DNA of 64,000 nt. Origin: Atriophallophorus winterbourni. Its lineage: Eukaryota > Platyhelminthes > Trematoda > Plagiorchiida > Microphallidae. Below, piece after piece: positions 1-64,000 of the stretch. The notes beneath the pieces are model-generated. The model had not been told where the DNA came from. It did not search any database and was given only the letters and a program-made list of their open reading frames with translations. Position 1 is the first letter of the stretch, and each line of letters opens with the position of its first letter. The DNA is taken from assembly GCA_013407085.1 (NCBI GenBank), contig JACCGJ010001313.1, positions 1 to 64,000 on the forward strand, read 5' to 3'. The position numbers were made by a program, and so were the translations under genes.

Positions 1-440
1 ACAATGCTTATTGAATCTACGGAGCTCGCATAATACAAGAGCTCACACATTTACTCTAACTGTCCCTCACTCGAGACTAAACTGCAGACGACATTTCTTT
101 GCCGTGCGAGTTTGTTTTACTTGGAACAATCTGCCAGATAATGTTGTGAACTCACCAAACCAGCAAACTTTCAAGAGAAGCTTTGATGCCTATTTGACCC
201 TAAACCCGTGCTTTGAAGAAAACTATACATCTTAACACCATACACCTACATTTGTTATCCCACCAATCGAAAACAATTTCTGCCCTTGGATATTTACTTG
301 ATTTTTGAACTGCCCAGTAAGCAATCTAATCCCATTTTTGCTTGTTATATTATTCGTTGTTGTCATATTATTCTGTGGTTTTTTGTAAAGCTATATGTTT
401 TTAGACCATTAAAATTGAATTGAATTGAATTGAATTGATT
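1..440 (+). mobile_element. CR1-like LINE, 3' end fragment
   Basis: The reading frame at 11-235 encodes the C-terminal tail typical of the LINE ORF2 protein in this window (a His-Ser-Arg-Leu-Asn-Cys block, then Trp-Asn-Asn-Leu-Pro). An untranslated tail of about 200 bp follows and ends in tandem AATTG-type repeats at 411-438, the short-repeat 3' terminus expected of CR1-clade elements. The 3' half closely matches 63540-63830, so both are one subfamily. The element is cut by the window start and only the last part is present. Confidence 0.8.
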
Positions 441-1640
441 ATTCTGTACCCTCACACGTTAACTATGTTGTTGTCATATAAATAAAATCTATGTCCACGG
501 CCAAACGATGTTGGATCCCGAACTCCTGCTCAAAGTTCCATCCCGACTTTCTTCCGACTTTTTGATTGTTGAGTTAAGAACAACGTATAGATTAATAGAA
601 CGCAACGACTGTCAGTTGTACATCCATCATAGCACACAAACACCACGCTTTTTGGTGTTAAAAGCGTTGATCACATACGTGGGAGATGCAGAACAAAAGC
701 TCTTAGATCATATACAGAACCATGCTGTTCACAACAACACAATAACATATAGCATCGTTACAACGAAACAAACCAAAGAAGAGTAAGCAAACTTTCCGAT
801 TTAAGAAAAGGTATATTGACACCGCCACTAGTCACAGTGTGACAGTGCAAGTAAATGTAATTCATGACATTCAGTCAAACGACCGCTACTGGTTGAAACA
901 AATGCTTTATACAAATGGGATTTCGGGTAGGAATGATTTACTTTTAAAAGTTTCAACTCAGATTTCAGTCAACATGCAATCAATAATGGAACAACAAAAA
1001 ACCAGGGATTGTCCATGTTATAATTAGATCGAGTGACCTGTTGGACGTTTTAACGGAAGCGTTATTGCGCTTCCATCAAACTGACTTCACATATTCACCT
1101 CCTATAATAAGCGGTAACAATTTGGATGGATTTGTGGTACTAGAGAGTCGCATTAATTGTAAAATATATTTTAATATTAAAGTTGTAAGATTCTGGAGCC
1201 GCTGTTTGAAAAAGAGTGTCCATACAGAAAAACACGATTGTCAAACACAGAATGATTTAGTGATTCTGTGTCAAGCAATGTGTTGCTCATATCCACGCAT
1301 TTTTAAGCTACATCCGAATTTTAACTGTTTGTCGTCATCAGGTGTAGACAGTGAGTTTAACTGCATAGGGTTCGTAAAACGAACCTCGATGTTTAAGCAC
1401 AGAATCACAGCACAGAAGCTCTTCAGGTGCTGAATGCAAGATGCTCACACAACTCGCAGTTATACACCAAAGTTTCAATAGGGATTTAAATTCAGCACTT
1501 AACCTCCGAGCATTAACCACGCAGGTTTGCTGCGTGAAATTCAGAGTGAAATTATGCGAGACCATATAAAAGAAATATTACCATATACCCCGGGTGTGAT
1601 GCGATTCGGAGTACCGGGTAGGACGAATATTATACGATTG
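441..1640. other. No gene recognised; one dispersed repeat
   Basis: ORFs at 508-786 and 1041-1433 have no recognisable domain and look like chance frames. Positions about 1320-1440 belong to a dispersed repeat that also occurs near 47.74 and 56.53 kb and, inverted, near 46.40 kb. They share a block around 'cacagaatcaca'. A hammerhead-like 'cctgatgacg' is readable on the minus strand near 1340, but its second core half is degenerate. Confidence 0.5.
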
Positions 1641-1659
1641 GACTATTGATAAATAGAGA

Positions 1660-1715
1660 AAATGACAGACAGAAAGACAGATAAATTGATAGATAGATAG
1701 ATAGATGGATATAAT

Positions 1716-1746
<31 letters not shown>

Positions 1747-1925
1747 TGATTGATTGCTACATAGAGATATAGATAATTAGATAGATAGATAGATAGATAG
1801 ATTGATTGATTGCTACATAGAGATATAGATAGATAGTTAGATAGATAGATAGATAGATTGCTACATAGAGATATAGATAGTTAGTTAGATAGATAGATAC
1901 ATAGAAATATAGATATATAGATGGA

Positions 1926-1981
<56 letters not shown>

Positions 1982-2112
1982 TGGAGAGATAGAAAGATAG
2001 ATAGATAGATCGACATATAGATAGACAGAGATAAAAAGATAGATAGAGAGAGATAGATATATCGATAAGAAGATAGATAGATAAATAGATGGATAAATAG
2101 GTAGATAAAATT
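1660..2112. repeat. GATA/TAGA microsatellite with TA and GA tracts
   Basis: About 450 bp of imperfect tetranucleotide GATA repeat, with a pure TA run at about 1930-1960 followed by a GA run to about 1981. It lies just downstream (transcriptional sense) of the first Kunitz gene. A shorter GATA tract at 4050-4087 lies at the same place relative to the duplicated second gene, so the microsatellite was probably part of the duplicated unit. Confidence 0.95.
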
Positions 2113-2194
2113 GTCCTGAAATTGCCCCTCATTTAGACCAGAACACTGGGGGTACTTAGCATTAAATATATTATTAAAGTTGCGTGAATCATCA

Positions 2195-2472
2195 CTATCC
2201 TATTGGTTTGCATACATCCTTACACTCTTCCAAGCTGACGAAGTTATTCGGGTTTGCTTCGCATCCTCCCCACGTGAATGATTGGCATTCACCAGCGTAT
2301 GCGTTGTAGAAGTAACGTTGGACCGAAGCTTTACATGGTCCTGGCTTCATCGGATGTTGACACCCTGAATAATACAAAATTACTAACTAAGGTTAATTCA
2401 AAACTCACGAGGTAATTTTGGCCCAGCATTCGCAAGCACAATGACTGTGAATAAAAGACAAAGTTTGATCAT
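2195..2472 (-). CDS. Kunitz-type serine protease inhibitor 1, secreted
   Basis: Two exons on the minus strand: 2409-2472 (signal peptide) and 2195-2364 (inhibitor domain). They are separated by a 44-nt phase-1 intron, 2365-2408, with a GTGAGT donor and a TTCAG acceptor. The spliced product is 77 residues. Residues 1-16 form a hydrophobic secretion signal (MIKLCLLFTVIVLANA). Cysteines at 23, 32, 48, 56, 69 and 73 give the family spacing 8-15-7-12-3. The reactive-site residue after the second Cys is Lys33, preceded by Gly-Pro, which in BPTI-like proteins favours trypsin-like proteases. The Trp-Gly-Gly-Cys and Asn-Asn-Phe blocks are canonical. It should be exported as a tight-binding protease inhibitor; the target is unknown. 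Gene 2 is its tandem duplicate. The splice is predicted from sequence and conserved in four genes here. Confidence 0.93.
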
Positions 2473-2513
2473 TTACGTGTTAGATATAGGTTAGTGGACC
2501 AGATTTTCTGGGC

Positions 2514-2521
2514 GTATATAG
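2514..2521 (-). promoter_or_regulatory. TATA box of Kunitz gene 1
   Basis: The minus strand reads TATATACGCC about 43-49 bp before the ATG at 2472. The same box at the same spacing is kept in the duplicate gene, and similar boxes precede the other Kunitz genes at nearly equal distance. This implies a 5' leader of only about 10-20 nt. Confidence 0.65.
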
Positions 2522-2849
2522 GTTACAATTTAATTATATGGGCGGTAGAAATTCCATGTTGCGTGCCATTTTCTACCTCGGCCACGCACTATGGAAATTT
2601 CGATTTACGTGAGCGGTACAATTCTAAGTTTGTGACGCAAGCGTATTCGATACAGACACGAAATTCCTCAGTATTGATTATACAATACGGGTAGTCTAAA
2701 TGTTCTCACTATTTCATTGAACACTGTGTAGTGGTTCAGGAATAAAGAATATATTTTGCTGACGAAAGTTACGTAGCTTCGCAAACATAACTGCATATTA
2801 AATTTTCATTCATCAAATAAGAAAACACATAATCATGCAGAAAGATCTT

Positions 2850-3129
2850 GATATCTGGGTGTGCGAAAATTTTCAAAACTGTCTGCACTTCGAGAACGTC
2901 TATAAGCGTGAATGCAGCATACTCGACTCACTTAGATGAATTTTAGGACAATTATCGCTGCACTGATTGTCAAAGGTACTCAATACGTACATACACCTAT
3001 TCTTGGATTATACATCGCAAGTTTAGAAAGGATGGACGAAACAAAATCTCTCTACTTAAAAAGATATAGCATAAGACAACCAAAATGGTTACTAGATTAT
3101 ATTATCTACACTTTGAGTAGCGACTAACT
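2850..3129. other. No gene recognised
   Basis: A short frame at 2936-3127 opens with a hydrophobic run that resembles a signal peptide, but no domain follows in any frame and no conserved partner is seen. I find nothing else here. Confidence 0.4.
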
Positions 3130-3425
3130 AAACTTGGATTGTGCTACTTTGAGCGCAGGTGCACTCGAGCTGACCTCGTCCTGACACACCGAATAATCCA
3201 TATGGGTTCCCACCCACTCAGACACTTCTTTAAAATAAGATCCGTTCTCCCTACCCGCAGTCGCAATCTGACCCTTCAAATCCCATATTCCCGATTAATC
3301 TGTTACCCTAACGTTTACCCTTACGTGTATGAATTTCTATGGAACAATATACCACCAGCAATTGTTTCCAAACAAATTGATATGAGCTTCCAAAAAATCG
3401 TCGCGATCATTTTTGCTGAATAATA
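3130..3425 (+). mobile_element. CR1-like LINE, ORF2 C-terminal fragment
   Basis: Frame 3139-3423 carries the C-terminal block of LINE ORF2 (Arg-Ala-Asp-Leu-Val-Leu-Thr, His-Pro-Leu-Arg-His, Ile-Pro-Tyr-Ser-Arg-Leu, Leu-Trp-Asn-Asn-Ile-Pro). The endonuclease and reverse-transcriptase parts are missing. A matching fragment in the opposite orientation lies at 10505-10665. Confidence 0.75.
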
Positions 3426-4047
3426 CTGTCTTGGCCAAAGTATCTCATTGTTTACTTCGTACACACATATAAGTGGACAAACAAATTACCCAAACATATT
3501 TCCGGTCGAAATTCTTTTCTCGGTATCAAATTTGGAATTAAGTTCTTTACACTGTTGAATCTCATGAACGCAAACATTAAAATAACGATTTGTTTTATTT
3601 GTTCTCATATCCCATGGTATTATACAGCTTTTTGCTTTTTCGCCGTGAATCTTGAATTTCACCAACATTTAACCGAAACATTTTTTAGTTGACATTTTCA
3701 CTCATTCAGTGAAACCACTGCATGTATGATACAATAAAATGTTTCAAGTATAACTTATTGTGTCGTACAGTCATTGTCTTTTTTATTATGGAACTAGAAT
3801 TTCAAATCTACCACTCACAAACAACAAGCTTCAGAACGAAGATCAAATTTTGATCGCGATCGGTCAAACGGCTGGAAAATTGTTGATTTTGGCCAACGTT
3901 TGATTTCGACTAATAAATGTTTGTGCGTGCCATACTGTTGGATGAGTCATGTTGTACCTCGGCAACAAACCCAAGTTTTCAATATATTTGAATTGTCTGA
4001 CACGCCCATGACAACGAACTTCCATTGGTTTCACTATGAACATTCTA
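3426..4047. other. No gene recognised
   Basis: AT-rich sequence without a domain-bearing frame. The minus-strand frame at 3486-3668 is short and unsupported. Confidence 0.4.
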
Positions 4048-4049
4048 AC

Positions 4050-4087
<38 letters not shown>
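4050..4087. repeat. GATA microsatellite
   Basis: About nine GATA units just 3' of Kunitz gene 2, placed like the much longer tract 3' of Kunitz gene 1. Confidence 0.95.
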
Positions 4088-4173
4088 CAGCTATGCCCTA
4101 AACATTAATATCATTCTGATCAGAACACCGATGATACTTAGCATTGACTATAATATTCAAATTGCGTGAATCA

Positions 4174-4454
4174 TCATTTTCCTATTGGTTTACATGCAGC
4201 CTTGCATTCTTCCATGCTGACGAAGTTATTGTCATTTGCTTCGCATCCCCTCCACGTGAATCCTTGGCATTCACCAATGTAGCTGTTGTAGAAGTAACGT
4301 TGGATCGAAACTTTACATGGGCCTGGCTTCATCGGCTGTTGACACCCTGAACAAAACAAAATTACGAATTCCGGTTGATTGAAATTTCACGAGGTACTTT
4401 CTGTGAAGCATTAGCAAGCACAATGACTGTGAATAAGAGAAAAAGTTTGATCAT
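4174..4454 (-). CDS. Kunitz-type serine protease inhibitor 2, secreted
   Basis: Two exons on the minus strand: 4391-4454 and 4174-4346, with a 44-nt phase-1 intron (GTGAAA donor). The spliced product is 78 residues, with signal peptide MIKLFLLFTVIVLANA and the inhibitor domain starting at Cys23. Cysteine spacing is 8-15-7-12-3. P1 is Lys33, followed by Val. It is a tandem duplicate of the gene at 2195-2472, differing at scattered residues. One change matters: the first Gly of the usual Trp-Gly-Gly-Cys is Arg, at the position of Gly36 of BPTI, which packs against the binding loop. Specificity or affinity may therefore have shifted (inference). The TATA box at about 4499-4505 keeps the spacing of copy 1. 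Reading frame, splice sites and signal are intact, so I read it as functional. Confidence 0.93.
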
Positions 4455-4497
4455 TTTGCCGAGTGTTAGATATAGGTGAGGGGATTCGTTTTCTGGG

Positions 4498-4506
4498 CGT
4501 ATATAA
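4498..4506 (-). promoter_or_regulatory. TATA box of Kunitz gene 2
   Basis: The minus strand reads ATATACGCCCAG about 45 bp upstream of the ATG at 4454. It is identical in core and spacing to the box of gene 1. Confidence 0.6.
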
Positions 4507-4989
4507 TTTACAAATTGGTTACATGGGAGGTCGAAATTCCATGTTGCGTGCCATTTTCTATCTCGGCCACACACTATAGACCTTTTAGAGTTACGTTAGC
4601 GATACATTTCTAAGTTTTTGACGCAAGTGTATTTGGAACAGACACGAAATTCCTCAGTATTGATTTTACAATACAGGTAGTCTAAATTTTCTCTCTATTC
4701 TACTGAACACTGTGTGAATATGTAAAAATACACTATATATGTGCTGGCAAAATGTACGTAGCTTCGCAATTATCATTACATGGTACATTTTTGTTCATCA
4801 AATAGAAATCACATAATCATGTAATCTATTGTACAGCCTGGCCGAATACTAAGCATTCATTTATACGCAAATCAATATGCAAAAAATACGTTAAACACGG
4901 TTATTATTATGAAAATTGAAAACCAAACATTCAGAAAATAATCAGTTTTTATCGAGAAAACTGCATGGATTTTGATCAAATTATTTCTG

Positions 4990-6210
4990 TTTATCCAGAA
5001 GAACTACACAAAGCCTTAGATAGAAAGCAAGTAATTCATGCCTGCTACCTAGATATCTCAAAATAATTTGTTTGCGTTGACCATACCCTACTACCACAGA
5101 ATGTTGAAAGGCTTGATATCACTGGAAATTTGTTGAATTGGCTATATGACTAAATAACAAATCGCACTACCCATGTACGTGTTGTCGGTGTATTATGAAA
5201 ACTAATCGCAGCAACTGACGGAGTTCCCTAAGGTTCAGTCATTGGTCCGATCTTATTCTTACTTCATGTCAATGAAGTACCGGAAATTGTTCAATGTAAC
5301 ATCTCATTATTTGATTAACACATGAATATATGGCGTTGCATCCTTAGTCGAGAACACTGCTATGGCAAAAAGATCTCGATACACTTCACAGCTGGTCGTT
5401 GAAGAACAAAACGACGTTTAACTTTATCAAATGCAGTCTCATGTATGTGCGGAATCGAGTAGAGTTCACATATCCTATATGTTCACATGACATTGAAAGG
5501 TGCAGTGTAGATGAATATTTGGGGTCTGTATGAAGTCCAGTTTACACGACTCACTTCACACTAACACCGTATTTAAAAAGCGACACGTGTTTTAAATCTA
5601 GTGGACCTGATATTTAGGAAATTTTCACCGTGGATATTCCCAAGGTTCATGAAGTCATGCAGTCATGGTCTCCGTGGCTCAAAAATGATGTAGAACTTAT
5701 GGAGCGAGTCTATTACCGCTTCACAAAACTTGTTTTTAGCATATGAAACAAGCCTTATAAAGAGAGGATAGCTCACCTGAAGCTGCTCGACTTTCTTTAT
5801 TGACGAATCAAAGGAGATCTTATCCTACTTTATAAAATATTCCATACCGCGAACCATCCTTTATAGAATTTATTTACCCCCGGGGATAAAATAAATTATC
5901 GGACGCATGAATATATGCTTTTGGTACCGCATTCACACCTGAACTGTAGAATTAATTTTCATTCTGCCCGTGTCTTTTTTATTTGAAACATTTTACCTTT
6001 TACCGTAGCTCACTCCACTAGCTCACATGATTTTATAACGAAATTAGGCGATGCTAAATTGAATTATTCATTTTGCAAACACATATGTACTGCTCAATCT
6101 AATTTATTATCTTGTTTTATACATATAAATGATTTCCACTATCCTATGGTTATTGTTAAGCTTGTGGCTTTTCAGACCATTAAAAACCTTGAATTTACTT
6201 AAATTAAATA
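4990..6210 (+). mobile_element. CR1-like LINE, decayed 3' half
   Basis: Reverse-transcriptase remnants are readable across frames: Leu-Asp-Ile-Ser near 5050, then Gly-Val-Pro-stop-Gly-Ser followed by Gly-Pro-Ile-Leu-Phe near 5217-5275. The C-terminal tail and 3' untranslated region follow, ending at about 6200 in 'gaccattaaaaaccttgaat', the same terminus as other copies. Many stops and frameshifts show an old dead copy. Confidence 0.75.
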
Positions 6211-6479
6211 TCGGCACACATCTCGACAACCAATCACGCAGAAACTAATGCCAAAATTATTCTATTTCCAATAAACTTTAATTACAATAATTTTTTTAAA
6301 TCATCAACTGTCGCTCTCACATACGCTAAGGCCATTCAACTGGTTGCATAAACCGTGGCGTTACAAACTATCATACCATTTACTGGGTGCCTAATTATAT
6401 CGAAATTCATTGGAAGGTTTGGAATAACAGAAACAGATGATCGCGTGTTGCATTGCAAATGTGATACAGCGATGTCTGG

Positions 6480-7465
6480 CCATGATCAAACGCAGACGAG
6501 CTGACAGGGTGCTAGATATGGTGCGAATGATCTTTGGATGAGGAACGAGAATAATTACATACATCTAACATCGGAAGACGAGCAGATGACAAGGGTATGT
6601 TGCCGTGGAAGGGAATTATTCGCAAAATTACCAGGCTGATGTAGAGTCCTTGTCATGCCACCATTCAAAATTTAAAAAATACAACATGACAAAGTTCAGT
6701 GTACACTTCGAATTCACATGCTCTCTAGTATTTTAGCAACTTTCATGCGTTGCGGAAGTGAAAGTCTTTTGTAAGTTTGTTAGCAGAAACGATAATGTTC
6801 TGTGGTATACAATAAAGTTCTGTCAAACATTGGCACTGTTCAGAAGGATCTTCGTTAATTTCACAAAGTAGGTAATCCCACGAATAATCAACTATTATAT
6901 CCAGCGAACAATGCAGTACGATGTTTAAGCATGGTTCCCATGGTTACAAAATGACATTGCTTTGCTGCAACGCGTATAAGAGCTCGCCAGACTATGCAGA
7001 ATGACTTACGAGGAGAGGATTGCAACTCCGAACCTGTTTGACTTTTCATACCGTCGTGTAAGTGGTGACTTGATGCTGTTGTTTAATATAGAGCATAGAG
7101 CGAAAAGCCCAGGTAAACAACTGTTTCATCGGCAAGAAGCACGTGGTAGAAGGTCGCAGGGATAAAAGTTAACAATTCCATTTTGTAGATCAAATTGCCG
7201 AAATTTCTTTGCTATTGGAGTTTGTTTTTTATGGAACTTCATGCTCCCACACATCAATTGTACATATAACCTGAACATGTTCAAGGCTGAATTCGTCAAG
7301 TATATTTTTACCAAATCTCACCGCCCTACATATGCTAACTTTCCACAATGACACAAATCCTTATTCTTTTTAGCATATCTGATAGTTTCAATCTAGGTTT
7401 ACTGTTCATATTTGCTTTTTAGAGCATTATAAACGTGAATTACCTGAAATTATCTTGAATTTTCG
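6480..7465 (+). mobile_element. CR1-like LINE, decayed 3' fragments
   Basis: The ORF2 C-terminal region is recognisable from about 6880 ('catggttcccatggttacaaaatgac' read in parts matches the other copies) through 7320. A tail follows, ending near 7460 in TTGAAT-like repeats. The patch at about 6500-6590 resembles the block before it in the intact-looking copy. The best matching copy is 10800-11412. Confidence 0.65.
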
Positions 7466-8129
7466 GTAAAGATAATTTTTTTCAGACTGTGCTTCCATGA
7501 AATTGCCAAACATTTATTGCTACAGAAGATTTCTTATCTATAATGTTTTGATGATCGAAGGCCAATTCTACAACATGTGTATCTAGGGAGTTGCGCTAAT
7601 TGCGAGTCGAGCCAATAACTACCTTACATGACCTATACTTTGTATTCCACAAACGATTACTTATAACATTACGAATACTCCCTGTTTAACTATCACATTA
7701 GAATAACAGTACGAGTTTGTAAGTGACTTTCACCCGATCTGATTGCAGCATAAAAAACCTGATCACAACCCTACAGAACTGATTCAGAACTTCCTAAAAT
7801 GTCCTTACTCCGACGTTATCGCCTGAAATCCGGCGGTGTATTTCTAGTCTACTTTAATAAATGTGCATCTCCATGTAATAGAATCCAACATTCTAAACTT
7901 AGAATTGCTGATTTGGTGTTACATTGCCCAGTTAATGAAGATGACTGTACAAACGACCGTTCAACTACATCAGATAACTTGTACAATAATAGACAACAAG
8001 TCCTACAATACATCACGACACCACAATTTACTCATACCAGGCAATGAACACGTGATTGTGTACGTATGTATTTGGGACGAGAACACCACACAGGTCGTTT
8101 CAATTACAATTTAAATGAAAAAAATCCGT
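7466..8129. other. No gene recognised
   Basis: Two overlapping plus frames at 7799-8114 show no domain and no signal peptide. I see no repeat homologue for this stretch in the window. Confidence 0.35.
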
Positions 8130-8400
8130 ATTTATCTGCACTTTAATAAGGCTCACACCACACGACTGGCTTCGGCCTGTTTGCACTCGTTAGGTAAGAA
8201 TAGTAGGAGTAAAGAATAAGGTTGGTACGACCATCCCGTTCAAACACATGGTCCCACTGTCATGTAAAGTGGGTTTGAACGAAAAAGCTGATTTGCATGC
8301 ATTTTAATCACACATACCCTATAACCGGGTTCGAGCTGTCTGCACTCAGGAGGTAGGGATCGTAGGATCACGATCCGCACGCGCTTGCTAATTTGGAAGA
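8130..8400 (-). repeat. Degenerate hammerhead retrozyme, two partial monomers
   Basis: On the minus strand two decayed copies of the hammerhead block appear. One is at about 8320-8375, with CCCTACC, GAGTGCAGACAGC and CCGGTTA. The other is at about 8160-8200, with AACGAGTGCAAACAG and CCAGTCGTGTGG. The text between them carries other monomer landmarks ('ggttggtacgacca', 'tttgcatgc'). Both cores lack CTGATGA, so no activity is expected. Confidence 0.65.
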
Positions 8401-9670
8401 ATGACAATCAAGTCGCACATTTATGACACTGCTGGATAAGGAAAGCATGGCCAAATTGTTTATTCTCGCGTGTCCACACATGTGTCAACAACAATCCCTA
8501 TCATTTTCACTCATGAGGCATTATTATGAACATGAATTGCAGGGATATTTAAAATGAGAGTAAAACGTTTATTTATCGAATCGAATGATCTTCAATTGGA
8601 CAAGCTCTGATTGTCGTTTATCCCTTCATTATACAAATCAATTATGGCTGATCCCGACCTATATAAACAACAGCAGAAAATCAGATTATATTAAGCAATT
8701 ACAATAATAACATTTCAGTGGCGAGAAGCGATTACGTTTTCGGAGACAATGTTCATTACGTTCATTGAATCGACTGATTTCGCGTTCATTGTTCTAACAA
8801 CTCACGATATCGGTTCAAGAGTGACAGAAGGCCAACATCTGATCTCCAAATACGACATTTTGGGCCATCGATCTTAATCGTTTAATTATTCTGTGCTGAT
8901 CAATCCCTGAGGTCAAACTGTCCAACGCAAATCTCGTTCACTCAAGAGTACCACATCACAATATAACACCGATTGATCGAACTCGTTTATTACGCACAAG
9001 ACAAAGAAAAACACCTCAAACTTATAAAGACAAACCTAAAACATGCCCTTTCCGGTTGTTACTTCGATCTGATTAGTCAAAAGATTACCTACCAACAAGC
9101 TCAACTCAAGCCCTCGCAACTCATGACATTGACGAACTAAACGTCGTTCAGCTAACATTGTCCATATACTCCTGAAACGGAGGATGTTGTCAATATACAC
9201 CTTTTGAAAATCAAATCAAAACGGGAACGCATTTGACTTAGTTTCCGACGTTTCTTGTTCTTTATTTGCTCCGTAGGTTGGTGTTCTGCATGTCACCCAA
9301 ATGCTGGTGATTGGAATTAATCGTGAATATTCTCCGCATGTCTACAATATGACGCGCATGCAGTCATTTAAAACCAATCTAACCGTGACCGTGCGTGAAT
9401 AAAATTGTTCACAATTCCAATCTTTATTTAATCCCATTTTTGTTCTTTAGTTGCTTTCAACAGTCGAATAAACATAGGTCGATAATTAACCACAATACAC
9501 GCTTGCTAGTCTCTATTCGTGTAACGAGTTTAAAAGTATCGTTTAAAATATCACACATCTATCAATCCGCACGTCCCGATATGTATACATGTTGCAACTG
9601 AAATTAACTTAACTTCATTAGTATAAACGTATACAAAATCGAGTCGAAATCATGTGGATCACAGAATGGA
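8401..9670. other. No gene recognised
   Basis: AT-rich spacer with no domain-bearing frame. Positions about 8960-9060 weakly resemble the repeat at 18330-18450, but I could not make a firm alignment by eye. Confidence 0.35.
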
Positions 9671-9678
9671 TTGAACCA

Positions 9679-9690
9679 AAATAAATATTC
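9679..9690 (+). promoter_or_regulatory. TATA-like box of Kunitz gene 3
   Basis: AAATAAATATTC lies 29-40 bp before the ATG at 9719, roughly the spacing of the other Kunitz promoters. It is a weaker match than those of genes 1, 2 and 5. Confidence 0.4.
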
Positions 9691-9718
9691 CGTCGCTAAG
9701 CATTGAAGGTGCGTTATC

Positions 9719-9958
9719 ATGAACTTCCTCCAAACTTTGATGCTGATTTTTGCAATCTCCCTCAACCAGGGACTTGGTGCATCTGTGTGCAATCAACCAA
9801 AAGATCCTGGACCTTGCAAACACACGGTCGCTCGGTTCTACTACAACAAACTCGTAGACGAGTGTGAGCACTTCACTTGGGGAGGGTGCCTTGCGAACGG
9901 GAACAATTTCGAAACGTTGGACGAGTGTAACCAAGCATGCGTGCTTTTTTCCATATGA
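9719..9958 (+). CDS. Kunitz-type serine protease inhibitor 3, secreted, intronless
   Basis: A single uninterrupted frame of 79 residues, the only Kunitz gene of the window on the plus strand. Residues 1-21 form a hydrophobic secretion signal that ends near Leu-Gly-Ala. Cysteines at 24, 33, 49, 57, 70 and 74 give spacing 8-15-7-12-3. P1 is Lys34 after Gly-Pro-Cys, predicting trypsin-type inhibition. Trp-Gly-Gly-Cys and Asn-Asn-Phe are canonical. The phase-1 intron that four paralogues carry directly before the first Cys is absent, with codons running straight from signal to domain. The domain resembles gene 1 more than genes 5 and 6. Intron loss or an mRNA-derived copy are the likely explanations. 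The frame is intact and I read it as a real gene. Confidence 0.9.
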   Translation: MNFLQTLMLIFAISLNQGLGASVCNQPKDPGPCKHTVARFYYNKLVDECEHFTWGGCLANGNNFETLDECNQACVLFSI

Positions 9959-9959
9959 A

Positions 9960-10500
9960 AAATGACAACAAGTTTTAAAAATGTATCACTTACTGTTCAT
10001 GAAATTCGCTTTACATGAGTGCATTTTTGTGAATTCAATGTGGTTATTTGCGGTTGGAGTGGGTTACCAAGACTAGGAAGATATTACTGCTTTCTCAGTT
10101 AATCAAATTATTTTGGTGAGTAAAAGTATTAAAAAAATCGATATTGTGAAAATTATTTTAGGGAAAATAACTTTCTGCAATAGTTTAGTTTGTTTTTTAT
10201 TCCTAATTTGATGATACATAATTCACAAGAATGATGAGTTGTACACGTTTGAAATAATGAACATTGTACAGATTAGATGATTGTGTAAGCAAATTAAACA
10301 TTACGTCGAATGATATTTTTGAAAACACTATATGCGAGCACTAGTGTAAAACGGAAGCATTATGGATTTTTTAGTAACCTGGGGACAACACAGTATTATT
10401 TAACATAAAAAATCCTAACGTTTGTTTGAAAATCATTTCAGTCAACGAGGAAAGATTTTGAGAGTAACTGTTTCGTAGATAGCATACACAATTTACATAA
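9960..10500. other. No gene recognised
   Basis: AT-rich 3' flank of Kunitz gene 3. I see no domain, tandem repeat or clear polyadenylation signal close to the stop codon. Confidence 0.35.
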
Positions 10501-10504
10501 ACGT

Positions 10505-10665
10505 TACACCGACAGTTTAATAGGAAACGTGGGATTTGAAGGGTCAGGTTGTTACTGCCGGTCTGAGATTAGAGGTGTCTGAGTGGGTGGGACTCCGTAT
10601 AGATTTTTCGGTATGTCAGCATCAGATCAGCTCTGATGTATCTACGCTCGATATAACACAGTGAT
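10505..10665 (-). mobile_element. CR1-like LINE fragment, minus strand
   Basis: The reverse complement reads through 'ggagtcccacccactcagac' and 'ctgacccttcaaatcccac', matching the plus-strand LINE fragment at about 3180-3300. It is a short isolated piece of the ORF2 C-terminal region, immediately followed by another LINE piece on the plus strand. Confidence 0.65.
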
Positions 10666-10799
10666 GAGTCTAGGCAATCGCTGCTCAAAGGGTACATTGT
10701 ACAATCCAGTTAGCGTTTCAGCTACATTCAGCTACATCCGTTAGAGAAGCGAAATATCTGTTTCCATCCATGGTATCCAAGCTTGTGCTGTATCATCCC

Positions 10800-11412
10800 A
10801 CGTATAATTAACACCAATATCATACCAACAATGGAGTATGCTTTTCAAGCATGGTCCCCATGGTTACAAAAAGACATGACCTTGCTGCAACGGGTATAAC
10901 ACCGCGCTACAAAACTGGTGACCGGGCTATACAACAGGTCATACGAGAAACGGATTGCAACGCTAAACCTCTTTGACTTTTGTACCGTCGTCTCAGGGGT
11001 GACTTGATCCTGCTTTTCAACATTCTGCATACGTGGATCACCCACTTGAACACCTGTTTCATCGGCAAGAAGCACGTGGTAGCAGATCGCATGGCTACAA
11101 GTTAATTATTCCACACTCCAGATCAAATTGTCGAAGGTTTTTCTTTGCTGTCAGAGTCTGTTTTCTATGGAACTCCCTGCCCCCACATATCATTTGCGCA
11201 ACAAGCCTGAACATGTTCAAGGCTGAACTTGACAAGTATATGTTGACCAAACCCAACATTGCACCTGAATACACGTGCTGACTTTCCATATGTGTATAAA
11301 ACATTTGTGTTGTTTTGTATGAATTCATTATATTTTTTTTAATCTGTGGGTACTGTAAATTATTTGCTTTTGGACCATTGAAACATTGAATTACTTTGAA
11401 TTACTTGAACTG
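10800..11412 (+). mobile_element. CR1-like LINE, 3' end fragment
   Basis: This starts in the block equivalent to Met-Glu-Tyr-Ala-Phe-Gln-Ala-Trp-Ser-Pro-Trp-Leu of ORF2. It runs through frame 11033-11281 (His-Pro-Leu-Glu-His, Ile-Pro-His-Ser-Arg-Ser-Asn-Cys, Leu-Trp-Asn-Ser-Leu-Pro) and ends at about 11410 in 'ttgaattactttgaatt'. The coding part has frameshifts but the tail is well preserved. Confidence 0.8.
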
Positions 11413-12170
11413 AGCGTATATAATATTTATTTCCAGTGTCAATGAGTGCAGTGGGAAACGCCGAAAATTCATCAGAGTAAGGCGATTACACTGTACGCAA
11501 GCTTAGATATGGCCTGGCAATGCAATTCCTTAACGAATTTGAAAGATGAATATCAATGGAATCATAATCACCTTCTCGTCCCGTTTTGTGGGTCGCAATC
11601 TATCTTGTAAATTGATCAAATACAGGCATAAAATCAAGTCACTCTAATGATTTCACGAGTAAATCTAGCTGACCGCTCGACTTTACGTCATGTCATTGTT
11701 GTGAATATTGCAATAACCAAAAATTTCTCCTCTACATTCACGTCTTTTATTCATCCTAACACGGAAGAAATCTGAAATACAAAATGCCGCCAAATTTGTT
11801 TTCAAGGTCATTTCAATTTTGTTAAGATTCAATAATTCAAGAACCGGTGCAACATTAGGACATGGGGTTGCAATTGTGTAATTGTAATGTAAGAACGAAT
11901 TTGGGGTCGTACGTTCTGAGCATGCAGCAATCGAGCAGTTTATAAAATGTACACATCAGGTTTTTCATTTTTATCAATTGTGAAGACTTGTCAATAAATT
12001 TGTAACATGTCCACTGAGGGAAACCATTTCAAACGTGCATCAGTGAGCTAATAATTGAAGAGTTTACCACCAGCTACTTGGATTCAGTTGTTTTGGAATA
12101 TAGAAGACCTCGTCGACCATCTCGGATTGTTTCAAAATAACTAATATCCCGAGGTCAGTTTTAAAGTATT
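11413..12170. other. No gene recognised
   Basis: No supported reading frame or repeat recognised. Confidence 0.35.
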
Positions 12171-12174
12171 GCAA

Positions 12175-12390
12175 TTTTAATTCCGATACTCAGAGTCGCA
12201 GAACCACCGCTACTCAGCAACATAATTGCAGCGTTGTTATTCATTTCTTTGAAATGCGCTACCGAAATTATTGTACCTGCTCTTAACATGAAGATGTTCC
12301 ATCGAAATTTGGACATATATATGTTGCATTGCGATTTCACCGTACCTGCGTATTCAGCTGTTTTTCATGAGCGAATGTTTACTATGCTAT
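12175..12390 (+). mobile_element. LINE ORF2 C-terminal remnant
   Basis: One frame reads through a Phe-Arg-Asn-Leu-Asp-Ile-Tyr-like terminal block. Its order of conserved residues matches the 3' coding ends at 14270-14360 and 59520-59620. It is heavily decayed. Confidence 0.5.
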
Positions 12391-12399
12391 GTTAATTGT

Positions 12400-14075
12400 G
12401 GAGCTAAGATTGATGATTTTATAATTTTATGGAGACAAAGAGTACACAGATTACTTAACAATAACCATAGCATTGCAAGTATTCGTTCATGAAAAAAACA
12501 ACACCATCTTGTAATGTCGCATGTAGTCCAGTGGAAAACTTACCGTTGCTTAATACACAGATGTCGTCAGCTTGTTATTCAAATTTGAAATGAATATTTC
12601 CTAACTAAAAGCGGTTTTAATAGTTTTTTAGCGGCAAGGTTTTTCAACTTAACTAGCTGTAATATTATATGAAAGCATGAAACAGAAGGCACAAAATAAC
12701 TCACAATATGCCGAAGTGATATAAGTAAAAAGATTGTGAGAGAAAGGTTAGTTACTGAATTTGCACGATGTTGATGATTAGTAAACAATAATCTACCAAT
12801 TGGGTTAACTGAATTATCTTAAATATGTTCAGAACAATTAAGAGTTTGGGTAGGGAAAAATGCTGTTGGTTCGCTACAATGGATTTTTTGTGAGATTTAA
12901 TAATTATTATAGTTCGCGCATCCACACCAATCAGTCAGGACAGTTACAAACAACGTTTCTAACAATCAGGTCAGTCACAGTGAGAGGGAACAATCAAAAT
13001 TACACATAGTCAAAGGCACAATTTTCAAATCACTGCATATATCAAATACAGCACTCTCGGAGATATCATTACAAAGTAAACAGACACTGACAGAATATAA
13101 ATACCAGTGAAAACTAATTCGGGGATGGAAAATTCATAGTGTATTTGATGGGCTAGTTGCTGATTGGGGTAATGAAATACTACAAGATTTAGTCATATCT
13201 AGGATAGCAGCTTATTGCCAATAAGTGGAGCGTTTCTGGGTTATAATTAGTGTTATAGAGCCTGGCATTCACCAATTGAAAACCATAATTCCTTCAAATA
13301 CCCAGAGAAATATTCAATCAATATTATGAAATTATGGTGAAATTCGGACGCTGCAGATCTGAATGTAAAGCAATTTTCTTGGCAACGATCATTTGTGATT
13401 CATGAAGGGTGAAACTAGTGAGTAGCCTTCAGTGACGTTACAACTAGATCTATTACACTCTCAGGTTTTAAGTAAACCTGTAGGTATTACAAGTCTGTAA
13501 ATAACACACCCAATAATGCGATATAAATGTGGGAATCTTGTCTGTGGAATTAGAAACATTAGATTCTTCGAATTTGGCCAACGATTCCTTACGCCTGACA
13601 GAGCATGCTTAGCGGAGTGCCTTGAATTGTGCTTTTGGGAAGTTTACAGATTTAATATAACCACAGAAACAGTCAATGCGAGCAATAATCATCACACAGG
13701 GAGCAAACATTTAACTAAACCACATAATTTATCATCCAACCCAAAATATACAACCAATATGACGAACAAGTTCGTTCTATTATCTGTCAAACGTATGCGA
13801 AAAAAGCAGAATGGATATCGATATAAGCTATAACCAATTTATTTTATTGGTTCCAGGGATGCGTTTGGATTGCTCATTTCTCTCTCGGAATACTTGAAAT
13901 CTTCAAAATCATTTCATTACTTCCGAGAGAAACTGTTTCACGAAAGAACAAACTTTTCTTCTCGTTGTGAACTATTGTATTAGAGCTTATCAGCAGTGTA
14001 TTTACTTTGAACTATAGACTCACAAGTGCGACCATCAAAATTGTATACATACGACATGTTTTACGGTCCACCATA
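12400..14075. other. No gene recognised
   Basis: The longest frame (13516-13833, 105 residues) is cysteine-containing but does not fit the Kunitz spacing or any fold I recognise. It has no signal peptide and no paralogue in the window. I treat it as unsupported. Confidence 0.35.
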
Positions 14076-14079
14076 TAAA

Positions 14080-14400
14080 GGATTAAAGAAATGAGACTCC
14101 CAACTCCTCATCTTAGAAGCCCTCAGAGTGATGTGATATTAACCTACAAAATATTAAATAATCCACATCATCATTAAAAACATTTATTCAAATACCATGA
14201 GTCACAACTTAGTCGTAGCCACTCTGAAACACTACAATTTCCGTATTTCCGTATTAGCTGTTAACTTTGGAATGCGCTCTCGGAAACTATTGTTAAGGCT
14301 CACATCGTCAAATTTTTTATTTGAAGTTTGGACACTTATTTGTTGCATAGCGCCTCAACAACACCTGCGTAATGGGAAGCAAACACTATAAACACATTAG
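14080..14400 (+). mobile_element. LINE ORF2 C-terminal remnant
   Basis: Frames around 14110-14390 contain Asp-Val-Ile-Leu-Thr-Tyr-Lys-Ile-Leu and then Trp-Asn-Ala-Leu-Ser, the hallmark order of the ORF2 tail in CR1-like elements, with several frameshifts. Confidence 0.6.
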
Positions 14401-16110
14401 ACATAACCCAGACAAAACATACAATACATATTATAGGTATCGGTGAAAATCGAAGCGAAAGTATCGTTTGTAATGTAGGTGATTAGCTGTGTATCTATCA
14501 TTTTCTTGATTGAATGAATTTGTATTCGTTTGATTGAAGTGCGAAATATTGTGTGCATAAAAATCACATCATTCCACATACTCGAAAAACTGGGTGTATG
14601 TGCTCAATCGAGCTATACCAGACCTTCTAGATATCACTAACAATGTTGGTTTCACGATGTAAAACTTTATCAAACATTGGAAAATTTTCTTAATTGATAC
14701 AGCAAATCTCAGATAGAGATACGTGTTCCGTGTTTATCAGAACGTCATTTAAATGATCTTGGTCAAGGTGTACTACATAAAGGTTCTGAATATCGTACCA
14801 ATCTAACCAGGATTCCGTAAGCACATTTGTGAATTATTTCAAAATACAAACATTTGCTCAACTTGCCGCTTAACAGCATTACAAGATTAGCGACCATTTT
14901 CTGAAAAAACTATCAACTTTTTAATCCTGCATTTACTTCCATCCAGATGTTACCCGCTTTGGACATCATGTTCAAATTTTATTTCTCTTTCAAAACGAAT
15001 CGATAAAATGATATTATTGTAATTAAACTACTAAGTAGACACTGAGTAGCCTATTTGTTCAAACAATTTGGACAAACAAAAAACGGTAAACATTGGTCGC
15101 GTTTAATGTTGGTGCCCTCAAATGATGGTAGTAACAACAGACTGATTTGAAATTCTGAATGATGCGGGTGACTACATAATATTGGACATTAATACGATGA
15201 ACAGATTGTGATATTGTGTTTCTTGCACGAACATTATGCACCTGTACGTCTAAAGATCGGGATATTTACTCGACAGAATCCTAACATGTTGAACGTTTTA
15301 TTGCTGTCCGTGAAAATTATCAGACTATAAAAGTAGTTTTTCCACACAGAAGTGCATAAAAATTCCTTCTGATATTAGTTTGCCTAACTTCTACCTGGAG
15401 GTTTTTCTACTTGTAACCATGTCTAGCTGACTATTGGGTATTGAAGCACCACAACGGTTACTCAACTGGTTTATTCATTAAGTGAATATAACAGCACATT
15501 CAGATGATAAGCCTCAGTTTAGGCATTTGCGATCAATATTGATGAACGAGTGATCTATAGTGAATTTTCTATCAATACTGCAGTCATTCATGTAATTTTT
15601 TTGAATTTTATGTGGCGCTCCATTATGGCTGACTACAAATGATGTTAGAAACCAGAAGACTGGTTTTCATCTTAATGCAATAAATTATATCGTCCTTACA
15701 TACTTGTAATTGGGGGTCTCTCGTTCAAAGATACACAATTATATGAGTGAGAAGAATCATTGGACGGAAAGTTGTAGAAAATTTTGACAATGATTAAGTT
15801 CATTTGTTCTAGTTGATGATGTTAGTGTCGATAATGATGATGATGTTAAAGATATCACAGTTTATTGTCACAATACAATTGCCGTTCGTTATGTTTTCCT
15901 GGCTTAACGCTTCATTTTTTTAGGTTCAAATCTTAAAATTTCATTTATATCAATAATATTGATCAAAAGATAACACGCCCTAATAGTGAAATACCATTTC
16001 AATGAATTCACATTTTATAAAGTCTTCTGCTTCACCCCGTCCTTGCTCACAACTCTTCACCATATGGCAACATCTCAGAACACCAATTTACCCAAGTAAT
16101 CAATATAATG
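14401..16110. other. No gene recognised
   Basis: AT-rich spacer. Short frames at 14397-14579 and 15059-15241 (minus) have no support. Confidence 0.35.
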
Positions 16111-16128
16111 CAACGAAAAATCGATTTT

Positions 16129-16386
16129 TCAACTCTTCTCACAAGCTTCTTTGCATGCATTCAACGTTTCAAAATTGTTGCTGTTCGGCTCGCATCCTCC
16201 CCAAAGAAACTCCGAACATTTCTTTAGCATATTGTTATAATAATAACGCGGTATCTCAGAATTACAAGGACCGATTTTGAAGGGTTCGTCGCACGAGACC
16301 GCGGGCTGCTGTAGTCTTACCGGGAGGAGTACTCCCGAAATCGAAACCTCTAGAACTAATACAAATAATAGTGTTAATTTTTGCAT
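16129..16386 (-). CDS. Kunitz-domain protein 4, secreted, P1 asparagine
   Basis: A single 85-residue frame on the minus strand. Residues 1-20 form a hydrophobic signal (begins MQKLTLLFVLVLEVSISG). A linker of about ten residues leads to cysteines at 32, 41, 57, 65, 78 and 82, with spacing 8-15-7-12-3. Trp-Gly-Gly-Cys and Asn-Asn-Phe are kept, so the fold should be intact. P1 is Asn42, followed by Ser, not the Lys or Arg of trypsin inhibitors. The target could be another protease or a non-protease such as an ion channel (inference). No intron is needed. A near-perfect GTAAGA donor sits in the linker with acceptor-like CAGs only about 10 nt downstream, perhaps a relic of the ancestral intron. 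Confidence 0.88.
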   Translation of the reverse strand: MQKLTLLFVLVLEVSISGVLLPVRLQQPAVSCDEPFKIGPCNSEIPRYYYNNMLKKCSEFLWGGCEPNSNNFETLNACKEACEKS

Positions 16387-16427
16387 GGGCGATTTGGGAA
16401 TAACAAAATAATGTTGCCATATTTATG

Positions 16428-16435
16428 GTATATGA
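16428..16435 (-). promoter_or_regulatory. TATA-like box of Kunitz gene 4
   Basis: CATATACC on the minus strand lies about 44 bp before the ATG at 16386, matching the spacing in genes 1, 2, 5 and 6. A second candidate, CATAAATA, lies about 8 bp nearer. Confidence 0.4.
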
Positions 16436-16439
16436 ATCG

Positions 16440-17820
16440 GTTTGCAACAGTGCCAATGCAAAGCGTGTTATGTTGTGTGTGTGTGTACTGGTGATATTAT
16501 TGATAATCGATTAGATCACGTCAATTTGATTATTGTATCAAAATTGGTTGCAAATCCATTGTATAACTATGTATAATGTAAAATTTATAAAGAACATCTC
16601 GGTGTGGAATCAATCAAATACATAGATTCAAGCGTCTTGTTTCTAAAATGGAGTTCTATTTTGGTTTACTCGTTTTGATACAAAAAAATAAATTCATATG
16701 TTTGGTTCAATGGCTAGTGTAAGTGAGAATAATGTCGAAACATGGATGCTGGTTGCCGTTTTCCGGTCCTTATATTCATTACCTCGATGACCGACACCGA
16801 AATCTACCGTTCATCACACCAACCTTTCTTGAGTGACCAACCGTCTAATGGACCAAGCTCCGATCCTGAGGTTGATATGACCACTGCGCATCACGTTAAC
16901 CCCAACTCCTTTAATACAACAGAGCGACAATCGCACAGATAATTAATAGCAATGTGAAAAAAAATAAAATACACCCACCTTTCTTAAAAACCTAGGATGT
17001 TCCCAGTACTTGTCAAGGTTGCAATTGCAATCTGATTTTTCAACTTAGAACCATCTTTGCTCACGTTGTTGTGATCGTTTGACTGACATTGACTTAGTTC
17101 AAGACATTCAATAACTTCTTGAGTATTTGGGATTGCTGCCGTTGAACATTCCCGCGCGTATCGCGTTTATGTTTACCGAAGTGTGATGTTTTTTCATATC
17201 TCCGGTGAACCGTTGGTTTTCTGTTTGCTCGTTTAATTCAAAACCTACAAATTCACACTTCTGTCAATAAAGTCTCGATCTGGGTTTTTAGGCTGTCAAT
17301 TCATGGCTTTCTTCACACATTTTCAATTAAAATTTGGTAAATTTTACTAGCAAAGACTTTCTTTCTGTACAGAAAGTTATACGCGTTCCGTCAAGACGTT
17401 TATTGATTTTTCCCGAGTCACGCACTGACAACTTATATAAAAATTGTTTACCCACACGGCATCAAACCCAAATGTTTTAGTGGATCATCTGCTGATCTCT
17501 ATCCTGTTGTTCTCTTTAATCAGGTCATCAGATAATTTTCTCGTTTAGTGGTTCATTCCTGACCTTGAAGACGTTTGACTGACTTTGATAAATCTCACGA
17601 GTGGCCAATCGGAAAAAAGTATCATGCACTTTTACAGCAAACTTAATATTTGTGTGTTTTGACCTTGGTCATTTTGGTATTAATTGCAATCTTCTTTTAC
17701 ATTGTGCGAAAGCTTATTCGTTGACACACCTTGTTAGTTAACCGAACAATGACTGCATCATTCCCAAGTATTTCATTTTAAACGCTTAAGTTTACAAAAA
17801 TGAGACCTGAACCAATACAC
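16440..17820. other. No gene recognised
   Basis: The frame at 16742-16942 is low in hydrophobic residues and matches nothing I know. A short GT run occurs near 16472-16485. Nothing else is supported. Confidence 0.35.
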
Positions 17821-17824
17821 AATA

Positions 17825-17925
17825 TACGAACGAAAGCTGAATGCTTGTCTTTATCTAAGCATTCATCGTATCTCGAGCACATTGTGGATGGACAAAGTCA
17901 CTAATCATTATTTGGCAACAGTTGT
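17825..17925 (+). mobile_element. RTE-like LINE fragment
   Basis: This piece matches, in opposite orientation, the RTE-like element at 47955-48535: 'cgaaagctgaatgct', then 'atggacaaagtcacta'. It encodes part of the region after the reverse transcriptase (Lys-Leu-Asn-Ala... Trp-Met-Asp-Lys-Val). Only about 100 bp survive. Confidence 0.7.
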
Positions 17926-18329
17926 TTTCTGTAGCATGAGATAAACTCCCAAAAGTTCGTAGTTGATTGCATTGTTTTCAAGAGTTTAACTATTGCCGTT
18001 AACATATGCTCATTTATGTTTATGGATTGTAACAAGATGTGCGTGGAAAAGCTCTCGAAACAGTTGCTTCTGATTCAAAATTTGTAGTTACAAAACATTT
18101 TGATTTGAAACATTTAAGCCTGTTCAATTGAGTAGTAGGAAACGGTTCATACTTTGATTGATGTGAGTACTATGTTTGGCCATGTTGGGTATTCAATTGC
18201 GGCGTGTATTACAATGTTCACGTATGATTCGGAAAGCTAAATACAATATTGTAATCCTTCATTTCCGGCACTCTGCAACAACATGTCTATCAAATTCCGT
18301 AATATCGATAAGGTCATCTTTCCCAATAT

Positions 18330-18450
18330 TTGTTTCGTTCACACTCGAATTGCACAACACAAGTGAACTTTAATTGGTCAAACGCTCTTATAACTCGCAG
18401 ATGAAGAACAAAACATAGCACACTCAACTTATATAAACAAATCATCTCAT
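18330..18450. repeat. Dispersed repeat, partner inverted at 63895-64000
   Basis: The segment around 'cactcgaattgcacaacaca' and 'agatgaagaacaaaacat' recurs in reverse complement at the right end of the window. The nature of the repeat is unknown and the partner is cut by the window end. Confidence 0.75.
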
Positions 18451-19209
18451 TACATGTATTTTAAGTGCAGGTTGTCACTAAAATCTGACAGATCTGAATA
18501 AAATTAATTTAATTTAATGTTGGCGTTCTGAAAAGCATACACCTTTACAAAAACGGCAGAATAATATGGGAAATGAGAATAATATATCAAGCAAAAACGG
18601 GATTTGGTTGATTACTGATCTGTTCGGAAATATGGTGAAAATCCATCAGGCAAAAATTGTTTTCGATTGGTGGCATGACGAATATAGATGCATGGGTTCA
18701 AGATGTATAGTTTTCTTTGGTGCACGGGTTACTTAATCTATTGAATATCTGCGGATTTGATGAGTATGAAACATAATCGGGAACGTTTTACAAGTGAAAC
18801 AAACTCGCATGGAAATGTGATAGTAAATCGAAAAATGGATATGTGCCAATTTATTACCGTGTGCAACTGGAAACATTCGACATTGTCAAAAATCAAAGAT
18901 ATATAATCAGTCTTTCTCTGGATCTCTAAAACTTTCTTTACATAGAAAATAATTGTGAAATCATTGCATTATTGTCAGATGAATTTCGTCTATTTAATGA
19001 ACGTGCGTTTTACTCCAGCCAAATCCTAAATTTGAGTAGTTGTTCAGCTATTCTAGGCAATCCAAGATAATCTTTCGATTGTCGATTTTACATATTTTTT
19101 ACGATTTCTGCAGTGTTTTACACCAATGCAATCATTATCCAAAAGAGGCATACCAGCGATACATGTTTGCCTTTTTCTCCTTGTTCCAAGCGCATGCGGG
19201 TTTTAAAGA

Positions 19210-19255
19210 TGCAGTCTGTACCTAATGAGAGCAAACAACACGAAAGCGGTCGTGG
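19210..19255 (+). ncRNA. Diverged hammerhead ribozyme motif
   Basis: TACCTAATGAGAGC, a short loop, then ACACGAAAGCGGTCGTGG follows the type I hammerhead order. The core has CTAATGA instead of CTGATGA (G5 changed), which should abolish cleavage. The upstream text 'tgttccaagcgcatgcggg' matches the 233-bp monomers at 43-44 kb. Confidence 0.6.
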
Positions 19256-20764
19256 TTAGAGCGTAAGATGAAAATGCGCGCAAATATAGGTATTTTTTGG
19301 ATCTTTTGACTCCAAATAAAGCTGTCTACATCTTTGAAGCTTGAGACACAACCATACTTAGACTAATCAGAGAGTAACTGAGCAACAAATAAAGAAACAT
19401 GATCAATTCTCTTCACAGACATGTGAACTATCAATAATGGTATTGAGATGACACTCTCGACCTTGTATTCTTACATAGAGATGGCCGAAATAAATACGTT
19501 ATATCATCGTGGCTTCAAATTATTTAACAAAATATTCCAGTAGAATAACTGAAGAAATATCAACTCCTCAGGAACAACAAAAACCTAGTGACAGGCTCAT
19601 CAGATTTGGATATCTACTGCTAGCTGAAATTCACTTTCCACAAAACCATTAATGCTCACGTGAAAGTAGAATCTGCGCATATTCATTATCGCAATTTAAA
19701 CTCGAACCCAAAATTTTCATACTTAGCATAGTATGACCAAATTCATCGGCCATAATTATGCCAAATGAATGAATACTACCGATCATGATGCGCATGCACA
19801 GTTATTCACCGACAAACTTCCACAATGCCTGGTATATTGGAACGCATGTACAAACCACAACATCTACTCTGAATTCGAAGACAACATATATTGCGATGGA
19901 AACATATATTTGTACAGAAGCACGTATCTCGATACGAAATAACCATGTAGCTCAATTCTGAACACGTGTGATTTCTAACCATCTTTATAGCGATTGAAAT
20001 GATTAATTTTCGGTAACCATTCACTTTATTTTAAAGTTGAACTTCGTTGCAATCTCGATAGTAGAAGAACAACTTAAATCCCGTACTGGCAGGAGGGAAT
20101 ATATATCGTACGACCAAATCTCAGCCGGTATTTATAGTTCAGTAATGATTACCAAAATGGCTGTAAATAGGACAAAAAGTCATATAATTTTTTCCGATAT
20201 TCATACACTATGATTAGAAGTCTGTAGCGTTTATATCAAATATTCTGTAACATTTGAGTACGTGCTTGACTTGCACAAGTAATGGATCAGTGCGTCGTCT
20301 ATAAAAACAATAAATGTGTAACGAATTCTTATTTTTTGATCGAAACACAATTGAGTTGCCATCACGTACCACTTTGCTATCGGAAGAAGACTTTTTCAAC
20401 AAAAATAATTCAGACTCAATTAGTCTATTTCGTTCAACAGATACACTGTAAGGTCTTATATGTTATTATACACATTTGGAATATTCTTGTGGCAAACTTT
20501 CGTAACAGCTGCCTCTAATATACAGCACGTTAATTGCAATATGGAAAATGAAAAGTTTATACTGCAACAAATCTGACCTATTTACCTCGCAGGTCATGCT
20601 ACTATGAGCAAAACCAATCAATTGATGAATAAAAAATCATTGAAACAATTTTGTTGCGTACTTTATTATTTTCACACAAGCTCTACCACACCAGGTGTAA
20701 TAAAAATGAAAATATAAGACCAGTCTTTCTGTAACTCACTTCCTATCTATTTATATTACACTAA

Positions 20765-20815
20765 TGGTTTCTGTCTCTTTACCATTATCAGGTGGGGAAA
20801 ATAAGATCAGATTTA
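20765..20815 (-). ncRNA. Diverged hammerhead ribozyme motif
   Basis: The minus strand reads CCCCACCTGATAATGG, a loop, then ACAGAAACCATTAGTG. The order of core halves is kept, but position 8 of the core is changed and helix II is weak. It marks one end of repeat copy A. The equivalent sites are near 44300 (copy C, plus) and 49970 (copy B, minus). Confidence 0.5.
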
Positions 20816-20939
20816 GTGAGTCTTAAAACAGTTAATAAGTGATAAACGAACATATATTTTAGTGCCACTGTGAATCAAATTGGCGAGGACAACCATTGGA
20901 TTTGATTTCAACAAGTTGGATGGAAGCTCACTCTGATGA

Positions 20940-21290
20940 ATTGAGTTCATCACGGAATGTGTGGGATGGTTAATTACTGAAAGTAGCTCCTGACCTCTGT
21001 TGAGTTGTTCTTATGAAGCCACTGGTGCTGTCTTCGAGAATCGAAAGCCGAATCGCTGTAATAAAAAAGCACCCATTCATGTCATCATCGTGAAAACTCG
21101 CTTTATAGAGTTCTGGGGCACAATAAATGGAAATTCGAAAATACGGTCATTTATTCCATTGAGTGGATATAGTCTTTCGAATGTGTCTGCAGGTAGATGA
21201 TGTTCTTGCATTACAGTATGTGTGATATTTAAATATCACTGCCACGTAGGTATCACGCGTTTAGTTATGCTGTGCAGACTTCCTTGCTGA
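20940..21290 (+). repeat. Dispersed repeat, partner 56030-56285
   Basis: Positions about 21105-21290 align with 56076-56280 in the same orientation (shared 'aatatcactgccacg', 'tgctgtgcaga'). There is no coding capacity. It abuts the 5' side of the LINE starting near 21310. Confidence 0.75.
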
Positions 21291-21309
21291 ACGCAGTTTA
21301 TCTAAAATT

Positions 21310-24275
21310 TGCTGGATTCATTTCAGGATGTCAGAACGAGGGATCACAGACTTTCTTTGCCTTCCAACGAACCACGGCCTTCACAATCAGACGAGACACC
21401 GAATAGAAACATTGTAGCAATCATAAAAATCGACCGTTGTCTGACTCTCGAAGGGTCGGATTAGTAGACGAGCTTTCAGCTCCTTCACTGTATGCGATAA
21501 CCACAATCAATTGCCTAATTACAAACGCACAATGCCTGTCAAACAAACTACCTGACCTGAAGGATCTCTGCAATCAGCACTCACTCGACGTCATACCATT
21601 TACTGAAACATGGTGCTTACCTCACGTGACCACTCGCGATCTCTTTATTCCGAACATGAGCCTATTTCTGAGAGACCGCTTAAGAACAGGTGGCGGAGTA
21701 GCTGTTTACAACCATGATCGTTTTTTACTGTACGGTAGTTACATACACCGAACTTGATCCGGAAGAAAGTTTATGATGCCATTTAAAACTCAATTCAGGC
21801 GACAGTTGCATCATTGGTGTAGTTAACCGTTCACCATCATCATTGGATGCGTATTACGAGAAACTGTTGAAAGCAATGCAGGACGCCGGAAAACAGCGCA
21901 ATTGACAATTAATGAATATAAGAGACTTCAATCACCCTAAACTATATAACCGAGTAGATTATCCCCTCCTATAACTAGACTACAAATTTCGCGAAAGTTC
22001 CGATAGCATATCATTGTTTAATCATTTTTGCGATTATACACGACAACGAAATTTGTAACAGACTTCTGTTCTAGACCAAGTCTTAACCTTCAGAGCCATT
22101 GAAAATGTTCAGTATCACCCTCCAATGGGTCGAACGGACCACCTCGTTCTGCTATTTCAATATGTGTGCAACGCCAGTAAAATTGCAAATCAAACAAAAC
22201 GAAATGAACAAGTTGATTACATTGGTTTGATGGAAACAATGGTAGCTTTCGATGAACATGATATGAATTTCAGTGATCCGGATTCACATTGCACAACCCT
22301 GCCAGATTACATAATCAACATGATACATTTCAATTCCGAATATGTCCCAAAACATAATAACAAAGAACCACACTTCAGAATTCGCAGTAGCACTAGAAAA
22401 TGGTTGACAAAGCGAAATGTGGCATTGGCATTTCACAGGGTCGCCATAACTGATTCGACGTGGGCAAACTTTCGCGAATTGCCGAATGAAGTCACAAATC
22501 TCATACGAGAGGACAAAAAAACACCAGCTTAAGCTGGCGGTAAGAATGCAGCGAAATTCCAAACTGCTTCATCGTACTGTTAACAACGCTTCGAATCAGA
22601 AACCTGGTGTTTTTCCGATCATGACAGATAACGGACTAACTGATTATATGCTGGAAACCGCTAACGATGAAGCCAGTTTTTATTCACGGGTTTTCACCCG
22701 AAGGATGAATTACAGCGGTTAGAATTGTCGGCACCAATTGTGCCACAGACTATATGCGATGTATGTATTAGTTCGGAAATAGTGCAGCACCACCTACGTG
22801 AGTTGAATACCAACAAGTCCCCAGTAATGCGGCAGTCAACTGTGCGAACCACTTTGTGATTTATTTAATCAATTCTTGAAGAAGGGTGTTGTACCTAATG
22901 AGTGCAAGAGAAGAATCATAGCACTCATCTATAAAGGTGAAACTTGTTCGGACCCAGAAAATTACCGTCCTGATACACTCCTCCCAGTGATCTCAACAGT
23001 TATGGAGCGAATTGTGTGCGAAAGAATTGTGTGTCACCTTGAAGCCCAATACTTGTTGTCCAGAGAGCAACATGGATTTAGGAAGTATAGTTCGTGCTAG
23101 TCTAACCTACAAGAGACACTGGATGACTGGACGCAGGCTGTGGATAATGGCGGTTGCATGCATGCGTGTTACTTGGACATATCAAAGGCGTTTGATCGCG
23201 TGGACCCTTCTATTGTTCTGAGCAAGCTGCAGGATGTTGGTATTAATGGGTGTCTTCTTACCTGACTGAGAAGTTACCTTCTTGATCACAAAGCAACTGT
23301 ACGTATCGATGGTGATGGAAATCGAAGTCAATAGCGGTGTTCCACAAGGTTCGTTACTTGTTCCGCTTCTCTTTTTGGTTTACATCAACCACCTTCTGAA
23401 ACTCGTCACAGCAAAAATAGTTCTCTTTGAGGATGATGTTAAAATTTGGATGCGAATCACGTCAGGCGTGGAATGTTTGCGCTTACAAAGCGATTTGGAT
23501 GTATAAAACAGCTGGTCGGAGAAAATAAACATCCATTCAACTTCCGAAAATGTAAAATGTTGCAAATAGGCTATGATTTCCCATTCTCATACAAACTTGA
23601 ATCAAATCAACTATAATGGACAACCAGATGATAAGACATCGGCGTATGGATTGGTGGAAGTCTTAAGAATAGTATGCAATGCGAAGCAGTGTACAACCGA
23701 GCAGGCCGCATGCTGGGTATGCTTCGGCGTATTTTCGGACACTTTCCCAGTAAATCATTCTCCATTCTCATGAATACGTTTATTAACCCGGTGATGGATT
23801 TCTCAGTGCAAGCTTGGTCACCGTGGCTACAAAAGGACATCAAGCTGCTCGAGAGGATTTATCACGGAGCAAATAAAATGGTTGGCTGCCTCCGCAACCT
23901 ACCATACGAGAATCGACTTAGGCATCTTAGTTTGAATACACTGCTTCGCAGACGTGTTAAATTTGATCTAATCCTAACATACAAGATAATAAACTCAAAG
24001 GCGCACCCTCTGAGACATCTAATTTGCCTTAGGTCGAGCCATTTTACACGTACTCACGAATTGGCATTTGATATTCCACATTCCCAACGGAACTGCCGCG
24101 TTTCTTCTTTACGGTGCGCGTCTGTTTCTTATGGAACTCCATACCGTCGGATGTTGTCCAATCATCTAGTGAAAGGATTTTCAGGAACAAATTCGATATA
24201 TTTATGAGTAGTAATTCCGCCCAACGTCCGGTTTATATAACATGAACTTTCCAAACGAATATTTGTTCATCGTAC
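21310..24275 (+). mobile_element. CR1-like LINE, ORF2-spanning copy
   Basis: An ORF2 region of about 2.9 kb in order. The apurinic-type endonuclease N-terminus is at 21437-21757 (Asn-Ala-Gln-Cys-Leu-Ser-Asn-Lys-Leu, Glu-Thr-Trp, Gly-Gly-Gly-Val-Ala). The Thr-Asp-His endonuclease motif is at 22125. Reverse-transcriptase fingers lie at 22876-23100 (Tyr-Arg-Pro, Gln-His-Gly-Phe-Arg), Leu-Asp-Ile-Ser-Lys-Ala-Phe-Asp at about 23173, and Gly-Val-Pro-Gln-Gly-Ser at about 23335. The catalytic block at about 23425 reads Phe-Glu-Asp-Asp instead of Phe-Ala-Asp-Asp. The C-terminal region is 23674-24207. Several frameshifts and stops make it inactive. Confidence 0.88.
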
Positions 24276-24328
24276 TGTGACAATGCATGACGTTGTCTGT
24301 AACTACGAAATTGTCGATCTTCCAAATG

Positions 24329-24330
<2 letters not shown>

Positions 24331-24369
<39 letters not shown>
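24331..24369. repeat. TA dinucleotide repeat
   Basis: A pure TA run of about 39 bp between one LINE's 3' end and the 5' region of the next. Confidence 0.97.
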
Positions 24370-24374
<5 letters not shown>

Positions 24375-24399
24375 TATACGGATATCCTGTGGTGTTGTA

Positions 24400-24849
24400 C
24401 AGCTAATGGAATCCAGGATAGAAAAACTGAATAAACTGATAATAAACGTCATAAAGACAATGTCGTTACCCGTTACTCCCGAAGAGCCGGTAGATAATAC
24501 ATCATACTCGAGCTAGCCAACATTTGCCCAGATAACCACGCATATTGCTACTAAAACGGGAAGAGTTCGTTGAGATCAATGACTACTAGACTTAACAGAA
24601 CCATCAAAGGACTCAAAAAATCCACTACTAAAATGACTGACACAAATTATAAAATAAAGTCCGCGGGTGTAAACCTTAGCGTTATATGTACAAACGTGAC
24701 CGAGTCGCAGGAAACGCTGTGTGAAGCTAAGCAAAAACATGACTTATCTGTGTGGTTTGAGCTCTGCAGTCAGATGAGATTGAACGCGGTTACTCCCTCA
24801 TCAATAGTTCGATTAACACGACACCTGAATTCTACTCACACGGATGATC
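24400..24849 (+). mobile_element. CR1-like LINE (host of Gypsy insertion), 5' part, ORF1
   Basis: The frame beginning at 24408 (Met-Glu-Ser-Arg-Ile-Glu-Lys-Leu) and the frame 24570-24858 match the ORF1 of the inverted copy at 41386-41930 (shared Lys-His-Asp-Leu, Trp, Gln-Ile/Met-Arg-Leu, Ala-Thr/Val-Thr-Pro-Ser). ORF1 stops at the Gypsy target site TGATC (24845-24849) and resumes at 28287. The element was split by a later insertion. It carries stop codons of its own and is inactive. Confidence 0.85.
24845..24849. other. Target-site duplication, left
   Basis: TGATC directly before the 5' LTR. It is identical to 28282-28286 after the 3' LTR. A 5-bp duplication is typical of Gypsy integrases. 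Confidence 0.9.
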
Positions 24850-25102
24850 TGTCAAGGTAGTTCAATCTAGGCACGTCAAATCTAAACTGCTTTGGGAGCA
24901 TTGATCGATTTTAATCAATTGGAAATAGCTAGCCGATTTGAATCAATATAGCAGTTTGACTCCAGTAGCTTGGCTTCACTAGTTGGTTAATTGTTTATAT
25001 ATATAAAAATGAGCTGTAACTAAAACGAGGCATTCAGTCAGTCGCCTTCTACCACTTTCGTGGATGTTGTGTCAGCCGGAACTCGCTCCAAAAACACAAC
25101 AG
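24850..25102 (+). repeat. 5' LTR of Gypsy-type retrotransposon
   Basis: 253 bp, beginning TGTCAAG and ending CAACA. It matches the 264-bp 3' LTR throughout with scattered substitutions and one indel of about 10 bp, indicating an old insertion. A TATA-like run (about 24997-25008) and AACTAAAACGA near a polyadenylation-like site are visible. The following GATTTGGCGACGG is a plausible primer-binding region. Confidence 0.93.
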
Positions 25103-28017
25103 ATTTGGCGACGGACAACTTACTTGTGAGATAGATTTCAATGGCGAGCAAGCAACTGGTTTAGTTTACTTGACGCCTCACGATATACGTGATTTGATTG
25201 AAAAGGACTGGATCAAACGGCTGAATTTACTTAGCGTGCCTCTGAAAGATCTGTGCTCAAAAACAACCGCAACAGTGTGACAGACAAATTCTTCTCCAAG
25301 AACTCCAAATCATTTGGCCGCTAAATTGTTCACTGAATTTGCAAATGTATTTCAGTCCAAACTTGGTCGGTGCTCAAGGTTTAAGGCCTCCTTACATTTG
25401 TTTCCGGATGTAAAACCTGTTTTCAAACCAAGGCGTCCGGTCCCCTACACAGCACAAGAGAGTGTCGAGCAAGGGCAGTTCCTATCGTTGTTATTCGAAA
25501 GTCAAACGGGATTGTGTGCTGGTTTTTTAGCCGGATTAAATGCATGCCCCGAGCCTCACCAGCACCCAATGCCCCTACCACAAGACATATTCGCCAAACT
25601 CGATGGAGGGAAATTCTTTGCTACCCTTGATTTAGCCTACGCCTAATTACAATTGGACGTGGAACCGTCATGTAGAAAATTGCTCACTATCAACACACAA
25701 AAGGGACTTTACCATTGCCATTACGATTGCCATTTGGCGTCAAAACGGCCCCGGCAATTTTCCAGCAAGTGATAGATACTATGCTATCCGGAGTTCCAGG
25801 TGCAGCAGCATATATGGATGACATCATTGTAATGGGAGCCTCACCAGAAGAAATCACAAGCCGCCTTAAGACAGTTCTTGAGCAAATCAGACAATATGGT
25901 TTTCATCTAAGATCAGAAGAGTGTCGCCTATTCATGCGATCGATAAAAATCTTGGGATTTCTTAGTGATCAAGATGGTCGGCGCCCAGACCCAGACATTG
26001 TCAAGGCGATCGCCGAGCCACCACATCCAACGGACCTCCCTAACTTACGATTCTTTTTGGGGACGATAAGTTATTACAGTCAATTCCTCCCAAAAATGCA
26101 CCAATTAAGGCAGCCATTAAATCAACTTCTGTCAAAAGATGTCGAATGGCAGTGGTCCGAAGCATACCAACAAGCATTCGATCAACTGACGGCATTGATA
26201 ACATCAGACCTCTTGTTAACACATTACAATCCTAACTTATCAATCACAGTCGCAACGGATGCCTCTAGCTATGGGTTAGGAGCAGTGATCTCCCATTGAT
26301 TTCCAGACAGATTAAAAAAGGCAATAGCACACGCTGCGCAAGCTCTCACTCTATCAGAAAGGAATTACAGCCAAATTAAAATGGAAGCTTTGGCCATAGT
26401 CTTTGCAGTTCAAAAGTTCCACTAGATGCTTTGCGGACGAAAATTCACATTGCTCACAGACCACAAGCCGCTATTTACAATATTTGGATCAAAGAATGAC
26501 ATCCCTATATATACAGCAAGTCGCTTACAACGTTGGGCTACGTTACTTCTGGGCTATCAATTTGATATCAAGTACATACGAACTGAAGCTATCCGACAGG
26601 CTGATGCCCTCTCACGCCTTATTGATGCGAACAACGTCGAACCCGAAGACGCAGTGATCGCCGCCATCACCGCAGATATTGACAGAGCCTGCTTGTCTAC
26701 GCACTTGGGGACATCACTCAATGTGACGTTGAAGATGATAAACAACGCAACAAAATCTGATCCGATACTTCAACGAGTATTATCCTACCTGCAAAAGAGA
26801 TGGCCAAAGAAATGTCCAAACAGTGAATTGACCCCATATTTCCGACGAAGGAACTCACTTTCACAGACAGACTCTTGCTTTTTCTTCGCGGATCGAGTTG
26901 TCATTCCAGAGGGCTTACGTAAACGTGTTCTACGTCAGTCTTCTGGACCCAGTTGGACCAACAAGTAGAAGATCTTTGCCGGTCTTGTTCCAAGTGTGCC
27001 GTGATAGCAAGACTTCCTGTCCAGACCGAACTACACTCTTGGCCGCAGCCAATAAAACCGTGGTCACGTGTGCACGTTGATTTGTTGGTACGTTCATAAG
27101 AGTGCATTTTTTCGTCATGGTAGATGCGTACAGTAAATGGCCACAGGTAACTTTGATGAACCACACTTCTGCAGCCCAGACAGTTTGAACGATGAGACGA
27201 ATCTTCACTCAGCATGGTCTCTCAGAAACATTGGTGTCCGACAACGGGTCTCAATTTACCTCCAAGCTGTTCACAGAATTTTGAATTTAAAATGGAATAA
27301 ATTATAACAGAACGGCACCATATTACCCTTAATCCAATGGGCATACTGAAAGATTTATGGACAATCTGAAACGAGCCCTTGAGAAGGCTGAATCCGAAGG
27401 ACCACTGGATTGCATTCTAGATAAATTCTTGTTCAGTTACCGGATTACACCAAAGCCGAATTCGCCGAATAGTCAATCCCCAGCAGAATCTCTCATGGGA
27501 AGAAAACTCCGGGCTACCTACGATGCAATGTACCCCAGACCTCCTGTAAAGTTAATCCTCAATCGGAAAATGGAAAATCAATACAACCGACGTAACGGCG
27601 CTCGCCGAATATCATTCAGCCTGGCGAACACGTATGGATTACATGCCTTCGACAACACGGATTGGTTTGATAACCGGCGGTCGTAACGAAAAGACGCGGT
27701 ATGGTATTGTACGAAGTCATGGCCGATGGAAAGCAGATTGTTCGGTACGCAAAGCAAATGCGAACAAGACTCTGCCCCGAAGAACCATCTGTTCCCAGTC
27801 ACAGTCTTAACGAACTACTGGAAGTAGACCAACCTATCAGCACCGATGAACAAATGCAAAGAGTCGACAACCGTCTTGCTGAACAACATCGAACAAACGA
27901 GACACCAAAAAGAAGATACCAAACACGAAGAAGAATAATGGTTCGACCATTTCAAATCGATCTAAGAAACAAGACGTACATAGACCGAAGGTAAACGTCC
28001 TTTTTCGCAGGAGGAGG
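25103..28017 (+). mobile_element. Gypsy-type LTR retrotransposon, internal region
   Basis: Pol domains appear in order after only about 210 bp of leader. Reverse transcriptase is at 25314-26299, with the Tyr-Met-Asp-Asp active site at about 25816. RNase H is at about 26250-26600 (Ala-Thr-Asp-Ala-Ser, Thr-Asp-His-Lys). Integrase remnants run from about 26980 to 27690. Gag and protease are not visible, so they were deleted or too decayed to read. A purine tract (GCAGGAGGAGG) directly precedes the 3' LTR. Stops and frameshifts are spread throughout. Confidence 0.93.
25314..27994 (+). pseudogene. Gypsy pol polyprotein pseudogene
   Basis: Remains of the polyprotein that copies element RNA and integrates the DNA. 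Open pieces are 25314-25646 (N-terminal reverse transcriptase, Pro-Val-Pro-Tyr, Lys-Leu-Asp-Gly-Gly, Leu-Asp-Leu-Ala-Tyr), 25715-26299 (fingers, palm with Tyr-Met-Asp-Asp, connection, start of RNase H), 26426-26968 (RNase H end and linker), 27357-27686 (integrase C-terminal part) and 27701-27994 (tail). A stop at 25646 and several more break the frame, and the integrase core between about 26970 and 27350 is shattered. Nothing here can be translated as a whole. The frame order and the purine tract after it confirm the Gypsy (Ty3-like) class. No chromodomain is recognisable. Confidence 0.9.
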
Positions 28018-28281
28018 TGTCAAGATAGTTCAATCTAGGCACGTCAAAACTAACACTGCTTTGGAAATATTGATCGATTTCAATCAATTGAACATACCTC
28101 GCCGATTTAAATTAATATAGCAGCTTGGCTTTAGTAGCTTGGCCTCACTTTCGTTCATCTAGTTGGTTAATTGTACATGTATATAAAAATGATCTATAAA
28201 TAAAACGAAGCATCCTGTCAGTCGCTTTTTACCACTTTCTTGAGTGTTGGGTCAGCCGGAACTCGCTCCAAAAACACAACA
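28018..28281 (+). repeat. 3' LTR of Gypsy-type retrotransposon
   Basis: 264 bp, TGTCAAG to CAACA, preceded by a purine tract. Contains TATATAAAAATGA-type and AATAAAAC signals near 28185-28206. Compared with the 5' LTR it has an extra block of about 10 bp near 28150. Confidence 0.93.
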
Positions 28282-28660
28282 TGATCCTCGCCTTTTGAGA
28301 ATAACGCTGCAATCTGCGGAGGACGTGGAAAACGTACTCTTGAATGCTTTAATACTTAGAGGTGTTCCAGAGACTACATGTCGTATCCATGCAGACCTAC
28401 CATCTCTTGAAAAACGTAATCCAAGAAGTATTGTAATTCTTGGTGTTCCCAAAGATGCTGCTAACGTACTTTCTCAAGAAAAGTCCGAGCACGACCACAA
28501 ACAGTGGAAATATGTAGACGAAACAATTGGCATTGAAAATACCATAATTGTGGATGCTTTCAGGATACCGCGGTCTGCCAACTATGAAGGGCAACGTCCT
28601 AGACCTTTGAAGCTAACCTCTTTCACAACCGAGACAACGGATACTATCGAACGTGAATGA
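28244..28660 (+). pseudogene. LINE ORF1 remnant fused to LTR-derived start
   Basis: A 138-residue open frame whose first about 13 residues come from the end of the 3' LTR and whose remainder is the C-terminal half of LINE ORF1 (begins after Gln-His-Asp; Ile-Val-Ile-Leu-Gly-Val-Pro is readable). ORF1 proteins of such LINEs bind nucleic acid and accompany the element RNA. The ATG at 28244 exists only because the Gypsy element landed here. The minus copy's ORF1 (41386-41613) matches the LINE portion. There is no evidence of expression and it is probably an accident of insertion. Confidence 0.6.
28282..28286. other. Target-site duplication, right
   Basis: TGATC, identical to 24845-24849. After it the interrupted LINE ORF1 resumes. 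Confidence 0.9.
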
Positions 28661-31600
28661 AAAGCTAATAGAAAATACCTACCCCAAAAACGTCAAGTTG
28701 AGCCTACCCGAGGTAAAAGCCGGAATCAAGCAAATGGATAGAACCGCCCCTCAAACGCCTAGTGATGTGGTTCAACCTCGATGTCATGCAATGGTTTCAA
28801 AAACTTGAGAATTCTGACTGTAGCCAAGTCGGCCTTTTGAAAACTTTTCATGATTTAAACACCACGAACTTTATAAAATGTTCATATACAAATACACAAA
28901 GCCTCCCGAACAAATTACCTGAGCTGACCAAGATATGTTCGCGCTACTCACCTGGCATTATCGCCATTACAAAAACATGGTATTCTTCGCAATTGATCGA
29001 AACGGAGATATTAATTTCAAATATGAATTTGATAAGGAACGATCGAGAGAAAAGGGGTGGTGGTGTTGCTCTTTATTGGCATAATCGACTTCAGTGCCAT
29101 CCAATAGACAAGACAGAATTCACGCTCGAGAATACAATTTGGTGCTCTTTAACTCCGATATCTGGTGAAGTTTGCAATATTGGTGTGGTCTACCGGTTAA
29201 CTTCATCTACGAAATCGTACAACGAGAAGTTAGTGCAAGTGCTTCAGCACTTGACTTGCACACAGCACTTAGTATGGGTGATTTTAATCTGTCTACCCTT
29301 TATCTCAGGGACGATCGCTCCATACAAACGCTAGAATACCGATTTGAAAGGTATTAGATTCAGTCCCGTTATACAACTATGTTCACGAATGCACCCGGAT
29401 GAGAGGTTCTGACCGCCCCTCTGTCTTGGATTTGGTGTTAACATCGGAGGGAAAATCTATCGCAGCGATCGAATTCCAGGCTTCGCTGGGTCTTAGCGAC
29501 CATTCAGTGCTTGTGTTTGTCAATGTTTGCAGTACTCAGCAATCGCTTGCTCCAAATGGGGTGGTTCGACGGGTAGATAAATTGGCTCTGAGTAAATCGC
29601 CCGTGCAGATTCCGTATTTGCAGGTGGACAGCATAAGCCCTGACTCGCAATGGAACGAAGTTGCAGGTTTTCTGAATCTGAAGATACATGAGAACTCGCA
29701 AGTCGTTTAGAAAATGTGCGTACATGAACTTTGTTTTGTCGACCGCAGCAGAACAAAAAAGTGGATAGCACTGAAGCGAGCAGCGTGAATGCAGCAGCGA
29801 CTGCATTTTCTCGAGAGGATAAGAAAGCGCACCAATTGATGCTGCTGTCAAAAATGAAACTAAACTCTGAGTTACTATACAAAATCTTGAACGTAAAACC
29901 AAAAGTCAAACCAGGTATTGTTTCCATCCAGAATGGTGAAAAACTAATTGGAACAGCGTTGGAAACCGCAAATGCTCTAGCAATTTACTACTCTGAAGTG
30001 TTCGTGTCAAAGGTTTCATTGGAACGTCTTGAGTATTTAATCGAAACAGGAATCGAAACGTTGTGCGATATTTCGATAAATCCAATGATTGTTGCAAGTC
30101 ATTTACTCAAACTTAATGTAAGAAAATCCACAGGAGCGGATGGCTTCACACCGGATGTACTCAGGGTTTGTCAACCTCAGCTTTGTGAACCGCTCTCCAG
30201 CCTGTTCAACTAGTCGTTGCTTGAGGGAGTTTTACCGAAAGATTTGAAGTCTGGCGTGATAACACCTATCTTCAAAGGCGGTTGCCGATCTGACGCTGGA
30301 AATTATCGTCCCGTCACACTTTTATGTGTAATTGCTAAGCTCATGAAACGTATAGTCTCGAATGGAATAGATGCACACTTTGAATCGCAGAATTTGTTTT
30401 CGCCAGCTCAGCATGGATTTCGATCTCTTTGCTCGTGTCTAACGAATTTTCACATAGCGTTAGATGACTATACAAAGAAGTTGGATGGGAGTTTTTGCAT
30501 CCACGTCTGTTACCTAGATATTTCGAAAGCTTTTGACAGAGTCAAACATCATTTGATTCTTCAAAAACTGATGCGTTTAGAAATATGTAATCCACTCTCC
30601 TCATGGTTGTGCGACTATCTGTCAGGTCACGACGCCTAAACGTTTAAAACCACCGGCGGTGTCCCACAGAGATCTGTGCTAGGCCCGCTCCTCTTTCTGC
30701 TGCGCATAAATGATTTACCCTTCCCCCATATCGTCCAAAATGGTCCTGTTTGCGAATGATATGAAAATGTGGACGCCAATAAGTTCTGCACAGGATTGTG
30801 AGAAACTGCAAATGGATTAAGACAGCGTGTCGAATTGGACGGTCATGAATGACATGTCATTCAACATACATAAATGTAAGATGCTCCATCTTGGCAAGAA
30901 TGTTCCTTGACATATCGATTGGGAACTGAAAACCTAGCAGGGAGCTCGTGTTGATAAGCGGGAACCCAAAGAGCACAGCGCACTGTCAGAACATATATCG
31001 ACGGGGAAACAGATTGTTGGGTACCTTTCAAAGAATATTTGGAAGATTCTCTCTGATAACCATACCAAGGATGATGAATATCTACCTTCGCCCTAAGATG
31101 GAGTATGCGGTCCAGGTCTGGGCTCCTTGGATGCGAAAAGTTATTGCTCTCTTCGATAAAATCGATCATAGAGCAACAAAGTTAGTGATGGGTCTTCGCA
31201 ATGTTCCGTATACCAAAAGACTGTGACGTCTGGGTTTATGTGACTTTTCCCAGAGGAGGATACAACGTGATATTAATCTGACCTATATATTTTTGTCTAC
31301 CATAGGACATCCAATGAATCACTTGCTTGATGTTAGTGATGGGAAAGTGACACGCGGACATACCCTATCCCTTTACGTTCCAAGTTCCCGTATTGATTGT
31401 CGGTGCCATTTTTTGCCGTACAAGCTATATTTCCTCGGAATTCCCCACCCGAACATGTGGTGGACTGTCCTTGCCTGGCGGCGTTGAAAGCGAAATTGGA
31501 CTTACGTTTGCAAAAGAATAGCATTCGTGATCCTTACATTCGATGTTCACTATTGCTTTTATACTATTGTATTTTTTCTGATTTCATTCATACAGTAATC

Positions 31601-31665
31601 CTGTGGTGTTGTAAAGTATTACTTTTTTTTACCATAAATCCTTGAATCCTCGAATCGTTTAGGCT
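28287..31665 (+). mobile_element. CR1-like LINE (host of Gypsy insertion), 3' part
   Basis: Continuation of the LINE begun at 24400. It holds the ORF1 end (to 28660), ORF2 endonuclease (28762-29710), reverse transcriptase (29731-30900), C-terminal region (30948-31520), and a tail ending at about 31665 in 'ccttgaatcctcgaatcg'. It is about 3.8 kb without the insertion, near full length for a CR1-like element lacking its extreme 5' end. Confidence 0.88.
28762..31490 (+). pseudogene. LINE ORF2 (endonuclease-reverse transcriptase) pseudogene
   Basis: An apurinic-type endonuclease is at 28762-29334 (Tyr-Thr-Asn-Thr-Gln-Ser-Leu-Pro-Asn-Lys-Leu; Gly-Gly-Gly-Val-Ala-Leu) and 29399-29710 (Leu-Gly-Leu-Ser-Asp-His-Ser). 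Reverse-transcriptase blocks run from 29731 to 30639 (Lys-Ser-Thr-Gly-Ala-Asp-Gly; Tyr-Arg-Pro-Val-Thr; Gln-His-Gly-Phe-Arg; Leu-Asp-Ile-Ser-Lys-Ala-Phe-Asp). Gly-Val-Pro-Gln-Arg-Ser is near 30657, and the catalytic-aspartate block near 30750 is altered by frameshift. The C-terminal block is 30948-31487. This enzyme would nick target DNA and copy the LINE RNA in place. At least five breaks make this copy dead. Confidence 0.85.
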
Positions 31666-31849
31666 ACGAGCTTTACTATACCATAAATTCTTCAATCTAA
31701 AATCTTGAATATATTACATATCCCACGCGCTACTTATGAGATCTACATGTATTTCGAAGGTAGTTCCATAGACATGCTCTGAAGAAGACAACTGAAATAA
31801 ATTACCGCTACTTCAGAGAATAAGTGTTAAGTGCTATGTTCAAAACGTA

Positions 31850-32375
31850 GGTATGCTGGAGCAAGCAACGATGCTTTGTATTGTCTATACGTCTTTTCAA
31901 CCATTATATTTGCTTCCGGAGGATAAACTGTTGTTTGAATTCGCCTAATTCCTGGCAGATGGAAATGGTCTCAATTAAGATCAGACTCGAATGGCACTCC
32001 TCTATCTGCATTCACTTTTATTGTACCATAGTGCACAATACAGTGTTCGACAAATTTGTTAGTCTCAACGGTTATCTCCTAAAGTAGAACTGCTACAAGT
32101 CAACGAGTATAGCCATCAATACACCTAGAGGATATATGTCTCCGTTTGATTTTATTAACGGCCCGATGATGTCAATATGTACGTGAAAAAAAACGGGTAC
32201 TATTATCGTTATAAAATTCAATGGGTTTCTGATTGTAGCACTGAAACTTGGCATGTTGAAGAAAGGACAGGTTTTCGCCATCATTTTTAAAGACATGAAT
32301 ATTTTTCGACCTATTTTGTGATAGGCAAAATAGTTGACAATTTTCACTCGTCGGATGGTATAAAATCTAGTTGTC
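31850..32375 (-). mobile_element. Second Gypsy element: integrase remnant
   Basis: The minus-strand frame 32093-32377 reads Val-His-Ile-Asp-Ile-Ile-Gly-Pro-Leu, then Ser-Asn-Gly, the start of the integrase core. A decayed continuation at 31880-32080 contains Asp-Arg-Gly-Val-Pro-Phe-Glu-Ser, then Thr-Thr-Val-Tyr-Pro-Pro-Glu-Ala-Asn, the end of the core with its catalytic Glu region. The subfamily differs from the 24.9-28.3 kb element. Confidence 0.7.
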
Positions 32376-32539
32376 AAATGTCAGGTGTATTGCACTTATC
32401 TGCATTGGAAGAAAGCACACAGGATAGGTGTTTTATATGCAAAAGTTTTCAAACACACGTGCCTCTGTATAATGGCGTGAGTGTTTATATTGATTCGTAT
32501 ATTTTTTCATAGATGATATGGGGTAAACGTTACGTTTTC

Positions 32540-32640
32540 CAATATATACAATATATCTATATATATATATATATAATGATATATACTAATATATTATATA
32601 TAAAGCTATTATATATATAGATATATATTATATATACAAA
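32540..32640. repeat. TA-rich microsatellite
   Basis: Imperfect TATA/ATAT repeats of about 100 bp separating the Gypsy remnant from the Penelope-like fragment. Confidence 0.9.
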
Positions 32641-32849
32641 AAAATTTACTGGTTAAAAAAATATCAAAATATTTTAGAGTATATTGGCTAACTTGAAAGA
32701 CACACTTGCACATGTGAACATTTGGTGATTTGTAGAAAACATCAATGTTTCCAGTTTGTACCACGTGATTGAATGAACTGTTCCACGGTTGCACATTGCA
32801 AACTAAAAATGCATATTTTCGGCAGTTCACTATGTTATGCTGTTGGTAA

Positions 32850-33725
32850 AGTTTAACTTGATGACCACGCAGATGTGTGTTTTAAAAAAATAATACATGA
32901 GTCTATTTCATTTAAATTTTCAAAGAAGGCCTCTAACTGATCTCGCTTGATGATAAGTAATGTGTCATCAACATACCATAATTTTGGCTTGAGCCCTTTA
33001 TTGTTAAGGGCTTTGTTCTCGAATTGCTCCATATACATGTTCGAAAGTACTAATGATATCGGTGAAACCAATGTAACCCTTATTTTTGTCTATATAATTG
33101 CTGATTAAATATGAAGTGATTAATGCATAGGCGGATCGATACACCGTATATAATTTGCTGGACGCTCAAGTTTCTGCGATCTGACAAACTGGCATAAGAT
33201 TCCAAGGCCCGTCTAGCTAGTTGCGACGCATTTGTTTTATCGACATTGGTGAACAAAGCGCTCACGTGAAAGCTAACAATTATTTCATCGTCGTCTATAG
33301 TTACCGAACTTACGCGTGATACAAAGTCATATGCGTTCTTGATGAACGAGGCTGTATTGCCGACTTAAGGTTTCAACATATAAGCCAAATTTCTAGCTAA
33401 CTGGTGCGCAGGTGATGCGATACCGTCAACGATAGATCTTCCAGGAATGCCTTCCTCAAGTATTTAAGGTAGGCCGTAGAACCTAATAGTGGGAGTAGAC
33501 TTAGGATACAGGTTATACTGCAAGCCTTTTCTCAAACTCTCCTTACCGCCACTCAAATACCTAGAGACTACCGTTTCACAGTTATTCATTACCTTTTTCA
33601 TTTTACCATCATCTACCTGTTGATAAGGGCCCTCATATAAGTGTACCACAACCTTGTCAAAATAGTCGCTTTTGTTCAAAATTACAGTTACTTTGCCTTT
33701 GTCAGCCTCAGTAATGGATTAAATC
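32850..33725 (-). mobile_element. Penelope-like element, reverse transcriptase fragment
   Basis: Three minus-strand frames in family order. 33464-33720 holds Asp-Lys-Gly-Lys-Val-Thr-Val-Ile-Leu-Asn, Lys-Ser-Asp-Tyr and Phe-Tyr-Gly-Leu-Pro. 33080-33265 holds Val-Ser-Ala-Leu-Phe-Thr-Asn-Val, Leu-Ser, Asn-Leu-Ser-Val. 32853-33071 holds Ser-Pro-Ile-Ser-Leu-Val-Leu-Ser-Asn-Met-Tyr-Met-Glu, then Tyr-Val-Asp-Asp as the active site. These are diagnostic of Penelope-like reverse transcriptases rather than LINEs. Frames are broken and the GIY-YIG endonuclease is not found. It lies between two pieces of a Gypsy element in the same orientation, suggesting insertion into it. Confidence 0.85.
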
Positions 33726-33829
33726 TTCATCCGTTCGATAAAGCCTCTTATTCCGTACTAAGTTACGCAAGACAATACAACGAAAATAATCAGTAACATT
33801 TGCCTATCTAAATTATCAAACGCACTGAT

Positions 33830-34320
33830 TTTCATCAGGGATTTGAGAATTGAACGCATCGCAGTTAATTACATTGATCCAGCATTTTCGACCAATCTTA
33901 TACAAGAAATCAACTCCGAAAATAACGCATTCTGTGACATTGGCCACAATAACCGTTACCGAATAAGAGTTTCCCGGAGCTGTACTATCGTTGAATCTCA
34001 GAATCTCCTCTAGATATGATAATATTTACTCAAGCATTTTGTAAAATGTTCCTTGCAAAACCAGGACTAAGTAATTCTGCGTAGCGCTGTCTAAAGGTTC
34101 AATACTGGGTGAATTGAAATCTGGTATAATCTGCCCAGTTTTTGAAGGTAGGGATTTATCAGCTCTACTAAAAGTCTCCTTAGCTTTGACGATGTGATCG
34201 AGCAGTAGGCGTTAACCTGGAATTGTTCAATAAAAGGAATAATATCAATGAACATATAATGTTTCATCGTGATTTTTATTATCAGCGCACTCAGTCTTAT
34301 TTCTATCAACAACGTTGATC
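33830..34320 (-). mobile_element. Second Gypsy element: possible protease-region remnant
   Basis: The minus strand near 33880-33990 reads Val-Ile-Val-Ala-Asn-Val-Thr-Glu, then Val-Ile-Phe-Gly-Val-Asp-Phe-Leu, similar to the Ile-Leu-Gly-x-Asp-Phe-Leu end of retroelement aspartic proteases. The frame 34091-34312 would be upstream of it. The Asp-Thr/Ser-Gly active site is not seen. It would place the second Gypsy element on both sides of the Penelope-like fragment. Confidence 0.45.
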
Positions 34321-34329
34321 TATAAAAAT

Positions 34330-35820
34330 TGCATTAATGTCTACAATAAAAAAACTCTGAGAACGAATTCCGAGAAGTTGTAACCCTATCATTTTAAATA
34401 CAAGGAACCTGGAATCGTTGATTTATTTTGATCGACGTCAACTATTGGTGTACATCTGAAGCGGATGAATGAACCTCCCATTTCAAAAGAAGCAATCTGT
34501 CGTTCGCAGTGCTGACGACAAATGACAGTACTCAGCCTATAGCATGCTTTTTGAGCAATCTCAATTAAGCCGCAGATGTTATGATCTGATATTCTCCAGT
34601 GTAACACACTAATTCCGAAGTAAGAATTCCCGTGCAGCTTCGTTGGAACTGAGTATATTGCAAACTATTGACATGTTTAATTCACTAACTCGAATTTTCT
34701 CTACAATATCTCACTCGATTCAAGCGCATGCGGTGAGTGAAAACAGCACAAAACCGTTCTACATGCGATTCATCAGGTTGGTCGTACCAGTCTTATTCAA
34801 CACCGGCATATCAGCATAACTTGTAGACCTTTATTTTATTTAGATGGCGCGCTTGATGGATCTGCTTCTAAATCTGAGAGAAATAAAGAAATTCTAAAGC
34901 TTTGTATAATGAGAAGGGCCTGAATACGAGGAAAGATGGAGTAAAATCCTTGGTTCTTTTCAATGCCAAGACTGCCGAGACAAATCACATGCAAAATAAT
35001 CTATATATTGTTTAGCACCGTTTTCACGATAACCGAATCTGAGCATACTGTCTTCACCCGTCAGCAGTCGATTAACGGTTGTGTTTTGCGTGTAATGATA
35101 AGGAGAGCACAACAACATACTGGTCGTTTACAGGCGTCAAGTTTGCTTGACGAATAATCATTTTGTGTTTCAGCATTTGAACGTTGTGGTTGGTTGTAGC
35201 AATCCTATTTAACCTTGGCATACAAGTATGTCTTCAAAAAGTAGTTACAATCTGTGTCAACACATACTCATTCTGATCTAGCTGTGTCCACCTGATGACG
35301 GTAAACTACCAGGAAATGGATATGGCGTGTAAGTGACACGGATATGAACACCACAATAAATATTACGATATGTTTTGTAAATTTCACGCTACAATGAACA
35401 ATCAAACATAAGCGAACCTTTGTTCTGAGATTCGTTAGGAAAAAATTAGTTATTCGTTATGTTAGTTTTGCGATTAAGGGCAGATGCAATACAATGTTTT
35501 CGAAATTAATCCAAAAATTTACAAGCTTTGCGCATTAAAAGAGTTCTGAATTCATGTTACGTTGCAATTACCAGGAAACCAGATGAACAACTAGCCAATC
35601 AAGACATAATTTCGCTGCAAACAAAGAAATCTTTTAATAAAACGATACAACTTCTGTAAAGTAAAGTTCACTTAACCTTATCGTTAATAATACGAAAACG
35701 CCTTATTTCTCGAAGGTTGTATTAAAATGATTTCACAGCAAATAAAATAGACATTTCCAACGACAGTTCAACATAAAAAAACATAATTTTTGCCTAGGAA
35801 TTATATATTTGTTTAACCAA
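34330..35820. other. No gene; hammerhead-repeat remnants
   Basis: Contains pieces of the hammerhead-repeat family. At 34720-34765 there is 'caagcgcatgcggtgagtg' followed by ACAGCACAAAACCG. At 34775-34815 there is a block like 'ttggtcgtaccag'. At 35090-35140 there is TAATGATAAGGAGAGC with CTGGTCG. At 35280-35330 there is CCACCTGATGACGGTAAAC. The last keeps CTGATGA but has GGAAATGG where GAAAC is expected. No gene is supported. Confidence 0.5.
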
Positions 35821-35828
35821 TGATATTT

Positions 35829-36114
35829 TCATTTACCCGGCATCTCACTTGGCAAACACCTTCTCATACATTCTTCCATACTCCGGAAATTGTTTTTGTA
35901 TCTTCCACATCCACTCCAGAGGAATAACTTGCATTCGCTATCATACTTATCGAAAAAGAATCGTCTGACTCCCTTACGACAAGATCCTCTATCCAGCGGT
36001 TGGTAACAGGCTAGAAAATGAGATTGGAAACGTATTTCACTTACGATGTCTTGGATCATCAGGCGAAGCAAAGATTACTGAAATAAAAGTAAGAAATACG
36101 ACAATTCGAATCAT
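35829..36114 (-). CDS. Kunitz-type serine protease inhibitor 5, secreted, P1 arginine
   Basis: Two exons on the minus strand: 36045-36114 and 35829-36010, with a 34-nt phase-1 intron (GTAAGT donor, TTCTAG acceptor). The product is 83 residues. The signal peptide is about residues 1-16 (MIRIVVFLTFISVIFA), followed by a short Asp-Asp-Pro-Arg-His linker. Cysteines at 25, 34, 50, 58, 71 and 75 give spacing 8-15-7-12-3. P1 is Arg35, predicting trypsin-like targets. Two unusual points near the loop are Ser instead of Pro before the second Cys (Arg-Gly-Ser-Cys) and Trp-Ser-Gly-Cys in place of Trp-Gly-Gly-Cys. The domain is rich in Arg and Lys, so strongly basic. A good TATA box lies 44 bp upstream. 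It is intact and likely functional. Confidence 0.93.
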
Positions 36115-36156
36115 TTTGAAATTCATGTGAATCTTTGGTCATGTCTCATGTAGGAC

Positions 36157-36166
36157 TTATATATAG
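36157..36166 (-). promoter_or_regulatory. TATA box of Kunitz gene 5
   Basis: The minus strand reads GCTATATATAAGTCCTAC about 44-52 bp before the ATG at 36114. The stretch after the box resembles gene 6 (TATAAGACCTAC), so more than the TATA itself is shared. Confidence 0.65.
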
Positions 36167-36169
36167 CAT

Positions 36170-38230
36170 GTAATTGGTTACTTGCTGGGCGTTAACTTGT
36201 AACTGTTTGATACATAGAGATATATGAATAACGTCAACTGTTTAAGTTTATAACACATGACTACAAAACATTTTCAATGGTTGCATTGTGGGGATGAAAA
36301 TTTATATTCGCGGTCGTTTAATTTGCTGCGCAGTTAATAACGTTTTTACTGGTGTGAACGGCTTCCTTGATTGCTCGTTTGATTGAGCACTGTCCGAATG
36401 AATAATTGTGCTCGTTGTTATCGTCTACATTTTCTAAATTGAAGTTCATTCTTCGGGAGCGCATTTCGTATGGATAATTAGGAAGTCGCTGGCGAGCTTT
36501 GTTGCTCTTTGGTGCAAACTTTCTAAAAGATGAATATCGTTGATCATGACGAATTTCATGGCGATATCGTATATTTAATATGTGTTTGGATGTTAGTTTA
36601 GATTGAAGTGCCGATTATATTGACGTCAATCAAATCTGGGACTTATCTGAGAAGAACCAAGTTGCTTTCAGTTTTACTAGCAGAAAGTCAACATTGCATA
36701 AAGTTTCATATTTCAAACTGGATAATCACGCTGAAATCTTTATCGAATGAGGCGATTTGGGTAACAGTTCAACATATATAATATCATTTGTTTAATTTTT
36801 GTTGAGCGATAAAAAGTTGCATCGGTCCCAAACATACTTCTATCGATTGCATTCCGTGATATTTGGTGGTAACTTGTAGAATAGCCTGTGTGAACATGGC
36901 TCTCATTGGATTACACAATTTTTCGATTTTTTGGCTACTTGCTTGTTTAAATAATCATTATATTCTGTCAACGAAGAAAATAGAATATAATCTTCAGAAG
37001 GAAATGAGTCACGTTAGGCATATTCTTGCTCACAGAAGTGAAACCATCTTTTTGCGTAGCACATAATGTAGAGATGAAAAGTGCCATTAACAGTGATGAT
37101 CTCTAATTAATTAGACATTGCACTTTTCTCCGGCATAACAGGAGCCACTAAATTGCTGACAATGTCGTTATACAATATCCTAATTCATGAGAGATTTTGG
37201 AATTCATGACAATTGCATTCGACGGGTTCGCGTTGCGAACCAAATATCAACTAATGGAATAAACGACGTGATCTGAATGCCCGATAACCTGCCTTAACAA
37301 TTCCCATTTGTTTATAGTCAGAAAGTGTGAGATTTTTCTTTGCAAACCCAAGAAAAGTAGTTAGAGGAATGTTCAGTTAACTGTAATGTGAGCTTACTTG
37401 TGCACTTGAAACACAATCATCCGACAAAGCTCAATAAGCTAAGAACTTCGAAAGAAATAAAAATAAAACCTACTGGAAAACATGTCCTGGAAGGATCACA
37501 CCAGGGTTGCTGGACTGTCAATCTGTTCTGAAAAATGAGCAAACAATTTGGGAAAGCTACTTTCGAGCGGTTTATTTAGGTGGGACCAACGAGTGGTAAG
37601 AAAACCGGTTAGTAGTAAGTCGCTTGACAGCCCAGATTAATATGTGGATCGGCGGTGTCACACTATATATGCCTTTTGTGATTAGTGTATTAGCATATTC
37701 ATGAGCTGCTGTGTCTGAATGTTTGTCATGCGAGCTATGAACACTAAAGTGATTAACACTATCTCCCATTCTCGGAATTGTGTGATCTAATGGTTGATTC
37801 CTTTGTTTTAGTGACATCATAAATTCCAACTAAAGCATATTTTATTTCTTGTGGTTTAAAAATATTTTTCATTTCATTTTCATGAAGACGGTCTTGATTT
37901 TGCTCTAACCAATGCGCATCAAATTTTTCATTCTCGCAAGATATTTCTTATAAATAATTTTAACCACTGTATACTCAAAAGCATCTTCATACGCTTTCTA
38001 GTTATATGGTATTGATACACCTTATATCAATTTGCGTTTCAACATTTTTCCTCCAAAAGAATATAATTTCGTTAGTCCTTATCTATTTTCCACTGGATAA
38101 TCGCAACTCGATTCATGTAATCATTCAAGGATTTCTGTGTAAAAAAGTTAATACTTTGAAACACTGCAGATTTGAGGTATGAATAAGAACAGGACAATCA
38201 CACTAATATAAAATCAATGAAGAATATAAA
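36170..38230. other. No gene recognised
   Basis: AT-rich spacer upstream of Kunitz gene 5. Frames at 36863-37066 and 37572-37829 have no recognisable domain. Confidence 0.35.
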
Positions 38231-38234
38231 ATGT

Positions 38235-41200
38235 TAGGTTCACTAATGCTGCTTATTTGCGAGTGGTAGTCCGTTTTTGCTTTATAAATCGCTGGGCAAG
38301 GAGAGTCCACCACATGTTGAAGTAGGGAATTCCAAAGAAATGAAGAACGTACAGCGAAAAATGCCTTTGACAATCAACATGGAAAATTGGGACGTGGAGG
38401 GATAAAGTATGTCCGCGTGTCACTTTCTCATCACACGCACCAAGCAAGAGATTCAGTGGATGTCTTCCGGTTGACACAATTTCATAAATCAGAATAATAT
38501 CGCGTCGTATCCTTCTTCGGGTAAAGTCACATAGACCCAGACGTCGTAATCTTTCGGCGAAGATCCATCACTAATTGTGTTGCTCTATGATAGATTGAAT
38601 AGAAGAAAGCAATATCGTTTTGCACCCATGTAGCCCAGACCTCTAACGCATACTCCATCGTATGATGAAGGATTACATTAATTATCTTTGTTAAGGTTAC
38701 CAGAGAGAATCATCAGAATATACGTCGAAGGATACCTAAAAATTTGTTAGCCCGTCGATATACATCATGGCAGTAAACTATGCTCTCCAGGTTACCGCTA
38801 ATCCACACCCCGAGATCATTTTCTAATGAGCTCTATATTAGGTTTTCATTTCCCAATCGATATGTCTAAAAACATTTTTGCCAAGATGTAGCTTTTTACT
38901 TCTCTCTATGTTGAACTACATGTCATTAATGGCCGCCCAATTCGACACACTGTGCAAATCCATTTGTTGTTTCCTCTGGTGAACTGAATGGCGTCCAAAC
39001 TATCATATAATCTGCCAACACGACTATTTTGAAAGATATTAGGGGCAAATCGTTTACGTACAACAAAAGTGGAGCGGGAACAGCAAAAATTCTTTTGGAA
39101 TTCCACTGGTAGTTTTGAACGTTTGGGATAGCACTCGGTTAACTTTATTTCTGGCGTCGCAATCTGACAGGTAGTCGCACGACCATGAATGGAGCAGTTC
39201 GCAGTTGGATGAACTGCTATCCAAGTTCTTCGTCCAGTCGTCTAATACTATCAGAAGATTTGGGAGACAAGATCGGTGAGATCGAAATGCATGCTGCGCT
39301 GGCGAACACAAATTATACGATTCAAAGTGTGCAACCATTTTGTCGAGACTATAGTTCCATTACCATTGCAATAACAGGTGAAAGTGTGTCAGGACGATAA
39401 TTGGCAGCGTCGAAACGGCAGCCGTCTCTAAAGGTAGGTGTTATCACGCCGCACTTTCTATCTTTTGCTAGTGCTTCCTTAAGCAACCAACAGTTAAATA
39501 GGATGGAGAGCGGTCCACAAAGCTGACGGTGACAGAACCTGTGCACATTCGGATGATGCAATCCGCTCCTAGTGATTTTCTTACATTTACTTTCGGCAAA
39601 TGTCTTCGTTTTGACGGAATACTCTGAACGTTCCACTTAAACCTTTGGCACGAAAACTATGAAATAGTAAATTGGCAGAGCATTTGTGGTTTTCAACGTT
39701 GTTTCAGTGAGTCTTTTAACATTTTGGATGGAAAAAATACCTGCTTGAATTTGGCTATTGCGTTCATGATTTTGTATAGTAATACATGGTAGCGTTTCAT
39801 TTCTGACAGAAGCATCAATAGGTGCGCTCCCTTATCCTTTCCAATACCTGTAGTGACTTTGTTGCGTAACATACCGAAATGTTGTCAAGAAGTAAAATAA
39901 TTGTTGACTTCATTCTGCACCCACACTGATCGCTTCAGTGCTATCCACGTTCCGTTTTGTTTCGGACAACAGAACGAATTTCCTGTACGCACCTTTTCTG
40001 AACGATCTACGAATACTCGTCTATCTCCAGTTTCAGAAAACTTACAAGTTCGTTTCTTTGCGAATCACGCTTTTGGTGTCAGCTCAAAAATGCGGAATCT
40101 GCGCGAGCAATTTACTCAAGGCCAATTCATATACCCGTCCAACCACCCTATTCGGAGTAAGCGATTACTGAGTACTGCAAATATAGGGGAACATAAGCAC
40201 TGAATGGGGCCTAAGAACCAGCAGAGCCTGGTATTCGATCGCTTCGATAGATTGTTGTTTTGATGTTAACACCAAATCCAAGAGAGAGGAAAAGTCAGAA
40301 CGTATGCTTCGGGTGCATTCGTGAAAATGATTGTATAACAGGACTGAATCTAGTTCCTATTTAAATCGGTATTCCAGCGTTTGTGGTGAGTGATCGTCAC
40401 TATGATAAAGGGTGGACAAATTAAAATCACTCATAATAAGTGTGGTTGCTTGCTGTCTACGAGTCAAGCGCTAAAGCACTCGGATCAACCGTTCGTTGTA
40501 CCATTCATTAGATTAAGAAGACCGGTAGTTAGGACCAATCACGCAAACGTCACTAGACACTGGCGTTGAAGAAAACCAAATTGTATCCTCCAGCGTGAAT
40601 TCTATGTTGTCTATTGAATGGTATAATAGTGGATTATGATAATGAAGAGCAACATTGCCACCATTTCTCTCTCGGTCGTTCCTTGAAAAATACAGGTTTG
40701 GAATTGATATCTTTGTGTGAATCAATTAGGACGAATAACATGCTTCTATAAAAGGGATAATGTCAGGTGAGTAGCGAGAACTTAGATCGGTTAACTGAGC
40801 TAATTTGTTGGCAAGGCTCTGCGCATTTGTATATAATCATTAGGTTTGTGGTTTTCAAATCATAAAAAGTTATAAGAGGGCCGACTTGGTTACAGTCGGA
40901 ATATTCAAGATTTTCATAGCAATCGCATAACATTCAATTTGAACCTCATCACAAGGCGTTTGGGAGTCGGTACTATCCGTTTGCTTGCTTTTGGCTATTA
41001 CTCTGGGTAAACATAAATTGAAGTTTTGAGGTAGGAATTCTCTATTAGCTTTTTATTCACGTTTGATATTATCAGTCATTTCAGTTGTGAAGTATCTTAT
41101 CTTTAAAGGGCAAAGTCTTTACCCTTCATAATTGGCAAAGCGCGGTATTCTACAAACATCCACATGTATGGCCTTTTTAATACCAATAGTTTCTACTCGA

Positions 41201-42365
41201 CATTTCCACTGTTTGTGATTGTGCTTAGACTTTTCTTGATATGGTACGTCAGCAGCATCTTCCGGATTGCCTAGAATTACAATACTTCTCGAATTACTTT
41301 ATTCTTGAAATATTGCTACAAATTTCGCTTGCACCGTGGTAAGTCTGCATAGATAGGAAATTTAGTCTGGAACAGCTTCAATAAGTTAAGAAATTAAGAG
41401 TACGTGTTCCACGTACTTCGCACATTTAAGCGTTATGATTACAAGGCGAGAATCAGCTTTGTGAAGAGACGTCAGGTGAAGGTTTAATCGAACTATTGTT
41501 GAGGGAGTAGCTGAGGCCAGTCTTATCTGACTACCGAGTTTATACCACTTAGCTAAGTCATGTTTTTTTTTGCTTCGAAAAGCGTTTCTTGCGACTCTGT
41601 AACAATTGTACATATAAAACTAAGGTTGACACCTGCGGATTTTGTTTTCCAATTTGAGTTAGTCATTTTATTAGTGCTTTTTCTGAGACCTTTCTTGTTT
41701 TCGCTAAATCGAGGAGTCACTGATCCCAACGAACGCTTTTACGTTTTAGTCAACATCTAAGCGTTTATCTGCTAAATGTTAGCCTGCTAGATTATGATGA
41801 ATTTTTACCTGTTCTTCGGCAGTAATCTCTTAGTCTGACAACAATGTTGCCTTTATGACCTGATTAATCAGTTCATTAAGTTTTTGCATACTGATTCCAG
41901 CTCGTTCAGACGATTCTCCGTTTAATTCTCAGGGATTTTCACCTAGAAAAATGACGCTGTTGTTTTCACCTCGCAAGCTTGGCAAACGTTACAAACACCA
42001 GGATTAATATCTCCAATAATAATGGATACCACATCTGAGGTTAGCGATTTGTCGCATTTAGCATGAATTTTCGATAAATAATCATAAAAGGTAAGAGACT
42101 TCGCCTTAGGACTCACCGACTTTTGGCAAACCGTACACATGCAGCTCGATGCGCTTTTTATCCAATCTGGTTTCATTCGGTCTGGTTGTGAGCAGTACTG
42201 TTCAGTGGTGTGCGCACAGACAATGGTTCTGTCGAGCGATCGATGATAAATATCGTGAGCGCGACAAAAAGCAGTTTTCGTCAATAAGAGCAAAATCAGA
42301 ATTGATTTCGTCGATGCGCTTCGGTAGTTGATCGAAAAATAATAAGCGCTATCCAATGTCAATTC
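38235..42365 (-). mobile_element. CR1-like LINE, near-full-length inverted copy
   Basis: Same subfamily as the LINE at 24400-31665 but on the minus strand. In its own 5' to 3' order: ORF1 with zinc finger (41943-42362), ORF1 coiled and C-terminal parts (41000-41930), endonuclease (about 40300-40900, with Asn-Asp-Arg-Glu and Gly-Gly-Asn-Val-Ala-Leu), reverse transcriptase (39054-39640) and C-terminal region (38253-38800). The 3' end is near 38235. Many stops are present. It is the most complete copy at the 5' end. Confidence 0.85.
41943..42362 (-). pseudogene. LINE ORF1 N-terminal fragment with PHD-like zinc finger
   Basis: A 139-residue frame on the minus strand. Its second half holds Cys-Met-Cys-Thr-Val-Cys, then His-Ala-Lys-Cys about 27 residues later, then Val-Cys-Asn-Val-Cys after about 25 more. 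This order and spacing fits a PHD- or RING-like zinc-binding domain, known from ORF1 proteins of some CR1- and jockey-group LINEs. The first half (about 70 residues) has no recognised motif and may be upstream read-through. The frame ends at a stop, and ORF1 sequence continues in other frames towards 41386. The neighbouring copy at 24400 lacks this 5' part. It would bind element RNA or chromatin; this copy is broken. Confidence 0.6.
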
Positions 42366-42369
42366 CTTT

Positions 42370-43140
42370 CAGTACACGAAGCGTATTACCGGGGTTGAAT
42401 GCGTAAATAAAAATGGAAAATCACGAGAAATCCGAATTTGCGCGTATTATCAAATAGCACTACGAGAGTGTTATATCCAAGAATCTGACTTCAAATAATG
42501 TGTAATATATCCACCTACGTGTAAGTATAAGAACAGTATATTCTGATAACCAGAAGCTCAAAATAATGGGACCACACGGCATGTTGACAGAGATGTGAGG
42601 CATTTTGATCTTTGTTGCCTCCCTTATTTAACCTAAATAAAATACGACATTGGTGTCGCAGTTGCATTGTGCCACAAAGCTTAGTCGACAACCTTAATTT
42701 AGAATCAATCATACCAAACACAGTTCGATGGTCATCCTAAGTTTTCTAATTTTTGAATCAGCGAAAGTGCAAAGAATTGATAATTAGCAACTTTACTTGT
42801 TGAAATGGCGTAGCTGCGACTCAAAGCATTGTGTATGCTTCATTTATTGCTTGTGTATTTGAAAGATGCATGTGCTTCAAGTGTCTTGGCGTTACAAATA
42901 CCGTTATTCCTACTTAGATTAATCATGTTACCACTCAATTCATGAACAATTTCCAGCTCCAGTTTCATACACTTCCCCTCCAATCTAATTTAATTGAACT
43001 TTTTTATGCACCATTTCAAAAATAATATACAAACCCCATATTATCTACTGGTCTACCAAACAAGGAATTTTCTGCTAATCACAAGATGTATTATAGTTAA
43101 CAGCGAATTCAATCTGTGACTTTATTGTCAATTGTCAATT
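42370..43140. other. No gene recognised
   Basis: Possibly part of the LINE 5' untranslated region at its start. Otherwise nothing is seen. The minus frame 42515-42721 has no support. Confidence 0.35.
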
Positions 43141-43340
43141 TCTTTTTCATTCCATTCTTACACCTGTCTGCAAATGATTATTTTGTATCATGGTTATGGG
43201 TTTAACCCTATTTATCATGTGTTTGGACACATGCTTTGAACAGCTTGGTCTTACCAGCCCTAACCAACAGTGGCATACAAACGCTCCTAGTTTACCATTC
43301 TTCCACTGTTTCAAGCGCATGCGATTCCTGATCTTACTGT

Positions 43341-43382
43341 CCCTACCCGATAAGTGCAAACAGCACGAAACCGGTCGTGGGG
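43341..43382 (+). ncRNA. Hammerhead ribozyme, array monomer 1 (core-mutated)
   Basis: Helix I CCCTAC (43341-43346) pairs fully with GTGGGG (43377-43382). Helix II is GTGC/GCAC with loop AAACA. GAAA is intact (43367-43370), with CCGGTC before the cleavage point. The first core half reads CCGATAA instead of CTGATGA (U4 and G8 changed), so it should be inactive. Confidence 0.85.
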
Positions 43383-43573
43383 TGTGAATGACGGAAAAGC
43401 ATGCAAATGAATATTTCGTTTCATGGTTATGGGTTTAACCCCATTCAACATGTGTTTGGACACATGCTTTAAACAGGTTGTACGTACCAGCCCTAACCAA
43501 CAGTGGCATACAAGCGCTCCTTATTTACCATTGTTCCACTGTTCCAAGCGCCTGCGGATCCTGATCTTACTGT

Positions 43574-43615
43574 CCCTACCGGATGAGAGCAGACAGCACG
43601 AAACCGGTCGTTGGG
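43574..43615 (+). ncRNA. Hammerhead ribozyme, array monomer 2 (core-mutated)
   Basis: The core reads CGGATGA (U4 changed to G). Helix II is GAGC/GCAC with one mismatch, loop AGACA. GAAA and CCGGTC are intact. Helix I CCCTAC pairs with GTTGGG, with one mismatch. Confidence 0.8.
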
Positions 43616-43806
43616 TGTAAATGACGGAAAACCATGCAAATGTATATTTAAATTGATGGTTATGGGTTCAACCCCATTTAACATGTGTTTGGACACATAC
43701 TTTGAAAAGGTTGGTCGTGCCAGCCCTAACCAACAGTGGCATACAACCGCTCCTTGTTTACCATTCTTCCACTGTTTCAAGCGCATGCGGATTCTGATCT
43801 TACTGT

Positions 43807-43848
43807 CCTTACTTGATGATTGCAAACAGCACAAAACCGATCGTAGTT
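43807..43848 (+). ncRNA. Hammerhead ribozyme, array monomer 3 (core-mutated)
   Basis: The core reads TTGATGA (C3 changed to T). The second half is AAAA instead of GAAA, and CCGATC replaces CCGGTC. It is the most decayed of the four. Confidence 0.75.
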
Positions 43849-44038
43849 TGTGAATGACGGAAAACATGCAAATGAATATTTTGTCTCGTGGTTATGAGTT
43901 TAACCCCATTTAACATGTGTTTGGACACATGCTTTGAACAGGTTGGTCATACCAGCCTTATCCAACAGTGGCATACAAGCGCTCCTTATTTACCATTGTT
44001 CCACTGTTCCAAGCGCCTGCGGATCCTAATCTTACTAT

Positions 44039-44080
44039 CCCTACCTGATGAGTGCAAACAGCACAAAATCGGTCGTTGGG
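44039..44080 (+). ncRNA. Hammerhead ribozyme, array monomer 4 (core-mutated)
   Basis: CTGATGA (44045-44051) and helix II GTGC/GCAC are intact, but the second core half is AAAA (G12 changed to A) and helix III is TCGGTC. A single G12 change is expected to destroy activity. Confidence 0.8.
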
Positions 44081-44294
44081 TGTGAACGACGGCAAAACAT
44101 GCAAATGAAATCTCTCATAAGTTCAACATACTTTCAGCTTGAAAACCTCACAAAATTTTCTTAATGAACATGATTCATCAAATTGACCTTACATCTACCG
44201 TGTGTATTCTACATACCATGGTTGGTATTGCCAAATTGATTCAGAGTGGCACTCAATTATATCTTTGTTTATCCATCATACACTGTTCAAGGGC

Positions 44295-44365
44295 TTACTG
44301 GAAATGATCTTACTGTATTCACCTGATGACGTCATGAATCCAGAAACCGATATAATTGTGTAAGT
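44295..44365 (+). ncRNA. Diverged hammerhead ribozyme motif
   Basis: ATCTTACTGTATTCACCTGATGACGTC, a loop, then CCAGAAACCGATATAATTG. CTGATGA and GAAAC are both intact, the best-kept core among the diverged copies. However, helix II (CGTC versus the preceding TCCA) does not pair cleanly, the site before cleavage is GATAT rather than GGTC, and helix I is uncertain. Confidence 0.5.
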
Positions 44366-45914
44366 GGAGAGGATGTGAGTTCCCAAAAGACTGGTATTAC
44401 TATCATTATTTGTATTACACCAGTTGAGATTCAGCTGGCGTGACAGTAATGAGATATGCGACAAAAGACTTAAACAATTTTTCATTCAGCAATTCGTTTA
44501 ATGTTTTTTTTAAAATCCCGTAATGTGAACAAGTCAGCTTAGTTGTAGTTCAAGCTTTTCATTTTCATATATTGCGATTAACATGCTGAAAATTTGATGC
44601 AGCTATAAATTAGGATAAATTGCAAAATGTATATTCCAAAAGTGTACTTTTACATCTAAATTCTTATAGTTAATAATTTGAACAAAATATACTAATTGAT
44701 TTCGAATTAATTTCTTATGAAAAAATTCTACTTTCCATATTAATAAGGTACGTGATGGCAACTTTTATTTTGTATCGATCGACAAGTAAGGTTTCGTTAC
44801 ACATTCATTGATTCTATCAACGATGCATTGATCCATTAATTGTGCAAGTTAAACCCATACTTGAATGTAACAGAATAATTAATATGAATGCTACCAACTG
44901 CTGACCATAGTTTATGAATATTGGAAAAATTATATGCGATTTTGTCCTACACACAGCCATTCCTGTAGTCAATGCTCAACTATAAATATCGGTTAGGATT
45001 TGGTCGTACGAAATATATATTTACTTCTGCCAGCAAGCAGCTCGGGATTAAAATGGTTTTTCTACGAACGAGATTGCAATGAAGTTTTGATTCCAAATTG
45101 AGTAAATGGTTACCGAACACAAATCATTTCTTTCGCCTTGAAGATCGTTAGAAATCACACGTGTTCCGAATTGAGCTGCATGGTTATTTCCGATCGAGAT
45201 TCGTGAATTTGTACAAATATATTTTTCCATCGCAATATATGTTGTAATCCTATTCAGAGTACATCGAGTGATGCGTGCTTGCGTTTCAAAATATAATTAA
45301 TTTTTGATGTTTGGCTGTAAATAACTCTGCAAAATGTGTATCCTGATCGGTTGCAACCATTTACTCTGCGAACGTTTGTACACAAAATTTAGACAAGAAT
45401 CTGGATTTTGGGTTCGAGTTTGAAATGTGATATGGAATATATGCTGATTCTGAATTTACGTGAGCGTTGAAGTTTTTGTTTTAATTTGAGTTCAGATTCG
45501 ATTAGAAATCTAAGCCGTAAAAGTCCGTCGCTAGGTTGTTTGTGTTATTCTTCAGTTGCACTTTCTTCAGTAATTCTCTAGGATGCTTTAGTTCAATACT
45601 ATGAAGCCATGATGATATATCGTATTTCTTTCGACAATCTATATGTGACAATTCAATGACGCGTGGCGTGACGTGATGTTGGAAGATCATAATGACCTAG
45701 GATTCAGAAGACCTGAATACTAATATGTACTCATTTTAATTCCACTAGTTTGAGACGAGAATCAATCATGTTTCTTTATTGTTTGCTCATATACTCTCTG
45801 ATCCGCCTGGTTGTGTAGCTGGCTTTCATGACATACACATCTTTATTTATTGTCATATTATTTAACGAAATATCTATATTAACGTGCGTCATCATCCTGC
45901 ACTCAATCCACGAC

Positions 45915-45965
45915 TGGGTCCTTGTTGTTTGCTCTCATTAGGTACGGATAATAGAATCAGAATCC
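45915..45965 (-). ncRNA. Diverged hammerhead ribozyme motif
   Basis: The minus strand reads CCGTACCTAATGAGAGC, loop, then AAGGACCCAGTCGTGG. It is the counterpart of 19210-19255 in copy A with the same CTAATGA change, and the second core half is lost. Confidence 0.5.
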
Positions 45966-46299
45966 ACATGCGTTAGGATCAGTGGACGAAAAGCAAACAA
46001 GTAGCGATTGTATGGTAATTTGGGATAAGAATTTACCTGTGCGTAAAACACAGCATAAATCGTAAACAATGTGTGAATTCGACGATCAAAATATAATCTG
46101 GTCTGCCTGAAATAGATGAACGACAATTCAAATATAGGCTGTAGCTAGAGTAAAACGCACGTCAATTCCATGATCGAATTTCCCTGACAATTGTTTAATG
46201 ATTTTACATTACTTTATGATGTAAAATAACTCTTAGAGATATCCTGAGAATGATTGAATATATAAATAGGCTCACTGAAACTAGACCTTCTGTGTCCAC

Positions 46300-46670
46300 T
46301 TGAAGATTTCACACAGTCAGGAACAGGTAGTGGAGTGCAATTTCGTGGGATGTGAGCAACGCATTACTCTAGTCACACATAAGCGCCTTGAGTGATTGAC
46401 CACGATTCTGTGTTTCAACATCGTGGTCCGTTGTACGAACCCTATGTAACAGCGTTATTCAAGTATAACTTTGTTTAGCAATTTCCACTTTTTCTAGTGT
46501 TACTTAACCTAATATTTTTGTAACATGCAAGTTCAACGCTGTTTAGCAAATTAACACTGTTTTAAGGCTCACTCAATGTAAGCCTACTGTCCCAACCTGG
46601 TAAAGGCAACAGCCAGACACCGGTGTGGGTTCTTAGGGATTGTTTGTGAGCATCTGAATATATTTGTCAT
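46300..46670 (+). repeat. Dispersed short repeat with hammerhead-like end
   Basis: Matches 56500-56820 in part ('tgagatgtgagcaacacataa'-like ends, 'gtacgaaccctatg'). At 46575-46625 it ends in CTACTGTCCCAACCTGGTAAAGG, loop, ACACCGGTGTGGG, a clearly decayed hammerhead. Related pieces are near 1320-1440 and 47640-47830. Confidence 0.55.
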
Positions 46671-46988
46671 TTCGCTATTTACATGGATAACGTGTACAGC
46701 TGGCATATTTTAATTGTCTAGTAAATTTTTGTAAAATCTGCAAGCTACTCTGTGTGACGCGGATAAACACTGAAAAATAGACGTATATTTTGATTTTGAT
46801 ATACCTCATACAAGAGCAGTTTACAATAATATTTCTCGTCACGAAAACTACAGCTCTGTTCATCAAACTGCTCGTAACCGAAAAGCTAAACACTCAATCC
46901 CAAACAAATCATCGAAAACAAAATCAATTATTGCTTGCACAATTAGCATGTATTCGTAAGGAAACAAACGTCGTGGTCTTTCTATTGG

Positions 46989-47262
46989 TCATTGACGTAC
47001 ACACTCTCTCACGCAATCTTCAATTGCATCGAAGTGATTCCCGTTCATGGGACATCCACCAAATTGGAACAATTTACATTCCTTCGATTCTGGATCATAA
47101 ATGTAAAATGGGAATGGATCTGCACAATTATCCACTTGTGTCGTTGGCTGACAACCTAAAAATTGGAACTGTGTTTCCACGGAATCACTCACCATCAGGT
47201 GTCCCTTTTGGCCCAGCAAGAACTACTGAAAAAATTGTAAGTATTGAGAAAATATGGAGCAT
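46989..47262 (-). CDS. Kunitz-domain protein 6, secreted, P1 alanine
   Basis: Two exons on the minus strand: 47193-47262 and 46989-47155, with a 37-nt phase-1 intron (GTGAGT donor, TTTTAG acceptor). The product is 78 residues. The signal peptide is about residues 1-16 (MLHIFSILTIFSVVLA). Cysteines at 25, 34, 50, 58, 71 and 75 give spacing 8-15-7-12-3. The reactive loop is very unusual: Val-Asp-Asn-Cys-Ala-Asp replaces Gly-Pro-Cys-Lys/Arg, so P1 is Ala35, and the usual Trp/Tyr before Gly-Gly-Cys is Phe. The domain is acidic, unlike gene 5. Elastase-like targets or a non-inhibitory role are possible (inference). Splice sites and frame are intact. Confidence 0.9.
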
Positions 47263-47303
47263 TTAGAACGTGTGTCAATTTGCGTGAACCGCTTATGAGT
47301 AGG

Positions 47304-47313
47304 TCTTATATTT
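47304..47313 (-). promoter_or_regulatory. TATA box of Kunitz gene 6
   Basis: AAATATAAGACC on the minus strand lies about 43-51 bp before the ATG at 47262. It shares AAG-x-CCTAC with the promoter of gene 5. Confidence 0.6.
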
Positions 47314-47319
47314 ATGATT

Positions 47320-47950
47320 TGGTAACATTTTGTTACGTGCTATGCATTGTGTGGAATAAAGTCAATAAATTTACAAGAAAATGACAATATTATTTCGAAT
47401 ATATATATGTTGCGTAATAAAAAGTCAATGAGACTAAGATTATTTATATTTAAATTTGAAAATGAGTAATCTAAGATCTCAAGGTACATTGAACGTAAGT
47501 ACAATGTAATAGTGGGAAACAGTACTAGACTTTGAGTTTTGCGTTGTGACGTTTTAATAAGCCCGCAGCAAACGACTTCCGTTCAAATGAACAAAACGTT
47601 CAATGTCTTCTGGTGCTCACATTACCATCGCTTACGCACCGTCATCTGATGGATACAGTAAAATCAGGTTTTCAGTGAGACTTGAAACAGTGGTTAAGTG
47701 GTATGCAAAGTTATACTTAAACGTCACTGTTGCATAGGTTTCTTACAACGAACCACGATGCTCAAACACAGAATCACATAGTGTTTGCCTATGAACAAAT
47801 TAATGTGTTGCTCACATCTCCGCACTGACACACCAATACTGGTATCTAACTGCTTCATGTAATTAGGTGGATATGAAAGAGCAAGTAAATATGTTGTTGT
47901 TGGCCTCCGTTTGCCGATGTCGACCATGGATGTACATCACAATCGCATGA
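47320..47950. other. No gene; dispersed short repeat
   Basis: Positions about 47640-47830 carry pieces of the short repeat family ('cacagaatcacat', 'aatgtgttgctcacatctc'). The minus strand near 47650 reads CAGATGACGG, a degenerate hammerhead core. Nothing else is supported. Confidence 0.45.
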
Positions 47951-47954
47951 TTTT

Positions 47955-48535
47955 CATGGTTTGTAGGTTTTTGAATTACTAAACTTTCCGTTTCTAGAGG
48001 AGCAATCTCTCCCGCAGCGTTTGCAACGATAGTCAGAACTCTGTTGTATTGCATCAGTTGCAAGTCGGCGGCGTGATCTACGTTCAGCAGCCAAGTGCTG
48101 TATCTGCTCCACCCTGGCTTGCAGACGACGCTTTACACAATGCCTCCAAATTAAGCGGTCAAGAGCAAGTTCTTCCCAGCTTGCAGGGTCAATGTCAAGA
48201 GCTTTCATATATCTTTGGCAAACAAGTGCGGTCTGCCTAATGGTCGACTTCCTAATTGCAACTCACCATAGAGTAGGTCTTTCGGAGTACGACCATTTTC
48301 CATTCTGTAGACATGACCAAGCCAGCGCAGGCGGCGCTGACGTAATAGGGTGAACATGCTCTGTAGACCAGCTTTTCATAGCACTTCAGCGTTAGTCACT
48401 TTGTCCATCCACGATATGTTTAAGATACGACGGATGCTTCGTAGATAAAAAGCATTCAGCTTCTATTCGTGTCTTTCGTGGGTTATCCAGGTTTCACTGC
48501 CGTATGTTAAAAGGATTTAGATTATGACTATTCAT
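47955..48535 (-). mobile_element. RTE-like LINE, 3' coding end
   Basis: The minus strand reads, with frameshifts, Glu-Ser/Thr-Trp, Lys-Leu-Asn-Ala-Phe-Tyr-Leu-Arg-Ser-Ile-Arg-Arg-Ile-Leu, Trp-Met-Asp-Lys-Val-Thr-Asn-Ala-Glu-Val-Leu, Arg-Leu-Arg-Trp-Leu-Gly-His-Val-Tyr-Arg-Met, and Gly-Glu-Leu-Gln. The frame 47954-48208 follows (Trp-Glu-Glu-Leu-Ala-Leu-Asp-Arg, Trp-Arg, then a Cys-x2-Cys zinc knuckle, Cys-Lys-Arg-Cys-Gly-Arg). This is the C-terminal region of endonuclease-reverse transcriptases of the RTE type. It is a separate family from the CR1-like copies, and 17825-17925 is a second piece. Confidence 0.8.
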
Positions 48536-48539
48536 AAAA

Positions 48540-49990
48540 CTGTCTAAGTCATGAAAGCCAACTACACAAACAAGGATTTAAACGGATCAGGGAGTAACTA
48601 AGCAAGCTATAAAAAATGAATGGTTCTTGTCTCAAACAAGTAGAAGAAAAATCAGACATCATAAGGATTTATGCTTCATGAATCCTCTGCCACTATAGAA
48701 TATTAACATGTATATATAGATGAGCCTCACGTAATTGAATTTTCACACAGAGATTGCCGAAACGTACACGATGTATCATTATGGCTACAAATTATTCTAA
48801 TTAACCGCTGAGAAAAATGACTAAACAATGTGCACCAAACTAGAACTCGGACAACCTAGTGACGCGCACATCTGACTTAGAAAACTTCTCAAAGCAGAAT
48901 TCAACTTTCCACAAAAACCTGAAAGCTCAAATGAACTCAGTAACAGCGCACGATCATGATACGCTTTTTGCGCAGTTATTTACTAGTAGATTGCAAAGCA
49001 ATCACACGTCAAACGATCTACTCTGAATTAGAAGTGAACAAATTTTGCGAAGGAAACACATTGGTAAAACAAGCACTTTTCTTGATAACAAATCACCATT
49101 CACCTCAATCTTGAACACGTGTGATTTCCAACGATCTTCATGGCGTTAGAAATGATTTGCATTCGGTAACCATTCACTTAATTTAAAATATAAAATTCAT
49201 TGCACTCTCGTTCGTAGAAGAAGCACTTCCATCCCGAGCTGCTTGCTGGCAGAAGTAAATATATATTTCCTACTACCAAATGTCAACGGGTATATTTAGT
49301 TGAGCACTGACTACACTAAACGCTTCAAGAAGTACAAATATTCATGTCATTTTCCGATATTCATACAATACGGTAAGCAGTTGGTGGCATACATATCAAA
49401 TATTCTGCAACATTTTATTTCATACTTGATTTGTACGAGTAGTTTATCATTACATCGACAATTAAATCAATAAATGTTCAACAAATCCTTACTTGTTGAT
49501 CGAAACACAATTAGTGTTGCCATCACGAAAGTAATAGCAGAAGTAGACTTTGTTCATGAGACAGTAATTGGGAATCAATTAGTTTATTTTTGTTCAAATG
49601 ATAAACTGTGGGATCCTTGAAGTTGGAGTACACATTTGAAATATTCATGTGCCAATTTATCCTAATCTACAGCTTTATCACATTTTCAGCACGTTAATTG
49701 CAATATGAAAAAAAGAAAAGCTTACACTGCAACAATACTGACCTATCAACATCACAAGGAATGCCACAGTGAGCATAACCAACGAATTGATGAATGAAAA
49801 ATCATTGAATTCTTTTTGTCGCACATCTGGTTAACTTCACACAAGCTCTATCATAATTCGTGTAATACAAATAATAATAGTAAGACCATTATTTTGAGTA
49901 CTCACATCCTCTATAATTACCGAAATATTCCCGTTTCTCTATTTTTACCATCATCAGTTGGGGACAGTAAGATAAGGCCTAGTAAGTATT
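48540..49990 (+). repeat. Dispersed 1.5 kb repeat, copy B
   Basis: Same orientation as copy A. It starts later than A, directly beside the RTE-like element, and so lacks the left hammerhead-like end. The right end near 49960-49985 has CCCCAACTGATGATGG on the minus strand, another decayed hammerhead core. Confidence 0.8.
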
Positions 49991-49999
49991 TAATCAATC

Positions 50000-51200
50000 T
50001 TTACGTGATAAGCAAAGATATACTTGAATATTACTTTAAATTAAACTGGCAAAGCCAACCTTTGCATTTAGAATACACTCGGTGGATGGAAGCTCAATGT
50101 CAGCAATTAATTTCATTGCGTAATGTGTGTGATGGTTTCTTACTGAAAGTGATCGGGATTTTTAAACATTTTTTTCCGTTCAATAATGGGAACGAATAAA
50201 CAGTGAGTAAGAAAATAATCTTAATGTCTAATAACAGTAAGGTTTTATTTAAATTTTGTAAGGTTTTACGAATGGCAAGAATGCGAAAAAACGGAGAACA
50301 GAAATGGAAGGTAATTATGGAAAAAGTGGAGTGAATTGTAATGAAGTTGTCATAAAAATTGATAAATAAATTATATATGCATCAATTCACGTTTTTTTTA
50401 GAAAGATTGGTTGAAAAGATTGAGAAGGGAACATAAATCCGTCAGGATAAGAAAATCTAAGAAATTGTGAGGGATGAGATAGAGCGTGGTTAATAGCATG
50501 GGAGTAGGGTACGCTGTGTGCTCCAATAATATTGAAGAATTGTCGACGAATCGAACCAAATTTTGTTCACCAGCCGGGTTTTCGTTATCTGCAGGAGAGT
50601 GAACCGCATACAGAACAAATCTCGGGCGGATAGATTTCGAGCCAGTTTCAGTTATGGTTCGGTATTCGGAGACACTGGAATATAATGAAAGATATTCTTT
50701 TCACCAGCATGGTTAGAGGTCATCAAAGTAAAATAGATTATCATTTTAAAAAATAAGAATGTACATTAAAAACATAATGATTTTCAGGTTTTTTTACTTT
50801 TTCATTTTTTTGGTAGATATTATTGTTTTCCAAGTTTAGATGAAAATGTGACATTTATAAGCCTCATATGAAATAAAAGAGAGATATATACATAACGGTG
50901 TATAGAAAATGTCATGGAAGGCAATGTGACAAATAGACAAATGTGATGCAAGTCCCAAACTATGACGAGACATCCTTAGACCCTATGTAACCTGACACTA
51001 CAGCACCGTTATAAATAGATAATCTGAAAAATAATAATAATAATAAATAATAATTTTAGATGTTTCGAAAATATTTTGGAGAGACATTTGTTTACGATAG
51101 AAACCTGATTTGAAACAATGAGTATAACTATGTTTAAAAAAGGTGGTAAGATTAGACTAAAGAGATACAATAATTAAAGGTACATCAAATACTAGTCCCA
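50000..51200. other. No gene recognised
   Basis: The frame at 49816-50199 starts inside repeat copy B and is not coding. There is a short AAT run at 51021-51046. The phrase 'taacctgacacta' occurs at 50988 and again at 51362, and its inverse 'tgtcaggtta' at 51293. No gene is seen. Confidence 0.4.
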
Positions 51201-51204
51201 GGTT

Positions 51205-53310
51205 TTGATGTATGTATGATGTATGTATGAAAGCACAAGCCTAATCCAGGCAAAGTGCCGAACAGTCAGACACTGCACGTGGGCTAAGATACTGTCAGGT
51301 TACCCAGGCTTAGACAGATATGAGGGGGGGATAGAAATAGATGTAACATACATAGACCCTGAGTAACCTGACACTAAATAATACCATGTAATTCGGACAT
51401 TGTGAACAGTTCTATACGTGTGCTAATGTACAAAATACTTACAATTGGTTCAATAACCAGGAATAACGTGACAAAATATGTTGTCTATAGAAGTGTTTAT
51501 TATGAGAATTTCGCATAGCGATGGAGCAGTAAGAGAATCTACGAGTGTTTTAAATTTACCTGTAGATGTGCACATGCGAAAATGGAGTGGAAGAGAATTC
51601 CAAAGATGCGCATACCTAATTAAAAAGAAGTTTTGTCGAACTTTAGTGCGAGTAAGGGGAATATGTTATAGCCTCATTCGGTTACGTCGTACAAAACGAT
51701 TGCAATCTTGAAAGCGCATAGTAGATCTAAGCTTAACTTGGTGCTCTGTGATGATTCGGAAGAAAAGAAAGAAGATTAAGGCGAATTCTGCGTAACTGTA
51801 GCGGGTCAATATCTAGTAGATTGTATCTTACTTTTTAAGATGAAGGATTAGAGTAGCCTTACATGATTTTGCTAAATCAAATTTGAAGGCTTTCTAAGAG
51901 AACACAGTCATGCCTAGCGATGTGAGAGTAGGCTTTATTACAGTAGTCAAGAAACGGTAATACTTTCATTTTATATAGACTTAGTCTACTTTCACAAAGG
52001 AGGAATTTTTGATTTATCAAACAAAAATTCTGTCTAGCTCTTGCTATGAGAAATCTTACTTGTTCGTTGAAATTGAGAGATGGAGAATATCTAAATCCCA
52101 AGTCTTTGATTTAGTTAGATGGTGCGATTGGTGTATTGTTAAGAATAATACTACCGGGTGGGGCTATTGAGCAGCGTATAGCCATGAATTGCGTCTTCAG
52201 AGCTGAGAATTCTAAACCCCATTGTGAGCCCCAACATGAAAGGGTTGAAAGATCGTCGTTTAGAGAGTCTATAGCCTGTGATATCTCTATGGCTGGAAAA
52301 GCTAAAACAACTTCAATATCATCCGCAAATTTAAAAAGCTTTGAGTTTTTTTTTACGAAATCTTGACCATCATCAATATATATAAGAAAAAGGAGGGGAC
52401 CTAGTACGCTACCCTGATTGACTCTACTCGGTATAGGTTGTATTTCAGAGGATATGCCATTAACGGAAACGGAGAAGGTGCGATCAGACATATATGAACA
52501 GAAACAATTAAAAAGGGATCCGGAAATACCAAGTGATGATAATTTTCGAAGAAGAATATAATGAGGAACCTTATCAAATGCTTTGGTGATTTCTAAAAAA
52601 CTGTCAGTAGATCTATTCCATGATCTATGGAGGCCGTTATATGGTAGAAATATTAATACTGACAGGTAATGCAGGAATTCTGATTTACAAAACCATGTTG
52701 GAATGGGGAGAAATCGTTTGGGCCCAAGTAAGCTATTAATGCGTTCTTGATCAACTTTTCGAATAGTCTAGAGAGAAAGGATGTGTGATTAATTGGGCGA
52801 TAATTAGTGACGATGTGCAAATTCCCTGTTTTACACCGAGGTATAATGACAGAATGTTTTCATTCAAGGGGGGAAATACCAGATTTGATAGAAAGATTAA
52901 ACAGGTTTAATAAAATTAAAGGTAAATCATACGTATTTAGTTGCAAGATTGCTGTAACAAAGCTACAATATCAAGCGTCACATTGCGCTAACTTCTTGTA
53001 GACTAAAGTAGAGGGAATCCATACACATTGAATTAATATTTTAATTTGGGAGTACAAGTTATACGCTGGTATTGAATGACTTAATTAAATAGTTCAGAAA
53101 AAGCTTACTTATTGCTGAAGAGTCTGATGTTGATGATACCCTGCCATCATCGTTGAACACAAGTGTAGAAATTTTATGTTTACTTAGATTATATTGAGAT
53201 CTCGTTAGACTGTTCAAAGACTTGGTCTTCGAAGCATTGTTCGGGGCCATTCTTTCTTGATTCTCGATGAATTGTAATTTGATTGTTGTAAAAGAGCTAA
53301 GAAAATCCTT
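51205..53310 (-). mobile_element. CR1-like LINE family D, 3' part
   Basis: Minus-strand ORF2 pieces: 53059-53250 (upstream of the palm); 52111-52491, with Val-Asn-Gln-Gly-Ser-Val-Leu-Gly-Pro-Leu-Leu-Phe and the active-site Phe-Ala-Asp-Asp; and 51877-52101 (C-terminal thumb-like block). The 3' tail ends at about 51205 in repeated CATA/CATC units. The family is distinct from the other CR1-like copies. Its 5' side continues at 55684-55980, beyond an inserted LINE. Confidence 0.8.
52111..52491 (-). pseudogene. LINE-D reverse transcriptase palm, partial
   Basis: A 126-residue open frame covering the core of a non-LTR reverse transcriptase. In order: Ser-Asp-Arg-Thr-Phe-Ser-Val, Gly-Ser-Val-Leu-Gly-Pro-Leu-Leu-Phe-Leu-Ile-Tyr-Ile-Asp-Asp, Lys-Leu-Phe-Lys-Phe-Ala-Asp-Asp (catalytic pair intact), Leu-Asp/Ser-x2-Cys-Trp-Gly, and Trp-Gly-Leu-Glu-Phe-Ser. 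It would copy the LINE RNA at a nicked target. Flanking frames are shifted, so the protein is broken. A related frame with the same Phe-Ala-Asp-Asp block lies near 61430 on the minus strand. Confidence 0.8.
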
Positions 53311-53469
53311 CTTCTTCTTCTTGATAGACGACAGGCAGTCAAGCCATTGTAAGACGCATCACTTCATATCAGCAACATAGACCACAGAACCTCAGTTGAA
53401 GTAATCCTGTCCAGTGTTGTTCAGCTTCGCCGTGATTACAGGCAATACCTTATCCAAAAGTTGCTTGGA

Positions 53470-53871
53470 TTAATTTTCAGAGCTTGCTGAGATAACCTCT
53501 TCCGGAAGCGCATTCCACAAGTTAACAATTCTTGTTAAGAGCGTAAATCCCTGTAGTAGGCGTAGTGTGCTTCGCTTTTGAAGCTTTAGAGCATGGCCAC
53601 GGGTTCTTGAATCAGTCACGAGAGGGAAAATACTCGCGCAGGTCGTCACCATAAGATCCCAGTAATATGCTCGAGTTAGCAGCAGGTCGTAGCGCACACG
53701 CCGAATACTAAGCGACATGAGGTTGAGGCGTTGAACTCTCTCCACATAAGGAATTGATTTCAATCCTTGTACTCGTTTCGTCGCCCGCCTTTGCAATTTT
53801 TCCAACTGGTCACGTTCTACCTTAGTTTGAGGATAGGTGGCTGGCAAACCATATTCCAAAACTGGTCTCAC
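53470..53871 (-). pseudogene. LINE-C ORF2 C-terminal region
   Basis: A 133-residue frame: Met-Arg-Pro-Val-Leu-Glu-Tyr-Gly at its start, Leu-Glu-Lys-Leu-Gln-Arg-Arg-Ala-Thr-Lys, Tyr-x-Glu-Arg, Arg-Arg-Val-Arg-Tyr-Asp-Leu-Leu-Leu-Thr, Thr-Arg-Gly-His, and Asn-Leu-Trp-Asn-Ala-Leu-Pro. This is the standard tail after the reverse transcriptase in CR1- and jockey-group proteins. It lies about 50 bp downstream of the reverse-transcriptase frame in another phase. Confidence 0.85.
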
Positions 53872-53919
53872 GTATGTGGAATAAAGAATGCGAAATATTT
53901 CTGGAGTAATCGCCGAAAA

Positions 53920-54639
53920 CTACCGACTAATAGCCCACCATGCGCGGTTTGCACCAGCAGCTTTTCTGTTCGTATCCTCCTTGGATTTAAGCGTCCGAGT
54001 CACAATTGTACTCAGGACACGTTCAGTATCAACCCACTTCAGTTGATGCTCCCCAAGGAAGTACGCACCTTCAGGCGTGCTTGGCACCAAAAGCATTACA
54101 GCGCATTTCTGTCGGTTTACAGGAAGCTGCCATTTTACCGTCCAATCAAGCAATTTGTTCAATTCGTTCTGGAAAATGGTATTATCAGCAGAAGAGCATA
54201 CTGTACCCCAAACTTTCAGATCATCCGCGAAAAGTAGACAATTCATATTTAATGAGTCGGGGAGGTCATTAACATATACTTTAAAAAGTAACGGGGCGAG
54301 AACAGATCCTTGCGGTACACCGGAAGTTGGACGTGCAACCTGCAATTTGACTCCGTTAACTTCGACCTGTGTATAACGGTCAACAAGGGAATCTTCAATC
54401 CAAGTTAGAACAGGTCCCTTTACACCACGAGCACGGAGCTTGAGCAATAGACGCTGAAATGGAATACGGTCAAAAGCCTTACTGAAGTCAATAAAGGCAG
54501 TGACTACCGGGAGACCCAGATCAAGTTCACCACACCAGTGCTCGCGAGCAGTGATGAGATTGTATGCGCATGATCGTCTTGGCGTAAAACCATGTTGAGC
54601 AGATGTTAGCTGACTAGGTTTAAGGAGAAAATCTTCCAT
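53920..54639 (-). pseudogene. LINE-C reverse transcriptase, long open frame
   Basis: A 239-residue uninterrupted frame spanning most of a non-LTR reverse transcriptase. In order: Ser-Ala-Gln-His-Gly-Phe-Thr near residue 13; Phe-Ile-Asp-Phe-Ser-Lys-Ala-Phe-Asp-Arg near 49; Ser-Gly-Val-Pro-Gln-Gly-Ser-Val-Leu-Ala-Pro-Leu-Leu-Phe near 104; the active-site Phe-Ala-Asp-Asp-Leu-Lys-Val-Trp near 136; and Trp-Gln-Leu-Pro-Val-Asn near 169. All catalytic aspartates are present. A stop separates it from the preceding block (54655-54852, Tyr-Gln-Pro-Val-Thr), and a frame break separates it from the C-terminal part (53470-53871). The whole ORF2 is therefore not translatable, though it is little decayed. 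Confidence 0.88.
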
Positions 54640-55683
54640 CTGTTTTTTCAGCAGTCATTCCAGAGTCTTCTCAAGGACCGAAGTGAGGGTAACCGGTTGG
54701 TAGTTAGCCGGATCACTGTTTTCACTGACCTTATACATTGCTTTGACAATGCCGTACTTCCAATCGTTAGGTAACCTACCATACCTCAGGGATAAATTGA
54801 AGAATAGCGCTAGTGGTTTATGTATGATACTCGACAATACCTTTAAAAGCATTAAGTGTATATCGTCCGGGCTAGATGCTGAGTGAACATCGAGTTGTTC
54901 TAGTAAATACTACACCATCTCTGGGGAGATCGAGATATGCGGCATTTCGGCGTTGCTCTCATGAAGCAGAGGAATGGGAAACGTCTCCTCTGTGTGAACC
55001 GAATTGTACTGAGCGGCGATAACTGCTTTACGTTCATCTCCATGTTAAGTCGAACCTCCCATAGATCTCAAGCAAGGTAATCATTGAGAAGATTCGGTAT
55101 ACGTCTTATGTACGCAAACAAGCGTTTCGGCATCGAGTTGGCTTTGTCCACCAAGCGAGTTTCATAATTCTGCCTTTTTTCTCTTTTGAGATAGGTGCAC
55201 TCATTGTAGGTTACATAGTCATCGGTGCATCCACTGGAACAAACTTCCGACATAACCGCTTTCTTACCTTCATGTATTTACGAATAAATTTATCAAACCA
55301 CGGCGGTCCCTTAGCGGATGATCTTCCATTCATCCATGGAGCATGATTTTCAAGCGATCCTATTTTACCTAAAAGGTCCAAACAACAAGTATCGACATTC
55401 GTTGATAGAGGGAGTGACCAGTCCACCGAGTTTGCAGACGTGATTAGAATCTTTGTGTCTAATTTCCAGTAGTTTCTCCGGGCATCCGTACGTATTCTCG
55501 GTTGAAGACCCCGATTCAAAACGAACCATAAAGAACAGTGATAGCTGCAACCAATGGGGTCTCACTAGACAGATAAGTAACATCAGAGAATCTAGGTGTG
55601 ACCACCAAATGCAATATCGAAATTCGTAAAAATGAATAAAAGTCTGGTGTGTGGTTTGCAAAAGCAGAATGACGGGCTATCTT

Positions 55684-55980
55684 TTATTCAAGAAGTTTTA
55701 TTTTACCAAGTTTAATAGGATTAGTCTTTCGATGAGTTGATGCAGTTACAAGACATCTAGAGAAATTTTTATGAAATATGGAAGAGATAAGATTAAAATC
55801 TGGAGATACAAAAAAGTCAGTCCAATTAGAGTTTCTGATTAGAGTCGAAAACTTTATCCGGTCAATATAAAGACAATCATTATCTGTGCTGTTGGATGTC
55901 CGAGTTTCATAAAGATGAAGTTGGCACATAACCATTTTATGATCACAACCAAGAAGGGGAGTTATGACTTGCACATTATG
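55684..55980 (-). mobile_element. LINE family D, 5' side of nested insertion
   Basis: The 96-residue minus frame 55684-55974 contains Cys-Asp-His-Lys-Met-Val, the Asp-His motif near the end of the LINE endonuclease, and then the linker towards the reverse transcriptase. It ends at the junction with LINE-C; the continuation is at 53310 and below. A target duplication could not be defined by eye. Confidence 0.65.
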
Positions 55981-56029
55981 AATTCACTGGCTGCTATATT
56001 TAGAAATCGAAATCCGACTATCTGGCATG

Positions 56030-56375
56030 AACAAGCACCTGTTCATGTCATGATATTGAAAACCCGCATTCCAGAATTCTGAGGCGCAATAAGCGGAAAT
56101 TCGAATATACGTTCGTTTGCTCCTTTGAGTGCATTTAGTCTATCAAAAGATTCTTTAGGTAGATGGAATTTCTGCCGTTACAGTATGTTTGTTATTCAAA
56201 TATCACTGCCACGCAGGTGTCACGCGTTGAGTTAAGCTGTGCAGAATTCATTGCTAAACGCATTTTATCTACAGCTTCGCAGGATTTATGTATTTGATAT
56301 CCGACGCGCTCTGTACGAGATCTACATGGAGTTTGATTGCAGTTCTATAGACATGCTCTGCAGAAAAGCAACCTC
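56030..56375 (+). repeat. Dispersed repeats (partners 20940-21290 and 31735-31810)
   Basis: 56076-56280 matches 21105-21290. 56315-56370 ('gagatctacatgga', 'tagacatgctctg') matches 31738-31785. There is no coding capacity. Confidence 0.7.
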
Positions 56376-56499
56376 AGTCCACCTTGAAGGAAGTACGCAA
56401 CGCGACCAACGTTTAGCGGTTGTTTTTGTCCAAAATGTTGAAACAAATATGCTACTCATTGTCTACTTGAGTAGTTCAACTAAAATAAATATAAACGTT

Positions 56500-56830
56500 A
56501 TAGTTACCTGCCACTGAAGCGTACTGTTCGTACAACGAATGACGATGTTTTAACACAGAATCACATGGTCAAGCAATCTAGGCGCTTATGCATGACCAAG
56601 TTGATGTGTTGCTCAAATCTCTTAAATGCTTCACCACGAATAACAATGTGGTTCTTTGTACGAACCCTATGCAACACGGCCATGCAAGTATAACCTTGTT
56701 TACCTTCAATCAACTGTTTCAAGTCTCACGAAACCCATACTACCTGTCTCCAGCGGATGACGGCAACCAGACAAAAACCGGTAGTGCAGTGTAATTTCGT
56801 GAGATGTGAGCAACACATAACCTTAAAATA
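56500..56830 (+). repeat. Dispersed short repeat with hammerhead-like end
   Basis: Carries the landmarks 'cacagaatcacatgg', 'tgtgttgctcaaatctc', 'gtacgaaccctatgcaac' shared with 1320-1440, 46300-46670 and 47640-47830. Near 56745-56795 it has GTCTCCAGCGGATGACGGC, loop, CAAAAACCGGTAGTG. That is a hammerhead order with CGGATGA and AAAA in place of CTGATGA and GAAA, so inactive. Confidence 0.6.
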
Positions 56831-58500
56831 AATATTATTTCATCGATTTGATTCGAAAGGGAAATAAAAGTTGAAACCTGCGATATATTGAACCTAATGA
56901 CTTAAGTGTGCCGGAAGTGGTCGGAAGTGCGTGCACGAGGAAAAGGTTGACAATGTCGTTAGAAAAGTGTTGTTAATCACGTAACCCCCTCTAGGCGGCA
57001 ACTAGAGCAAATGTTTGTATTTAAAAATCATTCGCAAACTTGCTTACGGTATCCTGGTCAGAGTGCGACGATATTCGAAACCTTTACGTAGTGCACGCTG
57101 TTCATGTTCATCAAAATAATGTCTAAATGAACATGTAACATGTATCGCAAAGTAGGATTTGCTCTATCAATAAACACATTTTTCCAATGTTTGATATAAT
57201 TTTACATCGTGGAACCAACCTCGTTATTGATATCTAGAATGTCACATAGAGCTCAATTGAGCACATACATCAAGTTTTTGCAGTATGTTAAATGAGGTCA
57301 TTTTTATACACACATTATTACGTTCATCAATCAAAAGCTTACTCATTTATTCATTTATAGTGACGATATACACAGCTAATCACCTATAACACAAACTACA
57401 CTTTCACTTTGATTTTAACCGATACCTGGAATATATATGGTTAGATTTGACTGGAATATGCACAATGTGTTCATATTAATTGATTCTCATTATAAAGATA
57501 TTTTTCGAAAATTAGATGCATATTCTTTCGAAATCGATCTCCCTACATCTTCGCATTCATTGACGGTGTTATACTCGTACTAAACTTGCGATTACATTAA
57601 ATTGTTGATCTTAATTATAAATCATTTCTAGTTCAAGTACGATTAATCAATGAATCAAGGTAATGCTGATGTGAAAAACATGAATTACTGTACTTTAGTA
57701 AGAGCGTGTTTTCGTAGCGCCCTGTCTTGAAAATTATTTGATCTGTAAATAGAACCTTGCATTTTACATGCAAACCAGAAGAAATTTCAAAAAGGTATTG
57801 AATTACATTTCTCGTCAGATTAATGTAGTGTTAATTCACACTGTGTCTGTTCGCGTGCGCTGATCAGATCGGTAGTGTAATCACGAAAAGGTGCTGGTTC
57901 ATTTACGACTGATCGGACATAGAACAATACACAAATGTGCCTGCCTTGAAAGATTCTTCAATACAAAATCTTAGATTCAATAAAAATTATTTATGTATTA
58001 TTAAGTGTAGTCTCGTGAATACCTATAATCAGCCAATACGCAGGTGTCGTTAAATGGTTTCTCATTCTTATTCTCTATAAATGAAGGATACAGCATGTGT
58101 AACGCTCATTTTTTAGATTGAGAAAAATCCATATATCGGTTTCGAATTTATTTATCTGTGTGATACAACTAAGGATTAGTGGAATGATCTCCAAATCTGA
58201 AGCATCCCGCTCCAGTTTAAGCATTTAATCCTCCTCGCGGGGCCTTCAAATCGGCCATGCATACAATTAATTTCGAAATGCATCGAATATTTTCGGATTA
58301 ACTGTGGTCAAATTTAACGTGCACTTTAGAACGAAGTACGAGATACCGGGACTTTTGCTAGTAAACTGGATCGTATGTCAATCAATTAATACGGACAAAA
58401 AATCGTTCAGTCGACAAATTGTAGCTCGATGTCGGGACGTGTTTATAATTTTTTCAAATTTGTGGTGAAATTATTGTAACAGCTGGAAATTCGTGTGTAA
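56831..58500. other. No gene recognised
   Basis: AT-rich spacer without supported frames. Confidence 0.35.
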
Positions 58501-58504
58501 GAAT

Positions 58505-58740
58505 AAAATCAATTTCTTCTTCTTCTTCCAGTTAATCTCTTGCATAGATTGCCTACGTTGCCGTGATTTAGAGCTTGGCTTTTGCTACACAAAACACAGC
58601 CACACACTTCAAATAACATTTATGTCTTCAGAATACAATCCCTTTTTCAGGTTCATAAAAGTCTTCAATAATTCTCGGATAACCTTTTCTACCACGATTT
58701 ATAAATTAATGTTTCTCACACGCTTCCAAAGGACGTGCAC
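58505..58740 (-). mobile_element. LINE-C 3' fragment
   Basis: Starts with TTCTTCTTCTTCTTCC and then aligns loosely with 53310-53530: 'gccgtgattta' against 'gccgtgattaca', and 'tctcggataaccttttc' against 'tgagataacctcttcc'. Same strand as LINE-C, and only the 3' tail is present. Confidence 0.55.
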
Positions 58741-58769
58741 ATCAATAATGATTTTTTTGGTGGAAGTTC

Positions 58770-58810
58770 TTAATAATGATAATATTAATAATAGAAATAA
58801 TAATAATGAT

Positions 58811-58843
<33 letters not shown>
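58770..58843. repeat. AAT trinucleotide-rich repeat
   Basis: Imperfect AAT/AATAATG repeats. They create low-complexity Asn-rich or Ile-rich frames on the two strands that are not genes. Confidence 0.95.
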
Positions 58844-58845
<2 letters not shown>

Positions 58846-58879
58846 ATATTCTTGGATACACCAAGTCATGCCATACATG

Positions 58880-59760
58880 ATCATTTGTTTTCATGATTAA
58901 GTACATAGGCATGAATAAGTCCATAGACAACGAAATGCCCCTGAATGCTTCGAAATGCAGCCTATTGTATCTCAACAGCAAGTTGAGCAAAGAATGTTAT
59001 CTTGGTCGCACTGTTATTAAAACCTCTCCCACTGGAAAGGATTTATGTGTGATTATCCAATCGAACTAGGGAAACTCAATGCAATGTCGACTGGCTGCCT
59101 GCAAAGCTAAAACAACTTAGGCCTCCTTAGAAGACTCCTAGGATAGTTTGACCCAAATATTGCCTGCAAATTAATTTCAACGTACATCCGTCCTCATGTT
59201 AAATGTGCTATACCGGCATGGGATCCTTGGTTGAAAAAAGATATTCTGCTATTAGAAACTCCACAGCGCTGAACGGCAAAACTCGTCATGGGACTATCAA
59301 ATTATCTATACGAAACGCGACTAAAATGATTGAATTTGCATTCGGCTGAATACTGACGGAAACGAGGAGCACTAATAATCATTTGGACAGTGCCTAATCA
59401 AACAAATCATCCTTGCGGTCATTTGTTTCATCTTTTCCATAACACACATCTGCGAGGACACCAATCAAAACCAACAGCATAGCAGGTTGAACTGCAGCAA
59501 ATATGCATTTTCCGTTCGCAACGTGCAACTGCGGAACAGTTTACCTACCCGTGTGGTACAATATGGAAATGTTGAAGTTTTCAAGAAATCACTAGATATC
59601 GACATAGAAAAGTATGTTTTTTTATGTTTGGCAATAACCTAACAATATTTTGATATTTTTTAGCCATCCGACCCGATGTACATTTTTGTGGGACTTGTGA
59701 AACATAGCTTTTTACCTGTATATAATCTATGAACAAATCTATGAATAAATAAAACAGTAA
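58880..59760 (+). mobile_element. CR1-like LINE, decayed 3' end
   Basis: ORF2 C-terminal blocks are readable across frames: Pro-Leu-Asn-Ala-Ser-Lys-Cys near 58938; Lys-Cys-Ala-Ile-Pro-Ala-Trp-Asp-Pro-Trp-Leu-Lys-Lys-Asp near 59203; and a Phe-Lys-Lys-Ser-Leu-Asp-Ile terminal block near 59578. The tail ends at about 59755 in 'atgaataaataaaacag'. Confidence 0.7.
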
Positions 59761-59764
59761 TTAT

Positions 59765-60235
59765 ACAAATGTTAAGGGCGAACATAAATACATTTTTGTT
59801 GTTGTTAACAACCATAAAAATATTTGGATAACATTTGTAAAAATGGTAGCGTCTTTAAAACATAAAGTTCATGGAATATTGGAAAAAGAATGTTTTTAAC
59901 GAATACAACAGTAATTGTTTGAAATGGGTTAATTGCAGTTTGGGTGGATCAGAATCGCAATGTTTATTCATGTGTGATGTTCCAAATGCAACTTCAAACG
60001 TAGATAAGCGTATAAGGAGCTTACTTCATCGGGTCACGGAGACATGAGTGGTATCTCCATTTTAACAATTGTGAGAGTAGAGTTTGTTGAATTTCAACAA
60101 TTCTGAAAAGTAAATTCTCAAGAAAAGAGGTTAAATGTCACTATAAAAAAATTATATAGCTAAAAATATTAAAAGCCTTTTAATCCGTATAAGTATAACT
60201 TATCTATAGTTGTAATTATAATAAAAAGCTTAACT
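59765..60235. other. No gene recognised
   Basis: AT-rich spacer; nothing supported. Confidence 0.35.
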
Positions 60236-60239
60236 AATG

Positions 60240-60475
60240 ATTCCGGAGATAAAAAGGAGTTGAGTTGCATTATGAATTCAGTTTGTGAAGTGCTCAATCT
60301 TATATTATTGGGAAGTAAATTCCATAAACGAGAATATTTATAAATGAAGAAATCTTTTCGTACACGATTGTGGACTTTCGGTGTCGAAGATTATATACTT
60401 CAGAGTTCTTGAAATCTAATTGTAAATCAATGTCGATCATATCGTTTTTCCAAAGTATAAGATTTTAAACAAGGA
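60240..60475 (-). mobile_element. LINE family D fragment, 3' piece
   Basis: 'agttgcattatgaattc', 'ggaagtaaattccataaacg', 'agaaatcttttcgtacac' correspond to 51490-51680 ('agaattccaaagatgcgcat', 'agaagttttgtcgaac') on the same strand. It is separated from its remainder (60950-61480) by the hammerhead repeat. Confidence 0.6.
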
Positions 60476-60623
60476 GCGCTTATATGCTACTGTTAGATAA
60501 GTTTGGTACGACCAACTTGTTCAAAGCATGTGTCCAAACACATGTTTGATGGGGTTAAACCCATAACCATGAAACAAAATATGCATTTGCATGCTTTTCC
60601 GTCATGCATGCATGCTTTTCTGT

Positions 60624-60665
60624 CTCTACCTGATGAGTGCTAACAGCACGAAACCGGTCGTGGGG
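60624..60665 (+). ncRNA. Hammerhead ribozyme, type I, intact core (first of dimer)
   Basis: Self-cleaving RNA motif. Helix I is CTCTAC (60624-60629) with GTGGGG (60660-60665), six pairs including two G-U. Core CTGATGA is at 60630-60636. Helix II is GTGC/GCAC with loop TAACA (60637-60649). GAAA is at 60650-60653. Helix III is only A-C/G-T with a two-base CG loop, and C60659 is the cleavage-site base. All conserved core bases and the G10.1-C11.1 pair are present. Such a short helix III is known in some animal hammerheads, where a dimeric fold helps cleavage. Predicted cleavage is between 60659 and 60660. Confidence 0.88.
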
Positions 60666-60856
60666 TGTTTTGTGACGGAAAAGCATGTAAATAAATATTT
60701 TGTTTCATGGTTATGGGTTAAATCCCATTAAACATGTGTTTGGACACATGTTTTAACCCGTTGGTCGTATTTGCCTTATCCAACAGTGGCATACAAGCGC
60801 TCCTCGTTTACCATTCCTTCACTGTTTCAAGCGCATGCAGATACTGATCTTACTGT

Positions 60857-60898
60857 CACTACCTGATGAGTGCAAACAGCACGAAACCGGTCGTGTTG
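60857..60898 (+). ncRNA. Hammerhead ribozyme, type I, intact core (second of dimer)
   Basis: Core CTGATGA is at 60863-60869. Helix II is GTGC/GCAC, loop AAACA. GAAA is at 60883-60886, CCGGTC at 60887-60892. Helix I CACTAC pairs with GTGTTG, five of six positions paired, with A-U replacing a wobble. Cleavage is predicted between 60892 and 60893. Cleavage here and at 60659 would release a 233-nt RNA. Confidence 0.85.
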
Positions 60899-60949
60899 TG
60901 TTTTGTGACGGAAAAGCATGCAAATAAATATTTAGTATAACATTTTGTT

Positions 60950-61480
60950 TTATTCTTCGAAACCATAATGGTTCCAGTCCTAAGATCTGACATCTTCCCT
61001 TTTATGAATGCTTATCCGAACTGGTGGTAATGGATCATGTAGAAGAACATTGGATGCTATCTGAAGCATATATATCAGACCGAGTAATGTTACTAGATTT
61101 TATGTTGCAGTAATATATTCAAGGCAGTGTATGTAACTTGTACAGTTCCAGCTTGTACTGGGGCATATAGATGAATCGATGAAGTAAACCTATATTCTTT
61201 TTTGTACACATTGTACACGTACACATTGTGCTGGTTGTAGTGTTGTATTATTTAGGATGATCGAATCTTTTGGTATGATGGAGTTGAAATTTGAGAAAGT
61301 AGATTTATTAGTGGAGAACTCAAGACCGTTTCGATTACTCCATTAAAGTAGAGCATCCAGGTCTTGGCTCAATTTTGATATAATGTCGTTAGTCTGGTTA
61401 GATGGAAAGGCTATGATTACTTTCATATCATCTGCAAACAAAAAGATTTTGATTATGAGAGATAGCATATAAAACAAGTT
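60950..61480 (-). mobile_element. LINE family D fragment, reverse transcriptase piece
   Basis: The minus strand near 61440 reads Leu-Phe-Ala-Asp-Asp-Met-Lys-Val-Ile, then Ala-Phe-Pro-Ser and Gly-Leu-Glu-Phe-Ser, matching the palm of LINE-D at 52111-52491. It is decayed, with its 3' continuation at 60240-60475. Confidence 0.7.
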
Positions 61481-61829
61481 AAGTTATATTATCATAAAAA
61501 TGATAGTGGAGGTTAAAGCTAGCCTAAACTTTGAAATAGCCTTTGATCAAAGAGAACATATCACAGGCGTTCCTTCAATGAACAAAAAAACCACTCACGA
61601 GTACAAAACTCGAGCATGAAGCGCTTGAGATCACGATGATCACAGCCGCTAAAACTCTATTTCTGTATTTCATGAAAAGTGTTTGAGCAAATCAGGTTTG
61701 AGATGGACCAGGTCAGACGATATCGAACAATATGCAAGTCACTGCTCCGCCGAGACGGCACATCACGCGTAGAAGGTGTGTTAGTTTGACGTGATCATAG
61801 ACTCTAATGCCGATAACTCACGGATTCTG

Positions 61830-63835
61830 ACTTTGTGTTTTAGGTCACGTTATAGTGCTACATGACAACAAATATAGGCAAAGATTGCACAGTATGCTGA
61901 ATGCATTTCCAGTACTAGCCCTTAAAGTGTATATAATGATATTATTAAACAAGTTATGCTCGATTGCCTCGATCAATCATAAAAGAATCGTGATCATGGA
62001 AGACTTTAATCCGCCGAACTTGCTGAAGAATAACACAATTTATCAGACCTTCACTGCTGCCAACTTTCAACATTTGTTCAACGAAATTCACGTGGAAATC
62101 AATTCGAAGTTACAGACATGCCTCAAGTGCTCGATCGAATCTAGTTACCTGTAAAAGACTCCATTGAAAACATCACATACGATTTCTATCTAGGATCGAT
62201 CAACAATTTGGTCTTGAAGTTCCACTACCTATGTCGACCAGAGTAAACAGGCAAAACAACACAAATCATCAAAACGATATGCCCATCTAAACTGTCAAAC
62301 ATACTTAGTTCTAGTAACGATTGGAAAATTGAAGGCATCCTAGTAAAGATAAGTAGTCTAGCATGGAGGCCAAGCTAAACTAGTTAATAAACTCTTACTT
62401 AGCACCCGTACCTAAATAGTGTGAAAATGCATTCGGATATAAAATCCGAAGTCACAGTCGGAACGAGATTAAAATGCGGAAAATGACTTAGAGAAACCAT
62501 CGCCGGTTAAGCAACGAATTAGCACGAAAGAACTTTTGAACACTTATTTAACACATTACTGATGCACAAATGCAGTATAAGGCTGATGCAATGTGTAAAA
62601 TTAATCGGAATCCAAACATCTACCAGATTGTTAACTAGCAGTGTTCAGTGTAACCAAGAGTTGCAGCCTTACGGAAGCAATCTGCAATGAACATAAATGC
62701 GGCTGACTCCTCGGATGTTCTATTTTATTATTATGCTTCAGTATTTTGTCTAAAAAAGGGCGTGTATATATAAATGGGTACAAAACTAACGAATCCTGTA
62801 CCATTGGACAAATTGACCATTGAATGCGATATTCACCATCGTTGAATACCGGAAGCTCACTTGAATATTATAAAAATACTCAAATACAATCAATCAGCTA
62901 CAACGCGAACAGCAGTCTCAACGTAACTCACCAATGGAATTGGAGTCCGGTAAATCTGTACGATTTCAAAGAAGGGGATTGTTCAGAGTCTACAAATAAC
63001 TGGCCGGTTACCTTGCTGTTCTCCTTATACTAGGTTTTTAAAATAATCATGGCGACAAAACTATGCGAATTTCTTGAAGGAAATAATTTATTATTTGGGT
63101 CCTCGAAAGAGATTTTCCAGATTAACTAACCTTTTTTCCTACCTTCAATGGTTGAACTTGAGCAGTTGATGTTGAGGATACCACCCACGTATGTAATCTC
63201 GATATGCCGGAAGCATTCGACCGCGTAAACGACTGTATCTATTTATCAGTAGCGAGCACGTTGTGTTATCACAGGCAGACAATTATTCTGGTTAGAAAAT
63301 TACTTGTCGCCGGACTCAGCACTAACCGTTACAGTGAGCAAATCTGAACCCTAAAATTATTCAATTATACACGTCGTACACTCCGGAAGGGTTTGGATCG
63401 TGGTTTACAAGATATTGAATACCGCAAATCATTATCTAAAATGATTATTTAATCTATGAGGCTCACCTAAGATAATAACATTCTTTCTCTCGCTTATGAC
63501 TCAGATGTAGACGCATTTTATCTTGCGAGTAAGTTATATTTGGAAAACGTTCGAGATCATGTTGTCAACTCACAAATCCGTAGATTTTCATGATATGTCT
63601 TAACATGTGCATAGAAGAAAACTATAAATTTTTAACCAATGCATATACATTTGTCATCCCATTAATAGAAACAATTTTTGGCCTGATTCGTATAAGGGTC
63701 GGTAAGCAACCAAATCCCGTTTTAGCTTGTTAAGTTATTTGTAGTTCCCATATTAATCTGTGTTTTTTTAATTAAAACTATATCTCATTTTTAGAACATT
63801 AAAATTGGATTCATTTGATTTCATCAAGGTCTGTC
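61830..63835 (+). mobile_element. CR1-like LINE, decayed copy
   Basis: Endonuclease end at 61855-62154 (Val-Ile-Met-Glu-Asp-Phe-Asn-Pro-Pro). Long decayed linker. Tyr/Leu-Asp-Met-Pro-Glu-Ala-Phe-Asp-Arg-Val near 63200 is a changed reverse-transcriptase block. The C-terminal region is near 63380-63600. The 3' tail matches 1-440 and ends at about 63820 in 'attggattcatttgatttc'. A further short LINE-like piece follows at 63835-63880. Confidence 0.75.
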
Positions 63836-63894
63836 AGATAATATTAACAACCGGTTTGAACATATTCCAGAACAAATATGTTTTGAGGTGATTT

Positions 63895-64000
63895 GTATAT
63901 ACAAGATGAGTGTGCGATGTTTTGTTCTTCATCTGCGATTTATAAGCGCGTTTGACCAATTGAAGTTCACTGGTGTTGTGCGATTCGAGTGTGAACGGAA
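63895..64000. repeat. Dispersed repeat, inverted partner of 18330-18450
   Basis: Contains 'atgttttgttcttcatctg' and 'gttgtgcgattcgagtgtg', the reverse complement of the 18.3 kb copy. It is cut by the window end. Confidence 0.75.

Follow-up and report, generated by a model that had tools for sequence, protein, structure and literature searches.

The insert studied here is 467 bp long (positions 60467–60933; labelled L082) and lies in the window, by which the whole analysed stretch of 64,000 nucleotides is meant. It consists of an inverted partial unit followed by a direct run of 1.4 units of a 233-bp repeat, and a 13-bp duplication, mismatched at one position, encloses it. At least 12 identities were reached by only 4 of 20,000 random boundary pairs. 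A preliminary description had delimited the feature as 60608–60925, leaving out the inverted piece, the duplication, the further array at 43169–44109 and the family in the rest of the genome; with the duplications included the feature extends over 60454–60946. The 233-bp unit has a GC content of 0.42, and its longest stop-free run is 56 aa (three tandem units examined). All features, including further copies in the window, are collated in Table 1.

Table 1. Features of the 467-bp insert and related copies in the window.
Position	Strand	Feature	Remarks
8115–8483	-	Old diverged copy	Two core-like places, internal deletion (by eye)
19135–19296	+	Old diverged copy	
43169–44109	+	Second copy, four-unit tandem array	82–85% identical; all four ribozyme cores altered from the pattern
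45864–46029	-	Old diverged copy	
56665–56792	+	Related hammerhead family B	Unit of about 240 bp
60454–60466	.	Left flanking duplication AGTATAAGATTTT, likely target-site duplication	12/13 identical to 60934–60946
60467–60604	-	Inverted partial unit (left piece), unit position ~151 down to 14	Alignment to 60673–60810; outer end at 151
60605–60616	.	Inversion junction	Short GCATGC-type repeats
60617–60659	+	5′ partial unit with core 1 (60630–60659)	Predicted cut after 60659
60660–60892	+	Complete 233-bp unit ending in core 2 (60863–60892)	Predicted cut after 60892
60893–60933	+	3′ tail, unit positions 1–41; likely reverse transcription start at tail end	20/22 compiled inserts end at 39–53
60934–60946	.	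Right flanking duplication AGTATAACATTTT	Pairs with 60454–60466

Two type I hammerhead cores exactly 233 bp apart had been reported in the preliminary description, and both were found; this spacing leads to the two predicted cuts given in Table 1. Each core carries CTGATGA, helix II GTGC/GCAC and GAAACCGGTC. The pattern CTGATGA-N6–30-GAAACCGGTC was matched twice in the window and was absent from 100 dinucleotide shuffles. When the covariance model Rfam RF00163 (hammerhead type I) was applied as a check, both cores were matched with 26.8 and 25.6 bits (E 6e-4 and 1.6e-3 over 1.5 kb). Neither score reaches the curated cut-off (34 bits), and a default Rfam scan is therefore empty at the locus. 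The 87-nt copies of the two cores are 92% identical. Their helix I arms match as previously described, with the exception of one non-standard pair in the second copy; the minimum-energy fold of this copy taken alone differs from a hammerhead. Helix III consists of ACC/GGU only, without a proper loop, so that pairing of the two cores may be required and hammerhead activity at the locus may depend on both acting together. In amphibian retrozymes, cores with such a helix III are reported to perform better in pairs (excerpt of PMC7229834). The tandem cores could, as judged from their arrangement, release a 233-nt RNA. Both hammerhead motifs are kept in 47 of 64 units, and conservation of the core bases did not significantly exceed that of the other unit positions (permutation p 0.13). 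Viral contigs were also scanned: the exact core gave no match, and a looser core gave 73 stretches (L001–L073).

The array at 43169–44109 has the same TGCAAATGA of the unit at both its start and its end; a separate flanking duplication was looked for there and none was found. Further places with family B are located at 46268–46628 and 47639–47786 and in L077 (2171–2722). Family B has inverted pieces too, and one of its pieces (L124, 5486–5586) sits between a 14-bp duplication. Family A lies within a B copy in L143 and adjoins a B copy in L087. Remains of LINE-like and Gypsy-type retroelements were recognised, partly by eye, at 22059–24207, 25281–26968, 28244–30639 and 52111–54654.

The genome assembly (537 Mb, 15,840 contigs) was searched with three query units, yielding 3105, 1653 and 2929 candidates, which are not confirmed copy numbers; 40 of each were scored. 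Thirty loci were fetched, of which eight are long arrays (more than about five units) and 22 are short. Several of the candidates, among them C5901, C11662, C7007 and C12009, show 93–94% identity to the 43k unit, extending beyond the unit edges, and are probably long arrays. Unit position 185 at first looked like a constant 5′ edge; this was read as an artefact of candidate cutting by the search and discarded, the fetched loci showing variable 5′ ends. Judged by sequence, the 233-bp unit belongs to a genome-wide family that is nearest to the non-LTR retrozymes reported from animals in 2020.

For the analysis of junctions, 22 inserts (L082 included) were picked by hand from 50 loci (sets of 22, 8 and 20), with a duplication of at least 7 bp and at most one mismatch. 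The duplication of L141 was found by eye after the automated call had missed it. The 28 loci outside this compilation were L143, L150 and 26 loci scoring 0–6. L143 has its 5′ end at −2 and a duplication of about 7 bp, a 9-bp match there being attributed to the old family B copy that surrounds it; L150 has a 7-bp duplication, an inverted outer end at about 152 and a 3′ end near position 14. The duplications of the 22 inserts measured 12 bp (seven inserts), 13 bp (six), 11, 9 and 8 bp (two each) and 7, 14 and 16 bp (one each). One mismatch was present in five of them, and those of L146 and L155 are weak. Duplications scoring at least 9 were obtained in 12 of the 22 short loci, as compared with 3 of 220 random placements.

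The target sequences of the 22 inserts were biased on both sides. A was present at 56 of 88 positions in −5 to −2 and T at 49 of 88 positions in +1 to +4; neither count was reached by any of 5000 random point sets. The bias persisted in the 17 rows scoring at least 9 (A 44/68, T 42/68). Because C occupies −1 in 11 of the 22 inserts and G occupies +1 in six, the two-fold symmetry of the target is only approximate, and the exact boundaries of the duplications may be blurred by chance matches. From these sequences we infer that each target strand would be cut in front of a T-rich run, the cuts mostly being 12–13 nt apart.

The 3′ ends were nearly uniform: 20 of the 22 were located past the ribozyme cut, at unit positions 39–53. 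No poly(A) or simple-repeat tail was found at any of the 22. An inverted left piece was present in 13 inserts, with its outer end at 143–152 (seven inserts), 122–124 (two), 70–74 (two) or 42–44 (two). In the inserts of this last class the direct 3′ end is at 132 in one and at 145 in the other, which makes them mirror images of the common form; copying thus seems able to start from the same sites on both strands.

The 5′ ends were counted in 46 of the 50 loci; L136, L153, L158 and L161 were omitted because their 5′ ends lie beyond the fetched stretch. Thirty-two direct 5′ ends fell within −45 to +18 of the cut, a span picked after the data had been seen and comprising 64 of 233 positions (27% of the unit). 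At −3 to +1 nine ends were found, with 1.0 expected. L087 and L139 begin exactly at the cut and L151 begins at +1. Where an inverted piece is present, the direct part begins at a junction, which may differ from the end of the RNA; of the compiled inserts without inversion, four of nine have their 5′ end at −3 to +1 (two of six among those with a duplication scoring at least 9). Six of the eight ends at −3 to 0 continue for 2–3 nt beyond the cut through a matching TC or GTC (chance 1.5e-6), and 17 further direct 5′ ends lie inside the ribozyme upstream of −3. These continuations and upstream ends imply RNA that was uncut, or had been rejoined, at this place. On the distribution of the junctions, copying is likely to end most frequently within the predicted self-cleaving ribozyme or next to it.

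What this distribution records may be read in more than one way. If the ribozyme cleaved itself in vivo and the RNA started at the cut, as in R2 with its HDV-like ribozyme, the excess of ends at −3 to +1, the two inserts starting exactly at the cut and the proportion among inserts without inversion would follow. The runs through TC or GTC and the 17 ends upstream of −3, which need RNA uncut or rejoined, speak against this reading, and both are accounted for by polymerase arrest at the folded ribozyme; moreover, ribozyme mutants of the anole Penelope-like element (PLE) left insertion in vitro unchanged (PMC11167929). A first reading of the 5′ ends as exact cleavage footprints was weakened by the distribution of all 46, and self-cleavage as their origin is now given somewhat less than an even chance. 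Ends upstream of the cut are also compatible with a circular template, since a circle is unbroken at that place. In the published model, a monomer circle arising from ribozyme cleavage and ligation is the template, on which a non-LTR reverse transcriptase makes repeated rounds; circles have been demonstrated in coral and mussel, reported for axolotl and proposed as templates (excerpt of PMC7229834). Seven multi-unit inserts were compared at common variable sites, with a mean of 1.94 differences within a locus versus 5.28 between loci. In five of the seven, only 0–1 common sites differ (L087, L105 and L107 of these being without a clear duplication), as copying of a circle would produce. In whole-unit distances (46 units from 13 loci, five of them long arrays), the mean was likewise lower within than between loci in 12 of the 13. 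The mapped inserts cross ribozyme cut sites, which a closed circle allows equally with uncut RNA. Two of the seven inserts (L098 and L103) nevertheless mix two subfamilies, each inside one perfect duplication; the same subfamilies are also mixed within the long arrays L084 and L097. The nearest neighbour of a unit was in the same locus for only five of the 46 units (shuffled mean 2.5, maximum 9), and the gathering of 5′ ends in the ribozyme is left unexplained by the circle itself, unless the polymerase stalls there. Divergence of the 66-nt ribozyme repeat (0.073 within versus 0.086 between loci) was not discriminating. Going by the junction sequences, L098 and L103 would be incompatible with a monomer circle unless they recombined later, and a linear multi-unit transcript would fit them; for the other inserts, either template would fit. 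The circle is considered an unlikely template. The inserts seen can be accounted for without a 233-nt circle, which may be made as well.

The locus is a 467-bp copy of the 233-bp hammerhead repeat with a 13-bp, one-mismatch duplication. In our judgement it was probably, though with appreciable room for doubt, inserted when linear multi-unit RNA was reverse-transcribed in a target-primed manner, with both cut target strands as primers. An endonuclease would cut both strands in front of the T-rich runs and at the spacing given above. One of the 3′ ends would prime copying about 42 nt beyond a ribozyme cut site, and copying would proceed towards the 5′ end of the RNA, tending to halt within the ribozyme, either at the cut or where the core is folded. 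In those cases in which the other strand primed too, most often near position 147, head-to-head joining of the products would leave the inverted piece. The enzyme would most likely derive from a PLE, because PLE-like endonuclease frames are present in the genome and the known anatomy of PLEs is the nearest match. This fit of anatomy lends new support to PLEs as the enzyme source of retrozymes but does not prove it.

The genome was searched for GIY-YIG endonucleases, and 17 matches were obtained among 150 scored of 1370 candidates. A YIGQT motif was read in 11 of the 12 GIY-YIG loci fetched, the assignment to PLEs being made by eye. The Rfam hammerhead model gave no match in eight PLE-like loci, and the strict hammerhead pattern gave none in 12 larger PLE-like regions. 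With a loose pattern, a hammerhead-like string (CTGATGATGTCATC..GA[T/G]TACGAAAC or close) was seen downstream of PLE-like endonuclease frames in L118 (1905), L121 (1335) and L122 (minus strand, 1904); L118 and L121 gave no Rfam match. No PLE terminal repeat in common with the 233-bp unit was found in the 12 larger regions. L124 had been taken as a PLE pseudo-LTR carrying the unit and was rejected, its 3′ repeat being the separate family B piece mentioned above with a duplication of its own. In L125, L130, L131 and L132 the PLE-like frames lie in large head-to-head palindromes (arms of about 2 kb, 95–97% identical). The tandem repeats that adjoin these frames (about 231 bp in L131/L132, about 117 bp in L125/L130) gave no match to the 233-bp unit and were dismissed as candidates.

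The same inserts could also have arisen from LINE machinery by ordinary twin priming, which gives inverted left pieces and is known for LINE-1. Four fragments in the window match reverse transcriptase models, three of them likely LINE, and the duplication lengths are compatible with this origin. A target that is A-rich on the left and T-rich on the right, internal start sites that recur on both strands, and 22 3′ ends without a poly(A) or simple-repeat tail argue against it, and we hold it to be improbable, at roughly one chance in four. Decayed satellite DNA, spread by recombination without a recent RNA step, would be in keeping with the eight long arrays among the 30 fetched loci; since the short inserts have duplications of 11–13 bp and preferred ends, this origin is regarded as very improbable. 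Priming from both cut strands on linear multi-unit RNA is retained as the preferred account of the locus.

The preliminary description had assigned the locus to the animal retrozyme kind, and this assignment agrees with the type I hammerhead and the tandem units. Metazoan non-LTR retrozymes are described as having a type I hammerhead, tandem units of 150–450 bp, low GC, no ORF and duplications longer than 4 bp, and platyhelminths are named among their carriers (excerpts of PMC7229834 and PMC7761336). The locus agrees with them in its type I hammerhead, 233-bp tandem units, GC content of 0.42, lack of a coding frame and duplication longer than 4 bp. The same excerpts do not mention inverted left pieces, internal 3′ ends at a fixed place, a target motif or inserts of mixed subfamilies for them. 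The sequence family had not been recognised beforehand, and the 233-bp unit is indeed not named in the excerpts of the retrozyme papers. Among the papers listed in literature searches, no title or abstract opening gave an account of such junctions for retrozymes.

Plant LTR retrozymes carry a type III hammerhead and a 4-bp duplication; here the best match is type I and the duplications measure 7–16 bp. Eight other loci (L074–L081) contain SINE-like copies with a type I hammerhead above the Rfam cut-off, and by eye these resemble the SMalpha SINE of schistosomes, which makes a trematode the likely host. ARAGORN found no tRNA in two of these copies. Long matches (30–39 nt) between the 233-bp unit and L081 hit a separate hammerhead in that locus; the L081 SINE itself has 14 nt of ribozyme core in common with the unit, and L076 has nothing. 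In these two comparisons, the SMalpha sequence around the hammerhead was thus absent from the unit. SMalpha-type SINEs (excerpt of PMC8490949) also have a type I hammerhead; the units here are in tandem. In R2 with its HDV-like ribozyme, a ribozyme is likewise tied to the 5′ junction of a retroelement; the ribozyme is a different one and the element is site-specific (excerpt of PMC3774820).

PLEs were compared more closely. They have been proposed as a strong enzyme candidate for retrozymes (excerpt of PMC7229834). The anole PLE protein cleaves and extends both strands, initiates copying at an internal site of its RNA and works mainly on uncut RNA; the element has a hammerhead (PMC11167929). 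Rotifer PLEs have direct and inverted (left) terminal repeats and duplications of 8–10 bp, which some of them lack, and can act in trans to mobilise other sequence (excerpt of PMC3846280). The likeness to the present family comprises the hammerhead, tandem and inverted terminal parts, an internal copying start, extension of both strands and a flanking duplication (PMC11167929 and excerpt of PMC3846280). Unlike a PLE, the 233-bp unit has no reverse transcriptase or GIY-YIG frame. The duplications are mostly 12–13 bp here as compared with 8–10 bp in rotifer PLEs (excerpt of PMC3846280), and copying starts about 42 nt past the cut as compared with about 85–92 nt in the anole PLE, which prefers ATT sites, unlike the A-rich/T-rich target found here (both reckoned from PMC11167929).

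These comparisons touch on the questions of how animal retrozymes re-enter DNA and what purpose their hammerheads have. We tentatively suggest, with rather more doubt than confidence, that retrozymes exploit Penelope-type machinery as RNA parasites. A dimeric endonuclease would cut AAAAC-N12/13-GTTTT-like sites on both strands, both ends would prime on linear multi-unit RNA, and the hammerhead would set the 5′ end of the copy by RNA cutting or by a polymerase stop. If this were true, the role of the ribozyme would lie in integration, and the main template would be something other than the abundant circles. Circles as templates and a PLE enzyme were both proposed without junction evidence in the excerpt of PMC7229834. 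The present family has enough copies with readable ends for starts, stops and target motif to be mapped directly, and both proposals can therefore be tested by junction counting. The junction evidence is the part that is new as compared with the known systems; the system itself is of a known type.
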